Shown piece after piece: positions 1 through 64,000 of a DNA stretch of 64,000 nt. The notes under the pieces are model-generated. The model was not told the DNA's origin. It made no database searches and saw only the letters and a program-made list of their open reading frames with translations. Numbering within the stretch: the stretch's first letter is position 1; every line of letters begins with the position of its first letter. Source of the DNA: Mimachlamys varia (Eukaryota > Mollusca > Bivalvia > Pectinida > Pectinidae); assembly GCA_947623455.1 (NCBI GenBank), contig OX392545.1:21488001-21552000 (forward strand). Reading direction: 5' to 3'. The position numbers and the translations under genes are program-made.

Positions 1-1277
1 AAAATTACGTTTTCAACCCTTAACCTTAAAAATGACGTCGCCGTTTATAACGTCACTTTTGATTGGCTGAGGCTGTAAGATAGAAGAGTCCATCAAAAAA
101 GTGAATATTTGCAGGGTATAGATTAAATTATAAGGATTACCTTGATTCTATTTTTTATGTTATGGGGTTAAAACACAAAAAACTGAGTGTACTCTCATCA
201 TTTATTTAGAGTACACTCTGGTTTTTTGTGCTATACCTCCATTACATAATCAAAGTACTGAAAGTACTGAAACGCTAAAACTTCTAACAAAAGTATGTAT
301 TTTGTAACAGCTATTGAAGTGATTTTGTTGTGTGGGTTACTAAGTTTCGATATCAGAAGGTTTCAGAATAGGGATTAGGTTAGTAAGTAAACATAATTTA
401 CACGCAAATTGTTTAGATTGACGAGTTGTTTTCAATGTACATGTACAATTTAGTGCAGTGCTTTTACAATTTGACTAAAATATCATTTTTTTTTAAATTT
501 TGAAATGAATATTGATCAATTTACAGGGAAGCGAATGTGTTTCTTTTAATATATGCATTGAAATAAACGGTATTAGTTTGTTAGACACAAAATGAAGCTT
601 TATTTCATAAACCTTCCCTGCAACACTTAAAACAATTTAAGCAAAAAATCACACCTGAGATCCAGTTGGAAATGCAAGATTAGGATTAATTACGGGAGCA
701 ATGGCTGATCAAAGTTGAAACGACATATACTGGGTTTTTTTTTTATAATAAAATGTTTGTTTGTAAGGTAATAACAGTTTGCATTATAAAGTAGACATAT
801 CATATACCAACCTCCTAAAAGTACGATTAATGAAAACGGATGTAATGCAGCAATTTAAACATTTCGTTTCATTTCATTCTATATCATACATATGTACATG
901 TATATCTCATAAAAGATTTAAGATATGATGTCGTTTGTAGAAAACCAAATGCGACATTAACTTTAGAACATATATATAAACTTTAAGTCTTATAAACATT
1001 TAAGACATCGGGTAAAGAATACCAGTGCATCAGAGACACTAACGTATGCACATACATAGTAAGTCAAACATATCTGTATGAACATTAAACGATAGGTCCC
1101 AGAAGGATCTTGGTACCCACCATAGACTATCTTCATTTGTTTTTAAAAAAAGTTGGATTTTTTCCTTTCTTTCTTCTTCTTAAGAAAAGGCATTATCAAC
1201 TGAAAGATGGTATTCTGTGAGCTAAATGTCTAAGATGGCCGTCGGTCAGAAATCAAATCAAAACCAGGACTGTTGGC
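1..1277. other. intergenic, no gene seen
   Basis: AT-rich sequence with no convincing exon on either strand. The only structure I see is the hairpin at 171-232. A CRE-like TGACGTCG and an inverted CCAAT motif lie in the first 70 bases but no gene start follows them. Confidence 0.5.
171..232. repeat. short inverted repeat (hairpin)
   Basis: Two arms of about 25 bases (171-195 and 208-232) are nearly perfect reverse complements around a 12-base loop. The inner part, GAGTGTACTCT against AGAGTACACTC, pairs almost fully. Probably a MITE end or remnant; no function can be read from it. Confidence 0.6.
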
Positions 1278-1423
1278 TATGAAGCGATTATATCATCAAA
1301 GTTTAATACAAATTGCATGACAGTACACACGCACCTGTTAGCGGTGTGTCTATGAAGCGATTATATAATCAAAGTTTAATACAAATTGCATGACAGTACA
1401 CACGCACCTGTTAGCGGTGTGTC
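1278..1423. repeat. 73-bp tandem duplication
   Basis: The segment 1278-1350 is repeated directly at 1351-1423 with a single visible substitution (ATATCATC against ATATAATC). Two copies only, so a recent local duplication. Short open frames across it look accidental. Confidence 0.85.
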
Positions 1424-2324
1424 TGGGACATACGTACCACGATCCGTACATACGAGTGTATATATAGCAACGATCGCGAGAGCTCGAGGTTATACATATA
1501 TACATGATGTGTGTAGCTATACACCGAGAGGTCAGATGGGTCAAACTAAGAGCAGAGACGTAATATTTAAATGAGCTGTGGGAGTGAAAAATTGATTTCT
1601 TTGTTACAAATTGCATATAGATTATTAAAGTCATCATAATTATCAACAAAACCATGGGAACATCATTTCCTTTAATGTTCAGGCTTTCAAATAGTTCATA
1701 TATCATGCGATTGGTAGTTATTCAAGCTTTTCCGGAGCGGGAGGGGAAAAAATGACATGGGTCAAAAGGTCACAGAATAGTGGCAGCAATAGACGCCAAA
1801 ACTACTCGTAGTTTTAGCGCTAAAAATGATTCAAGTTAACTCTTAAATAAGCTCATGCCTTTGGTCGCTTCATAGATGTTACATTATCCGTTTTATCACA
1901 ATAAAGTAACTATCGTCAATTCTTATTTTGGACGTTGTTTGAATCAACAACAACCATTCAAATCTTTTATGATGATGATGATCGTCATTTTATCTTCGGG
2001 AGTTGATGAGAGTGTTTTAAGTTGTGCATCTGCATTAAGAATGAACAATAGTGCGTTATATATGTATTGTAGTTGATGTTACAGAATTTGTTTGGAAAAT
2101 AAATCTCTGGATAATTTTAATAACGTATTACCAAAGTAGAACACAAATGTTTTTATGCCATTTTGTTGTGTGTTATATGATCCCCTATTAAAAGCGTACG
2201 GTAATAACATATACGCATAAAAATACCCCGCGTAAATGATATCAAGTGGTTCTGTTTAACGTTTATCTAATATTTGTCGTTTATAAATAACACGGAAACA
2301 CAAATAACGAAGGAAGACAATTTT
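1424..2324. other. intergenic, no gene seen
   Basis: No splice-bounded coding segment and no recognisable repeat apart from a short run of ATG triplets near 1970. Short open frames here have no family resemblance. Confidence 0.45.
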
Positions 2325-2427
2325 TAACTCGTGCCCTGTCCGGGCCTCGAACTCACGATCTCCAGCACCAAATTGCCTAGCCAGATATACCTGCGGCCGT
2401 TACCACTGCGCCAACTCGACATCCCTA
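2325..2427 (-). mobile_element. tRNA-derived SINE head
   Basis: On the minus strand the segment reads like a degenerate tRNA. An A-box-like TGGCGCAGTGGTA lies at 2413-2401 and a B-box-like AGTTCGAGGCCC near 2353-2342, about 55 bases apart. The flanks do not form an acceptor stem, so this is a SINE head or tRNA pseudogene and not a working tRNA. Confidence 0.6.
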
Positions 2428-2570
2428 AAAAGGATGTTTTGATGTCGCAGTGATAGACGGTCCGGTCTTCTGACATGATCTTAGTGGCAAATCGTCTATT
2501 ATAGATGATGTGAATACCTGGATCGCAATGCATATACATACATGGATACGAATCGTACAAATATTAAATA

Positions 2571-2996
2571 TAGTTACGTGCCAAAAGTCTCTCAATTTTC
2601 TTTATTTTGCAATATATTCTTTGTATTTACAACTTTTTCAATGAATTTTCCTGACTTCGTTTATGGATCAATTGTAATGAAATTTTGTGTACTTATATCG
2701 AACAGTTTCCTGTTACATCTCATAATATTTTCACTGTTTTCTGTTATGTATGACCTGAGAAATCATACTTTATTTACAACATCCAATTTTCTGGAAGCCA
2801 TTTTGACGTCATTTTGGTAGCGTTATATAGAGAAATGGCGTCACACGGAAATTCGCCGTGTAGACAATTCTGTATAGCTCCATAAATACAAAATCCATTC
2901 ATAAACGAAGTTAGGAAAATTCATTGAAAAAAGTTGGAAATACAGAGAATATATAGCAAAATAAAAAAAATTGAAAGACTTTTGGCACGTAACTGT
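2571..2996. mobile_element. long terminal inverted-repeat element
   Basis: Arms of about 100 bases (2571-2667 and about 2897-2996) are reverse complements with scattered mismatches. Both ends carry TTACGTGCCAAAAGTCT. The roughly 230-base centre has no transposase. The arrangement is that of a foldback or non-autonomous DNA transposon. The 92-codon open frame crossing it (2542-2820) is low-complexity and I do not call it a gene. Confidence 0.6.
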
Positions 2997-3964
2997 ATAT
3001 TATACATGGTACAATTACGACAGGAAATTCATCTTTTAACCTTCGGATCAACAACACTAAGTGTATATGATACACTGTGTTTAATATATATATAATATTG
3101 GTAGTTTATGATCGTGGAAGTAATAGCAACAGTACGGACAAATACATTTTCAAATTTTCAAGGCTAATACAAGTTACATCACATAAACAGGATATACATA
3201 AAACATGAATTTTTTAGGCATATAATCCCTTCGGCTTATCGGATGCCGAAGGTCCTACCAAATTAACAAAAAAAAAAACCCATTCTAATGTGATGTTAAG
3301 AAAGTATAAAATTCAGCAAAATGTTGTTACTAATCGTAGAGGACAGCTACTGAGCGTATCTATTAGGTTGTTTTTAAAATTTGTTTCAGATTGGGTCGAC
3401 CCCGAGAAAGTTAGAGTCGGTACATTTTCGTCCCACTCGAAATAAAAAAAAATAGATGTTAATATTCTGAAAATATATCGTCAAAAGTTATATAAAAGTA
3501 TGTTGAACTAGTTTTAAAAAGTTATTTAGGAAAAACTACATTAGTGGCGGGCAAATCAAAATAAAATTGGTATTTTAGATGCATATTATACGATTACCTC
3601 TAGTTAACTGTTTCGTTCAAACCCGCGCGTTAACATACTAACTAATATCTCAGAAGCAGTTGGTAAGGCGTACTTTAGTACCTTGCCCCAGACACCCCTT
3701 CACCTCTGACGATTTCACACACCTTGTATAAAATCTGACACACTATGTATAAACTGATACCATTACTTTGTGTTACTAATATGAAGGAATTATGTCAACT
3801 TGGTAAATTGAATTTTGAAGCCAATAAGTTGAGAACTTGAATTATATACTCTGTTCTCCACTAACTAATGCTTGACTTCTGTTGTATACTATGTGATGTA
3901 CATGTATATCATGTATGTACTGATGGGCCGTAAAGCCAAAAGTTAATAAATGAATTTATTTAAT
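2997..3964. other. intergenic, no gene seen
   Basis: AT-rich. A short segment near 3008-3035 (ACAATTACGACAGGAAATTC) recurs near 20538, so part is repeat-derived. The stretch ending near 3960 (GGGCCGTAAAGCC then TTAATAAATGAATTTATTTA) resembles the 3' tail of a non-LTR retroelement, but only weakly. Confidence 0.35.
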
Positions 3965-4060
3965 GATTCACCCCTGAAGACACAATTGAACTCCGCTAAT
4001 TCCGTGGTTGGAATAGGTGATTTTGACATATCACGGTTAAATGAGTTAATACTTGAGGTA
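3965..4060. repeat. interspersed repeat, copy 1 of ATTCACCCCTGAAGACAC family
   Basis: ATTCACCCCTGAAGACACA followed by TTGAACTCC matches the start of the inverted-repeat element at 61876-61958. This copy has lost a clear right terminus. It lies about 230 bases upstream of the GPCR start codon. Confidence 0.45.
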
Positions 4061-4294
4061 CCGCCTATTTATCTATCGTTCACCACGCCCACATTTACTA
4101 GCCAATCACAGACAGGCAAATAACGACCGACAGCTTAAGCAATCAGTGTTTGTAAGACATGACAAGTTTAAAATAAAGCACTTGCCACTAAACAACTGGG
4201 ACAATTGAACTCTACTGGAGAACGTATTTCAACTGATAGAATATTGACAAATACTAAATAGTACAAATTATAACATAAAGTAATCTTTATCAAT

Positions 4295-5251
4295 ATGAAG
4301 TCGATATTATGTTATATGATATTTTGTCTAGCGATTAGATTCTGTTATTTATCTAATCATCACTTTGACCGTCTTGAACAATGTCACCGCGAGTATCATT
4401 CCTGTTCCAGTGGATCAAAGAATATCTACTGTAGATGTGACGAGTTGTGTGTATACTACGATGACTGCTGTTATGATGCTGAGGTAAGGAGACAATCGAT
4501 CAAGGAGCTGAACATTCAGCATCGGACATTTCTGAATAAAACAACTTGTGAATTTTACAGGAAGGACAAAGACACTAGTTTAGGAACGTTCATGGTTTCG
4601 GCATGTCCAGGATCGTCAAGTGTTCCAGCAGATGTAAGGATCAAATGTGAACAAAGAGATAAAAATAACTATGTCCTGGGTATTCTCCCCGTTACCGATA
4701 TCAGGACGAGTGTAACTTTTATAAATAGACATTGTGCTAGATGCCACGGAATACACGAGTGGATACCCTGGCTTTTAGACATTAGATGTGGATATAGTTT
4801 CTATGCATTCAGCATGTTCCCTCCTTTGATGTCGTTGACTGAAGTATTACAGTTACAATTGAATAGCAAGATATGTACTTACAGTTTTGAACCACCACAG
4901 CATGGGATAATTCGTTATTGTTTTCACCAGTTTAATTATGATATCCGGACCTTTATGGAAAACAAAACAATATGTGACAATCGCATTTTTATGCCAATTA
5001 TATATTCTCAGTCTAAACAAAATGGAATGATAAGAGAATTTTTCCGGACGATGCAATGCTTGTTTGATAGCGTTAATCCGAACTATCCAAATGTGTCTCG
5101 GGACGTAATATGCTACATTCTATATGTAGATACAACGGGCTCGAAAAGTAATCCGTATACACTGGGCGCCTTGATAGACGTGTCCGCGCTGCTACACACT
5201 CCCACCAATGTAGAAGAGTGTGGCGAAACGGAAATACGTCTTTCTAAAAAG
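4295..5251 (+). CDS. GPCR gene exon 1: signal peptide, somatomedin-B-like ectodomain
   Basis: First coding exon of a two-exon receptor gene (319 codons here, 836 in total with exon 2). Residues 1-19 form a hydrophobic signal peptide. A cysteine cluster at 30-61, with the core CRCDELC...DDCC, matches the somatomedin-B pattern (C-x-C-D-x2-C-x5-D-C-C). A further cysteine-rich region without a name follows. The open frame continues only two codons past AAAAAG|GTAATA before a stop, so the donor at 5252 is almost certainly used. It ends in phase 0, as the next exon begins. The start is the first ATG before a good signal peptide; a non-coding 5' exon is possible. Expected role: extracellular ligand-binding part of a class B/adhesion-like receptor. 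The ligand cannot be told from sequence. Confidence 0.85.
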
Positions 5252-5382
5252 GTAATATGATACCACAACTAGCATGCAAGCACTGGAGCCAACACTACAT
5301 GTATCAATTTGTCTGCTTGTAAATCTAAAAACATATATTCCTTTTTTAAATGATTACAGATTTGTCTTTTCACAAATTTTGT

Positions 5383-5774
5383 TTAAAGGCCCAATATACG
5401 TAACTTCAGGGACATTTTCGTGATTCTGAAAAATTCTGAAAAAAAATCCAGTTGATAACCATGCAAAATTAAGCCTAAAACGAAGTAAACCTGAGCGGTG
5501 ACTAACAAGGATCTCTATACAAAAAATGCAAAGAATTGAAAATAATTCAAGTGGGGCCCACTTCAACAACAAACCGAAGGTAGAAGACGGTTCGAAATGG
5601 ACCCGTGTTTACATATAGCGTGTTTCAACTGCTGCTCTACCGGTAAACGCGAAAGAATTCATTTTGAATATTGCTGTTATCAGTTAATCTTAGCTAAATC
5701 TATAAATATAATAAGTTATTAGGCTTGATTTTCGCTTTAAGTTTTGCCGAAAGTTACGTATATTGGGCCTTTAA
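5383..5774. mobile_element. TTAA-flanked MITE, copy 1
   Basis: Element 5387-5770 (384 bp) with terminal inverted repeats AGGCCCAATATACGTAACTT / AAGTTACGTATATTGGGCCT. A TTAA lies directly outside each end (5383-5386, 5771-5774). TTAA target duplication is typical of piggyBac-type transposition (family knowledge). There is no transposase, so it is non-autonomous. A second copy lies at 21959-22344. Confidence 0.85.
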
Positions 5775-6006
5775 TAACAACAGTCACGATAAACTTAAAG
5801 CCATTATTTTAACCATTTGAACTATACAGGTACTATTCCTCCCATAGTGTGGCTTCCTTGTCGTCTAATTCGACAAAAACTAAAAAATTAAGAAAACACA
5901 TGAAACGATACATAAACATGAAAAATATGCTTCTTGTTTATTCATTTAACATTATATTTTTAATTTCCATGCAAATAATAACTAATGAAGCCGATAATGC
6001 GCTGAT

Positions 6007-6177
6007 TTTTATCGATGAAGCAGAAGACGCTTAGTCTTCCGGAACACCTGGTCTTATTCTCTTGTGCTTTTACGAGAGTCCCCATGTAAATCTTTCCTTT
6101 GTTCCTATTTTGCCCCTAGTTTAATCGATTTTGAGTTCGGATTATGGTTTTGTTGACGCTTTGGTATTCTCTGTTTT
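6007..6177 (+). mobile_element. retroelement 3'-tail repeat, copy 1
   Basis: About 170 bases shared with four other places: 13255-13435 (-), 18740-18925 (-), 27545-27740 (-) and 28440-28625 (+). Conserved blocks are GAAGCAGAAGACGCTTA, CCCCATGTAAATC and GATTTTGAGTTCGGATTATGG. At 13.4 and 28 kb the same tail follows reverse-transcriptase remnants. It therefore appears to be the 3' part of an RT-bearing element, here 5'-truncated inside an intron. Confidence 0.7.
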
Positions 6178-6192
6178 TTGTTTTGTCACCAG

Positions 6193-7746
6193 ATTGGATG
6201 CCTGCCTCTGTATTGTCCAAACAACATGGTTCCGTTCGAAGGCAGATGTGGTGACGTTCGATACGAAACAGAGGGTAAATTATTGGATGTTTTATTCGAG
6301 GTTAATATGACAAAGCTTCACCGGGCAAAAGTTACTTCAATATTCTATGAAGTGGTTAGAACGATTTTTAAGCAATTAACCGATAGATGCAGTTCTCATT
6401 ATCCATTCCTGACAGGAAGTTTATATTTCTCAGGTTTAGAGGCCATAACTGGAACATATATGACTTCTGGACACGCATGCTCCGTTGTTATACTAAGATA
6501 CCCTCTGACTCTTACGTCACAAAACAACTGTACCATAGACGACGAAAGAGAGGCGGTGGCCGATTTACTTGTCAATTTTAATAAGACGTTGTCCAATGGT
6601 GTTTCATTATATCATGTAAATGACGTCAACAACATGTCTTGTAAGTGCAATTTCTCTTTCAGCAATCCCACGTATATAATGACCCAATATGTAAATGAAA
6701 ACAGTTTACCTTGTGCAGCAGTGCAAGTTTGTCTTAAGGAAAATGATACTGATTTAACAGATTTTAATAGAAGTTTGACAAATACCGTTATTGAAGGAGA
6801 TACATACTTCGATTTGAATGGAACGATAATTGATTCAACTGATGTCGTCTTCTCAAACGGAGAATATTTTCTATGCGTAGATACCTTCCGGTCAAAATAT
6901 CAAACTAATACGGGGCTGGACAGCGTTCATTACAGAACTATCATCAATGCGGCGTGTACATGTATATCAATGCTTTGTCTTCTGTACTCTCTGGTACAAT
7001 TCTGTGTCGTCCCGTTTATGAGAAATGGTAAATTAGATCTAATTCTTGTATTGATCATTTTCTTACTGATCGCTCAGACGTGTTTCTTTATCATGTCTGT
7101 TTTCACAATCACAGACGAGTATTGTGAATGGCTTGGTTTAATACATCACTTCGCGTGGCTTGGTACCTTTGTATTGATGTTCCTCTGTTCCTTTCGATTC
7201 CACAGAGAAATAAGAAATTTAAAGACATACAGTAGATCGGAGAACACACTGAATACAGTGAAATATACATGCGTAAGTTTAGCAATTATTTCTATTATTG
7301 TTTTAACTACAAAAATAATGAATTTGTTTTTAGCACCGACAGAGAAATGGTATGGCGGTAGTGTTTGTTTTATTTCGCAAGTGTTGGTTTTGTTGTTTTC
7401 TTTCATTATACCGATAGGTTTGATTCTGTGCGGAAACATCGTCGTTTTTGTCTGTATCATCCATTACATATATACCACATCGATATCAACTACATTGAAA
7501 ACAGTTAAACCAAAATTAGTTTTATTCATTAAAATTTCGACACTCATGGGATTTAGTTGGATCCTCGGAATTGTTGCTGTATTGGTTGAATCTGAAGTAC
7601 TTATGATAATTTTTGAAAACATCGCCAGTCTTCAAGGAATGTTTATTACTTTTAGTTTTGCTTGCAATCGTGCGATTTTCAAACACTACAAGAATCTGCA
7701 TGGAGGGAAATCGAGTCATTCTCAAACCAAATCTACGTCACAGTAA
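6193..7746 (+). CDS. GPCR gene exon 2: ectodomain and seven-transmembrane domain
   Basis: Terminal coding exon (517 codons, stop at 7744-7746), entered in phase 0 directly after CACCAG. It opens with IGCLPLYCPNNMVPFEGRCG, a cysteine-rich segment seen in mollusc adhesion/Methuselah-like receptors. A glycosylation-rich ectodomain follows, then seven hydrophobic helices starting near residue 568 of the joined protein (TIINAACTCISMLCLL). Class-B features are the Cys in DEYCEW (first extracellular loop), the partner Cys in GSVCFI, and the TM7 motif LQGMFITFSFACN. I see no clear GPS cleavage motif before TM1, so it may not be autoproteolysed. It should act at the plasma membrane, signalling through G proteins. 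Whether the true family is adhesion or Methuselah-like is open. Confidence 0.88.
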   Translation: MGCLPLYCPNNMVPFEGRCGDVRYETEGKLLDVLFEVNMTKLHRAKVTSIFYEVVRTIFKQLTDRCSSHYPFLTGSLYFSGLEAITGTYMTSGHACSVVILRYPLTLTSQNNCTIDDEREAVADLLVNFNKTLSNGVSLYHVNDVNNMSCKCNFSFSNPTYIMTQYVNENSLPCAAVQVCLKENDTDLTDFNRSLTNTVIEGDTYFDLNGTIIDSTDVVFSNGEYFLCVDTFRSKYQTNTGLDSVHYRTIINAACTCISMLCLLYSLVQFCVVPFMRNGKLDLILVLIIFLLIAQTCFFIMSVFTITDEYCEWLGLIHHFAWLGTFVLMFLCSFRFHREIRNLKTYSRSENTLNTVKYTCVSLAIISIIVLTTKIMNLFLAPTEKWYGGSVCFISQVLVLLFSFIIPIGLILCGNIVVFVCIIHYIYTTSISTTLKTVKPKLVLFIKISTLMGFSWILGIVAVLVESEVLMIIFENIASLQGMFITFSFACNRAIFKHYKNLHGGKSSHSQTKSTSQ

Positions 7747-7939
7747 CTATACAAAGGTATTACTTTATTTTATTTGTGATATCTTGATCCGTGACCCCTA
7801 AACTATTTCTTATTTTCATGTTTGTGTCTTAATATCCCTAGTGCTAGTTCGTAGTTTCATATTTAATGCATAATGATTCCCCATCATTTTTCTGAAGTTG
7901 ATTAGTGATATGATGATCCTCTTTACCATGTCTTGTTTT
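7747..7939. other. 3' flank of the GPCR gene
   Basis: Probable 3' untranslated sequence. No strong AATAAA lies close to the stop; the first reasonable one is near 8252, inside repeat sequence. Confidence 0.35.
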
Positions 7940-8190
7940 TATGTTTATACGTCCGTCAAATTTGACGGGACGTATTATGGTAAGGTGTTGTCTGTCTGTC
8001 CGTCCGGCGCACGTCCGTCGAAAACGTTTGTTTGTCCAGAGATCGCCTCCTACAAGTTTCCGCCGATTTCTTTCAAACTTGCTAGGCTTGACCACCATCA
8101 CATGAACTTATGTTGTCCTGCATGGCAGTTTGATTCGTCAAATTTAACTAGAGGTATGGTCCTTTTGGATGCAGTTTCGGACTTTATGTA
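7940..8190 (+). repeat. interspersed repeat with palindromic ACGTCCGTCAAA head
   Basis: Starts with an imperfect palindrome ACGTCCGTCAAATTTGACGGGACGT (7948-7973), followed by GTCTGTCTGTCCGTCCGG. A segment reading CAAACTTGCTAGGCTTGACC comes next. Related degenerate blocks recur at 8915-9100, 9230-9420 and, inverted, 59520-60090. No transposase is present. Confidence 0.55.
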
Positions 8191-8239
8191 AAAAAAAAAA
8201 AAAGATTTTTTTTCTTTCTGTTTTCTTCAATTAATGTTA

Positions 8240-8690
8240 TAATAATAATTTATAATAAAATATGATAATACTGGACGCAGGCTAATGTCTATATATCCAG
8301 ATCGTATGTTTAGTCAGACTCTAGGCTGACACCACGACAGTGAATAAGCTCATTATTGTCAAGTTCATGATTGTAGTAGCATTCCGGTTGTCCCCAGTGC
8401 TTATCCAGTCGGGTTTCAAATGTTGTCATTATTGGTGATGTGACGACATGATTTGGCAGGGAGTTCCAATGATTAACTACTCTTTCTTCAAAAACATACT
8501 TTCTCAAGTTCAGTTCATACTTTCCCCTTTCAAGTGGAAAATATGACTTCTTGTTCATTTGTTATTGGTTATAGTTAAGAAACCTTCCGTTATAGATGTT
8601 TCATAGCATCATCCATGTATCACTTTGTAAACTTGTACCATGTCTCCTTGTAATCCTATTTGTTATGATAGATTCTAGAAAGACATTAGT
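8240..8690 (-). mobile_element. non-LTR retrotransposon (CR1/Jockey-like) 3' remnant
   Basis: The minus strand encodes the C-terminal end of a LINE reverse transcriptase. RVVNHWNSLPNHVV and FETRLDKHW match the well-known RVVxxWNSLP...F+xxLDxxW tail. Upstream, in another frame, GDMVQVYKVIHG also belongs to the same region. A stop and a frame change separate the two pieces, so it is dead. The 3' end runs into an ATT-rich tail near 8240. Confidence 0.75.
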
Positions 8691-8699
8691 ATATCTTAC

Positions 8700-9884
8700 A
8701 AATAATGATAGACCGAGAACACTGCCATGAAGAATACCACTGGTTACATTTACAGTTCCTCTCATTTGAAATGTACTTCAAAAAGTGATAATCTTGAACA
8801 TACATTGTATATAACGGGTCTTGTAGAGTTGTTTCAATTGTTCGCGTTACAGCATTCCATAATTGTCAAATATAGGCATTATATAAGAAATGATTTTTCT
8901 GTCGTAAACTTTTGATTGTCCGCATATCTTTTCCTACACTTTTCAACCGATATCGTTCAAACTTGGTTGGCTTAAGTCTCATGACATGGAGTTGTGGTTT
9001 CCCTTACAGCGTTTTTACTAGAGTCATTTTGAGATTTCGTATCTTTTGCAATTTCGGGTATTATTTCGAAAATGTCAGAATTTTTTTTAATATTCTTTAA
9101 TTCCTCTTAAATTCGATATAATACTTCGAAAAGCAATACGATTTAACGTATATTACCAGTTTTGTTGTGCTGTTTCAATTTTCAGCGTAACAGCATTACA
9201 TAGTTACCAAATATAGACATTATGTAGAAAATGCTTTTCTGTCGTAAAACTTTGTTTATCTGGAGATCTCCTCCTGCAATTTTTCATCGATGTTTTGTCA
9301 AATTTGCCTAGTTTAATCATCATGACAAAAAGTTGTGTCTTCTTAACGTCAGTTTAATTCGACAATATTTACTCGAGTTATGGCCCTTCGAGACAATATG
9401 TAGAAAATGTGTTTACTTTTGCTTGTTTTTGTGTGCACAACTAAACAACCTAAAGTTTATAATTTTAATAGTTCTCCCATTCGTATGAAAGGAGACATAT
9501 TGTATTAGTATCGGTTCTTGTCCGGGTCATAACTTCTTAACCGTTAAAGATATATTGATAAAACTTGTAGTATACATGCATCGCCCATAGACGATGTGCA
9601 GTACTGTCATTAGGCCAGTGTGACCTTCACATAAGGAGCAGAGATAAAACATGTATGATTTATTATTTTCAAACATTCAAAATGTGGACGCCAAGGTGAT
9701 GCCATCGGTCCCTTACTGTCTAACTTTATACACGTAACACTAATTGACCAAACCTCAAGGTAATTAGGGTGTCCTATAGTAATTAGCTTACCCAGTCGTC
9801 TGTCCTTCTGTTCGTCTGATCGTCTGTCCATTTTTACTGATTGATATTTTGTTATGACATTATGAAGGTAAATTTTTCAGAATA
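8700..9884 (+). repeat. degenerate copies of the CAAACTTG...CATGAC repeat
   Basis: Two blocks (about 8915-9100 and 9230-9420) share TCTGTCGTAAA, a GAGATCTCCTCC-like segment, an AACTTGG/TTTGCCTAG segment and CATGACA. Both resemble 7940-8190. The rest, including GGAGACATATTGTATTAG near 9490, reads as further repeat debris. No gene seen; the short open frames at 8727 and 8912 are accidental. Confidence 0.45.
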
Positions 9885-10985
9885 AAGAAGATGACCACTG
9901 ACTAAACCTCAAGGTCACATGTTCAAAGTTCAAAATCATAGGTTAAGGTCAAATTTTACATTTATTAATTGCTTAACATTTTATTATGACATTATGAAGG
10001 AAAATTGGTCAGAAGAAGAAAGAAATGTCAACTGACCAAACATGAAGGTCACAGGTCAAAGGGCAAGGTTAAGTATTACATTTATTAACTGTTTAATATT
10101 TTTGTGGTAGAATGGAATTTTCATGTATTTTATATATTTGGTATAGTTAAAGTTTGATTAAAATAATTCAAACTTATATATATTACCAAAGTGGTAATAT
10201 TGATATTATTAATTGTGTTTGTATTTTTAATTATTTCATTACAACGTTTGTTTAATGTCATCTATTTTAATACTGTGTATGTACTTGTCAAACCTGTTTG
10301 TGCAGTCCACGTGTCAAACTGAGTATTTTTCACCTGTATTATATTGTAATGTAAATGTCTTGTCACGTGATCGAGTGTTCGTACGTGTACCCGTGATTGT
10401 CCGTAATCAGTCATTCCCGCACTAGCACTGGACATAGACGGTACTTATACACCATGTACCTGACATACAACATCAAGACATTTATATGACCAGTGACTTT
10501 ATCAAAAGTAAGTGGCTATAGGGAAACCTGTTTATTAATTATAACATTATAGTGGTAACCTTTATGGAATTATGGTACCTGGTATTTTTCAATAAGAGAG
10601 TTAAATTATCTTTCTTCGAATTCTGTTAAATGTACTTTTGGGTGTGGTTCGTTGTATTTTATAATTTGAACCAACGTACCGAATCACAGGGTCAAAGGTT
10701 ATAGGTCAAGGTCAAATTCATAATAATTAACTGCTTATCATTTTGCTATGCAATTATGAAGAACAGTTGGTCAGGATAAAAAAAAATGTTGTCCACTGAG
10801 CAAACCTCAAGCTCAGGGGGTCAAAAGTTCAGGTCATATGTCAAGGTCAAAGTTTACATTTATTAACTGTAAACATTTTGTAATGACATTATGAAGGAAA
10901 GTTGGTTAGAAAAAAAATGTCAACTGACCAAACATGAAGGTCACAGAGTCATAGGTGAAGGTCAAATGAACAGTAACACAATGTC
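9885..10985 (+). repeat. degenerate ~130-bp tandem repeat, interrupted
   Basis: Units of the form CTGACCAAACATGAAGGTCACAG, GGTCAAGGTCAAA, TTTACATTTATTAACTG and ATGACATTATGAAGGAAA recur about four times. The series is broken at about 10131-10665 by unrelated sequence and then resumes. Units differ by many substitutions, so the array is old. Confidence 0.6.
10131..10665. other. unrelated block interrupting the tandem repeat
   Basis: About 535 bases that fit neither neighbouring repeat unit. It could be an insertion such as a solo LTR or MITE; the sequence ATTATAGTGGTAACC near its right end faintly recalls a retroelement primer-binding region. I found no clear target-site duplication, so the nature is uncertain. 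Confidence 0.3.
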
Positions 10986-11629
10986 AAATAAATAAGAATA
11001 AGAACATTTCCATTTTTTTATTCTTGCACACCCAATCTGTTAGAAAAGCAGCTTATAAGGGGTGACGTATGTTTTTGTTCATCAAAACAAGTATCTAGTT
11101 TTACCTGTTTTGCACTTGACTTTGACATTGCCTCCGTTTGCGGTGCAATTGTTAAGACTTGCTGATTCCCTATAATATTTCTTTAGTAACACCGATGAAC
11201 AGTGTACATGCTTACACACACAGAATTAAAGCTATATTCAAAATCAATAGACAACAATTACAACTTGATGGACAAATATTTTAAGGAAAGATAAATGCTT
11301 TCCACAGGATTTTGACTTCTGCGCATATCTTGTGAGGCTGCTGTGATCTGCTTTGCTGATTATTTTCTAAACGATATTTTATGATATTGATGAGACTTCC
11401 TTGGTAAAATTATGACATGATCACCTCGCTCAAGTTCGATTATTAAATAATATATTTAAAACGACTGCTGTGCTATGATTGGCTAATCGCTATATTATAT
11501 TTTCTAAAGGAATGATCCTGCTTGCTTGGTTGTTATCAGACGATCCCCCGTTCAAATTCAAATATATTGTTATCCCTGGCATATATAAGGAGGCTGCTGT
11601 GGCGTGATTGGCTGATTGATTTCCACACA
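10986..11629. other. intergenic, no gene seen
   Basis: No open frame with coding character and no repeat that I can place. Confidence 0.4.
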
Positions 11630-11631
11630 AT

Positions 11632-12132
11632 GTGGGCGGATTGGTCGAGTGGTTAACACTCCGGCCTTTCATGTAGACAACCGGGGTTTGATCCCCGAAA
11701 TCGTCGTACCTATGGAATATTCAGAGAAAGTGATTTTCTCCTGTCCACACAACTCCAACAACGCAGGTGGAGTATAAAATGGTCTGGGATGGCTGTTGCG
11801 GTATCTGTGCTGTAACATTCAAGTGAGGTGGCACTATAAAAAAAGATGCCGTTGGAAACACGGCCCCACTACAAACAGAACACAATTCATCTCCAGCACA
11901 CACGCATACATACACACACATAGGAGATATTAGCCAGGTGGTATAGGACAAGTAGTTAGCGCCTGATAAGGCAGCTCCTGCGTACTTCTCAGAATTGTAT
12001 ATGATATAATGGTATGTGTTAATTGTATTGATTGTGTAAGAATTGTATATCTATGTACTGTAAAGCGCTTTAGAGTGGCTTATATTAGCTATATAGGGCG
12101 CTATATCAAATGTTGTATATTATTGTTATTAT
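11632..12132 (+). mobile_element. tRNA-derived SINE with L2-type tail
   Basis: Box A-like TGGTCGAGTGG (11642-11652) and box B-like GGGGTTTGATCCCC (11683-11696) give a tRNA-like head. The far end carries GTAAAGCGCTTTAGAG, GGGCGCTATATCAAATG and an ATT-rich tail, which resembles the L2/V-SINE 3' tail. The centre is degenerate. Reading both parts as one element is inference; it may be two nested SINEs. Confidence 0.6.
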
Positions 12133-12344
12133 TAATGTCGTCTGCACAAGTTTAACATTTAATTTTGATGAAACTTGCTGTGTAGACTTTTCACCTAAAC
12201 CCTGAATCAAGTTTGGTTATCGACTAATTATGTGCATATTGGATACGTATACCGTAATTACCTGCGTATTAACCGTTTAGTTTAGTTAATTCAGGCATTG
12301 TTGAGGCTTTTGTAAAATGAATTCCAGATAACCCGCACTGTTAG

Positions 12345-12691
12345 ATTGCCCGCGGGTTATAGTCAAATGTATACCTGGTGAGCACAATTGTACTTCGTAT
12401 GTGACTTTGTGATATATTGTTTTGAATGTTGGAAATTAGAGACATATGATGGAAATATTGTGTTTATTTTGTAAATGTATATGTTTATGTGTATAATTAA
12501 AGCTATATATAAACTTATCAATGATATTTTTTTGTTTACAAATGGCGTAGATCTACATGTTGATAAACATTTAACAACGTATAGCCCACATTTTTTAATA
12601 ATTTGGTAAAAAATACCACAGATAGTCCGCATCGGCAGATAGCCTGCATTAGGCATCTCCTGATGTAAGACATCGTATAGCCCGCGGGCAA
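12345..12691. mobile_element. possible MITE with TTGCCCGCGGG inverted ends
   Basis: ATTGCCCGCGGGTTATA (12345-12361) and its inverse TATAGCCCGCGGGCAAT (12675-12691) flank about 310 bases without coding potential. A smaller hairpin ATAACCCGC/GCGGGTTAT sits at 12328-12360. Target duplications were not identified. Confidence 0.4.
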
Positions 12692-12824
12692 TACACAGGA
12701 AATCACGGTACTGTGACCTGATTGGCTGACTGATTTTCGACAAAATCATTTTGATGGGATTATATTACATGTTATGAAATATTTTGGTAGACTTATTAAG
12801 CAGATTCCTCCCTCGATGTCATGC

Positions 12825-12852
12825 ATGATGATGATGATGATGATGATGATGA
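12825..12852. repeat. (ATG)n microsatellite
   Basis: About nine uninterrupted ATG triplets. The neighbourhood 12692-13254 otherwise shows no gene. Confidence 0.9.
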
Positions 12853-13254
12853 CAGAATTATAATGAGAGACTATATTGTGTAACCGAGTTTGTGTGTTGT
12901 GTATGTGTGTAATATGGAAACGATGTCTTCATATTGTTCTAAACAAAAGCTTAAAGACTTCAATTACCGGCTTTAAAATATGATTTCATGACATTATACA
13001 TGTATACCATGACGAGTACTAGAATCTTCCGATTATAGAATTTCCATTAACAAAGATGATGATTATTCGAAACATGTCCTCATGACATTACACGGAGAAA
13101 ATAATGACAGAAATATTTTAAGAAAATAATCTTTAGAACGCTATACCGTTAGACATCATGCCGATATCCTGTTCTATATTTTTTGTGTTTGATTTTGCCT
13201 TAATAATTAAACCATTCGTAAATTTGTATCTCTCGTTTTTGTTTATTTTATCTA

Positions 13255-13440
13255 AAAAAATCAGAGGATACCAAAGCGTCAACAAAACCATAATCCTAAA
13301 TCGATTCAACGAGAGGCAAAATATTAAAAGGGAAAGATTTACATGGAGACCCTCGTAAAAGTACAAGAGGATAAGACCGGGTGTTTCGGAAGAGTAAGCG
13401 TCTTCTGCCTCATCGATGACAACCACCATGTAAATCAAGA
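13255..13440 (-). mobile_element. retroelement 3'-tail repeat, copy 2
   Basis: Minus-strand copy of the tail at 6007-6177 (GGTATCCTCTG end, CCATGTAAATC, CTTCTGCCTCATCGATG). It directly follows the reverse-transcriptase remnant at 13441-13690 on the same strand, which ties the tail repeat to that element. Confidence 0.7.
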
Positions 13441-13690
13441 AAGAGAAAGCTCACGTTTGGAAAATCGAAATCGTCACGTTTATCGTATAGCTAAGTAGTA
13501 AGCCTTCCGTGTTAGTCATAGTTTAAGTAAACATCGAGGTAAGAAGCTGATGTAGGAGAGTCTGTTGTGTCTTTAATCTCAAGTTCAGTAGGGTATATAC
13601 GACCGACTAGATCAGCAATCTTATTATTGTTTATAGACAACACACCGTCGATATACCTGAACGTGAAATTGAAAGAATTGGCATGTCTCC
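13441..13690 (-). pseudogene. reverse transcriptase fragment (broken)
   Basis: The minus strand reads an RT palm segment, FRYIDGVLSINNNK, then IADLVGRIYPTELEIKDTT and SASYLDVYLNYD. In-frame TAA and TAG codons follow in the C-terminal part (after LNYD and after GRLTT), and LYDKRDDFDFP lies beyond. The catalytic box is YIDG where active enzymes have YxDD, so the copy is dead. I believe similar RTs occur in bivalve and lancelet retroelements but I cannot name the clade with confidence. The two stop codons and the catalytic change are the visible breaks. Confidence 0.75.
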
Positions 13691-14101
13691 CCCATGCGGA
13701 GCCCCTCGCGGGATTCTCTAGAGAGTTGTCGTTCGTGGTACAGAACTATCCGATGTGTTCCGATGATCAACATGGCAGACGACACACGTTTTCATTTAGC
13801 AGACGCTGTATTGTTTGTGAATCATATGAATATAGTCTTAATTGATGCTGTATTTCGGTATAATAAACAATTTATTGCCCTGGTTGTAGGGAGACATGAC
13901 GATTAGTTTACCTGCGGCAAGTCATATTTCCCTCGGGCGAAAGTGTCCATTGGAATACCAACAGTGTGTTGGAAATGTTTTTCTCCGAACTCAACAAAGA
14001 TATTGTCAACCAGAAATTCAATCATTTGTACAATACATTCCTCAGTATATTTCATCCTAGTCACAATAGGAGTGACGCCCTAATTTAACGCTACTTAAAT
14101 G
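13691..14101. other. no intact gene; possible further RT debris
   Basis: Overlapping short plus-strand open frames at 13567-13906 are shadows of the minus-strand RT remnant or accidental. Nothing else is recognisable. Confidence 0.4.
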
Positions 14102-14260
14102 TAAACTTTATTTATTTTGAACAAGAAACAAATTATACAACTTTTATTAATCACTCTTGTTGGCTCGGATGTTAGCGCGCAGGGGGTCTTATGGGAGGAA
14201 ATCGGAGTACCCGGAGAAAACCCACGTGGTCGGGCAGGTGACCCTATACCTTTTCACGGC
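14102..14260 (-). mobile_element. truncated SINE, copy 1
   Basis: Matches 31792-31956 closely, including CTCTTGTTGGC, GTTAGCGCGC, CGGAGTACCCGGAGAAAACC and GGTCGGGCAGGTGACC. Similarity stops at TTTTCACG, where the full copy continues into its tRNA-like head. This copy is therefore 5'-truncated in minus orientation. Confidence 0.75.
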
Positions 14261-14769
14261 ACCACAAGGCCACTAACGTTACTTAGAATGGTAGTAAGAA
14301 GTTTTGATAATGGCTTCGTTGAGAAGGGCCAGCGATAAAATGTTGGTTATAAGGATCCTTGTGCAGTTTTAGGTATCCAATAGTTCAAACAGTTCAAAAT
14401 TTTCCCACTATCCGACGTCTACACTTTGCACACCTAGCACAACCGTCCAAATATTTCGGTTCCAGTGACATGAGGTTATATTGTCTATGGAAAACGACAA
14501 ACAAATACTTTTGTATAGCCATGTCGCCGATGTCACGGATATTTTACGAGAACTATGGTTTGTTGTTTTTTTTTCAGTTTGGCCTACACTTGTTAATTGC
14601 GTTCCTATCATTCCAACCAAGTTTGAATTATTTCGGGTGGAAAATATTAATAATATTGTCAAAGGTGGTATTGTCCTAATCATACTGTAATGTATGTACA
14701 TATAAATCAAGGGTAACATCACGGACATCTTTAATAGATCACCTCATGAATTACCTCTATATACTCCCA
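14261..14769. other. intergenic, no gene seen
   Basis: Overlapping 69- to 106-codon open frames on both strands have no family resemblance and no supporting splice sites. Confidence 0.4.
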
Positions 14770-17314
14770 TCGCTCGGCTGGACCTTCCCCTGTAGACCAC
14801 ATCCCTCTTGAGCCGGGGATAGAGACATGATCTTCCCCGTAGATTCCATTTCTCTGGATCCAAGGGTGAGGCAGGATGTTTTCCCCTTCAGACTTCCATC
14901 CCCCTGGATCCAGTGGTGAGGCAGGATATTTTCCCCTTCAGACTTCCATCCCCCTGGATCCAGTTGTAAGGCAGGATATTTTCCCCTTCAGACTTCCATC
15001 CCCCTGGATCCAGTGGTGAGGCAGGATGTTCCCCTTCAGACTTCCATCCCCCTGGATCCAGGAGTGAGGCAGGATGTTCCCCTTCAGACTTCCATCCCCC
15101 TGGATCCAGTGGTGAGGCAGGATGTTCCCCTTCAGACGTCCATCCCCCGGGATCCAGGGGTGAGACAGGATGTTCTCCGTATATTCCATTTCTCTGGATC
15201 CAAGGGTGAGGCAGGATATTTTCCCCTTAAGAGTTCCATCCCTCTGGATCCAGTGGTGAGGCAGGATGGTCCCCTTCAGAATTCCATCCCCCTGGATCCA
15301 GTGGTGATGAAGGATGTTCCCCTTCAGACTTCCATCCCCCTGGATCCAGTGGTGAGGCAGGATGTTCCCCTTCAGACGTCCATCCCCCGGGATCCAGTGG
15401 TGAGGCAGGATGTTCCTCTTCAGACTTCCATCCCCTGGATCCAGTGGTGAGGCAAGATGTTCCCCTTCAGACTTCCATCCCCTGGATCCAGTGGTGAGGC
15501 AGGATGTTCCCCTTCAGACTTCCATCCCCCTGGATCCAGTAGTGAGACAGGATGTTCCCCTTCAGACTTCCATCCCCCTGGATCCAGTGGTGAGGCAGGA
15601 TGTTCCCCTTCAGACTTCCATCCCCCTGGATCCAGGAGTGATGAAGGATGTTCCCCTTCAGACTTCCATCCCCCTGGATCCAGTAGTGATGAAGGATGTT
15701 CCCCTTCAGACTTCCATCCCCCTGGATCCAGTGGTGAGGCAGGATGTTCCCCTTCAGACTTCCATCCCCCTGGATCCAGTGGTGAGGCAGGATGTTCCCC
15801 TTCAGACTTCCATCCCCCGGGATCCAGTGGTGAGGCAGGATGTTCTCATTCAGACTTCCATCCCCTGGATCCAGTGGTGAGGCAGGATGTTCCCCTTCAG
15901 ACTTCCATCCCCTGGATCCAGTGGTGAGGCAGGATGTTCCCCTTCAGACTTCCATCCCCCTGGATCCAGGAGTGAGACAGGATGTTCCCCTTCAGACTTC
16001 CACCCCCCTGGATCCAGTGGTGAGGCAGGATGTTTTCCCCTTCAGACTTCCATCCCCCTGGATCCAGTGGTGAGGCAGGATGTTCCCCTTCAGACTTCCA
16101 TCCCCTGGATCCAGTGGTGAGGCAGGATGTTCCCCTTCAGACTTCCACCCCCCTGGATCCAGTGGTGAGGCAGGATGTATTCCCCTTCAGACTTCCATCC
16201 CTCTGGATCCAGTGGTGAGGCAGGATGTTTTCCCCTTCAGACTTCCATCCCCCTGGATCCAGTGGTGAGGCAGGATGTTCCCCTTCAGACTTCCATCCCT
16301 CTGGATCCAGTGGTGAGGCAGGATGTTTTCCCCTTCAGACTTCCATCCCCTGGATCCAGTGGTGAGGCAGGATGTTTTCCCCTTCAGACTTCCATCCCCC
16401 TCGTTCCAGTGGTGAGACAGGATCTTCCCCTTTCAGACTTCCATCCCCCTGGATCCAGTGGTGAGGCAGGATGTTCCCCTTCAGACTTCCATCCCTCTGG
16501 ATCCAGTGGTGAGGCAGGATGTTCTCCTTCAGAGTTCCATCCCCCTGGATCCAGTAGTAAGGCAGGATGTTTTCCCCTTCAGACTTCCATCCCCTGGATC
16601 CAGTGGTGAGGCAGGATGTTTTCCCCTTCAGACTTCCATCCCCCTGGATCCAGTGGTGAGACAGGATCTTCCCCTTTCAGACTTCCATCCCCCTGGATCC
16701 AGTGGTGAGGCAGGATGTTCCCCTTCAGACTTCCATCCCTCTGGATCCAGTGGTGAGGCAGGATGTTCCCCTTTCAGACTTCCATCCCCCTGGATCCAGT
16801 GGTGAGGCAGGATGTTCCCCTTTCAGACTTCCATCCCCCGGGATCCAGTAGTAAGGCAGGATGTTTTCCCCTTCAGACTTCCATCCCCTGGATCCAGTGG
16901 TGAGGCAGGATGTTTTCCCCTTCAGACTTCCATCCCCCTGGATCCAGTGGTGAGGCAGGATGTTCCCCTTCAGATTTCCTTTCCTATTGAGCCAGGGATA
17001 AATTAAGTATCTTCCGTTGTATACACATAACCCTGTGGAGCTAGGGGAAGGCAGAACCTTCCCTATACACTCCATCCTTCTAGAGTCAGGGTACGACATG
17101 ATCTTTCCCTGTAGACTCGCATCCCTCTGGAGCATGGGTTGCGGCATGACCTACCACTGTACCAGGACCGAGACAGGATCTTCCCCTCTAAACGTCCATA
17201 CCTCTGGAGTAAGGGCTAAGGTATGACATTCCCCTTCAGATTTCCATACCTCTGGGGCCAAGGTAAGTCAGAACTTCCCTTTTAGGTTTCCATACATCCT
17301 GCAAGGGGTAAGGC
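14770..17314. repeat. 48-bp minisatellite (GGATCC-containing)
   Basis: Core 14870-16980, about 44 units, built on GATGTTCCCCTTCAGACTTC, CATCCCCCTGGATCCAG and TGGTGAGGCAG. Units of 47-50 bp arise from one C more or less and from GTTCCC/GTTTTCCCC. Units are near-identical in the core and decay at both edges (14770-14870, 16985-17314), as expected for unequal exchange. Because 48 is a multiple of three, open frames such as VRQDVPLQTSIPLDP appear but break at each length variant. I do not regard them as genes. Confidence 0.92.
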
Positions 17315-17348
17315 ACTGTTATAATGACGCTGTTCTGCTGCCGTTTAA

Positions 17349-17760
17349 GTATGATACCAGCTAAATCTGATGTTGTATAACTATGATACCAGCTATATCG
17401 GATGTTGTATAAATATGATACCAGCGAAATCTGATGCTGTATAACTATGATACCAGCTATATCTGCTGTTGTATAACTATGATACCAGCTATATCTGATG
17501 TTTTATAACTATGATACCAGCTAAATCTGATGGTGTATAACTATGATGCCAGCTATATCTGATGTTGTATAACTATGATACCAGCTAAATCTGATGGTGT
17601 ATAACTATGATACCAGCTATATCTGATGTTGTATAACTATGATACCAGCTAAATATGATGCTGTATAACTTTGATACAAGCTATACCTGCTGTTGTACAA
17701 CTAAGATAACAGCTAAATATGCTGCTGTATAAATATGATAACAGTTAGCATCTGTCATTG
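17349..17760. repeat. 32-bp minisatellite
   Basis: About 12-13 units of GATGTTGTATAACTATGATACCAGCTAAATCT-type sequence (read as GATGTTGTATAACTATGA then TACCAGCTAAATCT). It begins right after the 48-bp array decays and becomes degenerate after about 17690. Confidence 0.9.
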
Positions 17761-18739
17761 CATCACTTTGATAACAATCTACATTTCCTGATGTAATGCA
17801 TAGGTAACATTTAGAGGCCTCCTGTGTGAGGTATCATGTTGTAACAGGAATGAATCCGGGGCATCCCAACTCAAAATTTTAATTGGGGATTAAAACAAAA
17901 AGAAGAAAAAATTGACGCTGTTCAAATTAAACGAACGTATTCGTTGAAAATGGGAAGAGTTAGGGATGCCACAAAAAATCCTACTTGTTTTTGCTTGATC
18001 ATTATGTGTTTAATCGATTTCTTGATGGTTTTACATTGGTAAAGCAGCTATGGTGGCCATTAAAAAGGATGACGGCTTCCCTTCACCACCAACACCTGGT
18101 ACGTCCTTATAAACATAAGCAGACTAAACATAGACGTAAGACATCTGTTTTAATTTCGGTCTATAAAACAATCCGAAATAAAACGTTTTTACTGGGTTTT
18201 TAAGTCTTTCTGTAATATTTTTGTGTTCCACTCAACGTCTAAAATAATAATAAATGCCGTGTGGCTCCATTACCGCAGGAACGTTTTATTAAAAATAAGA
18301 TTTTACAATCGTTTATTACTTCAAGATAAAAACAAGTATTTGTTATTTTTACGCTTAAATTATTTAATCTACAGATATCAAAAACTTAATGCTGATAAAG
18401 AAATATTTTGATAACGTAATGACTGTAATATTGTAATCAAAAGGAAATCTTAAGCCAGTTTTATTATCACAGATAATTATGTCGTATGGTATATTCCCAT
18501 CAATAAGGATACAAGAAATAGCCCATAACTAGTAACTAAAGCCGAAAACAAACTATGAAATTTCATGTTTCCTATGTTATTTGATCCTCAATATAAATAT
18601 TTACTTCATAAAAAATACTCATTTGTTGTTGGTCCCAAAGGCGGTGATTAAATGGTTCCAAGAGTGGTTTATCATTAAACAAAGGACAATAAAAAGACAA
18701 AAAAATAAATATTCAATGACATTATTGCAAAACATTTTA
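17761..18739. other. intergenic, no gene seen
   Basis: AT-rich. Short plus-strand open frames at 17985-18411 and 18581 are lysine-rich and AT-driven, without splice support or motifs. Confidence 0.45.
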
Positions 18740-19070
18740 GAGAATATCAAAGCATCAACAAAACCATAATACGAACTCAAAATCGATTAAACTAGAGGCA
18801 AAATTGGAACAAATGAAAGATTTATATGGAGACCCTCGTAAAAGTACAAGAGAATAAGACCAAATGTTCCGGAAGAGATAACGTATTCTGCTCCATCGAA
18901 GACACCCGCCATGTAAATCCTGTTCACATCCCAGTAAGCATCATTCCTCAAAATGAGAACCGAGTCATCATTGTCAATCACAACAAGTAAGCACACTAAT
19001 AAGCAAAATCAAAAACATCCATCTTCATATCACACAAAGAAACAGAAAATTTCTCGATGAGATCAAGATT
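18740..19070 (-). mobile_element. retroelement 3'-tail repeat, copy 3 with a little upstream coding
   Basis: Minus-strand copy of the tail repeat (18740-18925). The adjoining 18926-19000 reads LLVVIDNDDSVLILRNDAYW, which also appears, with breaks, just upstream of the plus-strand tail copy at 28.4 kb. This suggests the tail region is the end of the element's coding part. Truncated at 5'. Confidence 0.65.
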
Positions 19071-19260
19071 ATTAAACTATGATTGATTGGTATAAAATCT
19101 GTTGTGAGCTTTTTTAATTGAGAATTCGTGACGAGTTTCATAAAACTAATATGAGATGTTGACCAATATGGAATGTTTACCACGCTATCATGTGTTATAC
19201 GTCAATGTTCATACATAGAAACGTAAAACTCCGCCATTTTGACTCCAGTGAAGAAGTCAA

Positions 19261-19293
19261 TGACGTCATGTTATTGCCCACGGCGTGACGTCA
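19261..19293. promoter_or_regulatory. two CRE-like palindromes
   Basis: TGACGTCA occurs at 19261-19268 and again at 19286-19293 (within GTGACGTCAC). These match the CREB/ATF consensus. No gene start is visible nearby and such palindromes also occur inside MITEs, so a regulatory role is only a possibility. Confidence 0.2.
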
Positions 19294-19420
19294 CAATAGG
19301 AACAAATGAAACTTACAACCAATTACAGGGTCGATAGATCTTATAACAGTAGTACACGATTTGAAATTATACAGAACTTGTTTAATTTTACTTCTGAACT
19401 CATATATTAAAGGGGTTTTA

Positions 19421-19587
19421 CGCACCTGACTCTTCTGCTTCTGTATTAGTTTAGAAGTTTTGGATCCCAACCTTTTGGCCTCACTGAAGAGTCCTAGGAG
19501 AACGAAACAGCTGTATGGTCAGTTAAATTCATTTTTCGACATACTGTATCTATTACTAAATTTAAAAGGTTCAGCATGTGTGTGTTA
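19421..19587 (-). repeat. ~170-bp interspersed repeat, copy 1 (inverted)
   Basis: Shares with 23181-23358 and 33481-33637 the blocks AGTAATAGATACAGTA, CATACAGCT, CCTCCTAGG and CAAAAGGTGGGAATCC, here in reverse orientation. Function and class unknown. Confidence 0.65.
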
Positions 19588-19854
19588 CGTTATCCTTGAT
19601 ATGGGACCATCACTAGTATAGGGATATGTATTTTCCTAACGTTCAGATAAGCCTCTAGAAAACAGTTTTATATTGTATTTGAAAAGAAGTTATTGCTATG
19701 GATTTCGATGTCGCAGTGGGAAATGTTACTTAGCATTATAATATAGTAAGATTTTTATATAATGTAACGTACATAGTGGTATCCACTAGCAGGTATCGCA
19801 TTAGCCCGAGTTTCCGCTACCATTGACACCAGACTAGACATTTTAACAGTTAGA

Positions 19855-20007
19855 TGGCTTTGCCCGTTTCATCAACGCTCCTTATTTTAAGGAAAATTTT
19901 AACAGAACATTCTTCCTTATGTGGAGTATTCTACCATAGTAAAATTTTATAGCAAACAGTTAGGCTAAGATATTTTCTTAAATTGAACTTTGATGAAACC
20001 GGGGCCA
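19855..20007. mobile_element. short MITE, GTTTCATCAAC inverted ends, copy A
   Basis: Left end GCCCGTTTCATCAACGCTCC and right end TTTGATGAAACCGGGGCCA are inverse of each other. 153 bp, no coding potential. Confidence 0.55.
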
Positions 20008-20064
20008 GATGTGTCAGAGTCAAAAGAAACTCTAAATAGTGTTAGATATTTAACAACTCCTATC

Positions 20065-20191
20065 TGGCCCCGGTTTCATCAACAGTCCTAAACCTAAGGA
20101 AAGTTCCTTAAATTAGCATGTTCCCCTTAACTTCTGTATTGCTTTCCTATGGATATTTTAAAGTTAAGGAACGTTGATGATGCAGGGACCA
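20065..20191. mobile_element. short MITE, GTTTCATCAAC inverted ends, copy B
   Basis: TGGCCCCGGTTTCATCAACA at the left and AACGTTGATGATGCAGGGACCA at the right (degenerate). It lies 57 bp from copy A, and the facing ends of A and B form a strong inverted repeat (GATGAAACCGGGGCCAGA / TCTGGCCCCGGTTTCATC). Confidence 0.55.
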
Positions 20192-21954
20192 AACATGGTG
20201 TTTGGCCAGAGGAAACTCTGGCTGGTGACATTATTGAGTTAGAAATGCCTACAAGGCTTATCCAATATGTTCTTAATGAATAATCAGTAGTCATTATGGG
20301 GGATATGTTAGCTTATATATGATAGATCAGTCATTATATATAGTATGAATCTATAAAACTTAAGTTATCAAAGACATGATCCTTGGGTATCCGACGATGA
20401 TAAATCTGTAAATCATTTTATTTTATTTGAAGAAAGATGACTCTTGACAATCGCATACAAATAGTATATAATTATTCCTATCATAACAAGCATTTGTCCT
20501 TCAGTATATAAATAAAGTTGTGTGTATTAAGCACGGGTACAATTACGACAGGAAATTCACATTTTAATAAAGTTGTGTGTATATATTCTTGTTTTATAAT
20601 TTGACATAGCTATCCACATATGCATACAGTAATAAACAGATATCCATTGTGCGGTTAATTTCAAACATTGACCAATCAGAAGTACATATCTTATTCATTG
20701 CTTTCGAAATCTTTTCAATGGCATTAAGCGACGCATACAAGTACCATATACCTTTTCCCGACCCAAAGTGAACATTTATTTATTGAAATAAGCATCCTAT
20801 AAGATGAAATGGTCACCCTGAAGTTCAACCCCTGATAAGTTATATTCGAAAATCGGAATATATCTATACTATTAAGATTCATTGAATTTCAATTTCAAAA
20901 ACATTTTATTGAAATAAAGACAAAGGGATTAGACAGCAGACAAAGCCTATATAAGTCCTCTCCCAAAACAGTAACATACACAATAGTACCAACATGGACA
21001 TAAAAAACACATTACATATTACAATCTCGATGCTTAACAAAGAGGCAACTCCATTAGATTAGAATTAAGGGGTTTTTGAAGAGAATACTTCAACCTTGTT
21101 AAATGTAAAACTAATACACAAAAAATAAGCATTGATATTGAAATCGGTTGATTTAATACAAGCTGTAATGAATAAACTTCTGATGCTATTGAATTTCCTT
21201 ACCCCAACAGATACAGGATAAAAGTCCATTTCATCACCACACTAGCCATCCACTGATGAAATTTTAAAATGTTACACCACCAGATAGTTTATATTGTATG
21301 GGTTAAAGGTTAACTATAAAGTTAGGAATAATTATATGACTTAAACTAGTATACCAGGAGCTGCCTAACAATGTTAACATATAGGTAGAAATATTTATAC
21401 TTTGACAGCCAAGCCACACTCTCCATAGTAAACAAACATATGATTTACTTATTATTATTGATATAAGATAGAATAGACAAAAGTGAGCAAGCAAGCAGAA
21501 GCAGAAAGTAGTATTAATTTAATTTAAAAATTATTTGAACTTGAGTATTAGGTATTAAAAAATACATAACTTTGTTGACGTAATAGCTAAACATTAGGAC
21601 TGGCGTCTGCATTACAGGACATCGCGCATGTCAATCGTTTTATCCTCCCAACTGAACACAACGAAATCACATATCATTTTAAGATCGTTTAATACCGATA
21701 TCGTGCGGAGCATTTCTCTTAGAATGGATGTTGAGAGGCATACCGGCCAAAACAGTAGATAATAGTGACCAGATAATTGTACAGAAATTATCGTTAAACG
21801 GCCTATTAACATATTTCATCGATGAATATCCATTTTAAAGGATCCAGTGTTATTTGGAAAACTACCGTTTATATTACTTCTTTGACCCATATTTCATCGA
21901 TAGATATTTCCAAAATCATAGACATTCGCCAATAAACACTATATAAACGTTATG
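20192..21954. other. intergenic, repeat debris, no gene seen
   Basis: A 17-bp direct repeat AATAAAGTTGTGTGTAT brackets about 40 bases at 20511-20582; the inside matches 3008-3035. Around 20880-21080 the text ATTAGACAGCAGACAAAG, CCTATATAAGTCCTCTCCC recalls a LINE 3' end, with low certainty. Short open frames at 21303-21812 are not supported. Confidence 0.35.
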
Positions 21955-22348
21955 TTAAAGGCCCACTATACGTCAGGAACTTCAGGACATATTTTTGTTT
22001 CTAAAAAATTATGAAAACAATCCAGTTGATAACCATGCAAAAATAAGCCTAGTGGAACGAAGTAAACCTGAGCGGTAACTAACAAGAAATTATAGACAGA
22101 AAAATCTAAAGGGTTGAAAATAATTCAGGTGGGGCCCACTTCAACAACAAGCCGAAGTAAGAAGACAATTGGACGCGTGTTTACAAATACCGAGTTTCAA
22201 CTGCTGCTGTACTGGTAACCACCTAAGAATTCATTTTGAATATTGTTGATATCAGTTTATCTTAACTAAATATATAAATATAAAAAAAGACATTAGGCTT
22301 GATTTCCCCTTTAAGTTTTGCCGAAAGGTACGTATACTGGGCCTTTAA
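21955..22348. mobile_element. TTAA-flanked MITE, copy 2
   Basis: Element 21959-22344 (386 bp) with ends AGGCCCACTATACG and CGTATACTGGGCCT, TTAA on both outer sides. Internal sequence (CCAGTTGATAACCATGCAAA, GTGGGGCCCACTTCAACAAC) matches copy 1 at 5387-5770 throughout. Confidence 0.85.
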
Positions 22349-22538
22349 GGATCTTCTCTTAAATACAAAACCAAACTATGTTATAAATATTATCGTATAC
22401 GATTTAGTTTAAATGGTTAAAACATGTCTAGAGCATTCATTCCATCATATTTATGTTATCAAATAGCATACCCTATTACACCGACCAAGTTTAGTCTTTG
22501 TTTTCTGATTTAAAATATGTCAAAATATATTATACATG

Positions 22539-22653
22539 TATGGCCATCTTGGTAGGGTGATATGCAGGTTTGTCTATCCGAGGGCGTAGCCCGGGGGAAA
22601 TAAGACTGATGAAGGTAGACAAACCTTCATATCACCCTATCAAGAGGGCCATA
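22539..22653. repeat. 38-bp-arm hairpin
   Basis: Arms 22539-22576 and 22616-22653 pair at 35 of 38 positions (TATGGCCATCTTGGTAGGG / CCCTATCAAGAGGGCCATA). The 39-base loop contains GGGCGTAGCCCGGGGG. Likely a MITE; no gene in 22654-23180. Confidence 0.75.
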
Positions 22654-23180
22654 AATTGTTTATTATACCGAAAAAAAGTCAAATTGAATCAACAAACAAT
22701 GTATTTTTACCATGTTTATCTAAGTGTGTTCACACAATGAAACCAAAAAGAACGACAACTCTTGATATTGTCAGAAAGAGGGATACCATGTGGGTACGTG
22801 CTCGAGGGAGATACGAAGTTTTGTTCTCCCTAGGGAAGACCCGTTGCTTTGTAACACCGTCATGGGACGTGTTTTAACAAATCGCCTTTAGAGGAATCGA
22901 CTTTAGGTATAGTAATACCATTTGATTTTACTTTGATTGAGTTGTTTGGCGTGGCTCTATCTTTGAGGCCGGCTTACCTCTCAACAATTAGTTGAAGGGA
23001 AATGAAGCTTCGCTTGATCATGGTATATAAATAATATTTAAACATTTCGTAGTTCTCGGTACCGTCGCAAACGAGATTGATATATTACAAGTCCGATGAG
23101 TTATTTTTATTAATATGCTAGTATAAATGTTCTATTCAAATGCAGCATAAGCTGGCTATAGATTTGTTTAATAGGAAAGA

Positions 23181-23358
23181 TGACACACAACCATGCTGCA
23201 CCTTTTTAATTTAGTAATAGATACAGTAAGCCCAAAAATGAATTAAGCTGCACCATACAGCTACCTCGTCCTCCTAGGACTCTTCAGTGATGCTAGGGAC
23301 CAAAATGTGGGAATCCAAGTTTTTTTAACTAATGAAGAAGCAGGAGAGTCAGGTACAA
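23181..23358 (+). repeat. ~170-bp interspersed repeat, copy 2
   Basis: Same family as 19421-19587 (inverted there) and 33481-33637. Begins ATGCTGCACCTTTTTAA and ends near GAGAGTCAGGTACA. Confidence 0.65.
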
Positions 23359-23716
23359 GCTCAATATATTCCAAATACATGTATTTTGAATTAACGTCAT
23401 TGCGTAAGACTCGCTTTAGGGGTTGAAATTATGTGTGGCTGCTGCATCATATACGCAAATCATAAAATCGGATACTTTTAAAAAGATAGAAGTGCTTTGC
23501 ATAGCCCATTCAATAACAACGTTGCTATGGCTGACGTCATTTGAATATGACGTTTAAGTGATTATGCCAGGAAGCGAGGAATAATTATTGTATATATATA
23601 ATTCCGCTGTTTTAAAACATGTAAATATACAATCAAATAGTCACAGTTAAATATCCTCTTTATATAAAATACGAAAACCCACATTGCAAAAAACTGTAAT
23701 ATAATTATATGCAGTA

Positions 23717-24221
23717 TACACTGCCATCCAAAAGTGTTGATACAAACTTTGTGTACATATTAAACCATTAGCTAACAAAGACTTAACACCACTGATGCAA
23801 TTTCCTGAAGATAGTCCACTTATTAGTGACAATTGGCATTTTATTTAAAAGAAAAAAACAAGTCCTGGAAGTTGCAGGGAGGGTCAAGGGAGGGTTCTAT
23901 TTTTGATAATGTTCAAAAATGAATAAAAGTTGTTTTTCTTTTATTTGCACAATTAAATGGAATTAAAACACTGGTCCACTGTCAAACATATAGGAAAGAC
24001 ATATATTATTGAATTGTATGTATGAAAAACGTGAAACTGCAAAAATATTGCATTTTGAGGATTTTAATTGTATCAAAATTCATACATACATGTAGTTAAA
24101 AAATATCAAAACATCGTAAGAAGTTAATCATGACATAACAATATCAATATTAAAATTGGGTTTTGCTCAATTTCAAAGCGTGTGCAGAAAAGTTGTATCA
24201 GAACTTTTGGATGGCAGTGTA
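23717..24221. mobile_element. Tc1/mariner-type MITE
   Basis: Element 23719-24219 (501 bp). Its ends CACTGCCATCCAAAAGT and ACTTTTGGATGGCAGTG are perfect inverses, extending imperfectly to about 33 bp, with TA on each outer side. This is the Tc1/mariner pattern. Internal sequence has no transposase, so it is a deletion derivative. Confidence 0.8.
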
Positions 24222-24357
24222 TATACCACAAACAAAGATCGCGATATGGCACAATATAAGCAGAAATTTGTAACTGCAGTAAAACTAAGAAGCTCACAAG
24301 AGAAATAAATACAGAGAACATAGAGAGGAATCGTAGCAGGAGCAATAAACACATCAT

Positions 24358-24423
24358 GGGGACGACGACAGCAACGAAGACGACGACGACGATGACGATG
24401 GCGACGATGACGATGATGCTGCT
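24358..24423. repeat. imperfect (GAC/GAT)n microsatellite
   Basis: A run of GACGACGAC, GATGACGATG and related triplets. The open frames over it on both strands come from the triplet period. Confidence 0.8.
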
Positions 24424-25310
24424 ATTGTTGGTGCTTGTGCTGACCTTTGTAGGGGTCAATCCAACACTTTTAAATAAATGTTTCAGGGAGATACAGATTT
24501 CAGATTACCTTACTATAACGTCTGAGCCAATCCTTTAACGAAGATGGATTGTCCTTTCGTGGCCGTAATATATTGTTTTCCACCTCTTTACAATGGACAT
24601 TGTTTTTGTCCAAAATAAATTTACTTATTTCTTTTCCATGTTGATATCAAATATACTATTAGAGAACAAACTGTTAATAATCAACAAAAAAAATGTTCAC
24701 GCTATAGATCACACGATTATTGCAACATATTTATTCATATGATGTCTGATAAGCTTATCAACCTTTAGAGATGCGGACTGTATATTACGTATTACATGTA
24801 TCGTAGGGTCATATCAGTAAGAGATACCTTAAGTAGGAGGATGTTACAGGACCCCAGTAGTAAAAGAAGATGCTGCATATTAAAAGTATGGACATTGCTT
24901 TATAAACGGACAGGCCCTGTTCCAGGATGACCGGACTGTCCATGTCCATCTCCGTGTATTGTTACTAAAACTCGGTAATGACCGACGCTACACTGGGAGT
25001 ACCGGACTAGCATCCCTGCACTTTACTAAATATCGGCGATTGCCTGTCAACATCTTACACTGGTGTCGGACAAAATAGGAACACTATTATGAATTTATCA
25101 TACCTGAATTAAATGATTGGAGATCGGCGAGTACTGCCAACATTTGACACTTTTAACAGTTTGTTAAATGCGGTGCAAAACCTTCCATATAGGCAAACGG
25201 ACAAAATAGGAACATTACATAAATAGTGAGTATATTATTTCATATAGATTTATCATACCCGAATTCAGTTATTACACATGGAATTTTAACGAAATCAAAC
25301 TGAATTCATT
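24424..25310. other. upstream region of the TRIM-like gene
   Basis: No coding sequence. GGACAAAATAGGAACA with a following ATTTATCATACC(T/C)GAATT is repeated at about 25070 and 25199, a small duplicated block just 5' of the gene. An in-frame TAA lies upstream of the ATG. A 5' non-coding exon could be here but no clear splice pair is visible. Confidence 0.35.
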
Positions 25311-26753
25311 ATGACGTGGCCTCCTCCTGATCCAAATGACGGTAATGACAAAATTCAATGCAGTTTCCATGACGACCATTGTGTAATCGCCGCGTGTGAA
25401 ACTTGTAACGACAGACTCGTTTGCATTCAATGTATGAACTCGTCGTGCTTTGGGCATACTCTTTGTAATTTGGAGGAGATTGCTGAACGTCGGAAACAAA
25501 ATGTATCCTGTCTTGTACGAAACGCGGAGGTGCTTGCTATTCCAAAATTAGAAGTCCATCTCAACCAGGTGAGAAGAAAACGGTCCTTACTTTCTACACA
25601 CTGTGACGAAGTGTCCAGTAACATCCGGAAGCAGGCACAGAAGCTGAAGAGCAGCGTGGAGACAATTTGTGAAAAGCTTGTAGAAGAATGTGCCGAGTTT
25701 CAAAAACGGAAAGACGACATCTTGAAAACTTTCGAAGACAACATATCAAGAGATCATTCTGAACTACTCGACTCTGTCTCTAAGGTGAAGAATATCATAT
25801 CTTCCTGTAACTTACGAGATTTGCTACATGAAGACGTTATATCGATCTTGTCTAAGCCCCAGTCAAAGACCTACGTCCCTGTGATGGCCGCGGTCTGGTT
25901 TACACCTACGGATGACAACATGGCCGACCTGAACCGCCTGTTTGGCACCATGCAGCGGTCGGTGCCTATAACCGAATTTGAACACATACCAAGTGAGGTT
26001 AGGTCTATATGTCTAGTTGGTGACCAAGCATGGCTTACCTGTGAAGGCAACAAGGAGCTGTACCTCACGAACAAAGAGGGGGACTGTGTGCAGAGCATCA
26101 AGGTGTACAACTTCTTTACGAACCAGATCATGGACATCAGCCTTGGAGCAGACGACAGCGTTTGGGTTGCGCGGCGTGACGGAATATTGACCCAGATAAT
26201 GTCACATGATGTCAGAGAAGATCGATTTTTCATCGGTGTAAATGCCACAGCCTACAGTTTGTACGTGTTCAATGACGGGGACGTGGTCGTTGGTTTGGTT
26301 GAAGGAGTCTTCCGAATGAGAGGGAAGCTTGTCCGTTATAGTCCGAAAGGGGAAGTTCTAGATCGCTCAGTTCGCGACAACGACGGAAATCTCCTGTTCT
26401 CAATTCCAAATAAAGTTCGAGGATGTGATGAATCACGCGAGATCGCAGTCGTCAATATCGACAACAAGGGAGACCACTCCGTGGTGGTGTTGGATGCGGA
26501 TATGAAATTCAAGCTTAATTTCAAAGGTAAAGCACCGTTTCGTCCATCAGATGTATGTTTTGATTCCGGACAAAACATTTTAATATCTGATCGAGCCAGT
26601 ATGTCTGTTATGTTGCTCGACTCTCATGGTCGCATGTGTCGTAATCTATTTGTCGATTCACTGGCGCCATCTGCTATTTGCATACAAGGGAATGGAGACC
26701 TTTGGGCAGGGTTCGAAAACGGCTTGGTACGAGTTTACAAGTATGCAACCTAA
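25311..26753 (+). CDS. TRIM2/3-like protein: B-box, coiled coil, beta-propeller (no RING)
   Basis: Intronless 480-codon gene. A B-box zinc-binding pattern is visible: C17-x2-H20-x8-C29-x2-C32-x5-C38-x2-C41-x7-H49-x2-C52. Residues about 60-180 are heptad-like and charged (coiled coil). From about 215 to the end there are repeated short strand-rich units (VRSICLVGDQAWLTCEGN, IMDISLGADDSVWVARRDG, PSDVCFDSGQNILISDRAS, PSAICIQGNGDLWAGFENG) typical of an NHL/six-bladed propeller. The RING finger that gives TRIM ubiquitin ligases their activity is missing, and no RING-coding sequence is visible upstream. By family it should be a cytoplasmic scaffold or RNA/protein-binding factor; bivalves have large families of such genes. 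The frame is complete and undamaged. Confidence 0.9.
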   Translation: MTWPPPDPNDGNDKIQCSFHDDHCVIAACETCNDRLVCIQCMNSSCFGHTLCNLEEIAERRKQNVSCLVRNAEVLAIPKLEVHLNQVRRKRSLLSTHCDEVSSNIRKQAQKLKSSVETICEKLVEECAEFQKRKDDILKTFEDNISRDHSELLDSVSKVKNIISSCNLRDLLHEDVISILSKPQSKTYVPVMAAVWFTPTDDNMADLNRLFGTMQRSVPITEFEHIPSEVRSICLVGDQAWLTCEGNKELYLTNKEGDCVQSIKVYNFFTNQIMDISLGADDSVWVARRDGILTQIMSHDVREDRFFIGVNATAYSLYVFNDGDVVVGLVEGVFRMRGKLVRYSPKGEVLDRSVRDNDGNLLFSIPNKVRGCDESREIAVVNIDNKGDHSVVVLDADMKFKLNFKGKAPFRPSDVCFDSGQNILISDRASMSVMLLDSHGRMCRNLFVDSLAPSAICIQGNGDLWAGFENGLVRVYKYAT

Positions 26754-26865
26754 GTGGAACTTTTCAAATTCCTGAAGTGTTTCGACATTTGCTTTTCATC
26801 TAACATTGTAGCCTCTGAGACAAAACCGGATGTGATGGTAATATTTCCGTTAAAACTTTGACGGG

Positions 26866-26871
26866 AATAAA
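26866..26871 (+). terminator. candidate poly(A) signal of the TRIM-like gene
   Basis: AATAAA about 110 bases after the stop codon. A second AATAAA at 27180-27185 could serve instead. Confidence 0.45.
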
Positions 26872-27544
26872 TCATGCGGATGGATTTACAGATGCCACCG
26901 GTTAAATTTCTTTCGGTAATGAATACTCATAACTTCTACCGATACATAAATTGTTCTATGTCACGTTTTGTGTGGCCTAAAATAATATGGAACTTGTCAA
27001 TATTATATATACATATGTATCGTACATCAATTTTGTATTATACCCTATTGTTATATACATGGTTTATATTATATTATTAACCATCACTAGAATATATCCA
27101 GAATTGCCGTTTTGTGTATTGTAATAATCGTCTCCGTATCATGCTTCTATGTTTTGTTGTTAACTTACTGTTTCCCAGGAATAAAATGAAAAGTTGAATG
27201 AGAAGCAGTATTCGATTTCATCTATAAAGAATCCTCTCACGTCGCCTTTATATTACTTAAGCATTTAACTGCATATGAACGCCCACTGCATTACAGGAAA
27301 AAAGCATGAACCAGGCTATACAGAATCCTCTCACATCGCCTACATATTACACTATGACATTCTTTAGAAACAGTAAAAAATAATCCACAGGGCGATGGAA
27401 ATACTTTCAGCAATACGGAAAATATCAATTGCAACCATTCAAGTATTCGGCAATTCGAATGGACTCTACAAGCATATACAATTGTATTAGAAATCATTTT
27501 ATCGATAGATGGATATAATTTTGTAAGTTTTTGGAATTCAACAT
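26872..27544. other. 3' flank, no gene seen
   Basis: A short repeat, AATCCTCTCACRTCGCCT followed by ATATTAC, occurs at about 27228 and 27324. A 107-codon minus-strand open frame (27291-27614) overlaps retroelement debris and is not supported. Confidence 0.4.
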
Positions 27545-28146
27545 AAATAATTAAAGTACCATTGCAACAAATGAAAACAAGGGACACAAATATAGACAGA
27601 GGAAAGGATCGCATCGAGACCCTTGAAAAGGGTACCAGATAATAAGACCAGGAGTTCCGGAAGGGTAAGCTTACGTTGGCTAGATTTGGCGCTATATTAA
27701 ATGCTGTATATTTATTTATAGCGTCTTCTGCTCCTTGCTCACACTCAAGTAAATGTTACGTTCCAAAGGTGAGAACTGGGTTACCATTCATAGATAGAAA
27801 GTCGACATATATATATTTAAGAAATCACTTCTAATCATCATGCAAGGATACAGAATAGTGCTAATTGAGATCAACTTGGCGATCATAATACTTGCCAAGT
27901 CTTCACCAAACTCCATCACTCAAATACCTGTGCCGTAAGTTTGTCAGCAGCCGACATCAATCACCAAAACTGCAAGCCCTAGCATAACGAATCAACTGCG
28001 ACATGTAAACACCATAGATTTGGAGAGGTAGGGATACCACTATCAAGAAAAGATGTTGCGAGCGGAAAATCGTATAGCTTAGTAGTAAGCTGTCCACGCG
28101 TGACATATTTTAAGTCAAGATCAACATCCAATGGTATTCTAATGTC
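27545..28146 (-). mobile_element. retroelement remnant, minus copy (RT fragment plus tail)
   Basis: Reading the minus strand from 28146: RT segments IPLDVDLDLKY, GQLTTKLYD, then GVYMSQLIRYARACSFGD and a C-terminal piece (KYYDRQVDL region), all with stops and frame changes. The tail repeat follows at 27740-27545. Same family as 13255-13690. Interrupted at 27671-27720 by a foreign 50-bp piece. Confidence 0.7.
27671..27720 (+). mobile_element. SINE/L2-type tail nested in the retroelement
   Basis: TTTGGCGCTATATTAAATGC followed by a T/A-rich run interrupts the tail repeat: other copies go directly from GGTAAGC/AGTAAGC into GTCTTCTGC. The inserted text resembles the tail at 12090-12130, so a short 5'-truncated retrocopy landed here later. 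Confidence 0.55.
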
Positions 28147-28637
28147 ACGGTTAATTCGTTATTCTAGGGCTTACTCTAAATATATCGAGATTTTCTTGAT
28201 GATTGGCGACTGCTGACAAACTTACAGCAGAGGAATTCGAGCCCGCCGAGATGCGGGATGATTAGAAGTAGGATCAAGTTTTATGATCGCAATCTTGGTC
28301 TCATTGAGAAATAGTTTGTATCCTTGTGTCATATGAAAATGGACGTTTTTTTGAGTATGCTCATCAATGTGCTTACTTGTTGTGATTGAGAATAATGACT
28401 CGGTTCTCACTTTGAGGACTTGACGTTTACTTGGATGTGTCCAAGATTTACCTGGCGGGTGTTGTCGGTGAAGCAGACGACGCTTACTCTTCCGGGACCC
28501 CTGGTCTTATTATTGTTGTAGATTTGCAAGGGGTCTCCATGTAAATCTTCCTTTATTAATAATATGCCTATTTTAATAGATTTTGAGTTCGGATTATGGT
28601 TCTGTTGACACTTTAGTATTCTTTTATTTTATTTACA
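28147..28637 (+). mobile_element. retroelement remnant, plus copy (RT C-terminus plus tail)
   Basis: Starts abruptly in RT sequence (RLIRYSRAYSKYIEIFL), then stops and a C-terminal piece (KFYDRNLGLIEK), then VIENNDSVLTL and the tail repeat (28440-28625). The end, CTTTTATTTTATTTACAG, resembles a splice acceptor. It abuts the minus copy at about 28146, head to head. Confidence 0.7.
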
Positions 28638-31313
28638 GGCTCACAACCATATGTAATTTGTAATATAATGTAAATAGAGGATTTTACACGATATGAAATT
28701 TATTAATCGAGTTCAATAATTTCCATATTACATTGACACGAATATAAAATTCTATTTATCACAATACTTATATTTAAGAAAAAATACACCAAAACTCTCC
28801 CATTTATTCTCTTTAAGAAAGGCAAATTTCTACATTGACGGTACGATTTTCATTGCCGAGACAATCATATGACGTCAATTAAGAATGTATTTCTTTATCC
28901 ATAACGGTCGTTATGTACACGCGTTGACACGGTGATTTAGTTGTGACGCGGTCTGACGTCGGACGTCGTAACTGCAGGGCACCGCCATGTTTGCGTTACC
29001 GTCAAAGAATTTCGAATGGATATGATTGGAATCAAAAGTTTGCTAGAAACCAGTTATTTTATAATCAAAAGAAGGTATTCCATATATATTCCATGTTCAA
29101 AAGCTTGAAGGAAGCAAACAATGACCGTCAGTGACTTGTTATTGTTCTGAAGCGTGAACTACGCCATATTTGAACAAATATCAATCCGCCGAGCCCTTTT
29201 TTCATTGCGTATACGCTAATTTGTTGGCAATCAGAGTTTACTAAGCTCAAGAAAGGAGAGGTGTAATATAAAGGTAGGAAAGCAATGGTTCTCGAGACGT
29301 AGCACGTGGTTTAATAATGACGTCATAGACCAAGCTTGTTCAATGAGTCTTGTTCCGCCGCTTCGAATAACATGGAGAATGCCCTTGCGTCAAACGCTCA
29401 AATGACTAATAATTATCATTGGCGACAATTTTACTCAAGCTGGGCTGTTCCGCCGACCGACACAGTAGTAATATATTAATTGGAAAAAGTATAAATGAAG
29501 TGAAGCAATTGTTCTATAGTAAAAATGTTAATGGATTGAAAGTCATTTTTGTTACTTTCATAGTGCTATGAAAGATCAGCCGTTACATCCATATTGCATA
29601 AGGGGGCATTTTTATGTTATAAGCTGTTACAAACTCTCAGGTCCCTAAGGTTAAAGATAATGCACAGTCCGTTTGACTGGAAAAGCTAGATCGACAGTTA
29701 GTCAGTATTTCCCCTCATATACCTAGCTGGACAAACGTCCTATTGACATTTAAATTACCTTAGGTGTATGCCAAAATTAAGCCGCATTTATAAGTGAAGT
29801 ACTGCTTTCCAAGTTTACGCGATGTAAGTGCTCCTGTATTGGAAGGCTGCAGTATGTTCGTGTTAGCACCCTTGCGATAGTGCGGAACTGATGGCGACTT
29901 TATAGTGCTACCACACTGAAGTATACTACCGAAGGCCCCCAGCAGAACACCCCACCAGGTCACATTATACTGACAACAGGTGAACCAGTCATTCCAATCC
30001 CATAATACTGAGCACCAAGACGATAGTAACTACCATTTTGTGACTCGTGTGGGTCTTATGTCTCGGCTAGGGGACAGAACCAAAAACCTTTCTCACAGGT
30101 TCGAACGCTGAACTGAAGGCATAGCAAGTAATTAATGGAAAAATATCTAAATGTAACGGGATTGTCAGAGTTCTTATCATTATACAATGTATTCATATCA
30201 TTTCAGCAAAACTTACAAACATGCTGTCCTTTTTTTAGCTCATTTACAGAAACATTTAGTCGAACACAATGAACACGGTGGATTTTAATAATTTCATGTT
30301 TAAAATAGTGACACAAACAATCCTTGATTTTGACGTACGCGTCTAACAATACCATATAATATATATTATATAAGTCAGTTGCTGGCACATACCCATGTAC
30401 TATGACGCGACTGCCCGGGGATAACACAACCGACCTGGTATCACACTAAATTCGTTAACAAAAACGTATTGTTCAAGTATCACAATATCAAATACTTCAC
30501 ATTTTAAGTACTGAGATAAAAACATCTTGCATTATCAACTTTAACAGTATTGGTTTGTTTTAAACGAACCTCGCATTGTATACTGTAAAGATAACACGAA
30601 TTCAAATGATAGCCCTTGAAATTATAGATTACATTATACCGTAAATCGGTTTTTTGCGAGTATCTAATTTTCTCTATGTTCACAACATTCCATCGCAAAA
30701 ATGAAATATCGCTAAAATTGGTTTCATTATACAGCATGAAATAACAGTATAAGATGAAACCATTAGGATAAAACTTTATGATAACCTCAAAGCACGACCT
30801 GATGTAACTTCCTTAGCCCTACAACGACATATTGCCGTGCTACTGTATCCGCGATAACATTTGATGCAATACCTGAGGGTTTTTAATAAATATAATTGCA
30901 CATTACTCATTTGTGTGTGTTCTATAAGATACATACCATAAAATTTACAATTGTAGCTGGGTCTCAACGCTAATTGAAAATATATACTAAATATAAAACA
31001 TGTGATATTGTACAGAAAACGCGAAATTTAGCATACGCTAAAAAATACCGATATACGGTATCTACTGCAATAAGAAATTGGTACAAGCTTCTTGATTAAC
31101 TAGTTACATATTGTAAGTGTACATTTATAAATATATCGATGTTATCTAAAACAAAGTCGTTTAAATCCAACGGAATATTTTGCAAATATAGATCGTATGC
31201 TTATCGTTATAACTATATATTTACAGTCTACACTGATATTCACTCGATAACCATTGTACTGCAAACGAGAGTTATTTTCCAGTAACTATACTTGAGAACG
31301 TGCACAGTTTCTA
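28638..31313. other. intergenic, no gene seen
   Basis: No supported coding exon. Around 29930-30100 the text GGTCACATTATACTGACAACAG, GTGAACCAGTCATTCC and GGGGACAGAACC resembles, from memory, a repeat common in bivalve DNA; I cannot verify this. Short open frames at 29760, 30203, 30504 and 30776 lack support. Confidence 0.35.
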
Positions 31314-31408
31314 TGACGTCAACAACAGTATATGTGGGCGGAGCTATGCAAATTATCCCGTTCGAATCACAATTGTATGACGTCATTAACAATTGAAATG
31401 GGCGGGGC
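31314..31408. promoter_or_regulatory. duplicated CRE plus GC-box cluster
   Basis: TGACGTCA (31314-31321) is followed by GGGCGG (31336-31341) and an octamer ATGCAAAT. About 64 bp on, TGACGTCA (31378-31385) and GGGCGGGGC (31400-31408) recur in the same order. The spacing suggests a duplicated promoter-like module. No downstream gene is identifiable, so it may equally be part of a MITE. Confidence 0.3.
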
Positions 31409-31553
31409 TAGCTACGGCTTGTGCAAACTTCATGCTGTTACATTTATTGAACTGTTTTCACGTTTGTAAGTTTTGAAATGAAATATATGTCTGCATATGG
31501 GGCTAAATTGAAGAGAAAAATTATGAACCATTTACAGAAAAATACTGTAAATA

Positions 31554-31710
31554 TAAGGATTAACCTTTGATTTTGTTTAGTTTATGAGATCATAAATCCA
31601 ATGGAGCAGTCGGTAAATTTAACGTAAACGCTTCGCGTTTACGCAATTTACCTCGTGCTCCATTGGATTTATGATCTCATAAACTAAACAAAATCAAAGG
31701 TTAATCCTTA
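31554..31710. repeat. long perfect palindrome with 55-bp arms
   Basis: 31554-31608 and 31656-31710 are exact reverse complements (TAAGGATTAACCTTTGATTT ... AAATCAAAGGTTAATCCTTA). The 47-base centre itself contains GGTAAATT/AATTTACC and the palindrome CGTAAACGCTTCGCGTTTACG (read as CGTAAACGC-TTC-GCGTTTACG). Likely a young MITE or foldback element. Confidence 0.9.
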
Positions 31711-31791
31711 AATATACATGAATATATATCCGACCTTTTTGAATAGTTGAATTTTAAAAGATCTGTCTTCTCTCGTGTATGAAGTATTATA

Positions 31792-32028
31792 TATAAACTT
31801 TATTTATTTTACAACAATTATGAAACAAGCTATACAACTTATATTAGTCACTCTTGTTGGCCCGGATGTTAGCGCGCGAGGGGTCTTATTGTGGGAGGAA
31901 ACCGGAGTACCCGGAGAAAACCCACGTGGTCGGGCAGGTGACCCCATACCTTTTCACGTCCGATTGGGGAATCGAACCCCGGCCGCCTTGGTGAAAGGCA
32001 AGTGCGCTATCCACTGCACCACCCGACC
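31792..32028 (-). mobile_element. complete tRNA-derived SINE, copy 2
   Basis: Minus strand, 5' end at 32028. It has GGTCGGGTGGTGCAGTGGAT with box A (32021-32011), then GGGTTCGATTCCCC as box B (31980-31966). The body shared with 14102-14260 follows, and it ends in an A/T-rich tail. The tRNA-like head is well kept. Confidence 0.85.
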
Positions 32029-32290
32029 ACCCATATGAAATATTATGTTCATAGGAGATGGCTTCATAAGTTGTCATAACTTGTGCCAAATAATTTATTG
32101 TTCTTATTTTGGACAATAAAATAAGGTTAAAGACAATACAAAGTCCACATTTATCTTTTAGAACACATTTTACTTGATATATGCTGATTTTTTCTGTCAA
32201 TACTATTTTGCAGAATGGAAGAATTTCACAAACCTAGTTTTTATCTTGGTTGTTTCAGTACATCTTCTTTCACGTCTTACTACGTCCTCG

Positions 32291-32608
32291 ATATCCAGGG
32301 GTTACGATCACCTACGCTCTCTACATCTCGGGAATCATCCTCGATATCCAGGGGTTACGATCACCTACGCTCTCTACATCTCGGGAATCATCCTCGATAT
32401 CCAGGGGTTACGATCACCTACGCTCTCTACATCTCGGGAATCATCCTCGATATCCAGGGGTTACGATCACCTACGCTCTCTACATCTCGGGAATCATCCT
32501 CGATATCCAGGGGTTACGATCACCTACGCTCTCTACATCTCGGGAATCATCCTCGATATCCAGGGGTTACGATCACCTATGCTCTCTACACCCCTGGAAT
32601 ATGTCATA
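32291..32608 (+). repeat. 53-bp minisatellite, six near-identical units
   Basis: Units ATATCCAGGGGTTACGATCA, CCTACGCTCTCTACATCTCG, GGAATCATCCTCG. Spacing is exactly 53 bp and units are virtually identical. All three frames are open across it because 53 is not a multiple of three and no stop is in the unit; these frames are not genes. Degenerate relatives lie at 33170-33480. Confidence 0.92.
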
Positions 32609-33480
32609 GCGAAAATAAAGGCTCCGTGTGTGGTACCTTGTTGATGAGGCAGGGAAAACTACTTCGATCCTTTGATGTACACCAAAAGAATATCGCGATC
32701 ACATAACGGTAAATATTGACAGGCTTTGTTGGGTGTCGCTTCTTTGAAATTTTAAAAGAAAGGTATCGGCCTAGCGATTGGTCGGTATTTTTTTTAACCT
32801 GAGACCAATCAAACTACTATAAGTACCTTCAGTTTTGAAACGACATATCCAAGGGTAGTCCGAAGGGTTTCGACCCTCTAACCCACCAAATATTTGGACG
32901 GCTGGTGGAAGCGAGACTTCCCTTCGGACTAATCCAAGGGTGTACAGAGTGAGAAGGTGAACGCAATTCCTGGGTATCAAGGATGCTAACAGCAGCATGT
33001 CCCTTACTTACTTAACGAACATCGTAATCAACGTTTTGAATAGCTAAATATATAGATATCGATCAAATAATTTGTCAATATTTGTAAATGATGTCAATAT
33101 TTTTCAAGTATTTTAGTTTGACACCCAATATGTGGTTTACTAGTTGTGCACTCTGCTGAATGCGTGTCATCCTTGATATCCAGGGGTACGCCAACCTGCC
33201 TACAGCCTTTACATCCCTGGAGTGGGTCATGGCAAAACTACAGGCATGCTAAGGTAAAATATCTGACCAATCGCTTAGGCTGATATCGGTCTTTTAGAGC
33301 AATCGACTTTAAAGATTGTCAATATTTATCGTAATGTGATCACGAGAACCTTTGGTGTTCATCAAAGGGTCAAACCAGTCTTCTTGCCTCATCAACAAGG
33401 TGGCGCACAATGAGCCTTTTTTTGGTTTTGCCATAATATATCCCAGGGGTGTAGAGAGCATAGCCATTGGATGACGTAAC
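32609..33480. other. no gene; scattered 53-bp-related pieces
   Basis: Single degenerate units occur at about 33170-33230 (+) and 33425-33465 (-). An inverted pair AGTCCGAAGGG / CCCTTCGGACT frames 32855-32930. Nothing coding. Confidence 0.45.
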
Positions 33481-33637
33481 ACACACATGTGCTGCACCTT
33501 TTAAATTAATTTAGTAATAGATACAGTATGCCGAAAAAATGAATTAAACTGCACCATACAGCTGTTTTGTCCTCCTAGGCCTCTTCTTTGATGCTAGGGG
33601 CCAAAAGGTGGGAATCCAAAGATTCTAAACTAATGTA
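33481..33637 (+). repeat. ~170-bp interspersed repeat, copy 3
   Basis: Same family and orientation as 23181-23358: TGCTGCACCTTTTAAA, AGTAATAGATACAGTATG, CTCCTAGG and GGTGGGAATCC. Confidence 0.65.
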
Positions 33638-33741
33638 GTGCCACAACTCTAATGAGATTAACTGTGGCTCCAGCAAACCTTGGGGACTAAAAGGTCCACC
33701 ACCCTCTATCGGATATAGGGGTGGTGTAGATCGATAAAGCG

Positions 33742-33885
33742 TAGGTGAATGTAATCCCTGGATATCGAAGATAATTCCAAAGGTGTAGAGAGCAAAGGTG
33801 AGGGTAACCCCTGGATATCGAGGATAATTCCAAAGGTGTAGAGAGCAAAGGTGAGTGTAATCCCTGGATATCGAGGATGAATGAG
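33742..33885 (-). repeat. 53-bp minisatellite, inverted block
   Basis: On the minus strand, TCGATATCCAGGGGTTACCC, CTCACCTTTGCTCTCTACAC and CTTTGGAATTATCC repeat 2.7 times with 53-bp spacing. This is the unit of 32291-32608 in the opposite orientation, moderately diverged. Confidence 0.8.
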
Positions 33886-34001
33886 TGTAAAACATAGCAG
33901 CTTGGTGTAGCCACGCCAACATTTCTTCCCGAATAATTTATTGTTTTGTGGTATATCCATCGGATGTTTAATTAGCACAAAATGTTGTCGCCTATTATGT
34001 C

Positions 34002-34083
34002 AATCAGGAACTGTCAGCACTTTCCTTAAATGAGAAAATATTCGTATTTTCTCATTTACGGAAAGTGCCGACGGTTCCTGATT
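34002..34083. repeat. 39-bp-arm hairpin
   Basis: Arms 34002-34040 and 34045-34083 pair almost fully (AATCAGGAACTGTCAGCACT / AGTGCCGACGGTTCCTGATT) with a four-base loop. It would form a very stable hairpin in RNA. Confidence 0.85.
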
Positions 34084-36211
34084 GCTAATATGCATGCATG
34101 TCTATCTGCGGTGTCTCTTTCGATTTACGTCAAACACAAGTTAAAGAGTTCATAAAGCTGGTTTTTTTTTGTTCTCAAACAAAATTAAGTATCATGTATG
34201 TTAACTTTTTCAACGGAAATCATGTCTATTTTATATGCAACATAAATTCAAGAAGTATATTTGAGAAACCCAATGTCCCCAGGGAAGGCATTCAGAATGA
34301 CTAAGCTTTGAAAAATTGATCTTTCCCCCCCTTATTTTAACTTTCATTTATGTATTTAGTTCTATGAATTTCTCTTGAAAATAAATAATAGTTGAAAGAA
34401 GGTCTCTTGTCAAGAGTTTTGTATTTCTTATCAGTTCCATTCAAAATCCATCTTGTATGCTTAAAAAATAACCATAATATACTTTCATTCTCCACATACA
34501 AGATGGCCGTCTGGGCTAATAAAATCTTATGGTAAATTTTAAACTTATTTAATGGAATTTTTTTTTTAAATTGTTTAAAGTCATGTAATAACTCTCACAA
34601 ATACTGACGGAATTTGACCATTGTGCAAGTCCGTGATATATATCAAGATGCCAAATTTATTTCAAAATTGAGTGTAAAATTGAAATCATTTGACGGAAAT
34701 GAAGAAATTACCTCAATTCTATTTTAGGGATTGTACAGGCAGTTAGCTCTTTTAACATATTAATGATGTTATCCAAATTCTCTTTGTCCCATTTGGTTAT
34801 TGAAAAATTATTTGAACATTTTAAGAAATTTGACCCCTTGATGACCTTAAAATAGGTCAAGGTTACTTACTTAAACAAACATGGTAGCCCTTAACTCGTC
34901 CAGTATCTTACATGCCAAATATTTATACCGTGCCATTTTGTTATTGAGAAGCTGTTTGAAGATTTTGCTTTTTTGATCCCTGTTTTTACTCACTAAACGG
35001 TCAAGATGAAGACAGAATTCCTGTTCTATGAATGAAAGACAAAACTTCTGCTTTAATGAAAGAAGCATAACAATCCATTTTTTAAATTTTTTTTTAATAA
35101 ATGAATAACATACAAAATGTTAGACTCCACACCAAGATATTAAGCACATATGTCATGATCATTTCTAACACCTTTGCCTACTGTAAAAGCCAACATTTTT
35201 GTGTATTATCTTCACTCTTTAACTGTCAGCTTATTGTTTGTAGAATACCTTTGGTATACCATACTTATTAACTCATCTTTCCATATATGTGATTGGTTTA
35301 ATTGTCAGTCATCGAGAAATTTTTTTAAAAAGTTGATATACAATTTTCCCTATATTTCATATCAGATTAGCATAAAAGAAAAGCAAAATTATATTTTTTT
35401 TTTATTTTTAAAGCTTTTTCAAACAACACATTTCATTTGTTATGTACATTTGTTCAGCCAAACTTTACATTGTTAAGCTAAACTTTACATGTACACAAAA
35501 AACACATTTATATTTTGACCTTCATAACTTGTTTGAGTAATAATCAATTGTCAGTTTTAGTTTTTAATGAAAGAAAAATTGAGCGAGAAAAAAAAAAAAA
35601 CAGAAAAATTGTTGTATCTGAGTGTTCAAACATTTAATAATTTGTACTGCTTTTTTATAACGAGGAGGAAAGACGAGGGAAAAAAGGAAGGAAAAAAGGA
35701 ATAAAAGGAAAGTGAATGGGAAAAAAAGAAACAGTAATATTGAGTAATATTGGTATTCATTTTGTAACAGTGATTTTCAAAGTGAATGATAAAGCTATTT
35801 AGAATGTCTTGTTTATTTAAGTACAGCTTAGTTAAAGAAATAAGGAAAGACTTCAGCAAACGAAAACTAGGCTGAACTGTATAAACCGGTACAAATGCAA
35901 ACTATTTAAAGGGAGGTAATCCAATTAATTTTCATATCTAAAGTCTTTCAGTTAGAGTCATTTCAAAATTAACTGTATTGGAGGGCCGGGAGGCACTTTT
36001 TCAGAGACCCTACAACCAATCAAGTGTTAAAAGTGATTTAATATATATATATATGGTATGCAGATCTGGTTTTAACCCTACCACCCATGATATCTTAATA
36101 CGGCTGCATCCCACCTCCCCCACACAAGTAATTGTGGAATACACCTTTACCTTTTTTATAGAAAATTAATAAGAATAAAATAATTTGTTAACAATTCTCT
36201 GAAAAACAATG
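34084..36211. other. AT-rich, no gene seen
   Basis: Homopolymer-rich sequence with short AT-driven open frames (34871, 35174, 35626) that show no motif. An (AT)n run lies near 36040. Confidence 0.45.
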
Positions 36212-36217
36212 TTTATT
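36212..36217 (-). terminator. candidate poly(A) signal of the minus-strand gene
   Basis: AATAAA on the minus strand about 155 bases beyond the stop codon at 36372. It is the nearest good match. Confidence 0.5.
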
Positions 36218-36371
36218 ATTTTTGAAGACTAAATTGATTTAACAACTTTCACATATTCATATTTCCCCTGAAAAGTTCAGTTCGGTTTGCACCACAAATG
36301 TTTACCACATGAAAATGAAGTCACAATATATACTCTCTGATGTGTAGGACACTTACACATCAAAGAAAGAT

Positions 36372-37456
36372 CTAATGCTGAGATTTCTGTGTGACTGAGT
36401 TCGGGAGGAGAATGTGTTGCTTGGAAACAGGAATGACGGCTGCCATTCGATGTATACTAACTGAAGTTATTCCTTCAGTTTTCTGACTGTTGAACATTGG
36501 ACTGTGTTTTTTGGAAATGATAGCAGGGAGTGATTCCTTCCTGATTTCTGCACTGGTGGACTTAATGACAGGTTTACTGCGCAGAGGCAGCAGACTAACA
36601 GGAACACAGAAAGGATTCAGAGTATACAGAGACGGTTTCTTTGGAATCTCGGACGGGTCCTCAATAACTCGTTCATGTCTTACTGGCATAACTTTCCTTA
36701 ACCCTGCAGGCCTGCCTGGTCCCCTCCAATACATTTCCTGGTTTGTCTGAGAGGAATCGGCTCCGACAGAATCATCCGGTTTCTTAAAAACGCCCTTGGG
36801 CGGTCGACCAAGAGCTTTCCTTTTTCTGGAAGAGGTTGGTTCTTCAGCACATTTTTCTGTTGATTCATTAGTGTTTTTATTGTCTTTGCGAACAACATAA
36901 GAGTCAGGCTGAGGATGTGATCCAGTCACATCAGCAGCAACTCTCCGGCGTTTAGGTGGCAGACCCCTGTCTGCCCCTTCCTCACCTTGAACCTGTATGC
37001 GATCACTACCAGTGTTGGGACGTCCAGCCCCTACACCCTCCTTGTTCCCCTTCACCTTTTTACTGTCAATACCTCCTCCTTCAGCAGCCTCATCATCACT
37101 GTTCACAATATTTTTGCTAACAATAATATCAGTTTCTCTTCTAATGTTAAATTCCACCTCGCTATTTTTATGTCGTTTCTTGGGTGGACCTAGTTGTTTC
37201 TGAGCTGTGGGGACTGGGCCGGTTGATTTTTCCGAGTTGTGTGATAAAATCATGGTTTTATTTATTTCCTGGATTTGTCTTGACATAGCTGTAGAAGTTG
37301 TACTCGAACTAGGCGTAGAAGACACTGTTGAGGTAGCTGGACTGGTAGAACTCTGCCGAGTAGAAGAGGGTGCACTTGTTTCACCAGGGTCAGTGTTGTT
37401 GCCTCCAGATTCTTCTTTCACTACCACTTTAGATGCATTTTCAAATTCTTTAAAAT
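36372..37456 (-). CDS. exon F (last coding exon): basic AT-hook-like tail
   Basis: Acceptor TCTCACTTGTAG|AT. Its first two bases complete a GAT codon with the G left by exon E. It encodes [19 protein letters not shown], a Ser/Thr-rich run, [35 protein letters not shown] (about 36780-36830), [12 protein letters not shown] (about 36700-36735) and ends [11 protein letters not shown]. 360 residues. Plus-strand open frames here are shadows. Confidence 0.85.
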
Positions 37457-40400
37457 CTACAAGTGAGAATATTATAAAGTTAACAGTGAAATTAAAGTTA
37501 CTTGAATCTAAACAAAAAGAATATCACCTGAAACTTAATCAAAACACGAGAGAACTTAACAAGGTACTTGGGCTGCATATGTATCGTATTGATCTATTAT
37601 GACCCTGTTCTAAGTGCACTATTTATCTATTATGGCCCTGTTGAGAGGGCACTATTGCCTCATAGTATTGTTGAGGGATGAAATAGTGCTTGAGCTGAAG
37701 GTGAGGGCACTATCTCATCACGAGACAATACTATGAGGCAATAGTGCCCTTTCAACAGGGCCATAATGGGTTTAGTACAGCACCCTTCCATTTAAATATA
37801 AATGTATACAAAAGTTTCGTTTTTGTTGTGCTATATCATGGCCAGTTTCGGGTCGTTTCCAGAGGCAGCCATTTTCTAGCAGAATAGTAGCAAGACGTTA
37901 TAGTGACGTAACTTAATAGTGACGTCATAATAGATTCACGTTGAACATCGCGCCAAATCTGATAGTGCCCCGAAGAGCGGGCACTATCACTTCATAGTAC
38001 CAATGTGTATAGCCAATTGGAAGGCAGCATTTAGTCATGTGATGTACTAATTATCTATTATGGGGCTGTTCTGAGGGCACTATTGCCTCATAGTATTGTC
38101 GAGGGATGGAATAGTGCCTGAGCCGAAGGCGAGGGCACTATCTCATCACGAAACAATACTATGAGGCAATAGTGCCCTCACAACAGGGCCATAATGGATT
38201 TAGTACATCACCCTTCCATTTAAATACACACGTATACACAAGAATTTGTTTTATTGTGCTAGACCATCCAGCTTTGGGTCGTTTCCAGAGTCAGCCATTT
38301 TCTAGGAGAACAGTAGCATTGTGTAATAGTGATGCAACTTAAAAGTGACGTCATAATAGATCAAGTTGAGCATCGTGCCAAATCTGATAGAACCCGGGTA
38401 AGCAGGCACTATCCCTTTATAGTACCCATGTGTATAGCTAATGGGAAGGCAGAATTCAGTCACATGATGTACTAATGGATTGTATTCCGATATTTTCTTA
38501 TTTTCATCACTTAACTAATTAACTTATTTTCATCACTGAAATAATTAACTAATTTTCATCACTTAAATAATTATTTTATTTTCATCTGACTGATAATCTT
38601 TCAATCCTTCAGATCAGATGTGCTCCTCTGTGAAGTAAATCATAAAAGTATATAAACTTAATTATAGAAATGATACTAAACTATTTGTTGCTGGTATTTA
38701 ATATTGAAGACTCTTGACAAAACTGTATTCAATCCATGTCACTCAATCATCAGTGATATAACCTTTTTAGCAGCTATTTTTGTCTAAATACCATTAGAAA
38801 GAGACGGGCTGATTAGCTAAATACCATTAGAAAGAGACAAGCCGATTGGCTACATACCATTAGAAAGAGACAGGCTGATTGGCTACATACCATTAGAAAG
38901 AGACAGGCTGATTGGCTACATACCATTAGAGAGAGACAAGCCGATTGGCTACATACCATTAGAGAGAGACAGGCTGATTGGCTACATACCATTAGAGAGA
39001 GACAAGCCGATTGGCTACATACCATTAGAGAGAGACAGGCTGATTGGCTACATACCATTAGAGAGAGGCAAGCCGATTGGCTACATACCATTAGAGAGAG
39101 ACGGGCTGATTGGCTACATACCATTAGAGAGAGACAAGCTGATTGGCTACATACCATTAGAGGCTGATTGACTACATACCATTAGAGAGACACAAGCTGA
39201 TTGGCTACATACCATTAGACAGAGACAGGCTGATTGACTACATACCATTAGAGAGAGGCAAGCTGATTGGCTACATACCATTAGAGAGAGACAGGCTGAT
39301 TGGCTACATACCATTAGAGAGAGACAGGCTGATTGGCTACATACCATTAGAGAGAGACAGACTGATTGGCTACATACCATTAGAGAGAGACAGACTGATT
39401 GGCTACATACCATTAGAGAGAGACAGACTGATTGGCTACATACCATTAGAGAGAGACAGACTGATTGGCTACATACCATTAGAGAGAGACAGGCTGATTG
39501 GCTACATACCATTAGAGAGAGACAGGCTGATTAACTACATACCATTAGAGAGAGACAGGCTGATTGGCTACATACCAATAGAGAGAGACGGGCTGATTGG
39601 CTACATACCATTAGAGAGAGACGGGCCGATTGACTACATACCATTAGAGAGAGGCAGGCTGATTGGCTACATACCATTAGAGAGAGACAGACTGATTGGC
39701 TACATACCATTAGAGAGAGACAGACTGATTGGCTACATACCATTAGAGAGAGACAGACTGATTGGCTACATACCATTAGAGAGAGACAGGCTGATTGGCT
39801 ACATACCATTAGAGAGAGACAGGCTGATTAACTACATACCATTAGAGAGAGACAGGCTGATTGGCTACATACCAATAGAGAGAGACGGGCTGATTGGCTA
39901 CATACCATTAGAGAGAGACGGGCTGATTGACTACATACAATTAGAGAGCGATGGGCTGATTAGCTACATACCATTAGAGAGAGACAGGCTGATTGGCTAC
40001 ATACCATTAGAGAGAGACAAGCCGATTGGCTACATACCATTAGAGAGAGACAGGTCGATTGGCTACATACCATTATAGAGAGGCAGGCTGATTGACTACA
40101 TACCATTAGAGAGATGGGCTGATTGGCTACATACCATTAGAGAGAGACGGGCTGATTGGCTACATACCATTAGAGAGAGACAGGCTGATTGGCTACATAC
40201 CATTAGAGAGAGGCAGGCTGATTGACTACATACCATTAGAGAGAGGCGGGCTGATTGGCTACATACCATTAGAGAGAGACGGGCTGATTGGCTACATACC
40301 ATTAGAGAGAGGCAGGCTGATTGGCTACATACCATTAGAGAGAGACAAGCCGATTGGCTACATACCATTAGAGAGAGACAGGCTGATTGGCTACATACCA

Positions 40401-43400
40401 TTAGAGAGAGACAAGCCGATTGGCTACATACCATTAGAGAGAGACAGGCTGATTGGCTACATACCATTAGAGAGAGGCAAGCCGATTGGCTACATACCAT
40501 TAGAGAGAGACGGGCTGATTGGCTACATACCATTAGAGAGAGACAAGCTGATTGGCTACATACCATTAGAGGCTGATTGACTACATACCATTAGAGAGAC
40601 ACAAGCTGATTGGCTACATACCATTAGACAGAGACAGGCTGATTGACTACATACCATTAGAGAGAGGCAAGCTGATTGGCTACATACCATTAGAGAGAGA
40701 CAGGCTGATTGGCTACATACCATTAGAGAGAGACAGGCTGATTGGCTACATACCATTAGAGAGAGACAGACTGATTGGCTACATACCATTAGAGAGAGAC
40801 AGACTGATTGGCTACATACCATTAGAGAGAGACAGACTGATTGGCTACATACCATTAGAGAGAGACAGACTGATTGGCTACATACCATTAGAGAGAGACA
40901 GGCTGATTGGCTACATACCATTAGAGAGAGACGGGCTGATTAACTACATACCATTAGAGAGAGACAGGCTGATTGGCTACATACCAATAGAGAGAGACGG
41001 GCTGATTGGCTACATACCATTAGAGAGAGACGGGCCGATTGACTACATACCATTAGAGAGAGGCAGGCTGATTGGCTACATACCATTAGAGAGAGACAGA
41101 CTGATTGGCTACATACCATTAGAGAGAGACAGACTGATTGGCTACATACCATTAGAGAGAGACAGACTGATTGGCTACATACCATTAGAGAGAGACAGGC
41201 TGATTGGCTACATACCATTAGAGAGAGACAGGCTGATTAACTACATACCATTAGAGAGAGACAGGCTGATTGGCTACATACCAATAGAGAGAGACGGGCT
41301 GATTGGCTACATACCATTAGAGAGAGACGGGCTGATTGACTACATACAATTAGAGAGCGATGGGCTGATTAGCTACATACCATTAGAGAGAGACAGGCTG
41401 ATTGGCTACATACCATTAGAGAGAGACAAGCCGATTGGCTACATACCATTAGAGAGAGACAGGTCGATTGGCTACATACCATTATAGAGAGGCAGGCTGA
41501 TTGACTACATACCATTAGAGAGATGGGCTGATTGGCTACATACCATTAGAGAGAGACGGGCTGATTGGCTACATACCATTAGAGAGAGACAGGCTGATTG
41601 GCTACATACCATTAGAGAGAGGCAGGCTGATTGACTACATACCATTAGAGAGAGGCGGGCTGATTGGCTACATACCATTAGAGAGAGACGGGCTGATTGG
41701 CTACATACCATTAGAGAGAGGCAGGCTGATTGGCTACATACCATTAGAGAGAGACAGGCTGATTGGCTACATACCATTAGAGAGAGGCGGGCTGATTGGC
41801 TACATACCATTAGAGAGAGGCAGGCTGATTGACTACATACCATTAGAGAGAGACAGACTGATTGGCTACATACCATTAGAGAGAGACAGGCTGATTGGCT
41901 ACATACCATTAGAGAGAGGTGGGCTGATTGACTACATACCATTAGAGAGAGACAGACTGATTGGCTACATACCATTAGACAGAGATGGGCTGATTGGCTA
42001 CATACCATTAGAGAGAGACAGGCTGATTGACTACATACCATTAGAGAGAGACAGGCTGATTGACTACAGACCATTAGAGAGAGACAGGCTGATTGACTAC
42101 ATACCATTAGAGAGAGATGGGCTGATTGGCTACATACCATTAGAGAGAGACAGGCTGATTGACTACATACCATTAGAGAGAGGCAGGCTGATTGGCTACA
42201 TACCATTAGAGAGAGGTGGGCTGATTGACTACATACCATTAGAGAGAGGCAGGCTGATTGGCTACATACCATTAGAGAGAGGCAGGCTGATTGACTACAT
42301 ACCATTAGAGAGAGGCAGGCTGATTGGCTACATACCATTAGAGAGAGGTGGGCTGATTGACTACATACCATTAGAGAGAGACAGGCCGATTGGCTACATA
42401 CCATTAGAGAGAGACGGGCCAATTGGCTACATACCATTAGAGAGAGACGGGCCGATTGGCTACATACCATTAGAGAGAGACGGACTGATTGACTACATAC
42501 CATTAGAGAGAGACGGACTGATTGACTACATACCATTAGAGAGAGACGGGCTGATTGGCTACATACCATTAGAGAGAGACGGGCCAATTGGCTACATACC
42601 ATTAGAGAGAGACAGGCCGATTGGCTACATACCATTAGAGAGAGACAGACCGACTGGCTACATACCATTAGAGAGAGACGGGCTGATTGGCTACATACCA
42701 TTAGAGAGAGACAGACTGATTGGCTACATACCATTAGAGAGAGACAGGCGGATTGGCTACATACCATTAGAGAGAGACAGGCTGATTGGCTACATACCAT
42801 TAGACAGAGACAAGCTGATTGGCTACATACCATTAGAGAGAGACAGGCTGATTGGCTACATACCATTAGAGAGACAGGCCGACTGGCTACATACCATTAG
42901 AGAGAGACAGGCCGATTGGCTAAATACCATTATAGAGAGACAAGCTGATTGGCTACATACCATTAGAGAGAGACAAGCTGATTGGCTACATACCATTAGA
43001 GAGAGATAAGCTGATTGGCTACATACCATTAGAGAGAGACAAGCTGATTGACTACATACCATTAGAGAGAGATAGGCCGATTGACTACATACCATTAGAG
43101 AAAGACAGGCCGATTGACTACATACCATTAGAGAGAGACAGGCCGATTGACTACATACCATTAGAGAGAGACAGGCTGATTGACTACATACCATTAGAGA
43201 GAGACAGGCTGATTGACTACATACCATTAGAGAGAGACAGGCTGATTGACTACATACCATTAGAGAGAGACAGACCGACTGGCTACATACCATTAGAGAG
43301 AGACAGGCTGATTGACTACATACCATTAGAGAGAGACAGACCGACTGGCTACATACCATTAGAGAGAGACGGGCCGATTGGCTACATACCATTAGAGAGA

Positions 43401-46400
43401 GACAAGCCGATTGACTACATACCATTACAGAGAGACAAGCTGATTGACTACATACCATTAGAGAGAGACAGGCCGCTTGGTTACATACCATTAGAGAGAG
43501 ACAGGCCGATTGACTACATACCATTAGAGAGAGACAGGCCGATTGACTACATACCATTAGAGAGAGACAGGCTGATTGGCTACATACCATTAGAGAGAGA
43601 CAGGCTGATTGGCTACATACCATTAGAGAGAGACAGGCTGATTGACTACATACCATTAGAGAGAGACAGACCGACTGACTACATACCATTAGAGAGAGAC
43701 AGACCGACTGGCTACATACCATTAGAGAGAGACAGGCTGATTGGCTACATACCATTAGAGAGAGACAGGCCGATTGGCTACATACCATTAGAGAGAGACA
43801 GGCTGATTGGCTACATACCATTAGAGAGAGACGGGCTGATTGGCTACATACCATTAGAGAGAGACAGGCCGATTGGCTACATACCATTAGAGAGAGACAG
43901 GCTGATTGGCTACATACCATTAGAGAGAGACAGGCTGATTGGCTACATACCATTAGAGAGACAGGCCGACTGGCTACATACCATCAGAGAGAGATAGGCC
44001 GATTGGCTACATACCATTAGAGAGAGACGGGCTGATTGGCTACATACCATTAGAGAGAGACGGGCCGATTGGCTACATACCATTAGAGAGAGACGGACTG
44101 ATTGACTACATACCATTAGAGAGAGACGGGCTGATTGACTACATACCATTAGAGAGAGACGGGCTGATTGGCTACATACCATTAGAGAGAGACGGGCTGA
44201 TTGACTACATACCATTAGAGAGAGAAGGGCTGATTGACTACATACCATTAGAGAGAGGCAGGCTGATTGGCTACATACCATTAGACAGAGACGGGCTGAT
44301 TGGCTACATACCATTAGAGAGAGACAGACTGATTGACTACATACCATTAGAGAGAGACAGACCGACTGGCTACATACCATTAGAGAGAGACGGGCTGATT
44401 GGCTACATACCATTAGAGAGAGACAGACTGATTGGCTACACACCATTAGAGAGAGACAGGCGGATTGGCTACATACCATTAGAGAGAGACAGGCTGATTG
44501 GCTACATACCATTAGAGAGAGACGGGCCAATTGGCTACATACCATTAGAGAGAGACAGGCCGATTGGCTACATACCATTAGAGAGAGACAGACCGACTGG
44601 CTACATACCATTAGAGAGAGACGGGCTGATTGGCTACATACCATTAGAGAGAGACAGACTGATTGACTACATACCATTAGAGAGAGACAGGCCGCTTGGT
44701 TACATACCATTAGAGAGAGACAGGCCGATTGACTACATACCATTAGAGAGAGACAGGCCGATTGACTACATACCATTAGAGAGAGACAGGCTGATTGGCT
44801 ACATACCATTAGAGAGAGACAGGCTGATTGGCTACATACCATTAGAGAGAGACAGGCTGATTGACTACATACCATTAGAGAGAGACAGACCGACTGACTA
44901 CATACCATTAGAGAGAGACAGACCGACTGGCTACATACCATTAGAGAGAGACAGGCTGATTGGCTACATACCATTAGAGAGAGACGGGCTGATTGACTAC
45001 ATACCATTAGAGAGAGACAGACTGATTGACTACATACCATTAGAGAGAGACAGGCCGATTGGCTACATACCATTAGAGAGAGACGGGCCAATTGGCTACA
45101 TACCATTAGAGAGAGACGGGCCGATTGGCTACATACCATTAGAGAGAGACGGACTGATTGACTACATACCATTAGAGAGAGACGGACTGATTGACTACAT
45201 ACCATTAGAGAGAGACGGGCTGATTGGCTACATACCATTAGAGAGAGACGGGCCAATTGGCTACATACCATTAGAGAGAGACAGGCCGATTGGCTACATA
45301 CCATTAGAGAGAGACAGACCGACTGGCTACATACCATTAGAGAGAGACGGGCTGATTGGCTACATACCATTAGAGAGAGACAGACTGATTGGCTACATAC
45401 CATTAGAGAGAGACAGGCGGATTGGCTACATACCATTAGAGAGAGACAGGCTGATTGGCTACATACCATTAGACAGAGACAAGCTGATTGGCTACATACC
45501 ATTAGAGAGAGACAGGCTGATTGGCTACATACCATTAGAGAGACAGGCCGACTGGCTACATACCATTAGAGAGAGACAGGCCGATTGGCTAAATACCATT
45601 ATAGAGAGACAAGCTGATTGGCTACATACCATTAGAGAGAGACAAGCTGATTGGCTACATACCATTAGAGAGAGATAAGCTGATTGGCTACATACCATTA
45701 GAGAGAGACAAGCTGATTGACTACATACCATTAGAGAGAGATAGGCCGATTGACTACATACCATTAGAGAAAGACAGGCCGATTGACTACATACCATTAG
45801 AGAGAGACAGGCCGATTGACTACATACCATTAGAGAGAGACGGGCCGATTGGCTACATACCATTAGAGAGAGACAAGCCGATTGACTACATACCATTACA
45901 GAGAGACAAGCTGATTGACTACATACCATTAGAGAGAGACAGGCCGCTTGGTTACATACCATTAGAGAGAGACAGGCCGATTGACTACATACCATTAGAG
46001 AGAGACAGGCCGATTGACTACATACCATTAGAGAGAGACAGGCTGATTGGCTACATACCATTAGAGAGAGACAGGCTGATTGGCTACATACCATTAGAGA
46101 GAGACAGGCTGATTGACTACATACCATTAGAGAGAGACAGACCGACTGACTACATACCATTAGAGAGAGACAGACCGACTGGCTACATACCATTAGAGAG
46201 AGACAGGCTGATTGGCTACATACCATTAGAGAGAGACGGGCTGATTGACTACATACCATTAGAGAGAGACAGACTGATTGACTACATACCATTAGAGAGA
46301 CACAGGCCGATTGACTACATACCATTAGAGAGAGACGGGCCAATTGGCTACATACCATTAGAGAGAGATGGGCCGATTGGCTACATACCATTAGAGAGAG

Positions 46401-49400
46401 ACGGACTGATTGACTACATACCATTAGAGAGAGACGGACTGATTGACTACATACCATTAGAGAGAGACGGGCTGATTGGCTACATACCATTAGAGAGAGA
46501 CAGGCTGATTGACTACATACCATTAGAGAGAGACGGGCTGATTGGCTACATACCATTAGAGAGAGACAGACCGACTGGCTACATACCATTAGAGAGAGAC
46601 AGGCCGATTGACTACATACCATTAGAGAGAGACGGGCTGATTGGCTACATACCATTAGAGAGAGACGGGCTGATTGACTACATACCATTAGAGAGAGACA
46701 GGCTGATTGGCTACATACCATTAGAGAGAGACAGACCGACTGGCTACATACCATTAGAGAGAGACAGACTGATTGGCTACATACCATTAGTGAGAGACAA
46801 GCCGATTGACTACATACCATTAGAGAGAGACAGGCTGATTGGCTACATACCATTAGAGAGAGACAGGCTGATTGGCTACATACCATTAGAGAGAGACAGG
46901 CTGATTGACTACATACCATTAGAGAGAGGCAGACTGATTGACTACATACCATTAGAGAGAGACAGGCCAATTGGCTACATACCATTAGAGAGAGACAGAC
47001 CGACTGGCTACATACCATTAGAGAGAGACGGGCTGATTGGCTACATACCATTAGAGAGAGACAGACCGACTGGCTACATACCATTAGAGAGAGACGGACT
47101 GATTGGCTACATACCATTAGAGAGAGACAGGCTGATTGACTACATACCAATAGAGAGAGACAGGCTGATTGACTACATACCATTAGAGAGAGACAGACCG
47201 ACTGGCTACATACCATTAGAGAGAGACAGGCTGATTGGCTACATACCATTAGAGAGAGACAGGCTGATTGACTACATTCCAATAGAGAGAGACATGCTGA
47301 TTGACTACATACCATTAGAGAGAGGCAGACTGATTGGCTACATACCATTAGAGAGAGGCAGACTGATTGACTACATACCATTAGAGAGAGACAGGCTGAT
47401 TGACTACATACCATTAGAGAGAGACAGGCTGATTGACTACATACAATTAGAGAGAGACAGACTGATTGGCTACATACCATTAGAGAGAGACAGACTGATT
47501 GACTACATACCATTAGAGAGAGACAGACTGATTGACTACATACCATTAGAGAGAGGCAGACTGATTGACTACATACCATTAGAGAGAGACAGGCTGATTG
47601 ACTACATACCATTAGAGAGAGACAGACTGATTGACTACATACCATTAGAGAGAGACAAGCTGATTGACTACATACCATTAGAGAGAGACGGGCTGATTGG
47701 CTACATACCATTAGAGAGAGACGGGCTGATTGGCTACATACCATTAGAGAGAGACAGACTGATTGGCTACACACCATTAGAGAGAGACAGGCGGATTGGC
47801 TACATACCATTAGAGAGAGACAGGCTGATTGGCTACATACCATTAGAGAGAGGCGGGCTGATTGGCTACATACCATTAGAGAGAGACGGGCTGATTGGCT
47901 ACATACCATTAGAGAGAGACAGACTGATTGGCTACATACCATTAGAGAGAGACAGACTGATTGGCTACATACCATTAGAGAGAGGCAGACTGATTGACTA
48001 CATACCATTAGAGAGAGACAGGCCGATTGGCTACATACCATTAGAGAGAGACGGACTGATTGGCTACATACCATTAGAGAGAGACAGGCTGATTGGCTAC
48101 ATACAATTAGAGAGAGACGGGCTGATTGGCTACATACCACTAGAGAGAGACGGGCTGATTGGCTACATACCATTAGAGAGAGACAGACTGATTGGCTACA
48201 TACCATTAGAGAGAGACGGGCCGATTGGCTACATACCATTAGAGAGAGACAAGCCGATTGACTACATACCATTACAGAGAGACAAGCTGATTGACTACAT
48301 ACCATTAGAGAGACAGGCCGATTGACTACATACCATTAGAGAGAGACGGGCCGATTGGCTACATACCATTAGAGAGAGACAAGCCGATTGACTACATACC
48401 ATTACAGAGAGACAAGCTGATTGACTACATACCATTAGAGAGAGACAGGCCGCTTGGTTACATACCATTAGAGAGAGACAGGCCGATTGACTACATACCA
48501 TTAGAGAGAGACAGGCCGATTGACTACATACCATTAGAGAGAGACAGGCTGATTGGCTACATACCATTAGAGAGAGACAGGCTGATTGGCTACATACCAT
48601 TAGAGAGAGACAGGCTGATTGACTACATACCATTAGAGAGAGACAGACCGACTGACTACATACCATTAGAGAGAGACAGACCGACTGGCTACATACCATT
48701 AGAGAGAGACAGGCTGATTGGCTACATACCATTAGAGAGAGACGGGCTGATTGACTACATACCATTAGAGAGAGACAGACTGATTGACTACATACCATTA
48801 GAGAGAGACAGGCCGATTGGCTACATACCATTAGAGAGAGACGGGCCAATTGGCTACATACCATTAGAGAGAGACGGGCCGATTGGCTACATACCATTAG
48901 AGAGAGACGGACTGATTGACTACATACCATTAGAGAGAGACGGACTGATTGACTACATACCATTAGAGAGAGACGGGCTGATTGGCTACATACCATTAGA
49001 GAGAGACGGGCCAATTGGCTACATACCATTAGAGAGAGACAGGCCGATTGGCTACATACCATTAGAGAGAGACAGACCGACTGGCTACATACCATTAGAG
49101 AGAGACGGGCTGATTGGCTACATACCATTAGAGAGAGACAGACTGATTGGCTACATACCATTAGAGAGAGACAGGCGGATTGGCTACATACCATTAGAGA
49201 GAGACAGGCTGATTGGCTACATACCATTAGACAGAGACAAGCTGATTGGCTACATACCATTAGAGAGAGACAGGCTGATTGGCTACATACCATTAGAGAG
49301 ACAGGCCGACTGGCTACATACCATTAGAGAGAGACAGGCCGATTGGCTAAATACCATTATAGAGAGACAAGCTGATTGGCTACATACCATTAGAGAGAGA

Positions 49401-52400
49401 CAAGCTGATTGGCTACATACCATTAGAGAGAGATAAGCTGATTGGCTACATACCATTAGAGAGAGACAAGCTGATTGACTACATACCATTAGAGAGAGAT
49501 AGGCCGATTGACTACATACCATTAGAGAAAGACAGGCCGATTGACTACATACCATTAGAGAGAGACAGGCCGATTGACTACATACCATTAGAGAGAGACG
49601 GGCCGATTGGCTACATACCATTAGAGAGAGACAAGCCGATTGACTACATACCATTACAGAGAGACAAGCTGATTGACTACATACCATTAGAGAGAGACAG
49701 GCCGCTTGGTTACATACCATTAGAGAGAGACAGGCCGATTGACTACATACCATTAGAGAGAGACAGGCCGATTGACTACATACCATTAGAGAGAGACAGG
49801 CTGATTGGCTACATACCATTAGAGAGAGACAGGCTGATTGGCTACATACCATTAGAGAGAGACAGGCTGATTGACTACATACCATTAGAGAGAGACAGAC
49901 CGACTGACTACATACCATTAGAGAGAGACAGACCGACTGGCTACATACCATTAGAGAGAGACAGGCTGATTGGCTACATACCATTAGAGAGAGACGGGCT
50001 GATTGACTACATACCATTAGAGAGAGACAGACTGATTGACTACATACCATTAGAGAGAGACAGGCCGATTGGCTACATACCATTAGAGAGAGACGGGCCA
50101 ATTGGCTACATACCATTAGAGAGAGATGGGCCGATTGGCTACATACCATTAGAGAGAGACGGACTGATTGACTACATACCATTAGAGAGAGACGGACTGA
50201 TTGACTACATACCATTAGAGAGAGACGGGCTGATTGGCTACATACCATTAGAGAGAGACAGGCTGATTGACTACATACCATTAGAGAGAGACGGGCTGAT
50301 TGGCTACATACCATTAGAGAGAGACAGACCGACTGGCTACATACCATTAGAGAGAGACAGGCCGATTGACTACATACCATTAGAGAGAGACGGGCTGATT
50401 GGCTACATACCATTAGAGAGAGACGGGCTGATTGACTACATACCATTAGAGAGAGACAGGCTGATTGGCTACATACCATTAGAGAGAGACAGACCGACTG
50501 GCTACATACCATTAGAGAGAGACAGACTGATTGGCTACATACCATTAGTGAGAGACAAGCCGATTGACTACATACCATTAGAGAGAGACAGGCTGATTGG
50601 CTACATACCATTAGAGAGAGACAGGCTGATTGGCTACATACCATTAGAGAGAGACAGGCTGATTGACTACATACCATTAGAGAGAGGCAGACTGATTGAC
50701 TACATACCATTAGAGAGAGACAGGCCAATTGGCTACATACCATTAGAGAGAGACAGACCGACTGGCTACATACCATTAGAGAGAGACGGGCTGATTGGCT
50801 ACATACCATTAGAGAGAGACAGACCGACTGGCTACATACCATTAGAGAGAGACGGACTGATTGGCTACATACCATTAGAGAGAGACAGGCTGATTGACTA
50901 CATACCAATAGAGAGAGACAGGCTGATTGACTACATACCATTAGAGAGAGACAGACCGACTGGCTACATACCATTAGAGAGAGACAGGCTGATTGGCTAC
51001 ATACCATTAGAGAGAGACAGGCTGATTGACTACATTCCAATAGAGAGAGACATGCTGATTGACTACATACCATTAGAGAGAGGCAGACTGATTGGCTACA
51101 TACCATTAGAGAGAGGCAGACTGATTGACTACATACCATTAGAGAGAGACAGGCTGATTGACTACATACCATTAGAGAGAGACAGGCTGATTGACTACAT
51201 ACAATTAGAGAGAGACAGACTGATTGGCTACATACCATTAGAGAGAGACAGACTGATTGACTACATACCATTAGAGAGAGACAGACTGATTGACTACATA
51301 CCATTAGAGAGAGGCAGACTGATTGACTACATACCATTAGAGAGAGACAGGCTGATTGACTACATACCATTAGAGAGAGACAGACTGATTGACTACATAC
51401 CATTAGAGAGAGACAAGCTGATTGACTACATACCATTAGAGAGAGACGGGCTGATTGGCTACATACCATTAGAGAGAGACGGGCTGATTGGCTACATACC
51501 ATTAGAGAGAGACAGACTGATTGGCTACACACCATTAGAGAGAGACAGGCGGATTGGCTACATACCATTAGAGAGAGACAAGCTGATTGGCTACATACCA
51601 TTAGAGAGAGGCGGGCTGATTGGCTACATACCATTAGAGAGAGACGGGCTGATTGGCTACATACCATTAGAGAGACAGGCCGACTGGCTACATACCATTA
51701 GAGAGAGACAGGCCGATTGGCTAAATACCATTATAGAGAGACAAGCTGATTGGCTACATACCATTAGAGAGAGACAAGCTGATTGGCTACATACCATTAG
51801 AGAGAGATAAGCTGATTGGCTACATACCATTAGAGAGAGACAAGCTGATTGACTACATACCATTAGAGAGAGATAGGCCGATTGACTACATACCATTAGA
51901 GAAAGACAGGCCGATTGACTACATACCATTAGAGAGAGACAGGCCGATTGACTACATACCATTAGAGAGAGACGGGCCGATTGGCTACATACCATTAGAG
52001 AGAGACAAGCCGATTGACTACATACCATTACAGAGAGACAAGCTGATTGACTACATACCATTAGAGAGAGACAGGCCGCTTGGTTACATACCATTAGAGA
52101 GAGACAGGCCGATTGACTACATACCATTAGAGAGAGACAGGCCGATTGACTACATACCATTAGAGAGAGACAGGCTGATTGGCTACATACCATTAGAGAG
52201 AGACAGGCTGATTGGCTACATACCATTAGAGAGAGACAGGCTGATTGACTACATACCATTAGAGAGAGACAGACCGACTGACTACATACCATTAGAGAGA
52301 GACAGACCGACTGGCTACATACCATTAGAGAGAGACAGGCTGATTGGCTACATACCATTAGAGAGAGACGGGCTGATTGACTACATACCATTAGAGAGAG

Positions 52401-55400
52401 ACAGACTGATTGACTACATACCATTAGAGAGAGACAGGCCGATTGGCTACATACCATTAGAGAGAGACGGGCCAATTGGCTACATACCATTAGAGAGAGA
52501 TGGGCCGATTGGCTACATACCATTAGAGAGAGACGGACTGATTGACTACATACCATTAGAGAGAGACGGACTGATTGACTACATACCATTAGAGAGAGAC
52601 GGGCTGATTGGCTACATACCATTAGAGAGAGACAGGCTGATTGACTACATACCATTAGAGAGAGACGGGCTGATTGGCTACATACCATTAGAGAGAGACA
52701 GACCGACTGGCTACATACCATTAGAGAGAGACAGGCCGATTGACTACATACCATTAGAGAGAGACGGGCTGATTGGCTACATACCATTAGAGAGAGACGG
52801 ACTGATTGACTACATACCATTAGAGAGAGACAGGCTGATTGGCTACATACCATTAGAGAGAGACAGACCGACTGGCTACATACCATTAGAGAGAGACAGA
52901 CTGATTGGCTACATACCATTAGTGAGAGACAAGCCGATTGACTACATACCATTAGAGAGAGACAGGCTGATTGGCTACATACCATTAGAGAGAGACAGGC
53001 TGATTGGCTACATACCATTAGAGAGAGACAGGCTGATTGACTACATACCATTAGAGAGAGGCAGACTGATTGACTACATACCATTAGAGAGAGACAGGCC
53101 AATTGGCTACATACCATTAGAGAGAGACAGACCGACTGGCTACATACCATTAGAGAGAGACGGGCTGATTGGCTACATACCATTAGAGAGAGACAGACCG
53201 ACTGGCTACATACCATTAGAGAGAGACGGACTGATTGGCTACATACCATTAGAGAGAGACAGGCTGATTGACTACATACCAATAGAGAGAGACAGGCTGA
53301 TTGACTACATACCATTAGAGAGAGACAGACCGACTGGCTACATACCATTAGAGAGAGACAGGCTGATTGGCTACATACCATTAGAGAGAGACAGGCTGAT
53401 TGACTACATTCCAATAGAGAGAGACATGCTGATTGACTACATACCATTAGAGAGAGGCAGACTGATTGGCTACATACCATTAGAGAGAGGCAGACTGATT
53501 GACTACATACCATTAGAGAGAGACAGGCTGATTGACTACATACCATTAGAGAGAGACAGGCTGATTGACTACATACAATTAGAGAGAGACAGACTGATTG
53601 GCTACATACCATTAGAGAGAGACAGACTGATTGACTACATACCATTAGAGAGAGACAGACTGATTGACTACATACCATTAGAGAGAGGCAGACTGATTGA
53701 CTACATACCATTAGAGAGAGACAGGCTGATTGACTACATACCATTAGAGAGAAACAGACTGATTGACTACATACCATTAGAGAGAGACAAGCTGATTGAC
53801 TACATACCATTAGAGAGAGACGGGCTGATTGGCTACATACCATTAGAGAGAGACGGGCTGATTGGCTACATACCATTAGAGAGAGACAGACTGATTGGCT
53901 ACACACCATTAGAGAGAGACAGGCGGATTGGCTACATACCATTAGAGAGAGACAGGCTGATTGGCTACATACCATTAGAGAGAGGCGGGCTGATTGGCTA
54001 CATACCATTAGAGAGAGACGGGCTGATTGGCTACATACCATTAGAGAGAGACAGACTGATTGGCTACATACCATTAGAGAGAGACAGACTGATTGGCTAC
54101 ATACCATTAGAGAGAGGCAGACTGATTGACTACATACCATTAGAGAGAGACAGGCCGATTGGCTACATACCATTAGAGAGAGACGGACTGATTGGCTACA
54201 TACCATTAGAGAGAGACAGGCTGATTGGCTACATACAATTAGAGAGAGACGGGCTGATTGGCTACATACCATTAGAGAGAGACGGGCTGATTGGCTACAT
54301 ACCATTAGAGAGAGACAGACTGATTGGCTACATACCATTAGAGAGAGACGGGCTGATTGGCTACATACCATTAGAGAGAGGCAGACTGATTGACTACATA
54401 CCATTAGAGAGAGACGGGCTGATTGGCTACATACCATTAGAGAGAGACGGGCTGATTGGCTACATACCATTATAGAGAGACAGACTGATTGGCTACACAC
54501 CATTAGAGAGAGACAGGCGGATTGGCTACATACCATTAGAGAGAGACAGGCTGATTGGCTACATACCATTAGAGAGAGACGGGCCAATTGGCTACATACC
54601 ATTAGAGAGAGACAGGCCGATTGGCTACATACCATTAGAGAGAGACAGACCGACTGGCTACATACCATTAGAGAGAGACGGGCTGATTGGCTACATACCA
54701 TTAGAGAGAGACAGACTGATTGGCTACATACCATTAGAGAGAGACAGGCGGATTGGCTACATACCATTAGAGAGAGACAGGCTGATTGGCTACATACCAT
54801 TAGACAGAGACAAGCTGATTGGCTACATACCATTAGAGAGAGACAGGCTGATTGGCTACATACCATTAGAGAGACAGGCCGACTGGCTACATACCATTAG
54901 AGAGAGACAGGCCGATTGGCTAAATACCATTATAGAGAGACAAGCTGATTGGCTACATACCATTAGAGAGAGACAAGCTGATTGGCTACATACCATTAGA
55001 GAGAGACAAGCTGATTGGCTAAATACCATTAGAGAGAGACAAGCTGATTGACTACATACCATTAGGGAGAGACAGGCCGATTGACTACATACCATTAGAG
55101 AGAGACAGGCCGATTGACTACATACCATTAGAGAGAGACAGGCCGATTGACTACATACCATTAGAGAGAGACGGGCCGATTGGCTACATACCATTAGAGA
55201 GAGACAAGCCGATTGACTACATACCATTACAGAGAGACAAGCTGATTGACTACATACCATTAGAGAGAGACAGGCCGCTTGGTTACATACCATTAGAGAG
55301 AGACAGGCCGATTGGCTACATACCATTAGAGAGAGACAGGCCGATTGACTACATACAATTAGAGAGAGACAGACTGATTGGCTACATACCATTAGAGAGA

Positions 55401-58400
55401 GACGGGCTGATTGGCTACATACCATTAGAGAGAGACAGGCTGATTGGCTACATACCATTAGAGAGAGACAGGCTGATTGACTACATACCATTAGAGAGAG
55501 ACGGACTGATTGGCTACATACAATTAGAGAGAGACAGGCTGATTGACTACATACCATTAGAGAGAGACAGACTGATTGACTACATACCATTAGAGAGAGA
55601 CAGGCCGACTGGCTACATACCATTAGAGAGAGACAGGCTGATTGACTACATACCATTAGAGAGAGACAGACTGATTGACTACATACCATTAGAGAGAGAC
55701 AGGCCGATTGGCTACATACCATTAGAGAGAGATGGGCCAATTGGCTACATACCATTAGAGAGAGACGGGCCGATTGGCTACATACCATTAGAGAGAGACA
55801 GGCTGATTGGCTACATACCATTAGAGAGAGACAGGCTGATTGACTACATACCATTAGAGAGAGACGGGCCAATTGGCTACATACCATTAGACAGAGACAA
55901 GCTGATTGGCTACATACCATTAGAGAGAGACAGGCTGATTGGCTACATACCATTAGAGAGAGACAGGCTGATTGACTACATACCATTAGAGAGAGACAGG
56001 CTGATTGGCTACATACCATTAGAGAGAGACGGGCTGATTGGCTACATACCATTAGAGAGAGACGGGCTGATTGGCTACATACAATTAGAGAGAGACAAGC
56101 TGATTGACTACATACCATTAGAGAGAGACAGGCTGATTGGCTACATACCATTAGAGAGAGACAAGCTGATTGACTACATACCATTAGAGAGAGACGGACT
56201 GATTGGCTACATACAATTAGAGAGAGACGGGCTGATTGACTACATACCATTAGAGAGAGACGGACTGATTGGCTACATACCATTAGAGAGAGACGGACTG
56301 ATTGGCTACATACCATTAGAGAGAGACGGGCTGATTGGCTACATACCATTAGAGAGAGACGGGCTGATTGGCTACATACCATTAGAGAGAGACGGACTGA
56401 TTGGCTACATACCATTAGAGAGAGACGGACTGATTGGCTACATACCATTAGAGAGAGACGGACTGATTGTCTACATACCATTAGAGAGAGACAGGCTGAT
56501 TGGCTACATACAATTAGAGAGAGACAAGCTGATTGACTACATACCATTAGAGAGAGACAAGCTGATTGGCTACATACCATTAGAGAGAGACAAGCCGATT
56601 GGCTACATACCATTAGAGAGAGGCAGACTGATTGGCTACATACCAATAGAGAGAGACAGACCGACTGGCTACATACCATTAGAGAGAGACAGACCGACTG
56701 GCTACATACCATTAGAGAGAGACGGGCTGATTGGCTACATACCATTAGAGAGAGACAAGCCGATTGGCTACATACCATTAGTGAGAGACAGGCTGATTGG
56801 CTACATACCAATAGAGAGAGACGGACTGATTGGCTACATACCATTAGAGAGAGACGGGCTGATTGACTACATACCATTAGAGAGAGGCGGGCTGATTGGC
56901 TACATACCAATAGAGAGAGACGGACTGATTGGCTACATACCATTAGAGAGAGGCAGGCTGATTGGCTACATACAATTAGAGAGAGACAAGCCGATTGGCT
57001 ACATACCATTAGAGAGAGACAGGCTGATTGGCTACATACCAATAGAGAGAGACGGACTGATTGGCTACATACCATTAGAGAGAGGCAGGCTGATTGGCTA
57101 CATACCATTAGAGAGAGACAGGCTGATTGGCTACATACCATTAGAGAGAGACAGACTGATTGGCTACATACCAATAGAGAGAGACGGACTGATTGGCTAC
57201 ATACCATTAGAGAGAGACAAGCCGATTGGCTACATACCATTAGAGAGAGACAGGCTGATTGGCTACATACCAATAGAGAGAGACGGGCTGATTGACTACA
57301 TACCATTAGAGAGAGACAGACTGATTGGCTACATACCATTAGAGAGAGACAGGCTGATTGGCTACATACCATTAGTGAGAGACAAGCTGATTGGCTACAT
57401 CCCATTAGAGAGAGACAGACTGATTGGCTACATACCATTAGAGAGAGACTGGCCGACTGGCTACATACCATTAGAGAGAGACGGACTGATTGGCTACATA
57501 CCATTAGAGAGAGACGGACTGATTGGCTACATACCATTAGAGAGAGACAGGCTGATTGGCTACATACCATTAGAGAGAGACAGGCTGATTGGCTACATTC
57601 CATTAGAGAGATGGGCCAATTGATCTACATTCCATTAGAGAGAGACGGGCCAATTGATCTACATTCCATTAGAGAGAGACGGGCCAATTGATCTACATTC
57701 CATTAGAGAGAGACGGGCTGATTGACTACATACCATTAGAGAGAGCCTTGCGTGCTTGTCTGATGAACATCTGGTTGTTTTGTGTGTCAACTTTGCTGGA
57801 TAGAAGCTTGTACTTCCACTTCATCACTTGTCTCTGTCTCTTCGTGTTCGACATCGCAATCTTATCAACCACCCCGTGGAGTAAGTCAAGCATGACTGCA
57901 CTCTCTATAACAAACAAAAACAAGGTGAGCTCACTCAACCACGCCATGGAGTAAGTCAAGCATGACTGCACTCTCTGTAACAAACAAAAACAAAGTGAGC
58001 TCACTCAACCACGCTGTGGAGTAAGTCAAGCATGACTGCACTCTCTGTAACAAACAAAAACAAAGTGAGCTCACTCAACCACGCCATGGAGTAAGTCAAA
58101 CATGACTGCACTCTCTGTAACAAACAAATACAAAGTGAGCTCACTCAACCACGCCATGGAGTAAGTCAAACATGACTGCACTCTCTGTAACAAACAAATA
58201 CAAAGTGAGCTCACTCAACCACGCCGTGGAGTAAGTCAAGCATGACTGCACTCTCTGTAACAAACAAATACAAAGTGAGCTCACTCAACCACGCCGTGGA
58301 GTAAGTCAAGCATGACTGCACTCTCTGTAACAAACAAATACAAAGTGAGCTCACTCAACCACGCCGTGGAGTAAGTCAAGCATGACTGCACTCTCTGTAA

Positions 58401-61400
58401 CAAACAAAAACAAAGTGAGCTCGCTCAACCACGCCGTGGAGTAAGTCAAGCATGACTGCACTCTCTGTAACAAACAAATACAAAGTGAGCTCACTCAACC
58501 ACGCCGTGGAGTAAGTCAAGCATGACTGCACTCTCTGTAACAAACAAAAACAAAGTGAGCTCACTCAACCCCGCCGTGGAGTAAGTCAAGCATGACTGCA
58601 CTCTCTGTAACAAACAAAAACAAAGTGAGCTCACTCAACCCCGCCATGGAGTAAGTCAAGCATGACTGCACTCTCTGTAACAAACAAATACAAAGTGAGC
58701 TCACTCAACCACGCCATGGAGTAAGTCAAACATGACTGCACTCTCTGTAACAAACAAATACAAAGTGAGCTCACTCAACCACGCCATGGAGTAAGTCAAA
58801 CATGACTGCACTCTCTGTAACAAACAAAAACAAAGTGAGCTCACTCAACCACGCCGTGGAGTAAGTCAAACATGACTGCACTCTCTGTAACAAACAAAAA
58901 CAAAGTGAGCTCACTCAACCACGCCATGGAGTAAGTCAAGCATGACTGCACTCTCTGTAACAAACAAAAACAAAGTGAGCTCACTCAACCACGCCATGGA
59001 GTAAGTCAAACATGACTGCACTCTCTGTAACAAACAAATACAAAGTGAGCTCACTCAACCACGCCATGGAGTAAGTCAAACATGACTGCAATCTCTGTAA
59101 CAAATACAGTGGACTCCACTTAATATCACCCCTGTTAATAACACATTCCTCTTTATATTGTAAATGCACACACCCATGCATGTACACAAAATGATTACTA
59201 TATACCCTCTTTACCTAAGTGAGGGGTATAATAAGGAAAATTACACCTGAAAATTCAAGGAAAGAAAATACAGTGGATCCCAGTGATTATTACATCTTGA
59301 GACAAAAGCAGCGCTATAAAGACCATAATCTGTGAAACAAATATTGTAATAAAATTAGGCAGATACTCAACCTAACTTACCAAGTGGCCCCAGGAGGGGG
59401 AGTTCTTTCCCCTCTAAAACAAGGGCGAGATATTGATAGATGGCCTTGTAGTCAGGTGTCCTTTCAGCAGGCGTTGGATGATTATCAAAACAGCTTATAA
59501 TAGACGTAGCCTGTAAAAAATGCAAAAATGTTTTCATGTCATAATGATTAAACCTAGCAAGTTTGAAAGATATCAATTTAAAACTGTAGAAGATCTCTAG
59601 ACAAACAACAATTTACAACAGAAATGCATTTTCTGCATGTAAATGCCTATATTTTGCAATTGCAAATACGCAATGTTGTTATGCGAAAAGTTGAAATAAC
59701 TCAACAAAACCCGTAATAAACGTTTAATGTTATAGCTATTCGAAGTACCATACAAAATTTAAGAGGAATTGAATAAAAAGCATAAAACTTCTGTCATTTT
59801 TTACATACGGTCTGAAATTGCATCAGATATGAATTCCAAAGGGCCATAATTCAGGAAAACACATCTTCATGTCATGATGATTAAGCCTAGCAAGTTTGAA
59901 AGATATCGGTTGAAAACTGTAGAAGATCTCCGGACAAATAACAGTTTACAACAGAAATGCATTTTCTACATTATGCCTACAATGTATATTTAACTAAGAA
60001 ATGCTGTTCCGCAAAAAGTTGAAATAACTTAACAAAACCCGTAATATATATGTTAAATATTATAGCAATTCTAAGTACCATACAAAATTTTAGAGGCTAA
60101 CAGTTACACTCATCCTGGCTACACCTGGGAATGCTAACAGTTACTTTCACCCTGGCTACACCTGGGAATGCTAACAGTTACACTCACCCTGGCTACACCT
60201 GGGAATGCTAACAGTTACACTCACCCTGGCTACACCTGGGAATGCTAACAGTTACTTTCACCCTGGCTACACCTGGGAATGCTAACAGTTTCACTCACCC
60301 TGGCTACACCTGGTAATGCTAACAGTTACACTCACCTTGGCTACACCTGGTAATGCTAACAGTTACACTCACCCTGGCTACACCTAGAAATGTCAACAGT
60401 TACACTCACCCTGGCTACACCTGGGAATGTAAACAGTTACACTCACCCTGGCTACACCTGGGAATGCTAACAGTTACACTCACCCTGGCTACACCTGGGA
60501 ATGCTAACAGTTACACTCACCCTGGCTACACCTGGGAATGCTAACAGTTTCACTCACCCTGGCTTCACCTAGAAATGTCAACAGTTACACTCACCCTGGC
60601 TACACCTGGTAATGCTAACAGTTACACTCACCCTGGCTACACCTGGGAATATAAACAGTTACACCTGGGAATGTAAACAGTTACACTCACCCTCGCTACA
60701 CCTAGAAATGTCAACAGTTACACTCACCCTGACTACACCTGGGAATGCTAACAGTTACACTCACCCTAGCTACACCTGGGAATGCTAACAGTTACACTCA
60801 CCCTAGCTAAGCTGTCGGTGTAATCTTTCCTCTCTGTTCTCACCAGATCCCTCGCCATGTTGATCCAGTCCTATGTGTCAATGATAGCATTTTAAAATTA
60901 TCACAGTTAACCACATCTTAAACAACAATGAACCTCAGTAACAAGTTACAAGGCTAGATATTCCTGTTCAGTTTTCAAAAATGAAATTGCTCATAGAGTT
61001 CATAGCTCCTAACCCCTTTCAACCCTGAAGACCATAATGGATTAATCTAGGAAATGCATGGTAGAGTTAATTAAAGTAACATAGGGGTGGAAGGGGCAAA
61101 ACCAAAAAGCAGGTACAGTCTACTGCTTCAGTATTTAATTTTTGTCAAAATAGTCAAAGACAACACATACATCTAAGAATTTTAATACTGATATCCAGTA
61201 TAACAGGGATTCAAAAGTTTTGGTCACTTTACAGTGTTTTCGCTTCCTTGATTTTACAGCAGCCTGTACAATTGCTCCATTACTCATCTGTAATGCTAGT
61301 AGGGCTGTATAGTTGGAAATCTAGATAGCTTTAAACTACAATTGTAATACAGAAGCCAAACATTATACATGTACCGCATACAGTCATGAAATTCTAAAGA

Positions 61401-62942
61401 TTAGTATACCATGTAGCTTCATCAAAAGTTATTTTTATGTACAAACCCTAAGATCACGTTTCCATCTGCACAAAACCTGACATTGAGTTATCACCTGTAC
61501 AAACCCTAAGATTAAGTTTTCAACTGTACAAACACTAAGATTGAGTTTTCAACTGTACAAACACTAAGATCGCGTTTCCATCTGCACAAAACCTGACATC
61601 GAGTTTTCACCTGTACAAACCCTAAGATTAAGTTTTCAACTGTACAAACACTAAGATCGAGTTTTTCGTTTTCACCTGTACAAACCTTGAGATTAAGTTT
61701 TCACCTGTACAAACCTTGAGATTGAGTTTTCACCTGTACAAACTCTAAGATTGAGTTTTCAACTGTACAAACCCTAAGAATCAAGGTTTTCAACTGTACA
61801 AACCCTAAGAATCAAAGTTTTCAACTGTACAAACACTTAGAATTTTACTGGTACTAAGTACTAGTAGAATTTTAACTCATTCACCCCTGAAGACACATTT
61901 GAACTCCTCTGATTCATAGGTTTGAAACGTTCAATATGAAACTTTAGGGGTGAATGAATCTAAACTATTGTTGAAACAGAAGCCAAGCACCAAACCATCT
62001 ACAGTCATGAAATTCTAAATATTAGTACACATTGTTTCCTAATCAAGAGTATTTTCTCTATACAAATTCTGGCCATTTTTACTAGACTTTTAATAGTATC
62101 TATGTTTACATTTACAAAACCAGACAGTACAACTGTAGACCAGGGGAGATAACTCCAGATACTTACCATAACTGGCATATGATTATCACCTATAAAAGAA
62201 ATAAAAAAAATAGTGTTATTCTTAGAAATGGGTAGTTTAGTATATGCATTGGCTACTATTAAGGCTGGGTATTTGCAAGCAAATTACACGTCCAATAGTT
62301 TAGCAGATATTGCCATATAAAACAATATATTGTACTCCAACAAATTGAGTATTATAATATACTTTTAATGATTTTATACACTGTAGAAAATATGAAAATT
62401 GAAAAAATGTTTTATACAGTTTAAGCATGCTGTGTGTATGTTGCTATCTTTAGACTAAGTTTCGCTCTTTTATAATGAACAGATTTCAAGTTATTTTTAT
62501 ACAGGTTTATCAATGATATGGTGAAAATCATAAAAATAAATGACTATTGATGCTTATTTTATATAAAAACTGTTACATTTTTATTTTAATGAAAAACCGA
62601 TTATATCTATATAGGATTTTGTAATCCGATATTGAAATCGGAAAGAACAAACCAATCAATTTTTTATTATAATCGATTATCACTATCAGCCCATCATTAG
62701 TGAGTGATGCTGTGTGTGGATAAAACTGGTGTTAGTTTTGTACATTTATTTAATTACTTTGTTTACACAACCATCCATCCCCAAATATTTCGGAAATCTG
62801 TACGGATATTTCGCAAACACAACTATATATATTAAGAAATAGTTGTATGATAACAGAGTTATCTCCCCTAGAAATCCATCATAAATGAACACTTACTTTT
62901 ATAGTGTATGGACTTGTTAATCTTGTTCATGAAATCTTTTAT
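36372..62942 (-). CDS. multi-exon gene, 3' part, nuclear AT-hook-like protein of unknown family
   Basis: Six exons read on the minus strand: A 62942-62897, B 62189-62167, C 60870-60802, D 59510-59381, E 57904-57734, F 37456-36372. All introns are GT-AG and all five junction phases agree, giving 507 codons and a stop. Exons A-E encode a helical, charged region ([63 protein letters not shown]). Exon F is a Ser/Thr-rich then basic tail with NLS-like PPKRRR and two AT-hook-like cores (GRPPKG, GPGRPAG). A nuclear, DNA-associated role is inferred. I do not recognise the family. The 5' exons lie past 62942 or outside the window. Three of the introns carry minisatellites built from the gene's own splice sites. 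Confidence 0.82.
37620..38480. repeat. 428-bp tandem duplication with internal cruciforms
   Basis: Two direct copies, 428 bp apart (CTATTATGG at 37627 and 38055). Each begins with a 43-bp-arm hairpin: 37629-37671 with 37725-37767, and 38057-38099 with 38153-38195 (GGCACTATTGCCTCATAGTA / TACTATGAGGCAATAGTGCC). A weaker GATAGTGCCC/GGGCACTATC hairpin lies further inside. It sits in the intron between exons E and F. The following 38481-38783 holds ATTTTCATCACTTAA-type short repeats and nothing coding. Confidence 0.85.
38784..57733. repeat. giant 33-bp minisatellite, about 19 kb
   Basis: Roughly 570 units of CCATTAGAGAGAGACAGG, CTGATTGGCTACATA (33 bp). Minus-strand units read TCTCTCTCTAATG|GTATGTAG, a 5' splice-site look-alike identical to the true donor of exon E at its right edge. 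Each unit also carries AGCCAATCAG or the variant AGTCAATCAG. Long open frames exist on both strands: 926, 915, 1069 and 794 codons of [11 protein letters not shown] on minus, and 280-517 codons of [11 protein letters not shown] on plus. They follow from the 11-codon period and end wherever a unit is shortened. I do not annotate them as genes. Higher-order blocks of 1409, 3758, 2374 and similar lengths are repeated. Confidence 0.95.
57734..57904 (-). CDS. exon E
   Basis: 171 bases: acceptor TTTGTTATAG|AGAG, donor CTAATG|GTATGT. The first two bases complete GAG with exon D's last G; it ends with one base over. It encodes [18 protein letters not shown], then [17 protein letters not shown] and [14 protein letters not shown]. 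It is sandwiched between the 70-bp acceptor array and the 33-bp donor array, each of which repeats its edge. Confidence 0.85.
57905..59104 (-). repeat. 70-bp minisatellite repeating the exon E acceptor
   Basis: About 17 units, spaced exactly 70 bp, near-identical. On the minus strand each has TTTGTTTGTTACAG followed by AGAGTGCAGTCATGCTTGAC and TTACTCCATGGCGTGGTTGA. That is the intron end plus about the first 40 bases of exon E (with T/C and C/G differences). The last part, GAGTGAGCTCACTTTG, is not in exon E. The 59105-59380 remainder of the intron has no other structure except ACAGTGGA(C/T)CC, a pogo-like terminus motif, at about 59105 and 59270. Confidence 0.93.
59381..59510 (-). CDS. exon D
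   Basis: 130 bases: acceptor TTTTTTACAG|GCT, donor CCACTTG|GTAAGT. Phase 0 in, one base over at the end. Encodes [19 protein letters not shown] then [19 protein letters not shown] and LLGPL. Strong splice sites and clean phase make this one of the surest exons. Confidence 0.85.
59511..60095 (-). repeat. two inverted copies of the CATGAC...CAAACTTG repeat
   Basis: Two related blocks (about 59530-59770 and 59860-60090) share TCATGTCATRATGATTAA, GCCTAGCAAGTTTGAAAGAT, GTAGAAGATCTC and ACAGAAATGCATTTTC. They are the inverse of the repeats at 7940-9420. Confidence 0.7.
60096..60801 (-). repeat. 37-bp minisatellite repeating the exon C donor
   Basis: About 19 units of CTAACAGTTACACTCACC, CTGGCTACACCTGGGAATG. 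On the minus strand each reads GCCAGG|GTGAGTGTAACTG, the donor of exon C (GCTAGG|GTGAGTGTAACTG). The unit nearest exon C keeps the exon's GCTAGG, while most others have GCCAGG. One unit near 60655 is shortened. Confidence 0.93.
60802..60870 (-). CDS. exon C
   Basis: 69 bases, 23 whole codons: acceptor GACACATAG|GAC (weak tract), donor GCTAGG|GTGAGT. Encodes [20 protein letters not shown] and LAR. Both neighbouring phases fit (0 and 0). Confidence 0.8.
60871..61436. other. intron between exons B and C, proximal part
   Basis: No repeat or coding sequence recognised. Confidence 0.4.
61437..61850. repeat. 29-bp minisatellite
   Basis: About 14 degenerate units of TGTACAAACCCTAAGATTGA, GTTTTCAAC, with some indels. 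It lies in the intron between exons B and C, away from either exon. On the minus strand units read GGGTTTGTACAG, a weak acceptor look-alike. Confidence 0.88.
61876..61958. mobile_element. short MITE, ATTCACCCCT ends
   Basis: ACTCATTCACCCCTGAAG at the left and TTTAGGGGTGAATGAATC at the right are inverse. The internal ACACATTTGAACTCC matches 3965-4060. Confidence 0.6.
62167..62189 (-). CDS. exon B, 23-base microexon
   Basis: Acceptor CTTTTATAG|GT, donor GTTATG|GTAAGT. Two bases complete AGT with exon A's last A, then seven codons DNHMPVM and a phase 0 end. Called because both splice sites are strong and it alone restores the phase between exon A (one base over) and exon C (phase 0). Confidence 0.7.
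62897..62942 (-). CDS. exon A (first exon found)
   Basis: 46 bases: acceptor TTATTTCAG|ATA, donor TATAAAA|GTAAGT. Encodes [15 protein letters not shown] with one base over. Upstream exons were not found in 62943-64000. Confidence 0.7.
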
Positions 62943-63073
62943 CTGAAATAAGATAGAAAATATGGCAGTGGTCTTTCCAGTGATAAATCTACATGCACAT
63001 CCCGAGACCTGTACTCATAGACTTTTGAAAGTACCCATGGAGTTTCCTGAAATCGTTAAATACATGTATAACA

Positions 63074-63385
63074 TTGTTTCACCCATTGTTTTGGCAATTA
63101 CAAATGAAAAGGACCCATGGAAATGGTTGTAGATTGACAACTGTCTTTCTGTATCAATTACCAACAACATTTTGTTCTGTATATGAAATTTTGAATACTA
63201 GAACTTTTTCACAGAACACAATTCATATTGGAAACACTGTGAATGAGCAACTGATTAGCTTGTTTCATAATTGTTTCAAAGTGTGCGAAAGTAACGATAG
63301 ACCGATAGCCACAGAAAAACTTGTTAGTCTATGCAAATTAAATGCCATTACGGTAGACCTGATGTCTATGGACTCACACAACTAA
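63074..63385 (+). CDS. possible exon or transposon fragment, plus strand
   Basis: 103-codon open frame. Its later part (from 63204) follows a good acceptor, AACTTTTTCACAG|AAC, and reads NTVNEQLISLFHNCFK, SNDRPIATEKLVSLCK and LMSMDSHN before TAA. It looks more coding-like than neighbouring frames but has no recognisable family or partner exon. It may be a terminal exon, a retrocopy or a transposon remnant. Confidence 0.2.
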   Translation: MFHPLFWQLQMKRTHGNGCRLTTVFLYQLPTTFCSVYEILNTRTFSQNTIHIGNTVNEQLISLFHNCFKVCESNDRPIATEKLVSLCKLNAITVDLMSMDSHN

Positions 63386-64000
63386 ATAATTTACTATATG
63401 TTATTACTAAGCTTTAGAGCTAATAACTTTAATATTTGAAGTTCAACACTAGTGACAACTGGCTGGATTCACCGATACATACATGGCAAAGACTTCAAAT
63501 GACATTTTATCAGAAGTTTCGTGGCATTTTAGCTCGCTACGGGCATCTGCTTCGGACAACTGGAAATTTACATATCAAACCAGTGAAATAGGACGGGAAC
63601 ACCCTCTGACTTTTGACTCCATATCAATCCGCCATCACATATCAAAATTTACCAAAAGTATACATTTTTGTTAAGTTAAATATCTATAGATTTCATTCAA
63701 TGCAGAATATGTCAACAATTACCTATTATGATGTTATTACCTATCATAACGTTATCTATATATTGAAACATCTTCACATGTACATTGAATAGTTTACTTT
63801 TAGTTATGGAGATTGGAAATGCACTAAATTTAATGTTAAAACATTATTCTCTTAATGTCACATTCCTGCTAATATCATGTTTTTGTCTGACAAATGCAAC
63901 ATGATATAAAGAGGAGTGCACTGTATTTTTATCAAGGAATTTCTAAACAGTTGTCATTGACATTATGAATGAATTAATATACTTGTAAGTACACAAAGCA
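63386..64000. other. no gene seen; possible pogo-like terminus
   Basis: GATATAAAGAGGAGTGCACTGTA near 63903-63925 (inverse TACAGTGCACTCCTC...) resembles the ACAGTGGACTCC motif at 59105, as in pogo/Tigger-type ends. Evidence is thin. The 63-codon frame at 63483 is unsupported. Confidence 0.3.

What the first reader, a model, noticed from the sequence alone, without database searches (positions are those of the whole stretch)
38784..57745. 19-kb minisatellite grown out of a 5' splice site
Seen: the 33-bp unit on the minus strand is CTCTCTCTAATG|GTATGTAG plus CAATCAGCC. Exon E ends CTCTCTCTAATG|GTATGTAG, the same text. The array therefore begins at the exon E donor and repeats exon end plus donor about 570 times through the intron. 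Every unit offers a GTATGT donor. A tandem array seeded on a live splice site at this scale is unusual.
Basis: partly seen in the sequence, partly recalled or inferred. Interest (0 to 1): 0.88.

Follow-up and report, generated by a model that had tools for sequence, protein, structure and literature searches.

The report
Giant splice-site repeat brackets scallop exon
In a scallop gene that likely helps make the RNAs used for splicing, a predicted exon is bracketed by repeats of its own splice sites, 576 copies of its end and 18 of its start, a kind of repeat known from lancelets but here far larger than any we found described, and the cell likely uses only the copies that touch the exon.

Summary
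On the minus strand a 33-bp unit is repeated 576 times (57745-38780). It starts with the last 12 coding bases and the donor of a predicted exon, and takes up 18,954 bases of the 20,277-base intron. Its exact 20-base seed occurs nowhere else in the held 975-Mb assembly.

The gene is a SNAPC2-like gene (snRNA-activating complex subunit 2) of the scallop Mimachlamys varia. Homologous proteins support the exon junctions.

A third array (37 bp, 19 copies) straddles the exon 5 donor, though its unit may be related to a dispersed repeat.

Use of any donor copy beyond the first would give an early stop. The four copies next to the true donor have lost GT.

Boundary-spanning minisatellites are known: lancelet "mirages" (a few units in the cases I saw) and the human IFI6 donor minisatellite. 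This is that kind in a mollusc, far larger, and on both edges of one exon. About 22% of the sampled genome is minisatellite, so growth itself is ordinary here. Splicing was not observed. A feedback role is possible but untested.

The parts
38780..57745 (-). 33-bp donor array, 576 units: last 12 nt of exon 7 + GTATGTAG + 13-nt spacer; takes up 18,954 nt of intron 7
57734..57904 (-). Predicted exon 7 of the SNAPC2-like gene (171 nt, starts and ends in phase 1, so skipping it would keep the frame); donor G at 57733
   Evidence: homologous proteins read through both junctions
57600..57700 (-). Intronic copies 1-4 of the donor array, GT changed to GA at each (donor positions 57700, 57666, 57632, 57600); next GT donor copy is at 57567, 166 nt from the true donor
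57865..59104 (-). 70-bp acceptor array, 18 units: pyrimidine-rich stretch + TTACAG + first 40 nt of exon 7 (exon and unit consensus differ at one of the 40); all 18 keep AG (17 TTACAG, exon-touching copy TTATAG)
60096..60809 (-). 37-bp donor array, 19 units: last 8 nt of exon 5 (TAGCTAGG; most copies TAGCCAGG) + GTGAGTGTAACTG...; 18 of 19 keep GT, 16 of 19 keep GTGAGT
36372..37456 (-). Exon 8 (last coding exon, to the stop codon)
59381..59510 (-). Exon 6
60802..60870 (-). Exon 5, ends ...GCTAGG|GTGAGT
62167..62189 (-). Exon 4 (23 nt; no tblastn hit, placed by reading frame, splice signals and the protein alignment)
62897..62942 (-). Exon 3; exons 1-2 lie outside the window (67801-67473 and 64771-64711 in window numbering, locus L009)
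61438..61841 (-). 29-bp array in intron 4, the one array of at least 300 bp in this gene's introns that does not touch an exon

Best explanation
The last 12 coding bases and donor splice site of a predicted exon in a scallop SNAPC2-like gene are repeated 576 times head to tail through the following intron, and splicing likely uses only the copy that touches the exon. Its acceptor plus first 40 coding bases is likewise repeated 18 times on the other side, so each array is a boundary-spanning minisatellite of the kind called a 'mirage' in lancelets. Shown: sequence, copy number in this assembly, uniqueness of the seed, gene model, homologue support for both junctions. Inferred growth: a short duplication straddled the exon edge and was tolerated because the exon-touching copy kept the correct reading; the array then grew by kilobase-scale segment duplication (identical runs of 45-48 units recur 114 units apart). 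Inferred splicing: exon 7 is defined by its innermost copies. All other copies are decoys; every decoy tested would add an early stop codon, so a mis-spliced transcript would give no full protein and would likely be degraded. The four decoy donors nearest the exon are dead (GT to GA), leaving 166 nt before the next GT donor copy, which may be a trace of selection against nearby decoys.
For: Array and unit structure. Seed unique in the held assembly. Gene model of 8 exons, 637 codons, all 7 introns GT-AG. Eight homologues, seven from named molluscs and one unnamed; the four closest (three named scallops and the unnamed P0004) read ...GPLESAV... and ...ALSNDF... across the two exon 7 junctions with no array residue. 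PF11035 (SNAPC2) is annotated on all 8 homologues. Thirteen alternative sites tried in translation all gave a premature stop (2 of the 13 are copies without GT, tried as positions only). Precedent: lancelet globin, Adh and troponin C mirages are reported not to disturb splicing or give aberrant mRNA.
Against: No RNA was examined, so neither the junctions nor decoy use is shown. In human IFI6 a paper's introduction says two downstream repeat units are used as donors, so decoys can be live. The dead-donor stretch may be one or two mutations spread by local duplication at the edge: copies 1-3 share one spacer variant. The Pfam SNAPC2 match of this protein alone (507 of 637 aa given) is below the curated cut-off (23 against 25.5 bits). 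The 37-bp unit resembles a dispersed 53-bp repeat (score 27, above all 500 letter shuffles, maximum 22; two of three comparisons exceed the other arrays), so the third array may not be seeded on exon 5, and P counts it. Generic splice motifs were not clearly enriched in 35 arrays of 18 sampled stretches (for example GTRAGT 4 of 35, shuffle mean 2.4), so there is no sign that most arrays in this genome start at splice sites.
Confidence: 0.78

Rival explanations
1. The arrays are regulatory: the decoy donors and acceptors compete with the true sites, and the share of transcripts lost to early stops or to in-frame skipping of exon 7 sets the amount of SNAPC2.
For: 568 of 576 donor copies keep GT and all 18 acceptor copies keep AG. 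Exon-plus-donor columns carry far fewer variants than the spacer: 51 minor-allele unit types over 20 columns against 151 over 13 columns (sums). Decoy use would give early stops. Exon 7 is 171 nt, phase 1 to phase 1. The gene would control snRNA supply (family function, recalled). IFI6 shows array donors can be used (introduction of PMC4526556).
Against: Spacer variation is mostly C/T and A/G transitions, as expected from decay of methylated CpG (recalled) and from sharing of old variants, so low donor variation need not be selection. The unit donor is the weakest of the 6 of 7 donors of this gene compared by pairing to U1 (-6.9 kcal/mol; others -7.2 to -12.0). Lancelet mirages are reported not to give aberrant mRNA. 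No related species' DNA was examined.
Confidence: 0.12
2. Plain chance: in a genome that is about one fifth minisatellite, some arrays happen to overlap exon edges and mean nothing special.
For: 21.9% of 180 kb sampled (18 stretches) lies in arrays: 35 arrays, 14 of 18 stretches with at least one. Splice motifs are not clearly enriched in them.
Against: Three of four arrays in one gene's introns straddling junctions is unlikely for randomly placed seeds (P 0.00035; 0.007 without the array that drew attention), and such seeds should be selected against. But the test is post hoc, one gene only, and counts the doubtful 37-bp array.
Confidence: 0.3
3. The copy number or the long-range block structure is partly an assembly artefact.
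For: The array is 19 kb, longer than most HiFi reads (recalled), with identical runs of 45-48 units. Two assemblies of a lancelet gene disagree on copy number of such repeats.
Against: Assembly from 44-fold HiFi with QV 64.4 (PMC11252643, passages); 86 unit types give anchors for assembly. The exon-touching ends do not depend on copy number.
Confidence: 0.1
4. The exon edge was made from the array rather than the array from the exon (a repeat recruited as a splice site).
For: For the exon 5 donor only: the 37-bp unit resembles a dispersed 53-bp repeat that carries AAGGTGAGTGTAA.
Against: For exon 7 the repeated coding text encodes residues conserved in the homologues (ESAVMLDLL here; DSAVMLDLM in abalones, ESGIILDLL in Solemya; ALSND in the four closest homologues), so it is older than the array; the exact 20-base seed is found nowhere else.
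Confidence: 0.04

Closest known systems
[quoted passage not shown] original Adh3 paper not held), also reported for troponin C (PMC3902484, passages)
   Same: Tandem units that span an exon edge and carry the splice signal; both donor-side and acceptor-side cases; short units (10-72 bp in Adh3); authentic exon kept at the end
   Different: BflGb6 has 3 or 6 units of 150-160 bp; here 576, 18 and 19 units of 33, 70 and 37 bp; here both edges of one exon carry an array; a mollusc, not a lancelet
[quoted passage not shown]
   Same: Two boundary-spanning repeats in one gene, each abutting a splice site
   Different: 2 or 7 and 3 or 6 copies depending on the assembly, at different exons
Human IFI6 (6-16) minisatellite giving multiple donor sites (Turri et al. 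1995; title seen in reference lists of PMC2572611 and PMC4526556, paper itself not read)
   Same: A minisatellite whose units carry donor sites at the end of a coding exon
   Different: Human array is small (about 26 copies of 12 bp, recalled) and two downstream units are used as donors in mRNA (PMC4526556 introduction); here 576 copies and use unknown
Internal tandem repeats at exon-intron boundaries of human segmental-duplication genes (PMC2812944, passages read)
   Same: Minisatellites of about 30-bp units that, at exon-intron boundaries, can change splicing
   Different: On average 4 units; expansions of exons or new introns in recent gene duplicates

Membership tests
Mirage (boundary-spanning minisatellite) | Tandem units span an exon-intron boundary, with exon and intron text in the units | tested here: met
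   12 nt exon + 21 nt intron (33 bp); 40 nt exon + 30 nt intron (70 bp). For the 37-bp array: 8 nt exon, origin doubtful
Mirage (boundary-spanning minisatellite) | Many units carry the splice signal | tested here: met
   GT in 568 of 576; AG in 18 of 18; GT in 18 of 19
Mirage (boundary-spanning minisatellite) | Regular splicing is not disturbed | not testable with these tools
   No RNA data; homologous proteins agree with use of the exon-touching copies
Mirage (boundary-spanning minisatellite) | Length instability between haplotypes or cells | not testable with these tools
   Only one haplotype held; kb-scale repeated blocks suggest recent growth
IFI6-type donor minisatellite | Downstream unit donors are used in mRNA | not testable with these tools
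   No RNA data
Recursive splicing (ratchet points) | Acceptor AG directly followed by donor GT | tested here: not met
   The 33-bp unit reads AATG|GTATGT, no AG before the GT; not checked for the other two units
SNAPC2 (PF11035) | Match to the Pfam model above its curated cut-off | tested here: inconclusive
   23 bits against 25.5 for the partial protein, 507 of 637 aa; all 8 homologues carry PF11035 in precomputed annotation

The most novel reading that the evidence does not exclude
The gene for a subunit of the factor that makes U1 and U2 snRNAs has turned both splice sites of its exon 7 into arrays, and reads the cell's splicing capacity with them: when snRNPs are plentiful, decoy donors and acceptors are used more, early stops cut SNAPC2, and snRNA synthesis falls. 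A splice-site array would then be a feedback sensor for spliceosome supply.
Probability: 0.05. Interest if true: 0.92.

Novelty: new variant of a known kind. Interest (0 to 1): 0.57.

Why it matters
It offers a natural test of how a cell picks one donor among hundreds of near-identical copies, and one acceptor among 18, at the same exon. It extends mirages, which in the papers I saw are described from lancelets, to molluscs and to about a hundred times more copies than the globin case. If arrays start at exon edges more often than chance, splice junctions may be a favoured birthplace of minisatellites. That the host gene likely serves snRNA synthesis makes a feedback role worth one direct test.

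Tried and rejected
Whole-genome survey for other such arrays: planned as Pfam-located exons with their flanks (family PF00176). The tool did not complete that request (19 tries), so how common this is in the genome stays open.

Gene-free test: are splice motifs enriched in the unit consensus of 35 arrays from 18 sampled stretches? No clear excess for any of the seven motifs. I looked by eye at three of those 35 arrays with acceptor-like units and saw no convincing exon edge. A listing of open frames at array edges in the sample (35 frames) was not followed up.

Recursive splicing: rejected for the 33-bp unit, no AG|GT. Translation of the array as protein repeats: long open frames exist because 33 is a multiple of 3, but the homologues lack such residues. 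Sponge for U1 by mass action: thought unlikely, since U1 is very abundant (recalled) and the unit donor pairs only moderately. Solved structures: no match for the 156-aa stretch tried.

Papers: the original amphioxus Adh3 paper was not held; Turri 1995 was seen only in reference lists. A scallop paper found by the terms tandem repeat and exon-intron junction (PMC3510168) is unrelated in its two passages.
Full report
WHERE IT IS. The window is C19:21488001-21552000 of a held assembly of 975,302,275 bp in 71 contigs. The lengths of contigs C1-C19 agree, 19 of 19, with the chromosome table of Mimachlamys varia xbMimVari1.1, the variegated scallop (PMC11252643, passages).

THE ARRAY. TRF: 38780-57745, period 33, 575.7 copies. 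My parser: 576 copies; spacings are 33 in 561 of 575, the rest 25-34. Unit on the minus strand: CTCTCTCTAATG|GTATGTAG + 13-nt spacer. GT is kept in 568 of 576 copies and |GTATGT in 554 of 576. The exact 20-mer CTCTCTCTAATGGTATGTAG occurs 473 times in the array and 473 times in the whole held assembly, none on the other strand. The same question for the 70-bp and 37-bp units did not complete.

THE GENE. The protein search gave 8 homologues: three named scallops (Mizuhopecten, Pecten, Ylistrum), one unnamed close relative (P0004), two abalones, Solemya and Mercenaria. tblastn with P0001-P0004 plus splice signals gives an 8-exon gene on the minus strand with a 637-codon open frame from ATG to stop; all 7 introns are GT-AG. 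The 23-nt exon 4 has no tblastn hit and rests on frame, splice signals and the protein alignment. PF11035, subunit 2 of the snRNA-activating complex, is annotated on all 8 homologues; the partial protein (507 of 637 aa) itself scores 23 bits against a cut-off of 25.5. I call it SNAPC2-like. Exons 1 and 2 lie beyond the window, in L009.

EXON 7 IS BRACKETED. Exon 7 is 57904-57734. Its donor junction is the first copy of the 33-bp array. Its acceptor junction is the last copy of a 70-bp array of 18 copies (57865-59104), each with a pyrimidine-rich stretch, TTACAG (17) or TTATAG (the exon-touching copy) and the first 40 coding bases. The copied coding text encodes residues conserved in the homologues (ESAVMLDLL, with DSAVMLDLM in abalones and ESGIILDLL in Solemya; ALSND in the four closest), so the exon is older than the arrays. 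A 37-bp array of 19 copies (60096-60809) straddles the exon 5 donor with 8 exonic bases.

A CAVEAT ON THE THIRD ARRAY. The 37-bp unit aligns with a dispersed 53-bp repeat seen at 32285-32590 and 33743-33878 and in L025, best score 27 against a maximum of 22 in 500 letter shuffles. Against three 53-bp consensus units (L025, 33743, 32285) it scores 22, 27 and 19; the best unrelated array scores 18, 18 and 19. So this array may have come from a dispersed repeat, though one of three comparisons shows no excess.

CONSEQUENCES OF DECOY USE. I tried 13 alternative sites in translation: 6 distal positions of the 33-bp array, 4 of the 37-bp array, 3 upstream acceptors. All 13 gave a premature stop (278, 187, and 233 or 248 residues instead of 637). 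Two of the 13 are copies without GT. The stop for any distal exon 7 donor is the TAG of the first copy, which ends 8 bases past the exon end. Exon 7 is 171 nt and begins and ends in phase 1, so skipping it would keep the frame.

DEAD NEIGHBOURS. The four copies next to the true donor have GA for GT; only 8 of 576 copies lack GT, the others lying at 57402, 53411, 51037 and 47279. The next GT copy is at 57567. If all eight were independent and random the chance would be 1.6e-8, but copies 1-3 share a spacer variant, so one or two mutations spread by duplication is a fair alternative. The acceptor side has no such gap: the next upstream acceptor, 70 bases away, is intact.

HOW IT GREW. There are 86 unit types among 561 full-length units; identical runs of 45-48 units recur 114 units (3.8 kb) apart, and other runs 72 and 186 units apart. 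I read this as growth by kilobase-scale segment duplication. Variation sits in the spacer (151 minor-allele unit types over 13 columns) more than in the exon-plus-donor part (51 over 20 columns; sums), in the spacer mostly as C/T and A/G changes.

HOW UNUSUAL HERE. In 18 sampled 10-kb stretches, 35 arrays of at least 150 bp cover 21.9% of bases; 14 of 18 stretches have one. Minisatellite growth is therefore ordinary in this genome. Four arrays of at least 300 bp lie in this gene's introns; three straddle junctions. For randomly placed seeds P is 0.00035 for three or more of four, and 0.007 for two or more of three with the discovered one set aside. This is post hoc, one gene, and counts the doubtful 37-bp array. 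Splice-like motifs are not clearly enriched in the 35 sampled arrays. The planned genome-wide survey did not run.

WHAT IS KNOWN. Amphioxus 'mirages' are tandem duplications spanning intron-exon boundaries, at either edge, in Adh3 and globin genes, with 6 or 3 units in the two BflGb6 haplotypes, and RT-PCR suggests normal splicing (PMC3087553, passages). Lancelet PGBD5 has 60-bp and 108-bp repeats overlapping splice sites of two exons, with 2 or 7 and 3 or 6 copies depending on the assembly, and troponin C is also cited (PMC3902484, passages). Human IFI6 has a minisatellite with multiple donor sites, two downstream units of which are used (PMC4526556 introduction; Turri 1995 not read). Human genes in segmental duplications have boundary repeats that can form new introns (PMC2812944, passages). 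The listings of nine paper searches, one of them only for the species, and the passages read showed no molluscan case, none of this size and none on both edges of one exon; most listed papers were not opened, and most subscription journals are not in that library.

VERDICT. A real, very large, two-sided mirage in a scallop SNAPC2-like gene. Structure and origin from the exon are well supported; use of only the exon-touching copies is likely but unobserved; a role in feedback on splicing supply is a bold reading that nothing here excludes.

Noticed in passing
window 32285-32590 and 33743-33878; L025 8591-8952: A dispersed 53-bp minisatellite family in both orientations; two of the three consensus units carry a donor-like GGTGAGTGTA and resemble the 37-bp unit at exon 5.
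   Followed up: partly
L011-L028 (18 stretches of 10 kb): About 22% of sampled bases lie in minisatellites with units of 15 bp or more; the largest copy number in one array is 180.
   Followed up: partly
window 14822-16979: A 48-bp array, 44.6 copies, with what look by eye like decayed related units past its end.
   Followed up: no
window 37640-38200: Two copies, by eye, of an inverted-repeat element (GGGCACTATTGCCTCATAGTATTGT...) in the unique part of intron 7.
   Followed up: no
window 25290-26753 (+) and 6157-7746 (+): Long open frames that look by eye like a B-box/NHL-type protein and a seven-helix receptor; not tested against families.
   Followed up: no
P0001 against window 67801-60870: The Mizuhopecten homologue model starts inside exon 5, so its N-terminal exons are missing from that gene model.
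   Followed up: no
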